A stretch of DNA of 33,158 nucleotides from a virus, in IMG/VR virus record IMGVR_UViG_3300035198_000100, positions 1 to 33,158 of that record; one strand, 5' to 3'. Positions 1 through 33,158 of this stretch are shown here, piece after piece. How positions within the stretch are numbered: the stretch's first letter is position 1; each line of letters starts with the position of its first letter. The notes beneath the pieces were generated by a model. That model did not search any database and was not told where the DNA came from. It worked only from the letters and a program-made list of their open reading frames with translations. The position numbers were made by a program, and so were the translations under genes.

Positions 1-1
1 T

Positions 2-1966
2 TCCTCTCTATCATTTTTAAAAAATAAAATGTTTGAAGTTGCCGCCGGTACTGGCGCAGCTTCTGAAATGACTAAACAGGCATCTTCTATATTATCAGAG
101 ATGGGCAATGTATTAAAAAATACAGCGGGTCTTGCTGTATCTTTTGGGAGTGCCCATACAAAATCTGTTATTGACCCAATGAAAAATACAAGAGATGTTG
201 TAGATGGCGCTCTTGGAAACATAGCTAAAGGCTATCAAAATCTTACTGGTGCGCAAGACATATTAATAAAATCTCAAAGTCAATTAAGAGATGCTTTGGT
301 TATGGGCGGCGTTTCTATGGGTGTTGCCGATAGACACGCTGGAGAATATATTTCTAATTTAAATAAATTATCTGTAGCAACAGGATTGTCTACGGGTAGC
401 CTACAATTAATTAATAAGGAGGCTGGTTTACAGCCTGAGTTTTTATTAAAATCATCTGAGGCGGCGAAAGCAGTTGGACTTTCTTCACACGCCATGATTA
501 CACCTTTGTCTGTGGCAGCAGTTTCTCTTAGGGCATTTGGGTTAGAAGGCGGTCAAGCAGGAAAGGCAATACAAGATGCATTTTTAAATTTTAATGAAAC
601 TCCATTAACAACAGCTAAAAATTTAGGAATAATGAAACAAGCGGCCAATGATGCCGGTGTTAGAATAGATGTGGCAAGAGACCAAATTATAAAAGCAAGC
701 TCTCCTTTGGCAATTTTTGGTAAAAATACGGCGGAAGCTGCTGGGATGTGGAATGATTTTACAAAAGTTTTAAAAGAGGGTGGGGTTCCTATCAATCAAA
801 TTGGCGAAATGGTAAGCGGTTTAACAAAAAGTCTTGCCGGAATGACTATGGAAAATCGTGCTTTTATAGGAATGGTGAGTGGCGCCACAAGTGGCGCCTC
901 GGCTCTTGGCGGCGCATTAAAATTGGAATTTGCCATGCGTTCTCCAGAAGGAATGGAGAAAAATTTACAAGCTTTAACTGGGACTCTTGCTAAGTTTGCT
1001 GGTGGTAAAATTATTACATTAGAGCAGGCGGCGGCCAATCCCCAGCTAGAGCAACAGTTCACATTACAGAGACAATTATTAGCCAAACTTACTGGCAATA
1101 ATGATCCGAATCAACAAGCAAGAATATTAGAAGTTCTTCAGCAAGTACAGTCTGGTGGAATGTCTCAGGTACAGGGTGGGAACGCTCTTAAAGAAGTGTT
1201 CTCTGCTGGCAAATCATTACAAGAAAAAACTATGACTGTGCAAGAAAGAACAGAAAGGGTTTTGAGAGCTAATATTTTACCAACATTAGAAAGACAATTA
1301 ATAGTATTAAATGAAAATTTAAAAATTACTACTGGAATAAATGCCCTAGAAGAAGGAACGGCAGAGGGAAAGCAGTTAGAATTAAAGCCGGCTTTAGAAG
1401 AATTTATAAAAGGTGTTGGAAGTGCTGTAAAAGTTACTGCTCAAGGTAAAGAGATTGATAAATATCAAGCGATGTTTGAAAAAATCACTACCGCAAGCAC
1501 ATCAAGAATGTTTGGACAAGAATTTGCGGCAAAATCAAGAGAAGCGGAACAAATGCCAAAAACATTTTTATTAAAAGCCACTGCGCCAGAAAAAATTATG
1601 CCTGCTATAAAACCAACCATAGGTGCCACTCCAAAAGCAACTATATCTCCAAATATTACTATACCCGGATTAAATAATATTGCTCCATTAATAAATACAG
1701 GTAATACGCAATCTCATAGTGATTTAAGTCAATTAATAAGTGCCACAAGAGATGGTTTTACTAATTTAAATGTTCCAGCAGAATTATTAGTTACAAAAAA
1801 TAAAGAATTATCCGCAGGGGCCATGCCAACCGCGCCCATAATGACAGTTTCTCCAACCGAATCAACAATTCATATAAAAATAAGTGGTGAAGAAGGAAAG
1901 TTTAAAAATAATTTAATGAAATATTTGCCAGAAATGCTTAATAAAATTATTACAGATACTCACTAG
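2..1966 (+). CDS. Tape-measure-like tail protein, probably the C-terminal part
   Basis: The frame is open to the left edge of the window with no stop. The first ATG (29) has no Shine-Dalgarno site, unlike nearly every other gene here, so the true start may lie upstream; from ATG 29 the product is 645 aa. The visible protein is mostly helical and rich in Ala, Gly, Gln and Lys, with Gly-Ala patches around residues 270-300 (ATG numbering). A Pro/Thr-rich linker (about 525-555) leads to a short beta-type end. This composition and a place directly before connector, hub and spike genes fit a tape measure protein, which sets tail length and is threaded through the tail tube. Tape measures are usually longer, which also points to a missing N-terminus. 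No transglycosylase or peptidase motif is visible. The assignment rests on composition and synteny; another helical tail protein is possible. Confidence 0.6.
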   Translation, partial: SSLSFLKNKMFEVAAGTGAASEMTKQASSILSEMGNVLKNTAGLAVSFGSAHTKSVIDPMKNTRDVVDGALGNIAKGYQNLTGAQDILIKSQSQLRDALVMGGVSMGVADRHAGEYISNLNKLSVATGLSTGSLQLINKEAGLQPEFLLKSSEAAKAVGLSSHAMITPLSVAAVSLRAFGLEGGQAGKAIQDAFLNFNETPLTTAKNLGIMKQAANDAGVRIDVARDQIIKASSPLAIFGKNTAEAAGMWNDFTKVLKEGGVPINQIGEMVSGLTKSLAGMTMENRAFIGMVSGATSGASALGGALKLEFAMRSPEGMEKNLQALTGTLAKFAGGKIITLEQAAANPQLEQQFTLQRQLLAKLTGNNDPNQQARILEVLQQVQSGGMSQVQGGNALKEVFSAGKSLQEKTMTVQERTERVLRANILPTLERQLIVLNENLKITTGINALEEGTAEGKQLELKPALEEFIKGVGSAVKVTAQGKEIDKYQAMFEKITTASTSRMFGQEFAAKSREAEQMPKTFLLKATAPEKIMPAIKPTIGATPKATISPNITIPGLNNIAPLINTGNTQSHSDLSQLISATRDGFTNLNVPAELLVTKNKELSAGAMPTAPIMTVSPTESTIHIKISGEEGKFKNNLMKYLPEMLNKIITDTH

Positions 1967-1974
1967 GAGATAAA

Positions 1975-2808
1975 ATGATATTTAATTCTGGAATTAAAAC
2001 TGATTCCACTAAAAATACAGATAATAATCCTTTTTATGATGATCCTTCCAATTTAGACTCTGGTGGAAAAGTTCCAGACCTTATTCAACAGAATCCAGAA
2101 ATGCCACTTGCTAAAAGAAATAGGCAGCTAATCAGCTGGAGAGTTCCTGGAATTGGCACTGTTGAAATGTATATTAACCCACAACAAATTTCCATTTCAG
2201 AAAAAAAAGTAATTAAAACAACAAGAACTAAAGGTGGATATGTTATGCAATATTGGGGTGAGGAACTTACAAGAATTAAATTAAGTGGAAATACTGGAGC
2301 AGCAAGTATTGAAGGGATTAATATTTTACGCTCTGTATATCGTGCGGAACAAAATGCTTTTCAGCAGGTGCAGCAAACATTGGCAGATAGATTGCAGGAA
2401 TATACTGGTGGAACAGCTTTAGGTGGATTAATAAACCAATTATCTGGGTCTGGTGCAGGCAAAGCTGTTGGAAGTCTTGTTAATAGTTTAGTTGGAGGGT
2501 CTTCTAATCCTCCCTTATTACCTACTTTAGGATCCCTGGCGGCGGCAGTTGAACTATTTTATCAAGGATGGGTGTTTAAAGGATTCTTCGAAAGTTTTAG
2601 CGTAGATGAAAATGTTAGTAGTGGTCCTGGGATTTTTACTTATCAAATTGATTTTGTAGTATTAGATCGCAGAGGGTCTAGAAACAATTTTATGTCCTGG
2701 TCACGTTCGCCAGCAGTATATGACCCAACAACAGGAAATCCTGTTGGATATTATAAAGCCGATTCTTCTTCCACTCCGTTAAGTTTCAGGGGAGAAAAAA
2801 ATAAATGA
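1975..2808 (+). CDS. Tail/baseplate structural protein, tube-to-hub connector candidate
   Basis: 277 aa. The start has a good Shine-Dalgarno site (AGGAG) eight bases after the previous stop, and the end overlaps the next start as ATGA, so translation is probably coupled. Residues about 50-105 form a beta-rich block containing INPQQISISEKK, a TKGG element and QYWGEEL. I associate this pattern (NP...K...TKGG...QxWGxxL...G.TG) with small baseplate or tail-end proteins of contractile systems. A Gly/Leu-rich low-complexity stretch (about 145-190) follows, then a beta block with FYQGWVFKGFFESFSVDE and the conserved-looking FTYQIDFVVLDRRG. The position between tape measure and hub suggests it joins tail tube or tape measure to the hub, in the manner of small LysM/gp53-type proteins. 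No LysM motif is seen. The structural role is likely; the exact role is inference. Confidence 0.55.
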   Translation: MIFNSGIKTDSTKNTDNNPFYDDPSNLDSGGKVPDLIQQNPEMPLAKRNRQLISWRVPGIGTVEMYINPQQISISEKKVIKTTRTKGGYVMQYWGEELTRIKLSGNTGAASIEGINILRSVYRAEQNAFQQVQQTLADRLQEYTGGTALGGLINQLSGSGAGKAVGSLVNSLVGGSSNPPLLPTLGSLAAAVELFYQGWVFKGFFESFSVDENVSSGPGIFTYQIDFVVLDRRGSRNNFMSWSRSPAVYDPTTGNPVGYYKADSSSTPLSFRGEKNK

Positions 2809-5800
2809 CAATAATTTTATCGTCACAAGCAGGAATAAATTCTGGAAATACAGTTAGTAATGTTTTTGGCGACCTTGGAAAAGCTCTTGGTATTTCTGGT
2901 TTTCCACAGCCAGGGGCTCCTGGAAGCTATGTTTCCGATATTCTTGCTGTGTCTGATAAAATTAATGGTGTGCTTGATAAATTAATGGGGAAAGGAATAA
3001 CAGAAAAATTTGATCCTAATTATGTAGAGAGTGGAAGACAAGTTGTGGTTGGCGGGGCCATTGATGGTGGCAAAGTGCCTCCTTTGGAGGCTGCCAATAT
3101 TAGACAGGTCTATACACAAACGCCTCAAGTCAGCGTTGTGGTCCGTAAAAAAACATTTTCTTCTTTAAAAGATTTATATAATCCTATTTTTATGGATCCG
3201 TCAGAAAAATGGCTTTTTAGGGCAACGAAAAAATTAATAGAAAATAAATGTTTAGCAATCGCTCAATATGAAAAAATTTCTAAGGTAGAAAAACTAATAG
3301 ATGCTGGCGCATCAGCGGCAACCATTATTACATCTTTAATGTCTAGTTTATTAGAAGACAGTGGTGATCAACAGTTTTCTTCTGTTGAGGAATTAAGAAA
3401 AGTAATTTATGATAGACAGCCAGTTAGCGTTACTACTTATTTTACTGATCCAGACATGCCCTTAATTGAAGAATTGGGCCCAGGAACAGGAGCATTTGAA
3501 ATTACTTTAGCAACATCTATTTCTACAAGTTTAGGATTAGATGGTGAGGGTAATTTTAATTTTTCTATAGAAGATCCATACAGAATATTATTTATAACTG
3601 AAGAAGATATTGAAACCGCATTAAAAGGAACGGCGCTTTCTAATGTTGCTTGTGAATTAAATTCTGCGTCAGGCCGAGCCTTAGACAGCGCCCAGTCTAC
3701 AGACGCTCTTTTGCAGGCAGAACGAAAGCGAAATGGTAAAAGTGAAATTAGTTTTACTGTAGAAATTGGAACTGGTGTCGTTGCCACTATAGATGCAATA
3801 GGTCTTATTATAAATGAAAATAATTTTGACATTGTTCCAGAAAATCAATCATTAAATTCTACTGAACGCGCTTTATTTATAAGCGTTATGACTGGATTAA
3901 CTTTATATCAAAAAACATTAAATTCATCTTTAATAAATGGTATAAATGTTGATTCATTAACATCTGTTTTAAAAAAACAAATAGACTATGCAAGAGAAAG
4001 AATGAGAACTTTTTATCTCGGCAAATGTATGATTCAGCCAATGGATGCTATAAATATATTTATTGCCGGTGGCACAAGAAGATTAGGAGAGGGAGAAAAT
4101 CCAAACCCTGATGAAATAGATTTATTTTCCGCTTCTGGTGGTTTTAAAATTGCTTCAAATATATTAGGAAGTGATGAATTAATAGATGATGGATTGTTAA
4201 TGAATGAATGGAAGAGGGCAGGCAGCTTTCCTGACTTTGATACTTTTAAAAAAATACGAACTTTAACTTTAACAACAGAAGAGGGCACGCATGTTTTTGG
4301 CGGATTAGTTAATAGTGTTGATGATAAATTTGATGCTAATTCGGGAACACATACTATAAATATTAGTGGTGCCTCTAATATGGAATGGTTAAGAATTTCT
4401 AGATATAATGAATCTCCTTCTTTAGATCAAACACAAGGTGTAGTTTATGATCCATTAACTCCTTTTGATTTTGAAGTTGACCCCGCAACTGGCCTGCCAA
4501 TAGGAAAGCCAAAATTAAATGATGCCAATGCGTTAATTGGTCAGGGATCCAATCAGTTTTATTTTGCCAGTGGGCCAAAAACTGGAAAACAAATTAAAAC
4601 TATTGAGGACATGAACCAAGATATTGCCGCTATAGGTAACAATATGTTAAATTTATATCAACATGCTCCTGGTTTGGTATATAAATGGAAAAAAGGAATA
4701 GTAACTGCAACATATAATATGTTTAATGTTGACCCTAAAGATGGAAGTCAAATTACTTCAAATCAATTAAGACGAGATGTAGGATTTTTTGCTTCAAACA
4801 CCCCATTTGACAACATGGATGCAGCAAATGTATTAAGCATATTAATTACTGGTGCTCCATATAATCCTGCAACATTTATACAGAGCGCTTTAAATAATGG
4901 ATCTTATATTCCAGATGCAACATTAAACAGTGGACGCGATTTTTTTAGACACTTCTTAAATATACAAAAATCTATTGTTAAGACGCATGGAAATTTTGTT
5001 CCTTTTAAATCTATTAATGTTAGTCCGTCTAACTTAGCAAAAGCAATATATTATCAACAGCAATTATCAGGAAAGTCAGTTGAGCTAACACAGTTGAGAT
5101 CTAGCCTGGCTAAGCTTGAAGATCAACAAAATAATTTACTTGGCACTGATGAAATTGATAAGCGCATACGAAGCGGGCTACAAATTAAAAAATCAGAATT
5201 AGAAAATAAAATAAATAATTTAGCAACAAGTTTATCTGAATTAACGGCATCGGCGGCAGAACAAGAAACGAAAGTAATTCAAATAGCTGGCAATGATATT
5301 AGTTATGACTTAGGAAGCATAACTAATGAAGAAGAATTTAAATTATTTGGCGATAGGCTAGCATTTTCTGTTTTAAGAAGAAAAGAAGATGTTATAAGAA
5401 ATATTGATAAAAATTATTTTATTGTGTCTGATGAATATGATAAAGATTATGATATTCAGGCATTTGTAATGAAGTTGCGAGAACGGGCTCCAGATATGTG
5501 GAAAATGTCATATAAACCATTAATAGACCTATGTAAAGAAGTGGCAGATATATTGGCGTTTGAATTTTACTGTGATACTAATGGACATATTGTTTTCAGA
5601 CCACCACAATATAATAGGGTTCCTGCTTCTATATTAAATCAAATGCTTTCTCTTAATAAATTAAGTGGTATAAAATTATTTCCAGATTTTCTTTCAGGAT
5701 TGTTTCAAAGTAGAGAAGACAGAATAACCCGTGACGTAACTATAAAAGAATGGGAAATAAGAAAAGAGGCGGCACTACTTGGAATGTCTGATGTAAAAGA

Positions 5801-7487
5801 TGTGGAAATATTTTTAGCAAAAGAAACTGGAGTAGAAGTATTATTTATTACAAATGCTGATAATGGAATTAAATATGAAGCTGATATGACTATAAATCCA
5901 AAACAAAGACTGGCCTTATCTGAATTGGTAGAAAGTTCAAACTATCAATCTCAATTATCAGCAGCAGGATTATTTTCAGCAGTTGCACAAAGAAACTTAC
6001 AAAAAACATATATTGAACAAACTACAGGAACTAAAATTTCTATTAGTAATGAACAGGCGTATGATAATGCGGTAAATAATCTGACGGCCTTAACTGGGCA
6101 ACAAAAAAGAAATGAAGATGAATTTGCAAAAATAAAAGTTGGGGTTAAGAAAAATGGAATTTCTACTCCAGCAACAGACATTTCGCAAATAATAACTCGA
6201 ATTGCGCAACTTGTAAGTGAGCGCTCTCAGTTAATGAAAACATTAAGTCGCGCTTTAACTCAAAATATAGAAATTGCATCTATTAGCGGAAGTGATGGAA
6301 ATATCTCTTTTAACAAGGTAAGTTTTAATGTTAATAATTTGCCAGAAGGATTGTATAATAAACTAATTGAAGATGATACTAAAGATTTATTAGGTCACAT
6401 GTCTGCAGGTCGTTTTGTTATTAAAGACGAAAATATTATTAGTTCCAATTTTTCTGAAAAAGTAACACAAATTATGACAAACTGCACTATTACAGGGACG
6501 GCCCCACTTGTTGGGGACAATGGTGGAATTAATGGGGTTCCAATTTATACTGCCTTTGGCGTAGATTTTGATTTATGGAGACAATATGGATGGAGAGGAG
6601 AAAAAACCATTCATAAACCATTTTTCTCTAATGCCGATTATCAATGCGCTCCTTATGCTGTTATGTTATTGTCAAGGCAGAGGGCAAATATAGTCACTGG
6701 TGACATAACTGTTTTTGGAAATGAATTTTATCAACTTGGAGATGTAGTTTACGTAACACATAGACAAATGTTATATTATGTAAGTAAGATACAACACAAT
6801 TTTAATTATGAAAGTGGTTTGTTTTCTACAACATTATCTTTACAATATGGACATCCAGTTGGACAATATATTCCGACACCATTGGATGTTATTGGAAAAT
6901 TACAAATTACTTCAGGAACATCTCAAGGATCATTTAGGGTTAGAAGAGAACCGCCAAGAACAGATGATTTATTAGGAACAGTGGTATTTGATAAAGATAG
7001 TGAAGATTTATTTAGTGGAAAATATGCCAGAAGAAATTTTAATCAATTGTCTAATGCGGCGATAATGGCTCAGACTGTAATAAATAAAAAAGATCCTAAA
7101 AACAGCGCTAGGGTTTATTGTATGACATTTTTTGGAGATGAAACTACTCAACACAATAGGGCGGCTGAAGTTGGAAATTGGTTTCTAAATCCTTCTTTCC
7201 CAGCAAGCTCAAAAGGAGGAATAGGAATAGGTGGGGCTGGATTAAGTTTATCTGTTGGAGTAGGAATTAATGATGATATAACAAAATTAAATATAGATCC
7301 ATCACTAATAAGAATACAACGACTTAATCAATCTTTATCTAGTGGTGGCACTTTAAGTCCGGAAGAAGAAGATTTACTATCAAAAGGAATAACCGCCTCG
7401 CAAGAGGCCATTTCTATAGACCCAGGATTAGGCAATGTAGTTGAAATTAGAATAAGACAAGCTCCTATAGGGGGGTGGAAAGATTAA
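2805..7487 (+). CDS. Giant baseplate hub protein (gp27/gpD-like)
   Basis: 1560 aa. The start overlaps the previous stop by four bases, with GGGGAG upstream. A block near residues 500-530 (VFGGLVNSVDDKFD, then ISGASNMEWL) resembles the first hub barrel of gp27/gpD proteins. Residues about 1305-1358 carry GNEFYQLGDVVYV, YYVSKIQHNFNYESG and LSLQYGHPVG, a pattern typical of the C-terminal hub domain of phage and VgrG-type baseplates. Between them, about 748-820 is a strong Gln/Leu/Lys heptad-like coiled coil. Hub proteins in model phages are about 350-400 aa, so this one is roughly four times the usual size, with N-terminal and coiled-coil additions. It lies directly before the spike gene, as expected for a hub trimer that docks the spike. 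The hub family is supported by sequence; the extra domains are unassigned. Confidence 0.72.
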   Translation: MTIILSSQAGINSGNTVSNVFGDLGKALGISGFPQPGAPGSYVSDILAVSDKINGVLDKLMGKGITEKFDPNYVESGRQVVVGGAIDGGKVPPLEAANIRQVYTQTPQVSVVVRKKTFSSLKDLYNPIFMDPSEKWLFRATKKLIENKCLAIAQYEKISKVEKLIDAGASAATIITSLMSSLLEDSGDQQFSSVEELRKVIYDRQPVSVTTYFTDPDMPLIEELGPGTGAFEITLATSISTSLGLDGEGNFNFSIEDPYRILFITEEDIETALKGTALSNVACELNSASGRALDSAQSTDALLQAERKRNGKSEISFTVEIGTGVVATIDAIGLIINENNFDIVPENQSLNSTERALFISVMTGLTLYQKTLNSSLINGINVDSLTSVLKKQIDYARERMRTFYLGKCMIQPMDAINIFIAGGTRRLGEGENPNPDEIDLFSASGGFKIASNILGSDELIDDGLLMNEWKRAGSFPDFDTFKKIRTLTLTTEEGTHVFGGLVNSVDDKFDANSGTHTINISGASNMEWLRISRYNESPSLDQTQGVVYDPLTPFDFEVDPATGLPIGKPKLNDANALIGQGSNQFYFASGPKTGKQIKTIEDMNQDIAAIGNNMLNLYQHAPGLVYKWKKGIVTATYNMFNVDPKDGSQITSNQLRRDVGFFASNTPFDNMDAANVLSILITGAPYNPATFIQSALNNGSYIPDATLNSGRDFFRHFLNIQKSIVKTHGNFVPFKSINVSPSNLAKAIYYQQQLSGKSVELTQLRSSLAKLEDQQNNLLGTDEIDKRIRSGLQIKKSELENKINNLATSLSELTASAAEQETKVIQIAGNDISYDLGSITNEEEFKLFGDRLAFSVLRRKEDVIRNIDKNYFIVSDEYDKDYDIQAFVMKLRERAPDMWKMSYKPLIDLCKEVADILAFEFYCDTNGHIVFRPPQYNRVPASILNQMLSLNKLSGIKLFPDFLSGLFQSREDRITRDVTIKEWEIRKEAALLGMSDVKDVEIFLAKETGVEVLFITNADNGIKYEADMTINPKQRLALSELVESSNYQSQLSAAGLFSAVAQRNLQKTYIEQTTGTKISISNEQAYDNAVNNLTALTGQQKRNEDEFAKIKVGVKKNGISTPATDISQIITRIAQLVSERSQLMKTLSRALTQNIEIASISGSDGNISFNKVSFNVNNLPEGLYNKLIEDDTKDLLGHMSAGRFVIKDENIISSNFSEKVTQIMTNCTITGTAPLVGDNGGINGVPIYTAFGVDFDLWRQYGWRGEKTIHKPFFSNADYQCAPYAVMLLSRQRANIVTGDITVFGNEFYQLGDVVYVTHRQMLYYVSKIQHNFNYESGLFSTTLSLQYGHPVGQYIPTPLDVIGKLQITSGTSQGSFRVRREPPRTDDLLGTVVFDKDSEDLFSGKYARRNFNQLSNAAIMAQTVINKKDPKNSARVYCMTFFGDETTQHNRAAEVGNWFLNPSFPASSKGGIGIGGAGLSLSVGVGINDDITKLNIDPSLIRIQRLNQSLSSGGTLSPEEEDLLSKGITASQEAISIDPGLGNVVEIRIRQAPIGGWKD

Positions 7488-9721
7488 TGAATAGATTTGC
7501 TTCTAGCGTAATGCGATTAGTATCTGTAGAAAAAGTAGATTATAATAGTGGAGTGGTTTATACTAAATGGCTAGATCAAGCTGGGCTTGATGGCCCAATA
7601 GTTTCAATTCCTCATCCATACGCCGGATCTCATGGCGAAGGAATATATATTGGCATTTCTACTGGAAGCATTTTAATTTTAGGAATGACTGCCAACGAAC
7701 AATATGTTGCTTTGGCCACATTGCCCCCATCAAATAATTTTGGCAATTTAAATGATATATCTGAATCTAGCTTTGATGATATAGCCACACCAACATTAGA
7801 TTCTGGCGATATAATTATCCAAAATAAAAATGGTGCAGAAATAAAGTTAAATAATTATGGGGATATTAATCTTTATAACTCTTTCCATGAAGGTGTGATT
7901 TATGGTGGTGATTCAGATAATTCTATTCGTTGTTCAATTGTTACTTCTAGCCCCGTAGAATACACCATTTCATCCGCTGGAATCAAAGCAATGGGACTAA
8001 TTCGTAGAGATATACGAATTGAAGAAGGTGAAGAAGATTATGTTGACTTTTTATATGATTTATCTTCAGAACAGGCCCTAGAAGAAGTGGGTTGGGATAT
8101 TTCTAAAAAAACATCTTATTTGACAAGAAACCCTAATGAAACTGGGACTGATACGGCAGACGATAAAAGATTTAGAAACCCTGGATTAATTGAAAATCGT
8201 ACATTGTTATATGAATATGGAAAAGAATGGGATGTTAAAAATTTTGGTGTAGAACTTGACAGATTTAATAAAGGAAATCAACCTTTAATTGATTTTAGTG
8301 ACAGAAGACAAAGAAGAAGTAATGTGTTAAGCCTGTCGCAAACTAACCCTAATGAATTAATTGAACACATTGAAGGAACTCTTGTAGATATATTTGGCAA
8401 TATGTTAGATATAAATAAATCTATTTTACCAAAGCCAGAAGGAACAAATCCAAGTGATTTAAAAGATATTTTTGAAGTAAATAGACACTCTGTTGTTGTA
8501 CATAAAGAAATAAATACAAAAAAAGGTTATGCGTATAGAGAAGGCTCATCAAACACGCGAAAGCCAGTACTCATTGGCGACGGCATTCCAAGTGCATCTG
8601 TTGTGGCCAACAATGCTAAAGATAGAAGCAGGTGGTCACTTAGAGTTGACAAAGAAGGATTAACTTCAATAAATATACCTGCAACTTCTGAAACGGGTAA
8701 TATTCCATTTTTAACAAGACAAGAAACCACAAGTGTTATTAATATAGATGATAAAGGTAAAATTACTGACGGGGATAGGGCTGATTATGATGGATTATAT
8801 AGAAATGATAAAAATCAAGATATATTTCATGATCAAGTTGGTCCTGGTGGAATTTCTGTTGCCGGCCCTACAAACACATTAATACCAAACAGATTAAAAG
8901 GCAAATTAACAAGTTGGGTAGATACCAACGATGCTAAAGAAAAAAAACAACAAAAATTGCCAGATTTTATAGAAGCAGGAACGGCCTTTCACAGTATAAC
9001 GCAAACTGCACAATCAATATTAGATTATTATATTAATTTTAGAGCTGCTGATATTTTTGAGCCATTGGAAGTTGCTCCGTCGCCACAGGCTATTTCTAAT
9101 CAAATTAATGCTAAAGTTCCTATTCCTGGTGATTTTATTGCGGACAGAGATCCTATTACTGGGCTAATTGTAGATCATCCAAATGCTGGTGGACGCAGTG
9201 TTCAAATTAATCTTGATGGAAGTTTGGAAACTTCTATAGGCGCTAACACCGTTGATAGAGTTTCGTGGGTCCTAGACACAGCAGGCGCCATTGTGGCGCG
9301 TCTTGGGCGAGATCGCCAAGGACGAAGTGCTATAATTCAAGCTGATGGCTACGTAGCTATTGAAATAGGCGGATTTGATTTTATAGGTGAAGCGCCAAAT
9401 GATGAAGTAGATACCCGTTTTGTTGGTCGGGGCGAATCAAGAAAAGATACTTTGCCAGGTGACAAAAAACAATATAAAGGTGGCAAATTAGTAATAAGAT
9501 TAAGAAGATCTAATACTGAACAAACAGGCCCTGATGAAGATGATAATTTATTAATTATTGATGACAGTGGAATAACAATAAAAACGGCTGGAAGATTTAA
9601 TATAGTTAGTGGCCAAGATATTGTTTTAACAAGCAATAGCAGAATTGCTTTTGAAGCTCCAATTATACAAAATTATAAAAATAATCCTAAATTTGTTTTA
9701 AGAGACGGAAGAAGATTGTAA
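7487..9721 (+). CDS. Baseplate central spike protein (gp5/VgrG-like OB fold plus beta-helix)
   Basis: 744 aa from the ATG overlapping the hub stop as TAATG, with GGTGG eight bases upstream. A GTG at 7475 would add four residues and is less likely. Residues 1-80 look like a gp5/VgrG N-terminal OB domain: VYTKWLDQAGLDGPIVSIPH followed by GEGIYIGISTGSILILG. Residues about 555-720 hold short regular beta elements (SVQINLDGSLETSIGAN, SWVLDTAGAIVARLGRD, IIQADGYVAIEIGG, LLIIDDSGITIKTAGRFN), as in the triple-stranded beta-helix of membrane-piercing spikes. No lysozyme motif or C-terminal PAAR-like tip is visible, so it may pierce mechanically or carry a separate tip. The place after the hub supports the call. 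The middle 100-550 is unassigned. Confidence 0.72.
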   Translation: MNRFASSVMRLVSVEKVDYNSGVVYTKWLDQAGLDGPIVSIPHPYAGSHGEGIYIGISTGSILILGMTANEQYVALATLPPSNNFGNLNDISESSFDDIATPTLDSGDIIIQNKNGAEIKLNNYGDINLYNSFHEGVIYGGDSDNSIRCSIVTSSPVEYTISSAGIKAMGLIRRDIRIEEGEEDYVDFLYDLSSEQALEEVGWDISKKTSYLTRNPNETGTDTADDKRFRNPGLIENRTLLYEYGKEWDVKNFGVELDRFNKGNQPLIDFSDRRQRRSNVLSLSQTNPNELIEHIEGTLVDIFGNMLDINKSILPKPEGTNPSDLKDIFEVNRHSVVVHKEINTKKGYAYREGSSNTRKPVLIGDGIPSASVVANNAKDRSRWSLRVDKEGLTSINIPATSETGNIPFLTRQETTSVINIDDKGKITDGDRADYDGLYRNDKNQDIFHDQVGPGGISVAGPTNTLIPNRLKGKLTSWVDTNDAKEKKQQKLPDFIEAGTAFHSITQTAQSILDYYINFRAADIFEPLEVAPSPQAISNQINAKVPIPGDFIADRDPITGLIVDHPNAGGRSVQINLDGSLETSIGANTVDRVSWVLDTAGAIVARLGRDRQGRSAIIQADGYVAIEIGGFDFIGEAPNDEVDTRFVGRGESRKDTLPGDKKQYKGGKLVIRLRRSNTEQTGPDEDDNLLIIDDSGITIKTAGRFNIVSGQDIVLTSNSRIAFEAPIIQNYKNNPKFVLRDGRRL

Positions 9722-9730
9722 GGAGAAAAA

Positions 9731-11731
9731 ATGACAGCACCAAATAATAGAGAGTGGAATAAATTACCGGCACAAATGGTCCCAACTACATACCCACAAT
9801 ATTTGGGCAAATTAAAATGTTCTTGTCCTGCTGGGGCGCTGTTACAGCCGGCCTCACTGCCAAGCGCCACACTTAATTTGGGAGATATAATTGCAGATCA
9901 AGCAAGAATCCTCTCAACTTTTACCTCTATGTATGGTTTAATAACAACAATATTAAAAATGATTGCTTGCATTATAGAGGTATTGTGCTGTCTAACAAAT
10001 CCATTTTGTTTAATATTTGCGATTATAAATTTATTTGGAACATGTTTGCCTGATTTTATGTTAATTTTTCCACAATTTGCTATTCCAGCAATTATAATTT
10101 GTGTAATAAAAATTATAATTGCTATTGTTCAATATATTCTTGAAGTCATTATCCCATTAATTCTTGAAATTATAGCAAATATAGAAATGTTGTATGAAAT
10201 GTTTGCTAATCAAAATGAAGATGCTATGGTAGCCATTGCTTTTAAAATTGTTTCTTTATTTAAAGAATTGCAGAATATTTTAGGAATATTAAGTGCTCTT
10301 ATATCTTTGTTTAATATGATAAAAGCACTTTTGTCAGCCGGCATAGCAATTCCTTGTGGCGGCAGCAGTAGTGGGGACCAATGTCCTACTGTAATGCAAC
10401 AATCATCTCTAACTGGATCAGATGGCATATTAACAGTAATATATTTTTCTGATGATTTATATAATTTTGGTTTATTTTTCTATTCTGCATCAAATAGATT
10501 AAATTTATTAACATTGCGAGATTTTTTCCCAGATGGCATTAATTATAATGAAGTTACTGATGTAGATAAATTATCATATTCAATTGAAATAGATGGAAAT
10601 ACTTATGCTGTAAAGAGCGTTGATAGTGGCGGCACGGCCTCATTGGGCGTAATGCCATCTAGTTATACTGTTGATGGATATTTAACAAATACCGATATAA
10701 ATGATGTGGCATTGCCAATATATCAGGCCAGAATGAGTGTTGGTTCTGATAGTTTTCAATCTTTATATGCTGGTTTAAGATATGTTTCTATACAAGATAC
10801 TAGAGGGTCTTCATATACGCAAAACAATGGAACTTGGAAAATACAAACAGTTTATGGATTAAAGGATATTTTAATTCAAAAATCTGATCCTGTGGAAACT
10901 TGGTCATATGGAGCCGCTTTAACTGATATTAGGTGGCAGTTGGTGGCAGCAGCGCCTTCGGCGGGAAGTAATAAAACATATAGTCTTTCAATTAATCATG
11001 ATATATTAGTAAAATATGATTTAATTAGTGTTGGCTGTCATCCAGCAGTTAAAGCGACTAAAGATGCATTAAATAATCGTTTTCCTTCTTATTTAATGAA
11101 TATGTCTTTGCCAGCGCTGCCAGATTTAGATGCCGTTATTGCGAATATAAATGCCTGCGTTAGTGCTGTGGTTCCAGCAAGTATAGACACTCAGTGGGTA
11201 TTGGACAACTATGCGTCTATAGCAGAAAATATTGGCGGTCTTCAAAATTGTATTGTAACTAATTTAACAAGTTTTCAAGATGATATGGTAAATTATGCTA
11301 AACAAATTTCTTATAGAGTTATGGATTATGAAAATAGTACAATTGTGGCGGCTCCAGAAATACAGCTAGTTGGAAATACTATAAATATTGTTGTTACGCC
11401 ATTAGACAGGAATTCTTCAAAGCTGGCATTAGGGCTGCCACCAGGAATTTTTGATGTAGCGATAAATACAAATGCGGGAATAATTTCATCTACATCTGAA
11501 GTGTTAGATGATTATGGGGCAACAACTGGAGAATTTATAGCAACATTAGATAGCTTATATCCAATTACAGCAAATATAAGTGCGACAATTGATGGATATG
11601 ATCTTGTAGAATTTGATGGATATGCTTTAAATACAAGATATATTGTTGCACAATTCATTACCTCTACTTATCAAAAGGGTCGCGATCCGGGCGCGTCTAT
11701 TGAGCCCCTTGGGTCTGGCAGGAGTGGCTAA
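9731..11731 (+). CDS. Membrane-segment-containing tail protein of unknown function
   Basis: 666 aa, good Shine-Dalgarno site (AAGGAG). Residues about 65-155 are almost unbroken Ile/Leu/Val/Phe/Ala, enough for three or four membrane helices. A second hydrophobic stretch lies at about 166-208. Ten cysteines fall in the first 220 residues (30, 32, 80, 86, 87, 93, 105, 124, 209, 218), among them CSCPAG and CC. The remainder (about 225-666) is beta-rich and soluble-looking and contains three DGY tripeptides, like the neighbouring adhesin genes. It sits between spike and wedge genes and overlaps the next gene by one base, so it is very probably a structural member of the operon. I do not recognise the family. 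A membrane-inserting role at DNA delivery or a baseplate chaperone are possibilities, not shown. Confidence 0.6.
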   Translation: MTAPNNREWNKLPAQMVPTTYPQYLGKLKCSCPAGALLQPASLPSATLNLGDIIADQARILSTFTSMYGLITTILKMIACIIEVLCCLTNPFCLIFAIINLFGTCLPDFMLIFPQFAIPAIIICVIKIIIAIVQYILEVIIPLILEIIANIEMLYEMFANQNEDAMVAIAFKIVSLFKELQNILGILSALISLFNMIKALLSAGIAIPCGGSSSGDQCPTVMQQSSLTGSDGILTVIYFSDDLYNFGLFFYSASNRLNLLTLRDFFPDGINYNEVTDVDKLSYSIEIDGNTYAVKSVDSGGTASLGVMPSSYTVDGYLTNTDINDVALPIYQARMSVGSDSFQSLYAGLRYVSIQDTRGSSYTQNNGTWKIQTVYGLKDILIQKSDPVETWSYGAALTDIRWQLVAAAPSAGSNKTYSLSINHDILVKYDLISVGCHPAVKATKDALNNRFPSYLMNMSLPALPDLDAVIANINACVSAVVPASIDTQWVLDNYASIAENIGGLQNCIVTNLTSFQDDMVNYAKQISYRVMDYENSTIVAAPEIQLVGNTINIVVTPLDRNSSKLALGLPPGIFDVAINTNAGIISSTSEVLDDYGATTGEFIATLDSLYPITANISATIDGYDLVEFDGYALNTRYIVAQFITSTYQKGRDPGASIEPLGSGRSG

Positions 11732-13377
11732 TGGTAAATAAAAATGATAATATTATAGCCCTTTCTCAATTTGATATTATTACTTTTGCCAAAAGTCTTA
11801 TGTCTGAAGTAGACAAAATAAGATCTTTTACATTAAAGTCTACTGATGACGCTACTCAACAGCAATATCAACAACCAATTGAAAGTCGTTTGAATGCTTT
11901 TTTTAGATTGGTCGGGCTTCCTATGTTTGTTAGTGTTGAGAAAAAAGATAAAAAAGGTAATTCAGGAACAGATTTATCTGGCGACAGGCAGCTTACTCCT
12001 GGATATGCCGGCAAAAAATTTGACAATTATATTATCACTAATTCTGCTAAAGAAGCGGCGGCGGGCTCGGCTAATTTAGCAAAAGCCTTACAAGAGCGAG
12101 AGGGTAAATTACTAAGTCGAGAATCTAAAATAGGCACTGATGAAATGAATAAATTTATGACAAAGGCATTAAAAAGTGCAATTGCCATACAGCCAAATAT
12201 TCCTAATGAAGAAAAATCTATTAAAGGTGGAATTGTTGGTCAAAATAAAGATTTTGAAAGAGAAGTATATAAATCATTATTTCCATTAATAACTGCATAT
12301 GTCCCAAATGGCATATCTCCAGTTAAAAATGAAACGGCCAGACCATTTTTACAATATGTTGTAGACCAGATGCCTGATAATGAAACTATGTTGCCAAAAC
12401 CATTTATAGAAACTGTTATTAGAATTCGATTAATTAGCGCTTCGAATGCTGGAAACACTAAGGAAGGAGCTAAAAATATAAATTTTGCAGAAGTGGTAAA
12501 AAAAGCCATTGGAGAAGAAAAATATAATACATTATCTAGTAATGATAAAGATGTATTGGCGGCGATAAGAGGGGAAGGTGCGCTGGAATCTATTATAATA
12601 ACTAAATTATTATCATCACTTAGTCAATTGGCTAAAAAACAATATGATTTACAAAAAGCTCAAGAGCAATATTTTCAGCAATCAAATTATACAATTTCTA
12701 TTAAGACAGAATCAGGAAAACAAAGTGTTTTTGGAAAGAGAGCAGAGGTATCTTCGGACCTTGTACTTAAACCAGATTCTAAATATGGACAAAAATTACA
12801 ATTGTTGTATGAAAGAAAAGCTAGAGAAGAGGCTTTACAGTCATTATTGCCGACCCAAGATAGTATTTATACGAATGATCCAAATACCACACAGAATACT
12901 GCTTTTATGAGCCTAACTAATCCATTTTCTAGTTTAATTTCTTATAATTTAGATGAAACTAATAAAGAAATCCAGCAATTAAAAAGTATTATAAATAAGG
13001 ATCTTCAAAAATTAGAAAAATTAAGAGTAGAATTAGATATGATGACAGGAGAGTTTATAGGCCTATCAATTCCAGATGTTATTTCAATCATAATAGGATT
13101 ATTTATTATAAAAAAACAATATCTTATTGCGTTATTAGATACTGAAGTTAGAGAGGAAATGGCTAAAGATGAGGTTTTAAAGGTTGTTATTTCTGAATTT
13201 AATAATTCAAATGAAAAAGATACAAAAACTGCTATTAAAAAATTACAAGAATCTGTGCAACTTGTATTTGATTTATTAAATGTTTTATTACAAAAAACTT
13301 CTAATAAAAACTTACGTTCCGGCACAGTGCGCAATAAGCCTAGAAAACCCAAACAAGAAAAACCATATGGGTCATAA
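11731..13377 (+). CDS. Hypothetical tail-operon protein with a hydrophobic helix and basic C-terminus
   Basis: 548 aa. The start overlaps the previous stop by one base (TAATG), implying reinitiation or coupling. The protein is mainly helical and Lys/Gln/Glu-rich. A helical segment lies near 405-440 (EIQQLKSIINKDLQKLEKLR). One clear hydrophobic segment (about 447-472, VISIIIGLFIIKKQYLIALL) could be a membrane helix. The last 25 residues are strongly basic (NKPRKPKQEK). I do not recognise a family. It follows the other hydrophobic protein of this operon, and together they stand between spike and wedge genes. They could form a pair acting at the membrane or in baseplate assembly, but this is inference from position. 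The antisense frame over its end is a shadow. Confidence 0.6.
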   Translation: MVNKNDNIIALSQFDIITFAKSLMSEVDKIRSFTLKSTDDATQQQYQQPIESRLNAFFRLVGLPMFVSVEKKDKKGNSGTDLSGDRQLTPGYAGKKFDNYIITNSAKEAAAGSANLAKALQEREGKLLSRESKIGTDEMNKFMTKALKSAIAIQPNIPNEEKSIKGGIVGQNKDFEREVYKSLFPLITAYVPNGISPVKNETARPFLQYVVDQMPDNETMLPKPFIETVIRIRLISASNAGNTKEGAKNINFAEVVKKAIGEEKYNTLSSNDKDVLAAIRGEGALESIIITKLLSSLSQLAKKQYDLQKAQEQYFQQSNYTISIKTESGKQSVFGKRAEVSSDLVLKPDSKYGQKLQLLYERKAREEALQSLLPTQDSIYTNDPNTTQNTAFMSLTNPFSSLISYNLDETNKEIQQLKSIINKDLQKLEKLRVELDMMTGEFIGLSIPDVISIIIGLFIIKKQYLIALLDTEVREEMAKDEVLKVVISEFNNSNEKDTKTAIKKLQESVQLVFDLLNVLLQKTSNKNLRSGTVRNKPRKPKQEKPYGS

Positions 13378-13389
13378 TTTGGAGGCACG

Positions 13390-13818
13390 ATGTCTTTTGA
13401 TTTAAAAATTGAAAATAATGATTTAATTATAAATCCTGATGGCTCTATACAAACTGTGAGAGATAATGAAAAATTAGAACAGGATATTATTAAAGCGCTA
13501 TTAACCACATTGGGGTCAAATAATTTTCATAAGTGGTATGGAAATTCTTTGGGCGCTTCTGTTATTGGGCAATCTATGAATGTTAATACTATAGCTACAG
13601 TCGCTGAAAGCGATATACAAAATACACTAAGCACTATAATGGCTTTGCAAAATATGCAGGCACGAACTCAATATGTGGCGGCTGGAGAAATTATAGCAGC
13701 AATAAGAAATATTTCTGTATTAAGAGATAATACAGATCCAAGACAATTTGAAATCACTGTTTCAGTTTTAACAAGGAAACTTAATATAGTGGAAACGACT
13801 TTTTCGTTGAGGATTTAA
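13390..13818 (+). CDS. Baseplate wedge protein, gp25/GpW family
   Basis: 142 aa with a strong Shine-Dalgarno site (GGAGG). It opens with beta residues (DLKIENNDLIINPDGSIQTV), then helix EKLEQDIIKALLTTLGSN, then WYGNSLGASVIG. This order (short beta start, the LxQDIxKxLLTxxG helix, a Y/WG-S-LG segment) and the length match the GpW/gp25 family, the sheath-nucleating wedge protein of contractile tails (T4 gp25, Mu gp46 types). The C-terminal half alternates strands ending in VETTFSLRI. It lies two bases before the baseplate J gene, the standard neighbour in myoviruses and contractile injection systems. Strong family match by pattern and context. Confidence 0.82.
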   Translation: MSFDLKIENNDLIINPDGSIQTVRDNEKLEQDIIKALLTTLGSNNFHKWYGNSLGASVIGQSMNVNTIATVAESDIQNTLSTIMALQNMQARTQYVAAGEIIAAIRNISVLRDNTDPRQFEITVSVLTRKLNIVETTFSLRI

Positions 13819-13820
13819 AA

Positions 13821-16800
13821 ATGACTACTTTTAAAAGTTTTAATAATATTGTACTTGATATGATAAATTATTTGCAACTAACACAGCCAAGTTTAGATGT
13901 TAAGCCTGGCGCCGTTTCAAGAGATTTATTTATTGATGCCCAGGCACAGCAAATATCTAATATTTATACAGAATTACAAAAAATATCAGCTTTACAATCT
14001 ATTTCAAATGTTAGTGGGCAAGATTTAGTTAATTACGCTTCTAATTTTGGAATTACAAAACAAACTGGAACTAAAGCAATAGGAAAGGCCGTTTTAACTT
14101 TAAAAACTGTAGATACAGATATAATTATTTCACAAAATTCTGTTATTAGAAATAGAAATGGTTTTCCTTTTTTAACAGTATCTACCACAACGATCACCAC
14201 TTCACAGGCAAATGCTTTAAGGGCGACAGCGACTAGATTTAGACAAGAATTAAATTCTGTTGGCATTACAGATGAATTTGCCATTGAAGTATCAGTACAG
14301 GCACAAAGTAATGGGAGTGCTGGAAATATTTCAGCATATTCTTTAGTTAGTCAGTCTGTGTCTGGCATAAGTAATGTAACTAATATATCACCTTTTACTG
14401 GTGGAACTGACGCAGAAAGTGATTCGTCATTTAGAACTAGAATTTTATCTACTTTTGCTGGCACAAATGTTGGAACTGCTGTCGGTTATAGAAGCACTAT
14501 ATTAAATCTTGCTGATGCCATAGATGCATTGGTTATTGAACCAGGAGACCCTTTAATGATCAGAGATGGGACTGATGTATCTACAGATTCTAATGGAAAT
14601 TTAATTGTAACACAGCCCGGCACTGGTGGTAAAATTGATATTTATGTAATGGGTGAAAATCCTCAGTCTGGCATAGATAGTTTTGTTTACTATGATCAAA
14701 GTGGGACTAATAATCCAGCAGATGCTGATAATTATTATATAATGGGACAAAGTAGCACTACGGCCAGTACAACTTTAACTTTAAATTCCCGTCGCGTTTC
14801 TACTTTAGCCGGAACAGCCTCTATCCCAAATCAACCCATATCAAATATTATTTCAGTAAGTGGGAGTTCATCTGGCCCTAATTTTATAGAGCAATATTTA
14901 GACACAGATGGAACTCTTAAAGGAAATTATAAACTTATAAAAGATACTGGTTCTGCCAGTGGAAGTTCATTTGGATTAGATAGATTTGCTTGGACATCGG
15001 ATAGAATTAATTTATTAGATGAGGCGAATACAAAAGGCGTATTTAATAGCATAGATTCTTTAGGATTTACAGATGTGTCGTTAATATCTGATATTATACA
15101 AGAAGTTCAGGTAATTAATGAAAATTCAACAGTTTCTGGGAGTAGTAGAAGTTATATTACTGTTAAACATTCTCCAATTAAAACAGTAAGTCGGGTTTTT
15201 AATACTACTACTGGTGAAAGATATACTATCGTGGATCAAAACCCTGATGGAACAGGAACTATAAATGAAACTGGTAGAATACAAATTAGCGGCAGAACAT
15301 TGCCAACAGTTAGTGACATTTTACAAGTAGATTATATTTGGTTATTTAATTATGATCAATATATTGATTTTGACAATTTTAATCCTAAAGATGATTTGGA
15401 CAGCGCTCAAGATTCTGTAGAATGGGGATATTCAAATTATATAAGAGATGAAGTCTCTGTGGCAATATTAGATGCATATAATAATTTAACAGTTACTACA
15501 ATATATCCAATAAGCAGAGTTTTATCTGTAAATACTTATGTATCTGAGACCGCTACCGTTTCTTCAACCAAAACTATAATAGTAAGTCAAACTATTAATA
15601 ATATTTATAATATTACAGATACAACTTTATCTGGTGGGCCAGAAATATATAATACAAAAACAGATGATGGAGATTTTTCAAATTTATTAATAATTTTACC
15701 AACAGACACGCTGGCACAGGCTGGAGATACAGTAATTGTAACATATAATTTAGATAATATTGCTACTTCAGATGATTATGACAGCGGGTTGTTTGTAAAT
15801 AATATGATTACAATACTTCCATACACAGCGGTGTCTTCTGGCACCACAGTAAAAGTAAATTATGTAGCTAATTTATCAAATATATTACCTTCTATTCAAG
15901 TGGCAACATTGCCTGTTTCTGGAAATACATTTAATTCATTTATAGAAGCGGATGGCTATCAACCAGTATTAAATACTTTTTCTGGAACTACTGTTGTGGC
16001 GAATCAAAGAAGGGCCCCTTCTAATTTAGAAGTGTCATTAACAAACATTCCAGTGTCTGGGGGTTCTATAAGAATTTCTGGAAATACATTTAACAAAATA
16101 GAGGGCGTTGTTACAATAACTACGGCAGATATAATAGATTTTAGTACATTAATAAAAACAAAAGAAGGGATTTCTAGAAATGCTACTTTGTCATCTAATA
16201 TTTCTATAGTTCGTGTTGCTCTTGTGCAAAAAGTTACTTTAAATGTAAGTGCGGAAGTGTCAAATATTATATATATTTATGATTTAACAAATTATTCTTT
16301 ATATACTAATATTTGGGATAAAGCGAATGCATTAGAAAATACATCATTATCGCAAACACAAATGGCATTATCTCAAACAAGTTATAATACAGAATCGGCT
16401 CTTACTACTGGAACAAAATTGCAAGTTATATTTTATTATGTAAAAATAAATGATTATGAAGATTTATATTTTTCTCGTAGTGGAAGATTAATTACTAACA
16501 AAAAATTTGGCTATGTGTCATCAATTAATAGACTGTCTGGATTGCAAGATTCTGGTGGAACTATTTCGGGAAACATACAAATTGATAATTTTAATCAGCC
16601 GAAACAAAATGAAACGTATTTAACAGATTACGAATATACGGCGCCAAAAGAAAATGAAAGAATAACAATAAATTATGAATATAATAAATTAATTACTGAT
16701 GCTACAGAGGCAATCGAAGATAAAAGACCAATTACCGCTGATGTCTTGGTTAAAGCCGCTGTTAAAATAGAATTAGATGTAACTGCTAATATTGTTATTA

Positions 16801-17063
16801 GTAGTGATTTTCAAAATCAATCTAGTACAGTCATCCAAGATGTTGCTGACAACATTACGTCTACCTTAACTGCTACGGCTTTAGGAACAATTTTAGATGC
16901 ATCTGACATTATAAATAATATTTATAATGTTGCGGGAGTGGATAGAGTTAATATAATAAGATTTAATAAACACAATATTTCTGGAACCAAATTAAGTCTC
17001 TCCGCTCAAAAGAATGAATATTTTGCTCCTGGAACCGTATCTGCTGTGGCCGAGGAACGATAA
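13821..17063 (+). CDS. Baseplate J-like wedge protein (gp6/gpJ family), enlarged
   Basis: 1080 aa, Shine-Dalgarno GAGGA. Residues 20-60 (LTQPSLDVKPGAVSRDLFID and a helix) are the baseplate J N-terminal signature. SGQDLVNYASNFGI (65-78), SVQAQSNGSAGNI (158-170) and FTGGTDAESDSSFRTRI (192-208) complete the core. The C-terminus has VAGVDRVNIIRF, also usual for the family. T4 gp6 is about 660 aa and gpJ about 300, so a large beta-rich part (about 280-950) has been inserted; it contains repeated strand-turn patterns and resembles adhesin-type domains. Gp6/gpJ proteins dimerise to form the baseplate ring and respond to the host signal that triggers sheath contraction. The family call is firm; the insert is unassigned. 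Confidence 0.85.
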   Translation: MTTFKSFNNIVLDMINYLQLTQPSLDVKPGAVSRDLFIDAQAQQISNIYTELQKISALQSISNVSGQDLVNYASNFGITKQTGTKAIGKAVLTLKTVDTDIIISQNSVIRNRNGFPFLTVSTTTITTSQANALRATATRFRQELNSVGITDEFAIEVSVQAQSNGSAGNISAYSLVSQSVSGISNVTNISPFTGGTDAESDSSFRTRILSTFAGTNVGTAVGYRSTILNLADAIDALVIEPGDPLMIRDGTDVSTDSNGNLIVTQPGTGGKIDIYVMGENPQSGIDSFVYYDQSGTNNPADADNYYIMGQSSTTASTTLTLNSRRVSTLAGTASIPNQPISNIISVSGSSSGPNFIEQYLDTDGTLKGNYKLIKDTGSASGSSFGLDRFAWTSDRINLLDEANTKGVFNSIDSLGFTDVSLISDIIQEVQVINENSTVSGSSRSYITVKHSPIKTVSRVFNTTTGERYTIVDQNPDGTGTINETGRIQISGRTLPTVSDILQVDYIWLFNYDQYIDFDNFNPKDDLDSAQDSVEWGYSNYIRDEVSVAILDAYNNLTVTTIYPISRVLSVNTYVSETATVSSTKTIIVSQTINNIYNITDTTLSGGPEIYNTKTDDGDFSNLLIILPTDTLAQAGDTVIVTYNLDNIATSDDYDSGLFVNNMITILPYTAVSSGTTVKVNYVANLSNILPSIQVATLPVSGNTFNSFIEADGYQPVLNTFSGTTVVANQRRAPSNLEVSLTNIPVSGGSIRISGNTFNKIEGVVTITTADIIDFSTLIKTKEGISRNATLSSNISIVRVALVQKVTLNVSAEVSNIIYIYDLTNYSLYTNIWDKANALENTSLSQTQMALSQTSYNTESALTTGTKLQVIFYYVKINDYEDLYFSRSGRLITNKKFGYVSSINRLSGLQDSGGTISGNIQIDNFNQPKQNETYLTDYEYTAPKENERITINYEYNKLITDATEAIEDKRPITADVLVKAAVKIELDVTANIVISSDFQNQSSTVIQDVADNITSTLTATALGTILDASDIINNIYNVAGVDRVNIIRFNKHNISGTKLSLSAQKNEYFAPGTVSAVAEER
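17052..17056 (+). promoter_or_regulatory. Shine-Dalgarno site that fixes the start of the 2277-aa gene
   Basis: GAGGA lies eight bases before ATG 17065, inside the end of the baseplate J gene. An in-frame ATG 51 bases earlier (17014) has no such site and lies deep in the J gene, so 17065 is preferred. Confidence 0.7.
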
Positions 17064-17064
17064 A

Positions 17065-20000
17065 ATGGCGAGTTTTATTAGAATACAAAGATTAAGTGTA
17101 AAAAATAGTTATACTATAGAAGTATCTTTTACAACTAGTCTTGATAGCGATATTGGCATAGAAAATGTTACTGTTGAAAGCGCTCAAGGCGGCGGGTCTG
17201 GTTTGACTGTAACTTCTGTGTCTGTGTCTCAAAATATTTTAACTATTGCCGTTCGACCTATGGTCGATGGTAATTATTATAAATTAATTTTAGAATCTAC
17301 AACTAATTATACCATTAAAGGAATACATGGAGAAAGATTTTTAGAAGACGGCAAATCTAATATCGTATTTTTTGTTGGAAGTATTGAAGATAATGAAATA
17401 CGTGATACTATTTTATCTAACATATCTGATATATATAATAAAAATTCCGGTTCTTTAATTTTTGACAGTATTGCCAATATAGCAAAATCTATAGAAAAGG
17501 TTTCTCATTCAACAGGAGAAGTGTCAAGTGCTAATTATATTTCTATTGATATAACTGATGAGGCAATTACAAGAGGGTCTGGTCCATTTGATAGATTTGA
17601 GCACGAAGGAGTTTTTGAATTATTAAGAGTTGGGTCTACCATTACTGGGTCTGAAACAGAATCATCTATAAATTTTGATGAGTTTCCAACTGCTCCAGTT
17701 AGTTTACAACAAATATATGTATCAGAAGAGTTAGTTTCTAATTCTGTAAGTGGCAACAACAGTTTTTCCGGATTAACTATAACTTTATCAAAAGGTCCAA
17801 TAATTAAAATTACTTCTATAACACTAACGAGAGATGCTGTAATATATATATATGACATAGAACAATATCGATATGGTTTGAAAGAAAGCAAGTATGATCC
17901 TGATAATTCATATCAATATTTAACTTTAATTGATAACCAGTTAAAGTTAAATGAATCTGCGATTGGGGCATCATTTCCATTTCCTCAAGGAAGTGATACT
18001 TTTACTATTTCCTATTATTATAAAAAAACTGGTAGAGTAATTGGATCTGATTCTATATCTATTACATCTGATTTAAATATATATAGAGAAAGTTCTCCAG
18101 CAGTATCTACTTCATTTTTTCTAAATCATGCTCCAATAGTTAATAATATGGGAGAAATACCAACTCGCAATGGAATTACTTGGCTTGATCCTGCGCAGAA
18201 TTATGATGAAAATGAAAATCATCCTGCTTTTATTACTGAAATACAATATAATCAATTAAATTTGCCCAGCTTGCCTGGACAATATAGTGTTAACTATTCT
18301 ACTGGGCAAGTGTTTGTTTTTGGAGTTGACGGAACAGGAACTGATGGAACTACCACTGTTCCACCAGTTGCTACCTATATTTATCAACAAACATATCAAG
18401 AAGGATTAGATTATCGTTTTTATTCTGACATTAATGAAGTCGTTTCACTTCCAAATAGAGATTTACGTGACGAATTAGCAACAATATGGTTTAGTTATGA
18501 AGATACTTTTGCTGATGGAACAGATTTTAATTTTGCATCCCATATAGAAATTCTTAATGAAAGAGTAAATAATAATTTAATTGATACTATAGGAATTAAA
18601 ACAACAAATTATCCAATTAATGAAGTATTTAGAATTTATAATGAAACTACTGGAGAAATATATATTCCTACTCGTGTCAATGGAAATGAAGTATATTTTA
18701 ATGCCACCGTTCCACCAAATGTTGTTAATAAAGAAAGAGAAAGGGTTAAGTTTTTATTAGTAATACAATCACAATTAGTAATTACAGATAGAATTAATAT
18801 TGCTGCCAAATCTTTTATTGCTTTTAAAATAGAATTAGAAGATTCTGAAATAGGATCCTCTACAGAAAATTATATTGGGGTCAGCTTTAATAGTTCTTTA
18901 ATATTCTCTGATACAAATATTTTTATATACGAATATTTCTTTGACCCAGATGACAGCGTAGATGAAAATTTAGTTCGCCTAACTACAGTTGGCGATTACA
19001 TGACTGATTATGAAAATGGTATTGTTTATTTGGCAGCACTTTCTGCGGCAAGTACGGACATAGGAGATGCTACTTATAAAGTTTCAAAAATAGAAACAAG
19101 ATATAATCACATTATTCGCGCCAATGATGTGTATAGAAGTCCTAAAGTTGGGCAAATTTCAAAAACATATGCTGTAAATCAAGTGGCAGATACTACAATT
19201 GATCTAAGCGACTTAGAACAGGCTGGCGAACGAACTGTTAGAGATAATAATGGAGACTATGTTCCTATAGTTGTAGATGGAGGAGAAGTTGCGGTTAGAA
19301 ATGATGTATATTCTATTAATCACATATATCAAGTAACTGATTTACAAATTACCCACTCTCCTATTGATTTTTCAGATGGAGCTGAAATCTCTTCTTCTTC
19401 TGGAGACACTATAATTTTAAGTGATTCTGGGGCACTAATAATTGATGATGGCGATGGAAGTGGCTTACTAGTAAGTGTCGCTGGAACAAGATGTTATGTT
19501 GATGCAGAAAGATTATATGAATTATATAGTGGGAGTTTGGCACAATTAATTTCTGCCATTAATGCGGTAGATATTAATACTGGTGTAAACTATTATACAT
19601 ATGGAAGTGATGGATATGTAGATGCTACAACTAATAGAATTTATTTTCCCACTAGCGCTACCTCTTATGCATCTGGTAAAATGGTTGTTGCTCAATATAG
19701 GGCAGCATTAAGAGATGGCGCCGCCGTATTGGTTGACTATGTGTCTGGAGATATGTTTGTTGATTACTCTTATACTACAGATGAAATTTTAATTAATTAT
19801 GAATATGGAGATAATGTATTGGATTGGAGTATTTCTGATACATTAAATAAAGATGACATTTATTATGTTACTTATAGATATGGCGCATTAAGAACTGCAT
19901 TAAGAGATAATTTTGGTATTTTATCTGGATTAGAAGAATTATCTACAATTCCTGATAATCTTTCTAGAGAAACATATAGAGATGCAGTTTCTGGGGCACT

Positions 20001-23000
20001 ACAAACATTTCCAAAAGGTCCAGTTATTCCTGCAATAAAACAATTAGTTAAATCTTTTACACAGGTAGATCCTAATATTACTGAATCAGTGTTTTTGGAA
20101 TGGATATTAGGAAGAGATAGTTTTAATTTAGAAGAAATGAAATTAAGTGCTATTAATGATGGATATTTACCAACATTTGCGCCTGGAAAGTTTGGCGATG
20201 GATTATTATTAAATATTGAAAGTCAAACGGCAACCATTCCTGCTGTTTCTAACTTGCGATTTGAAGAAGGAACCTGGGAAAGTTTTGTTGTCCCAAATTG
20301 GGCCGGCATAGATAATGACGCTTCAATTACTTTTGATATAGAATTTGATGGGCAAGCAGATGTTGATAAAGTATTTATAGGAAGTAATAATGAACATCCA
20401 ACAGAAATACCTTTTACTTTAAATAGAGAAAGTGTTAGTGTGTTGGGAAGGCCAAGTTATTTACATTCGCATACAGGATATTTTATATGGTTTGATACAA
20501 CTTTAAATTCTTGGGCATTGCGAGTGCGGGCGCCAGCTGTAATAGAAGAAAGAAGTTTTGAAGGAACAATTACTACGACTGGTGAATTTTATAATGTAGC
20601 AAAAGGAGTTACTGCAGATGCCTATGAAGGTATAGATGGATATAGTATAAATGAAATAACAGATACTATTACTTCTACAGATGAAAGAATTAAATTTTCT
20701 TTTATTGTTGATGCTTATGATGTTTTAAATGATTCTTATGATTCTTATGATTCGTATTCTGTTGGCGTAATTGGCGGGTTTGACGGAATAGATTTTACTT
20801 CTGATCATATCCATTACTTTTTTGATACAGGATATGATAAAAATAATTGTAGAATGTCATTATATAAAGATGGCAAAGGATTTATAAGATTTAGAATATA
20901 TGATTCTAATAAAAGAGTTAAAATGCTTAGTGCCAATATTCATACTTGGGAAAGATATAAAGTTCATCATTTAGCTTGTTCGTGGAAAATGAATACTATT
21001 GAAGGAAGAGATGAGTTGCATCTTTTCATAGATGGTGCAGAAGTTCCAAATACATACAGATACAGAGGATATTTTACTCCGCCCAGTGGCACAATTTTTA
21101 TGGACGAAGTAACAGAAACATTGTTAAGCGATGCTGCTTCGGCAACTGTCGGAGCAACAGATTTAGTAACTATTGCCAGTTCTGCTGAAGTAAATTCCGC
21201 TTCTTCTACTTTTGTAAGCGATGGAATTACTGTTGGAAGTATTTTTCAAATATTAGATGATACTATAGATGGAATATATACACAAACAAATATAGTTACT
21301 GTTTTATCTGTATCAGAAACTTCTTTAATATTAGATTATACTTTGCAACTTTCATTACATAATGTAAAATTTACAATTAATTCATTACAGTTACTTACCA
21401 CTAGCGATAATGATGTTGAAACAGTGAGAGTCTTTGTTATAAGTGACGACGTTGAAACAGAATTATATGCACCCGGAACGACATACGAACAATATAATTT
21501 TTCTGCTGATGGATATTTAGAATACGTAAACATTTATGATGGTGTTGGTATTGGAGATACTGTTGTGTTAAGGTCATATGGATTAATGCAAAGTAGATAT
21601 AGACAATATGTTTATATTTGGCCAGACAAACAAACAAATTTATTAAAAACAGTAATGCCTCAACCAATAAGTGTATCTAAAATTAATATTACTAATATCA
21701 TTGTAAAAAGACTTAATATAGAGCCAGGCGTTTTTGCGCTTATAGCCACTTCTTTTGGCGGTCACGTAATTCCTATTTTTGCTACGAATTTAAGTGATTT
21801 TTGTCAGCCCTCTAATGATGTTACTGGCAGATTGCTGTCTGTTACAGTTTCTGGAGACAATATTGACTGGGACGGAGTTAATCAATTAATTATAACTGGT
21901 ACAACAACAGATGGATATGATTTTGAAAACTTTATTTTTACAGAGGCTGGAACGCAAATATCTACAAGATATTTTACATCTATAACAGAAATTTCTACAG
22001 CATTTACTCCTATAGATTCAACAAAAAAAGCTGGGACATTGGAAATTAGAGAAACTCATCCAATTACTTGGCAAGAAAATGATGGAGATTATGCCGAAGT
22101 ACATCTATCTATTCAACAGCAAGCGGGAGTTAGTGGCGTGGCAACAATAAGCACTGGTATTTTCAGTGACGCATATTCAAGGTTTGATGCTGATGATATT
22201 GGAAAATTAATTGTAATTTCTTCTCCATCAAGTATAGCAAGTTCTTATATTATAACAGATGTAAATTTTGACCCAAGTGGTGCTGTAAAAGATTCTGACA
22301 CCATTACATTAAATACTACTTGGTCTGATGGCTATACAGACATTGTATGGAAAATGCTTTCAATATCATATGGAGACAGCGGGTTTGCTAATGGTTTAAT
22401 TACTTTAGAAATATTTGGCTCTGGAGGGCTCCCATTTTTACTTAGAAGCTGTTGGTATGAAATAGATTTTCCTACTTATTTAACTATTCCTTGGACCAAT
22501 GTTCCAGAAAAACTTTATATTGGTTCCAATATGTATGCAGAACATCAGGCTAATGCAACCATAGATGAAATGAGAATATTAGATGAAATTTCTTTAGACA
22601 CCGGAATGGGGTCTCCGGCCCCAAGCTCTGGAAGATCTATTACCACTGATGCTTTAGTAGTAAAAGAATTTACAACCACAACTCAAACACTGGCCTTATT
22701 TCATTTCAATAGTGATGTCATCAATAATGCTAATTTTTACAGCAGTTTTTCGCCATCTTATCATCAGAGTGAAAATAGTGTAAATTCTTTATTCAAACAA
22801 AGTGCCATATTTAATAAAAAAGAACCATTGCAGGTTGAAAATAAAGCCATTTTTGGTAACGATTCTGGTACCATTGAATTTTGGATTAGTCCTATTTTAG
22901 ATACATATAATGATCCTACAGATAGATATTATATTGATTTATCAACAGAATTACAAGCAGAAGTAGAAGCGCTGTCTGCTTTAACAATAGTATTAACTAA

Positions 23001-23898
23001 TAGAGCAAGATCGATTGATTCTGTTATGATTAGTGGCAGTAATAATAATTATTTTATTGGGGGGACTTTAGCGAATGATGGTTTAACCATTACTTTAACA
23101 CAGCCTCTTCCAACAAATGTTAGGAATGTCGTTGTTACCTATATACCTATTACAAGCCAGGGTGATAGATTTAGTGTGTACAAAAATGAAGATGGATTTC
23201 TTGTATTATTTGTAATGGCTTCAGATATTGAATATCAAATTAGGGCTCCAATTTATTGGAAAAAAAATAGTTGGCATAGAGTATTTGTTGGCTGGGATTT
23301 AAATAATACAGATAATCAAGATAGATTAATTCTTATGGCGGATGGAACAGAAACAGGAATTATAAGATACGGCACGGGTTTAAAATATGGAGAAGGTCAT
23401 GTATATGGGTCTCCTACTATTTGGGGCTCTGCCACTGTTGGTACAACATCTGCGCGCAACATATTGGCAGATATAAATTTATTAGATTTATTTAATATTA
23501 TTAATATTGGTGCCGATTTTACAGGACAGTATCCTGCTATGGCCAGATTAGATAATTTAAGAATATCTGACAGCTTAAGAACTATAAGTTATTTAGGTGG
23601 AAGTGGTCCTGGAAAATTAATTGGAAAGGATACATTATATACTAGCAATCTAACAACTGCTCAGCCGGTAATAAGTGACGCACTAACAAGATTGCTATTA
23701 GACTTTGACACTGATCAATCAGAAGTAGAGTATTTAACTGTAATTAGAAATATGTCTTCTGGTATTTTTGATTTTTTTGTTGAAGTAATCGATTCATTTT
23801 CTTTAATAGATTCAGAATTAGAACATCAATTGGTAACAGATTTAATTAATAGTTTAAAACCAGCTCATACTAGGGCATTCGTAAGTTTTACGAAGTAG
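17065..23898 (+). CDS. Giant baseplate/tail adhesin with LamG-like domains and a gpI-like C-terminus
   Basis: 2277 aa from ATG 17065. The N-terminus is Ig-like beta sandwich. A helical block (about 942-1015; FGILSGLEELSTIPDNLSRE, YRDAVSGALQ, KGPVIPAIKQL) resembles baseplate wedge/tail proteins that hold attached adhesins. LamG/concanavalin-like sandwiches follow: about 1041-1340 (FGDGLLL, HLACSWKMN, LHLFIDGAEVP), an incomplete one ending near 1845 (ATIDEMRILDE), and about 1875-2172 (LALFHFNSD, GTIEFWISP, WHRVFVGWDLN, ARLDNLRISD). The last 15 residues contain SLKPAHTRAFVSF, a pattern of tail protein I (gpI/YmfQ-type) C-termini. It follows gp25 and J genes exactly where gpI normally sits, so it may be a gpI-type wedge protein that has acquired sugar-binding modules. 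A DSY tandem lies at 1223-1231. Architecture is visible; carbohydrate binding is family inference. Confidence 0.72.
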   Translation: MASFIRIQRLSVKNSYTIEVSFTTSLDSDIGIENVTVESAQGGGSGLTVTSVSVSQNILTIAVRPMVDGNYYKLILESTTNYTIKGIHGERFLEDGKSNIVFFVGSIEDNEIRDTILSNISDIYNKNSGSLIFDSIANIAKSIEKVSHSTGEVSSANYISIDITDEAITRGSGPFDRFEHEGVFELLRVGSTITGSETESSINFDEFPTAPVSLQQIYVSEELVSNSVSGNNSFSGLTITLSKGPIIKITSITLTRDAVIYIYDIEQYRYGLKESKYDPDNSYQYLTLIDNQLKLNESAIGASFPFPQGSDTFTISYYYKKTGRVIGSDSISITSDLNIYRESSPAVSTSFFLNHAPIVNNMGEIPTRNGITWLDPAQNYDENENHPAFITEIQYNQLNLPSLPGQYSVNYSTGQVFVFGVDGTGTDGTTTVPPVATYIYQQTYQEGLDYRFYSDINEVVSLPNRDLRDELATIWFSYEDTFADGTDFNFASHIEILNERVNNNLIDTIGIKTTNYPINEVFRIYNETTGEIYIPTRVNGNEVYFNATVPPNVVNKERERVKFLLVIQSQLVITDRINIAAKSFIAFKIELEDSEIGSSTENYIGVSFNSSLIFSDTNIFIYEYFFDPDDSVDENLVRLTTVGDYMTDYENGIVYLAALSAASTDIGDATYKVSKIETRYNHIIRANDVYRSPKVGQISKTYAVNQVADTTIDLSDLEQAGERTVRDNNGDYVPIVVDGGEVAVRNDVYSINHIYQVTDLQITHSPIDFSDGAEISSSSGDTIILSDSGALIIDDGDGSGLLVSVAGTRCYVDAERLYELYSGSLAQLISAINAVDINTGVNYYTYGSDGYVDATTNRIYFPTSATSYASGKMVVAQYRAALRDGAAVLVDYVSGDMFVDYSYTTDEILINYEYGDNVLDWSISDTLNKDDIYYVTYRYGALRTALRDNFGILSGLEELSTIPDNLSRETYRDAVSGALQTFPKGPVIPAIKQLVKSFTQVDPNITESVFLEWILGRDSFNLEEMKLSAINDGYLPTFAPGKFGDGLLLNIESQTATIPAVSNLRFEEGTWESFVVPNWAGIDNDASITFDIEFDGQADVDKVFIGSNNEHPTEIPFTLNRESVSVLGRPSYLHSHTGYFIWFDTTLNSWALRVRAPAVIEERSFEGTITTTGEFYNVAKGVTADAYEGIDGYSINEITDTITSTDERIKFSFIVDAYDVLNDSYDSYDSYSVGVIGGFDGIDFTSDHIHYFFDTGYDKNNCRMSLYKDGKGFIRFRIYDSNKRVKMLSANIHTWERYKVHHLACSWKMNTIEGRDELHLFIDGAEVPNTYRYRGYFTPPSGTIFMDEVTETLLSDAASATVGATDLVTIASSAEVNSASSTFVSDGITVGSIFQILDDTIDGIYTQTNIVTVLSVSETSLILDYTLQLSLHNVKFTINSLQLLTTSDNDVETVRVFVISDDVETELYAPGTTYEQYNFSADGYLEYVNIYDGVGIGDTVVLRSYGLMQSRYRQYVYIWPDKQTNLLKTVMPQPISVSKINITNIIVKRLNIEPGVFALIATSFGGHVIPIFATNLSDFCQPSNDVTGRLLSVTVSGDNIDWDGVNQLIITGTTTDGYDFENFIFTEAGTQISTRYFTSITEISTAFTPIDSTKKAGTLEIRETHPITWQENDGDYAEVHLSIQQQAGVSGVATISTGIFSDAYSRFDADDIGKLIVISSPSSIASSYIITDVNFDPSGAVKDSDTITLNTTWSDGYTDIVWKMLSISYGDSGFANGLITLEIFGSGGLPFLLRSCWYEIDFPTYLTIPWTNVPEKLYIGSNMYAEHQANATIDEMRILDEISLDTGMGSPAPSSGRSITTDALVVKEFTTTTQTLALFHFNSDVINNANFYSSFSPSYHQSENSVNSLFKQSAIFNKKEPLQVENKAIFGNDSGTIEFWISPILDTYNDPTDRYYIDLSTELQAEVEALSALTIVLTNRARSIDSVMISGSNNNYFIGGTLANDGLTITLTQPLPTNVRNVVVTYIPITSQGDRFSVYKNEDGFLVLFVMASDIEYQIRAPIYWKKNSWHRVFVGWDLNNTDNQDRLILMADGTETGIIRYGTGLKYGEGHVYGSPTIWGSATVGTTSARNILADINLLDLFNIINIGADFTGQYPAMARLDNLRISDSLRTISYLGGSGPGKLIGKDTLYTSNLTTAQPVISDALTRLLLDFDTDQSEVEYLTVIRNMSSGIFDFFVEVIDSFSLIDSELEHQLVTDLINSLKPAHTRAFVSFTK
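20731..20757 (+). repeat. Three tandem copies of a 9-base unit (Asp-Ser-Tyr)
   Basis: GATTCTTAT, GATTCTTAT and GATTCGTAT follow one another in frame, encoding DSYDSYDSY at residues 1223-1231 of the giant adhesin. The third copy differs by one base. The unit is close to the DGY tripeptide common in this region. Confidence 0.9.
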
Positions 23899-23909
23899 GA
23901 GGACACATT

Positions 23910-26801
23910 ATGTCAAGATTATTGCCTGTTAATATTAAACAAAATAATTTTTGGGATGGGCAGCAAATTACTGATCAAAATATGAAAGATGAACAAAATA
24001 GAAATGTCAGCATTGATGCGGCCACTGAAAATAACTTTTTTGCCAGCGGAGTATTAGATGAAACTCCCGCACCATTAATAATTTTTGATTCCAGCTCTTT
24101 AAATGCTGCCCAATCAGCATTGATAGATTCATATTCTTTTGACGGGCAAAGTATTTATATTGGTTCCGGTCTTACAGACGTGTCTGATTCCATTTATGGC
24201 GTAAATCTATCTGTAGAAATAAGTAATGCCAGACTAGATGGTGCCGCCAATATTAAAGTGTTAATAATTGGCGATACATTCGGTGGAGATCTGGTTCATG
24301 ATGATTTGGTTTTTGAAAGAAATGGCACACAAATAACAAGAAATAGATATAAGGAAATTAGAGGAATTTTATTTAATAATTTTGCTGGCAATTTAAGAGG
24401 AAGTTATAAATTTGCTTGTGAAGAAGATGGATATAATTTTGTTGGTGGATGTGTAATTCGTGAAGCCAATGCTTTAGAAATTTCATATGATCCAATTATT
24501 GTTTCTCAAACTTATCAACCGAGTATATTTTTTGAAACTTTTGTTCCAGCCAATTCTTTAATAACTGTATCACAAATGTTACAAAATGCAATTGGCGTTG
24601 ACAAATCTATTTCAGATTTAAATATAGGATTTGCTTCGGTCGCGCAACGAGAAATTAGCCCCAATGATGTCACTACTAAAATTGGGCAAAAATTTCAAAT
24701 GAGTGGCACAAATATACAAAAAATATCTATATTGCTTTCTTCACAGTATAATCCCGCCGCCGCACCTGGCGACGGCTATAACTGGTCTGGGTCAGTCGTG
24801 TTAACATTACACGCCTTACAGACTGAAGTAGACTGTCCAGTAACACCTACTCCAGATGACGCTATTGATTTTGACCCAGATCCAGCAATAGTTGCCCAAC
24901 TTTCATTAGATGAAGTAGATTTATTATATCAAGGTGTTGATTTAACTGATGGATATGTTCATGTAGTAGATTTTGTATTTACAGGATCAAAAATTTCCTC
25001 TCCGACACTATCTAATATTGAAGAAGATAAATATTATATTTTTACTATAAGTCGAGCAGGAGACACAACTATAGGCACTATTTTACTAGAAGAGGCGTCA
25101 GACAGAATTGATAATAGTTATATGTCTATATTTGATGGAACACAATGGATTAATGTAACAGAAAGTGATTTGTGGTTTATTATTTATGGGGATTATATTA
25201 AAATTTCTGATGGTGTGGCCTATGATGATGGGGTTGGAGTGGAAATTCCAAAAATTTATAAAGACACTACAAACACAGAAGTTCCTTTTATACAAGGATA
25301 TGAGCCACTATATACAGTAACGAGAAATGCGAGTAATTATGTTTTATTAGAAGTTTCAAGTGAATATTCTGACGAAGAACAAGATCAAAGAACTGGAAAT
25401 TCTATCGCATCAAGAGTAACTCCGGCTCCTACATTTTCTTTAATTAGTTCTTCTTCGCTGACCACATTATTAACAACAGATCCTGACCCAGTTTTATTGG
25501 CTAAAGTTTTAGATCAAAATCCCAGAGGAAATCCTGCTGAAATTTCAGGAACTTCATGTTTTTTTGGACTAGTACATGATAATATATTGAATATTTTAAG
25601 ACCAAACGCTGATATACTTCAATACAATTTAATAGGATCTATTTTGTCTCCGGCAGCATCAAGCAGTTATCAATATAGAATTATTAAACAAACAAATTAT
25701 AATGATTCTTATGGTGACGCAAATGGAGATGGAATTATTGATTTAACCGATGCGGCACTAGTAACTAGCTGGCTAGATGCATATACACAAACATATGGAG
25801 CGATTTCTGGATTATGGATAGAAGATGGATATGTGCAGGAAAGAATCGCAGATGGATGTATGAATACAATTGGATTTTTGAGAGCGGCAAATTTAAATCA
25901 TACTGCCGGATTAGATGGATATATAACGGCCACGGATGCCCAGGCAATAACTGATTATATAAATGGAGTAATTTTAAGTTTTTCGATTGGGTCTACTTTT
26001 TCAAGAACGGAATTACAAGTAGAAAGTTTATTAAATCCATTAACAACTACGTTTGATATGTATATTGACAGTTATAGCATTTTAAAACCGCCCTTTGAAT
26101 CATGTGTTACTTGGCGCATTGATTATGTGCCGACATGGATTCCAGATTTTATAGAAATTACGGATTTAAGAAGATTATTAACTACAGCATATACATATCC
26201 TATTAATTCTTTGTATCCAGGTGGGCAAAATAATTTATTTGTTCCTGGTGATATTTTAATAGATGGATATTTATTAAATCCTGATGGCACACCTTATTCA
26301 GTAGATTTGGAAATGAATCAAATAATATTGGAAATTCCAGTTACAGACACTTATGGAAACAAAACATTTTTAGATGGATATTCTGGAATAAATATATTTT
26401 CTAATTTTATTGCTGAATCTTCTGATGGAAAAACAGCAACAGGATTCACAGCAATGAAATATTATGATGGTTCTTATGTGCAAATTGAAGATTTTGATAA
26501 TAATAAAGTAAAAATAACCGCTTCGTTACAATCTATTGTTAATCAATATGCAGTTTCGATGGGCGGAACGATTAATGATTATATAGGTATGTATTATGAT
26601 CCTGAAACATCTTTATTAAGTGTATATGTTTCTGATATGTATGATGATGGAAACGGTTCCGCTCCAAGAGCCTATCATAGTAATTTAATGGTGTCTTTAA
26701 ATATGAAAGTTTTAATTACTGTATTTTTGAAAAAAGCTATGTTTAAAAATATATCTATAGAAATAAATGCTGCCCAAATGGGTAATTTATTAGGAATATA
26801 G
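23910..26801 (+). CDS. Baseplate/tail adhesin with a dockerin-like calcium-loop segment
   Basis: 963 aa, strong Shine-Dalgarno site (AGGAGG). The start (residues about 10-40: NNFWDGQQITDQNMKDEQNR) matches the pattern of tail/baseplate proteins that begin with a Y/FxDGQxLT-type element and a following helix. Residues 600-685 look like a type I dockerin: YGDANGDGIIDLTDAAL is a canonical DxNxDGxIxxxD calcium loop followed by a helix (VTSWLDAYT). After about 65 residues a second, imperfect loop (LDGYITATDAQAITDYI) follows. The region after 700 is beta-rich with several DGY tripeptides (IDGYLLN, LDGYSGI). It probably links baseplate to fibres, with the dockerin-like module acting as a calcium-dependent joint. 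The dockerin loop is seen; a cohesin partner is not identified. Confidence 0.68.
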   Translation: MSRLLPVNIKQNNFWDGQQITDQNMKDEQNRNVSIDAATENNFFASGVLDETPAPLIIFDSSSLNAAQSALIDSYSFDGQSIYIGSGLTDVSDSIYGVNLSVEISNARLDGAANIKVLIIGDTFGGDLVHDDLVFERNGTQITRNRYKEIRGILFNNFAGNLRGSYKFACEEDGYNFVGGCVIREANALEISYDPIIVSQTYQPSIFFETFVPANSLITVSQMLQNAIGVDKSISDLNIGFASVAQREISPNDVTTKIGQKFQMSGTNIQKISILLSSQYNPAAAPGDGYNWSGSVVLTLHALQTEVDCPVTPTPDDAIDFDPDPAIVAQLSLDEVDLLYQGVDLTDGYVHVVDFVFTGSKISSPTLSNIEEDKYYIFTISRAGDTTIGTILLEEASDRIDNSYMSIFDGTQWINVTESDLWFIIYGDYIKISDGVAYDDGVGVEIPKIYKDTTNTEVPFIQGYEPLYTVTRNASNYVLLEVSSEYSDEEQDQRTGNSIASRVTPAPTFSLISSSSLTTLLTTDPDPVLLAKVLDQNPRGNPAEISGTSCFFGLVHDNILNILRPNADILQYNLIGSILSPAASSSYQYRIIKQTNYNDSYGDANGDGIIDLTDAALVTSWLDAYTQTYGAISGLWIEDGYVQERIADGCMNTIGFLRAANLNHTAGLDGYITATDAQAITDYINGVILSFSIGSTFSRTELQVESLLNPLTTTFDMYIDSYSILKPPFESCVTWRIDYVPTWIPDFIEITDLRRLLTTAYTYPINSLYPGGQNNLFVPGDILIDGYLLNPDGTPYSVDLEMNQIILEIPVTDTYGNKTFLDGYSGINIFSNFIAESSDGKTATGFTAMKYYDGSYVQIEDFDNNKVKITASLQSIVNQYAVSMGGTINDYIGMYYDPETSLLSVYVSDMYDDGNGSAPRAYHSNLMVSLNMKVLITVFLKKAMFKNISIEINAAQMGNLLGI

Positions 26802-26813
26802 TTGGAGGGTTAA

Positions 26814-28856
26814 ATGCCGATAGTTAATATTATTGTAAATCAAACAGGAAAATCAGCAGGAGTTGCCGGCGAAAGTCGAGATGATCTTTCTATTAATTTA
26901 TTAGTTACTCTAACAAATAATGATAATACTGGCGTAACATCTTGGGAATGGGAAATTATTGCATGGCCACAAACAGCACCAGGGGATGCGGCCCCAGTGC
27001 TTGCGGGCACAACAACTAATACGGCGACTTTTACCCCAACAATTAGAGGAACATATGTTATTCAATTAATTGTTAACGATAGAATTAAGGATAGAATTGG
27101 GGCCGCCATAAAAACACAAACCTCTTCCGTCAGAATCCCAAGCTATTTAGAAGGGCCGGAATTTATTGGTGGGTGGGGATGGGCAGCCAGTCATGCTTTG
27201 GCAACTATGGATTCATTTATCGCTGGCGGTGGGGCCCCAAGTGGGCCAGCTAGTGGTGACTTAACAGATGATTATCCTGGTCCAGTTGTAGCAGGGTTAA
27301 GAGGTAGGGTTATTTCCACTACGGCCCCTACTGACAATCAAATATTGGTTTGGAATGATGGAATAAGTGAATGGCAACCACAAACTCCTTCTACTGGGTC
27401 TTCTACATTTTTAGCACTAACTGATACACCAAGTAGTTATATTGCAAGTAGAATTGTAGCTGTTAATGGGGCTGCAACTGGATTAGAATTTGTTACTACT
27501 GCTCCCCCTGGAGGGTCGGCGAGTGGTGACTTGTCTGGAACATATCCGGGCCCAACCGTAGCCAAATTACAAGGAAATTCTGTCAGTTCAAATGCCCCTT
27601 CTGATGGGCAAGTGTTAGCTTGGTCTTCGGGAGGTAGCAATTGGGTTCCTTCTTCTGTTGTTTCAACCTTTTTAGGATTAACAGATGCTCCATCAACTTA
27701 TGTGGGTCAGGCCGGAATGCTTATTAAAGTAAATGTTGGAGAAACTGCATTAGAATTTTTCAACACTGCTTCAGGAGATTTAAGTGGAACATATCCAAAC
27801 CCATTTGTTTCTGGATTACAGGGAAGAAGTGTTTATGATGGGGCCCCTTCTGATTTAAATGTATTAGCTTGGTCAGTATCAAATCAATATTGGTATCCAT
27901 TAACAAATGCATTTACAAATTTAAGTGACACTCCTTCTGATTATACAGGATATGATGGATGTGTTGTTGCTGTAAATATTGGCGCGACCGCATTAGAATT
28001 TGTCGAGGCCCCTCCTCCCGGCGGTGCCGCAAGCGGAGACCTTGGAGATAATTATCCCAATCCTATAGTTGTTGGACTCTATAATCACCCATTAGATCCA
28101 ACAGTGGTTATAGAAGATGGAAATGTTTTAACATGGAATTCAAGTGATGGATATTGGAAAGTTTCCAGCACTACGGGAGGAGTAAGCGCTTTTATTGACT
28201 TAACTGATGCTCCGATCACATATGCTGATAGTGCTGGGGCAATATTAATAGTTAATGACGGGCCAGATGGCATAGAATTTCTTTCTGGAGCCAATGATGG
28301 CGAATTATTACAGTGGGACGAAAAAGGTGGCGGCGGATGGACAGTTGTTGCCGGACGCATAGACGATTTATCCAATGTACTTATTACGGAACCATCCGAA
28401 GGAGAAGTGCTTACATATGATGACAAGAACGCGGTTTGGTATAATGCTCCTCCATCTGGTAGCGGAACCTTAGATAGATACTTAGTTTTTTCTGATGATA
28501 CTGAATTTACAGAGGCTGATACGCCCTATGCTATTAAAAAAACATTTAGAATTATTAGGGACTCTGGTAAAAAGCCAATGGCTTGGAGATTGGTGTGTTC
28601 TCTGTGGACCGTGGGCGGGACCAGTGCTTCTTGTAAATTAAATATCGTAGGATCTGGCAGCGCTGATTCGGGAGAAGTAACGAGTACAGCAACTACTGAA
28701 GGCAACTATGCTAACTCAATTAAATCAGTTGATGTTACACCTGTTGAAGATAACGAACGAGAAGACACTATTTTAACTGTTACTATACAATTAAAACAAA
28801 CTGGTGGTGGGGTTGCACATATTAAATACACAGACCTATTTGCCATATTTGTTTAA
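26814..28856 (+). CDS. Modular tail fibre protein with four long repeats
   Basis: 680 aa, Shine-Dalgarno GGAGG. Residues about 1-110 resemble a PKD/Ig-like sandwich (VTSWEWEIIAW, TATFTPTIRGTYVIQLIVND). From residue 147, four repeats of 83-90 aa each begin with a SGDL...YPxP.V..L element, then VL.W....W.P, FL.LTDxPS.Y and a strand ending LEFV. A degenerate fifth part (GELLQWDEKG, GEVLTYDDKNAVW) leads to a C-terminal domain from about residue 553 (DRYLVFSDD to DLFAIFV), likely the receptor-binding or trimer-ending head. The GDLSGTYPxPTV repeat is common in phage tail fibres. It sits among other host-facing proteins. Family type is clear; the receptor is unknown. Confidence 0.75.
   Translation: MPIVNIIVNQTGKSAGVAGESRDDLSINLLVTLTNNDNTGVTSWEWEIIAWPQTAPGDAAPVLAGTTTNTATFTPTIRGTYVIQLIVNDRIKDRIGAAIKTQTSSVRIPSYLEGPEFIGGWGWAASHALATMDSFIAGGGAPSGPASGDLTDDYPGPVVAGLRGRVISTTAPTDNQILVWNDGISEWQPQTPSTGSSTFLALTDTPSSYIASRIVAVNGAATGLEFVTTAPPGGSASGDLSGTYPGPTVAKLQGNSVSSNAPSDGQVLAWSSGGSNWVPSSVVSTFLGLTDAPSTYVGQAGMLIKVNVGETALEFFNTASGDLSGTYPNPFVSGLQGRSVYDGAPSDLNVLAWSVSNQYWYPLTNAFTNLSDTPSDYTGYDGCVVAVNIGATALEFVEAPPPGGAASGDLGDNYPNPIVVGLYNHPLDPTVVIEDGNVLTWNSSDGYWKVSSTTGGVSAFIDLTDAPITYADSAGAILIVNDGPDGIEFLSGANDGELLQWDEKGGGGWTVVAGRIDDLSNVLITEPSEGEVLTYDDKNAVWYNAPPSGSGTLDRYLVFSDDTEFTEADTPYAIKKTFRIIRDSGKKPMAWRLVCSLWTVGGTSASCKLNIVGSGSADSGEVTSTATTEGNYANSIKSVDVTPVEDNEREDTILTVTIQLKQTGGGVAHIKYTDLFAIFV
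27252..28300 (+). repeat. Four in-frame repeats of about 260 bases within the tail fibre gene
   Basis: Units begin with a Ser-Gly-Asp-Leu codon block at about 27252, 27522, 27771 and 28032, giving spacings of 270, 249 and 261 bases, all multiples of three. The first two units share the stretch AGTGGTGACTT. Units have diverged at the DNA level while keeping the protein pattern, so duplication is not very recent. Confidence 0.85.
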
Positions 28857-28868
28857 ACAATTGATTTT

Positions 28869-29291
28869 ATGAATATAAAATTTAAAGAAGTAAGTATTAA
28901 TGAAATACCAAAACAATTATTACTAGGGGCATCTCAAAATGTTTTTATAAAAAATTATATTTATATAAAAAATCTTAAAAAGAAAAGAATATTAATTTTA
29001 TATAATAATATAATGGTTGGGTTTTTTAATCCATTAGTCCGGGGGCAATGTTATAGGCTTATTGCCATATATATTAGTAATGAATTTAGAAATCTTGGCA
29101 TTGCTACAGAGACAATTAAAATTTTTACAGAAAATAAAAATAGCAGAGCTGTAATAGATGAAAAAAACATAGCATCTCAAAAAGCATTTTCTAAATCGGG
29201 TTTTATAAAAACTGATAAAAAGATAATTTTAAAAGGAAATAAATTAGCTTACGAATGGATAAAACAAGGAGGACCAAATGGCTTGGACTAA
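28869..29291 (+). CDS. GNAT-family acetyltransferase in the fibre cluster
   Basis: 140 aa. The acetyl-CoA pyrophosphate-binding loop is seen as YISNEFRNLGIAT (about 68-80; family form Q/RxxGxG/A, the second Gly replaced by Ala). The typical C-terminal block NIASQKAFSKSGF (100-112) follows. The N-terminus gives strands ILILYNN and VGFFNP. The length is normal for a short GNAT domain, slightly reduced at the start. No clear Shine-Dalgarno site precedes ATG 28869, so expression may depend on readthrough from the fibre gene 12 bases upstream. Its end overlaps the next gene by 14 bases. The substrate is unknown: it could acetylate a tail or fibre protein, a sugar used on the particle, or a host target. 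The fold call is well supported; the role is inference. Confidence 0.75.
   Translation: MNIKFKEVSINEIPKQLLLGASQNVFIKNYIYIKNLKKKRILILYNNIMVGFFNPLVRGQCYRLIAIYISNEFRNLGIATETIKIFTENKNSRAVIDEKNIASQKAFSKSGFIKTDKKIILKGNKLAYEWIKQGGPNGLD
29266..29273 (+). promoter_or_regulatory. Strong Shine-Dalgarno site inside the acetyltransferase gene
   Basis: AAGGAGGA lies four bases before ATG 29278, within the coding end of the acetyltransferase gene (its codons read Gln-Gly-Gly). It sets a strong, partly coupled start for the glycine-rich gene, unlike the weak start of the acetyltransferase itself. Confidence 0.75.
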
Positions 29292-30465
29292 TACTGGAGG
29301 AGGAGATCACGGTGGTGCCGAGTGGACAATTAGCTCTAACACAACCGTTGGCGGAACTCATACTGGCATTGGTATATTTACTATAAATGGTGGAATAACC
29401 GCTACAGTTGATGCTGCAGGGTTAAGTTTTAAAGTTTATTGTATTAAAGCAGTTGTAAGCGGAACAATTGATGGAAATGGAAAAGGATATGTTGGCGGCA
29501 TTGCTGGCGCCGGCAGCGGGTCTGGCATTGGCGGATCTGGAGGAACAGGGCAAGGTGCCGGAGGAGGAGTTAAGGGAAAAGGAGGGGCATACGGTGGAAA
29601 TGGAGGATTCGGCGGTCTTCGTAAGGTGTCAGATATTGGACACAATAGGAGCTGCACTCTCGAAATTTCAAAGACATATTATGGATATGCCGGAAGCGAT
29701 GGCGGTGGCAATACTTCTGCTGATGGAAATAATACAGGAACATATGGCTCTGTGACAGACACTTCTGTTTATGCCGGCTCTGGAGGCGGCGGTGCCAGCG
29801 GCGGCGGTGTTGGTGGGTATTATCAATGGGGTTCTTTTTGTGGAGATTATGCCCATGGCGCTGGACAATATGCTGGTTCATCTGGAGGAGTTGGCGGATA
29901 TGGTGGCGGTTTAATATATATACAAGCAATTCAAACTATATCTATAAATATAATAAACGCAAATGGTTCTGTCGGAAACGCTGGCGGAAACGGAGGTAGG
30001 GAAGGATATAATGGTGGCGGATATAACGAGTCAGCAACTGGTGGCAGTGGTGGCGGCGGTGGTGGCGGCGGAGGTGGCTCTGGCGGAACAATATTATTAT
30101 ATGCACCAAAAGTCACTTATACTACATTGTCATCATCGGGAGGCAACGGGGCTGCTGGCGGGTCCTGGGTAAATTATGGAGATTATACATATGGAAGTGT
30201 GGCAGACCTTGGTGGTGGCGGCGGTAGTGGCGGCAGAATTAAAGTTTTTCATTCTAGACCAGCAGAATCTTATTTATCAGCAGGAACGCCCGCATATGCG
30301 GGCGGGACAAAAGGTTCTACTTCTACTTCAGTTGATGGTGCCTCTGGCACCTATGCTACTGGCGCAACAGCATCGAAAACAGCAGATGTTCCTTTTGAAG
30401 CCAGAATAATATATCAAGTGGGCGGAAATTATAAAAAGCGATTTCGTGTAAATCTTCTCTCATAA
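29278..30465 (+). CDS. Glycine-rich tail adhesin-like protein
   Basis: 395 aa, overlapping the acetyltransferase gene by 14 bases. The N-terminal 75 residues form a beta block (IFTINGGITATVD, FKVYCIKAVVSGTIDG). Residues about 78-320 are extremely Gly-rich, with runs such as GGSGGTGQGAGGGVKGKGG and a nine-Gly run near 258. They are broken by strands GGGLIYIQAIQTISI, GGTILLYAPKVTY and SGGRIKVFHSRP. Gly-rich stretches between short strands are a feature of phage tip adhesins such as the gp38 type, where they form polyglycine sheets, and of beta-helical surface proteins. As the last gene before the hairpin, after the fibre gene, it is a candidate host-range tip. Frames on the other strand here are Pro-rich shadows of the Gly codons. 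Adhesin role is inference from composition and place. Confidence 0.65.
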   Translation: MAWTNTGGGDHGGAEWTISSNTTVGGTHTGIGIFTINGGITATVDAAGLSFKVYCIKAVVSGTIDGNGKGYVGGIAGAGSGSGIGGSGGTGQGAGGGVKGKGGAYGGNGGFGGLRKVSDIGHNRSCTLEISKTYYGYAGSDGGGNTSADGNNTGTYGSVTDTSVYAGSGGGGASGGGVGGYYQWGSFCGDYAHGAGQYAGSSGGVGGYGGGLIYIQAIQTISINIINANGSVGNAGGNGGREGYNGGGYNESATGGSGGGGGGGGGGSGGTILLYAPKVTYTTLSSSGGNGAAGGSWVNYGDYTYGSVADLGGGGGSGGRIKVFHSRPAESYLSAGTPAYAGGTKGSTSTSVDGASGTYATGATASKTADVPFEARIIYQVGGNYKKRFRVNLLS

Positions 30466-30491
30466 AGATTTTTTCTTCGCAATATATATAC

Positions 30492-30545
30492 AATATCTAT
30501 CAATACTATCACATAAAGGTAGTGCTGATAGATATTTTATTTTAT
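30492..30545 (+). terminator. Long hairpin with U-rich tail after the tail operon; terminator or operator
   Basis: AATATCTATCA (30492-30502) and TGATAGATATT (30526-30536) are perfect inverted repeats of 11 bases. Inside them, TACTATC and GGTAGTG extend the stem by five regular and two G-U pairs, leaving a seven-base loop. TTTTATTTTA follows, as in an intrinsic terminator. The hairpin lies in the largest gap of the window. It ends about 20 bases before the next start, so the U tract touches that gene's Shine-Dalgarno region; it may act partly, or in both ways. CTATCA occurs twice, nine bases apart, which could also be an operator for the ribbon-helix-helix protein encoded next. Confidence 0.65.
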
Positions 30546-30556
30546 AGGAGATTGAC

Positions 30557-30745
30557 ATGAATGATAAAAATAAAAAACAAATTAATCTTCGTCTTGAGGT
30601 AGAACTGTATGATTTTCTTGTAAAATATTCAAAAGAAAATTATAAAACAGTCACTGCTTTGGTCCGAGAGCTAATTGCCGACTTATATAAAGAATACAAA
30701 TTGGCAGTTATTAGAGATGAAGATGGCAATGTAGTAATTAAATAA
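30557..30745 (+). CDS. Small ribbon-helix-helix (Arc/CopG-like) DNA-binding protein
   Basis: 62 aa with Shine-Dalgarno TAGGAG. Residues 7-13 (KQINLRL) match the DNA-contacting beta strand. Helix A follows (VELYDFLVKYSKENY), then a turn at KTV and helix B (TALVRELIADLYKEYK), the usual ribbon-helix-helix order and size. A short acidic tail ends the protein. Such proteins act as dimers or tetramers on short repeated operators. It lies directly after the 30492-30545 inverted repeat and 15 bases before the glycosyltransferase gene, so it may autoregulate this small downstream unit. No toxin partner gene is next to it. The fold call is fair; the target is inference. Confidence 0.7.
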   Translation: MNDKNKKQINLRLEVELYDFLVKYSKENYKTVTALVRELIADLYKEYKLAVIRDEDGNVVIK

Positions 30746-30760
30746 AGGTAAGGAGAAATA

Positions 30761-33158
30761 ATGAAAATAAGATGGCATACTATGAATGGCACCCTGCATT
30801 CATGGAGCCTTGTATGTCAAGAACTCGAAAGAGAAATGATAAAAGCAGGGCACCAGGTTTTTATTAAATCTACTAATAGCTTACAATATTTTCCTGATGA
30901 CTTAAAACCTAATTTGTTGCCTGGCTATCACGCTCCATTGTTTAAAGGTCCGGCAGACTATTGGACCAGAGATGGGCAATTGGTTGTTGTTGATCCTAAA
31001 AATCCTTTGCCAGAAATACAAGATAATAATTTTCCTTATGATGTAGAAATTGCATATACAATCTTCTTCCAAAGCTGTCGCAGATTCCACCCACTATCAA
31101 GATGCAGGATGATTATTTGGAATTTCGAGACAGATAAACTTCCACCAGGCTGGCAGTATTATCATAAAGCAATAGATTATTATCTTCCAAGTAGCCAATA
31201 TTCTTATGATATTTTTGCTAAAAACGGCGTTCCAAAGAATAAAATGTTGGTTGTTCCTCACGGAGTAAATATGGAAACATTTAATCCGTCCGTTGCCCCT
31301 TTTCCATTGATGACACAAAAGAAAGTAAAATTTCTTCATAATGCCATTCCTCATCATCGCAAGTTACACGAACGGGTAATAAAAGGATATTTTGATGCTT
31401 TTACTGAAGATGATGATGTTTGTCTTGTAATGAAAACAAAATTTAAAGACCCAGATAAAGATAAGCCATTTGAAGTTAATGTGAAAAATTTATTAGAAGA
31501 AATATCTTCAAAATATAAAAATCCACCCGAAATAGAAATTATTAATGATAAATTTATAGACAATATTGGATCTCTTTATACCGCTTGTGATGCTGTGGTA
31601 AGTATGAGTTCTACCGAGGGCTTTTGTTTGATTCCAGATACTTTAATTGATGTTGTTGAGAATAAAAAATCTTCAAAACAAATAAAGGATATTATAATTG
31701 GAGATATGGTTGTTTCTCACACAGGGAAAATTCAAAAAGTAATAAAAACTACTTATAGAGATATTGATGAAGAAATTATAAAAATTAAAAGAATTGGCCA
31801 TACTTTTCCCATTTTTATTACCAAAGAACATCCAGTTTTAATAAAGAATAATAATAAAATATATTGGGAACAGGCTAAAAATCTTAATAAAAATAATAAA
31901 TTAGTAATTCCTAAAATAAAAATAAAGGAAAGTAATATTTCTGATATAGATATATTGGATTATAACAGCTTTAATAATATGATACAAAAAGATAATAAAA
32001 TTGGATTATCAAAAGGATGGGGACACAAAAATAAAGACATTTATATTAAATTATCTAAAGAAACTGGTTATTCTATAGGCACATTAAAGAATAAATTAAA
32101 AGATGTTAATAATGAATATCTTTTAAATTTTGCTCAAAAATTGGGATGGAAAAAGCCAGAACCTATTTTGGTTCCTCAAAAATATGAATTAACAGAAAAA
32201 TTTTGTGAATTTCTTGGATTATATATTGCCGAAGGCTGTATTAGTAGAAATGATACTGTTATAATTTCTTCCAATTCTGAAGAAATTATGGCTCATGAAT
32301 TGGAAAAAGATATAATAAAAAACACATTTGGATTAGAACATAGGTTGAGAACTAAAAAAAATTGCACTACAATAAGTTTTGATAATAAAATTTTAGCTAC
32401 TTTTTTTGGTAATGTATTTGGTAAGACTGCTAAATTTAAAAGAATTCCATCATTTCTACAAAGCCATAAATTTATTAATAGGATTTTAAAGGGCCTTTTT
32501 TATGGCGATGGAACAAAAACAGATGAAACCTATATATTTACTTCTTCTTCATTAGAGTTAATTCAAAATATATTTCGTATATTACTAAGTAATAATATAA
32601 TAAGTTATATAACAAAACACCATTCACAAAAATATGAATGGTATTCAATAGCAATAGGGAGACAATTTAATAAAAAATTTGAAGAATTTATTGACCCCCA
32701 TAAATATATATCAAGTTTAAAAACGAATAAATTTCATAGAGGGCGTGTTGAAGAAAATGATGATTTCTTTTTTATTCCAATACAAAGATTAGAAAAAATA
32801 AAGTATTGCGGAAGAGTACATAATTTAGAAGTAGAAAATGACCACAGTTATACTACAAATGGAATTATCGTTCACAACTGCCTCCCCTTATTGGAGGCAT
32901 TAGCCTGTAAGTCTCTTGTTATAGCTCCACGACATGGTGGGCAATTAGACTTCCTTAATGATAATAATTCTTTATTAGTTGATACTAAAGAGATGAAAGC
33001 TCCGCTTTCCATGCAATATTGGACATATCATCCTGATGCAGTGACTGGAGACCCAGACACGCGACACTTCTCTGAATTATTAAGAAAGGTATATGAAAAC
33101 CCAGAAAAAGAAAGGGCGAGAATAAAAGAAGAGGCAAATAAAACTGCCCAAAAATTTT
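30761..33158 (+). CDS. GT4-family glycosyltransferase precursor interrupted by an intein (3' end beyond window)
   Basis: 799 codons are visible with no stop; the right edge cuts it. Start ATG 30761 has AAGGAG upstream. Residues 1-288 are the N-extein: a GT-B first half, the hinge motif VVPHGVNMETFNP (about 164-176), and the second-half start VKFLHNAIPHHRKLHERVIK. Residues 289-706 are an intein. Residues 707-799 resume with LPLLEALACKSLVIAPRHGG. Joined, the exteins give STEGF-CLPLLEALA, the EX7E motif (E286 and E712) that binds the nucleotide sugar in GT4 enzymes, followed by the usual AxACK/G segment. Spliced, 381 aa are visible. GT4 enzymes transfer sugars from nucleotide donors with retention. 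The acceptor may be a virion protein, host surface glycan or DNA; nothing here decides. Frame checked codon by codon with no internal stop. Confidence 0.88.
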   Translation, partial: MKIRWHTMNGTLHSWSLVCQELEREMIKAGHQVFIKSTNSLQYFPDDLKPNLLPGYHAPLFKGPADYWTRDGQLVVVDPKNPLPEIQDNNFPYDVEIAYTIFFQSCRRFHPLSRCRMIIWNFETDKLPPGWQYYHKAIDYYLPSSQYSYDIFAKNGVPKNKMLVVPHGVNMETFNPSVAPFPLMTQKKVKFLHNAIPHHRKLHERVIKGYFDAFTEDDDVCLVMKTKFKDPDKDKPFEVNVKNLLEEISSKYKNPPEIEIINDKFIDNIGSLYTACDAVVSMSSTEGFCLIPDTLIDVVENKKSSKQIKDIIIGDMVVSHTGKIQKVIKTTYRDIDEEIIKIKRIGHTFPIFITKEHPVLIKNNNKIYWEQAKNLNKNNKLVIPKIKIKESNISDIDILDYNSFNNMIQKDNKIGLSKGWGHKNKDIYIKLSKETGYSIGTLKNKLKDVNNEYLLNFAQKLGWKKPEPILVPQKYELTEKFCEFLGLYIAEGCISRNDTVIISSNSEEIMAHELEKDIIKNTFGLEHRLRTKKNCTTISFDNKILATFFGNVFGKTAKFKRIPSFLQSHKFINRILKGLFYGDGTKTDETYIFTSSSLELIQNIFRILLSNNIISYITKHHSQKYEWYSIAIGRQFNKKFEEFIDPHKYISSLKTNKFHRGRVEENDDFFFIPIQRLEKIKYCGRVHNLEVENDHSYTTNGIIVHNCLPLLEALACKSLVIAPRHGGQLDFLNDNNSLLVDTKEMKAPLSMQYWTYHPDAVTGDPDTRHFSELLRKVYENPEKERARIKEEANKTAQKF
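31625..32878 (+). mobile_element. Class 1 intein with LAGLIDADG homing endonuclease (418 aa)
   Basis: It runs from Cys1 (precursor residue 289) to the final His-Asn (705-706), followed by Cys+1. Block A starts CLIPDTLIDV. Block B is seen as FITKEHPVLI, with the TxxH pair at intein residues 66 and 69. Blocks F and G are VHNLEVENDHSYTTNGIIVH plus Asn. Two LAGLIDADG motifs, FLGLYIAEGC (acidic residue near intein 203) and LKGLFYGDGT (near 295), mark a single-chain two-motif endonuclease. Both catalytic acids and all splice residues are present, so it should be active in splicing and possibly homing. A segment near intein residues 139-176 looks like a helix-turn-helix. Two 60-base lines counted by hand (31861-31980) have about 18% G+C, against 42% and 50% in extein lines 30781 and 32881, which suggests separate origin. 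Confidence 0.93.
32879..32899 (+). repeat. Perfect 7-base inverted repeat starting at the intein C-terminal junction
   Basis: TGCCTCC (32879-32885) and GGAGGCA (32893-32899) are exact reverse complements with a seven-base spacer. The left arm begins exactly at the first base of the C-extein (Cys+1 codon). The segment encodes CLPLLEA of the EX7E motif and is unusually GC-rich for this window. Confidence 0.85.

Follow-up and report, generated by a model that had tools for sequence, protein, structure and literature searches.

A conserved dockerin-type module inside a baseplate protein of uncultured jumbo phages

The tail locus and the dockerin-bearing protein

The window, by which we mean the whole stretch of DNA analysed here, comprises the 33,158 bases of a viral record; the tail genes and the parts of the module described below lie on its plus strand. 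At 13390-13818 it encodes a sheath initiator or gp25-like baseplate wedge protein (PHROG 2669 at 1e-11; PF10934 at 3e-7, just under the cut-off), which is followed at 13821-17063 by a Baseplate_J or gp6-like wedge protein (PF04865, 73.9 bits; phrog_6 at 5.5e-35), hereafter the J-like protein, and at 17014-23898 by an open reading frame for a 2294-aa tail protein of no known family. Directly downstream of the latter, an open reading frame at 23910-26801 encodes the 963-aa protein that carries the dockerin-type module, with orthologues in other viral contigs that align to it over its whole length at 30-63% identity. Next comes a 680-aa fibre-like protein whose N-terminal anchor is a PKD/Ig-like domain at 26814-27230 (PF22352 at 5.5e-4, below the cut-off); further downstream lie a GNAT-like protein (weak matches, below cut-off), a 395-aa protein without any match and a glycosyltransferase gene.

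From the position of the gene, we infer that the 963-aa protein joins the baseplate wedge, comprising the J-like and 2294-aa proteins, to the fibres. An earlier, sequence-only reading of this DNA had placed the module in a baseplate or tail protein, and the same gene order supports this assignment by position, with the sheath initiator, the Baseplate_J protein and the 2294-aa protein before the gene and a fibre gene after it. In two related records, L079 and L080, the upstream proteins (2320 and 2292 aa, respectively) contain a short stretch that matches positions 88-155 of the dockerin-protein profile, within its N-terminal half, which suggests a domain common to neighbouring baseplate proteins.

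The surroundings of the locus hold several further features. The glycosyltransferase gene (30761-33157 in the window) contains an intein with a LAGLIDADG domain (PF14890, 43.2 bits; PF14528, 43.3 bits) beside its glycosyltransferase part. L020, L024 and L062 have proteins that resemble this one in length (753-762 aa) and at their start, compared with about 400 aa in L064 and L065. The 316 kb contig L024 has two consecutive fibre genes with the same PKD-like anchor (10818-12740), and homing-endonuclease genes of the GIY-YIG and LAGLIDADG types stand behind the tail genes in L070 (2666-3370), L019 (11361-12266) and L024 (13901-14800).

A direct sequence search with the 963-aa protein returned no match. 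Five viral contigs were reached through the J-like gene, and all five records encode an orthologue of the protein at 50-55% identity; repeated searches with growing alignments enlarged the set to 26 orthologues, all in other uncultured viral contigs, with contigs of 301, 316, 318 and 340 kb among them. Viral records of this kind may be fragments. The contigs of 301, 316 and 340 kb each contain a single dockerin locus, and in L073 (7971-10792) the gene is split between two frames that overlap, one of 329 aa and one of 617 aa, which may reflect a sequencing error or a broken gene.

Outside these contigs, no detectable relative of the 963-aa protein was found among 50,697 records of deposited phages, in bacterial and archaeal genome contigs, or in those stretches of Bacillus phage G and a 485 kb metagenomic phage that the search covered. 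Bacillus phage G is the nearest deposited relative as judged by the J-like protein (30% over 28% of the length), and the tail-gene stretch of that phage gave no match to the 963-aa protein. NCBIfam returned no match and PHROGs none that was convincing. A literature search found no paper on dockerins in jumbo phages, the mentions of tails or baseplates that it returned being unrelated.

The module and its conservation across the family

The module covers residues 598-690 (25701-25979) and is present in all orthologues that span the region. Its first calcium loop, DANGDGIIDLTD (residues 603-614; 25716-25751), has the complete ligand set D1, N3, D5, D9 and D12. The second lies at residues 660-676 (25887-25937), a stretch that alignments identify as homologous to the canonical, DVNGDG-type second loop of the orthologues, for example RADVNGDGAVNSTD. 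An insertion of five residues, seen only in the window, hits the first half of this loop, which reads RAANLNHTAGLDGYITATD compared with RADVNGDGVVSIAD in the closest orthologue, L039. As the insertion upsets the first ligands of the loop, the second calcium site of the window is probably weak or lost. The two loops start about 57-62 residues apart.

Against a cut-off of 22.9 bits, the Pfam Dockerin_1 model (PF00404) matches the whole 963-aa protein with 25.5 bits (E 1.5e-5) and the segment 25620-26039 with 31.5 bits (E 2.1e-7), the latter in two stretches. Run against all six frames of the raw window, the model finds loop 1 alone at 19.2 bits. Since this last match falls below the cut-off, the single sequence makes a fair but not overwhelming case, and it is the orthologues that settle the question.

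Of the 26 orthologues, 25 were comparable across the module; they include related sequences, so that the counts given here are not counts of independent events. Two loops occur at the same place in every orthologue spanning the region (25/25), down to 30% identity, with aspartate invariant at positions 1 and 12 of both loops. Position 5 is aspartate or asparagine with a single serine exception, position 3 is mostly asparagine, aspartate or threonine, and Gly6 is retained in 22 and 23 of the 25 for the two loops; in loop 2, the hydrophobic positions 8, 16 and 20 are also retained. In classical EF hands loop position 12 is usually glutamate, and aspartate there is dockerin-like; aspartate was found there in 50 of the 50 loops counted. 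Ligands have been lost in loop 1 of L025, L063, L016 and L071, and together with the disrupted loop 2 of the window, these losses mean that not every member would bind calcium strongly at both sites.

Across the family, Dockerin_1 matches 17 of 24 segments at E 1e-3 or better, the best at 1.9e-12. A profile built from the family finds 8x39 at 5e-11 and 4uyp at 9e-9 among solved structures, with top matches that are all dockerins, and the L020 module taken singly matches the Clostridium thermocellum dockerin 4fl4 at E 4.9e-8. The sequence-only reading, which had described a dockerin-type calcium loop followed about 65 residues later by a weaker second one and had proposed a dockerin profile search as a check, therefore holds: both the protein and the segment exceed the Dockerin_1 cut-off, the loops are kept in 25 orthologues, the family profile matches solved dockerins, and the second loop, disrupted in the window, is homologous to a canonical one at nearly the distance described. 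A dockerin-like stretch was also seen in an unannotated human-gut phage record (MT839470.1, 2123-2278; tblastn E 3e-4), which is not known to be a member of this gene family.

Divergence of the module keeps pace with that of the surrounding protein. Among the orthologues spanning the region, none with an empty site, that is, without the dockerin, was found. Mean identity is 46% in the module and 45% in the rest of the protein, and distances between modules track those between the remaining parts (Mantel test, 0 of 5000 permutations; 5 of 5000 within the near group). Restricted to this near group, conservation is somewhat lower in the module (45%) than in the remainder of the protein (54%).

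The AlphaFold2 model of the whole protein, made with nine sequences, is poor overall (mean pLDDT 45, pTM 0.28); the module is among its best parts, with most blocks at pLDDT 66-86. The model places a helix after each loop, at residues 612-629 (25743-25796; local pLDDT about 75-86) and 674-684 (25929-25961; about 76-81), with short helices at residues 640-647 and 653-659, these at low overall confidence. It also predicts flanking beta strands that coincide with conserved sequence, one before the module with a conserved YRI (residues 589-600; 25674-25709) and one after it (residues 696-706; 25995-26027). This arrangement is consistent with a dockerin that has an extra helical linker and is placed between two strands, the insertion between strands being only tentative because the structure model is poor overall. 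Judged by its sequence, the dockerin-type module is genuine, and within this uncultured jumbo-phage lineage it has a fixed place in a single baseplate protein.

Proposed role and competing explanations

With a confidence a little better than even, we take the module to be an integral, calcium-stabilised structural part of the baseplate/fibre-connector protein in this jumbo-phage lineage. A dockerin-type module of two loop-helix repeats with a lengthened linker would have been built into a long baseplate protein, presumably between two beta strands, and would fold only when holding one or two calcium ions; in the window, probably one ion would be held strongly, at loop 1. Once folded, the module could serve as a rigid joint or brace, locked by calcium, which would stabilise the baseplate or render its assembly and triggering dependent on calcium. 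Whatever contacts it makes would probably be to other virion proteins nearby, by way of a surface distinct from the classical cohesin-reading face. We include the calcium step because the ligands are conserved, which makes calcium dependence plausible, and because calcium switching of a phage baseplate has a precedent in lactococcal phage p2 (PMC3499812).

Several of the competing explanations turn on the face of the module that would read a partner. Loop-repeat positions 10, 11, 14 and 18 are highly variable, with column entropies of 2.1-3.0, compared with a median of 1.7 and a 90% quantile of 2.7 for the protein; positions 10 and 11, together with the helix face, are the cohesin-reading positions in cellulosomal dockerins. 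A related numbering of the cohesin-recognition positions is given in PMC5301203. The variable recognition face fits a structural role and is also compatible with a partner that co-varies with it.

One alternative is that the module plugs into a cohesin-like beta-sandwich elsewhere in the virion, either the fibre anchor or the 2294-aa protein, so that the parts are joined in a calcium-dependent manner. In cellulosomes, the complexes with which bacteria degrade cellulose, the dockerin fold serves expressly to plug one protein into another, and a fibre with a PKD/Ig-like anchor stands directly downstream in the window and in most near relatives, its N-terminal domain conserved among them. We nevertheless consider this arrangement unlikely. 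The Pfam cohesin profile, which is positive in Methanosarcina as a control and may miss distant, strongly diverged cohesins, has no match in the window or in 18 related records, the 301-340 kb contigs included, and the recognition face is not conserved. Moreover, the anchor and the module are found apart. No PKD anchor match lies downstream of the dockerin gene in L019, L062, L064, L065, L067, L070, L071, L075 and L076, nine relatives that keep the dockerin and in which mostly glycosyltransferase-like or homing-endonuclease genes follow; conversely, L049-L056 have the anchor and no detected relative of the dockerin protein, these records being fragments for which a distant copy is possible. 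The earlier proposal of a cohesin-like partner by which the module would attach the fibres to the baseplate thus finds no support in these data.

This decoupling in both directions leads us to reject the PKD-like fibre anchor as an obligatory partner. In other phages, no homology to the dockerin protein was detected for the short proteins encoded upstream of PKD fibres. The PKD/Ig-like anchor itself is common to fibres with different bodies in different phages (L049, L050, L051, L053, L055 and L056).

A more far-reaching proposal, which we regard as rather more doubtful, is that a dockerin acquired by jumbo phages pairs with a cohesin-like protein so far unrecognised, either a virion component or one on the host, to form a calcium-dependent lock used in assembling or triggering the baseplate. 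If a dockerin-cohesin lock were real, a dockerin-cohesin system would be at work inside a virus particle; and the partner, should it exist, would form with the dockerin a new pair of proteins, of a type known to bind very strongly.

It is improbable that the module is instead a degenerate remnant, a captured dockerin whose function has been lost and which is merely tolerated. Single loops do show ligand losses and insertions (loop 2 of the window; loop 1 of L025, L063 and L016), and the linker varies widely in length, from 46 to 64 residues and up to 155 in L076, but the first and twelfth aspartates are invariant in both loops across 25 orthologues that diverge down to 30% identity, and each member has at least one good loop. 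In L076 (7971-12023) the orthologue is 1351 aa long, with some 100 extra residues between the dockerin loops.

Less probable again is receptor use, in which the module would attach to host-surface cohesins, or to other surface proteins of the host, and set the host range. Receptor-binding tips are usually swapped and faster-evolving; the module here is internal, occurs in every orthologue spanning the region and has diverged at the pace of the protein core, and no bacterial or archaeal genome contig carries a relative of the 963-aa protein. These points weigh against the strong variability of the recognition positions and against the observation that cohesins on the cell surface are bound by dockerins in cellulosome bacteria and that archaea, too, have dockerins (PMC12484212; PMC9012536), both of which would favour such a use. 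Finally, an ordinary EF-hand calcium module with a mere resemblance to dockerins is very improbable: EF-hand Pfam models do match some members, but these are 4 of the 24 family segments (best 1.7e-5) as against 17 (best 1.9e-12) for Dockerin_1, position 12 is aspartate in all loops of the 25 orthologues, and the best solved-structure matches are all dockerins.

Comparison with known dockerins and calcium systems

Like the cellulosomal type I dockerins (4fl4, 1ohz, 1daq and CelD, 1clc), to which it is homologous in sequence, the module has loops of the DxNxDGxI/VxxxD type, two in the family with some ligand losses and with the second disrupted in the window, and a modelled helix behind each. 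It differs in spacing, with loops 46-64 residues apart in nearly all members (155 in L076) compared with 35 in 4fl4, and in its location in the middle of a protein, inside a baseplate component, unlike clostridial cellulosomal type I dockerins. Furthermore, a cellulosomal type I dockerin has near-identical recognition residues in both repeats, which the phage module lacks; its two repeats share 2-10 of 20 residues, and the recognition positions differ between the repeats and vary among orthologues. With neither the short linker nor matching recognition residues present, an assignment to the functional class of cellulosomal dockerins is not warranted.

The best match of the family profile, at 5e-11 and spanning both loops, is the double-dockerin of the C. 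thermocellum S8 protease (8x39/8x3a, deposited as 'Serine protease'), a module type described in PMC12484212. That protease is a secreted bacterial protein that binds scaffoldin cohesins, unlike the phage protein. The X-dockerin dyads of Ruminococcus flavefaciens, in ScaB and CttA, are likewise dockerins with long insertions that are tied to an adjacent domain (PMC5301203); they are C-terminal and bind the ScaE cohesin, and their likeness to the phage protein is one for which no sequence link has been shown. Calcium also controls the state of the baseplate in lactococcal phage p2 (PMC3499812), a different phage with different proteins and different calcium sites, which are not dockerins.

If the preferred reading of a calcium-locked joint is correct, it would offer a testable reason for calcium-dependent infection by these phages and a non-cellulosomal role for the dockerin fold. 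Dockerins are known as the plugs of bacterial and archaeal protein complexes; in this lineage of uncultured jumbo phages, a baseplate protein has one as a permanent component.
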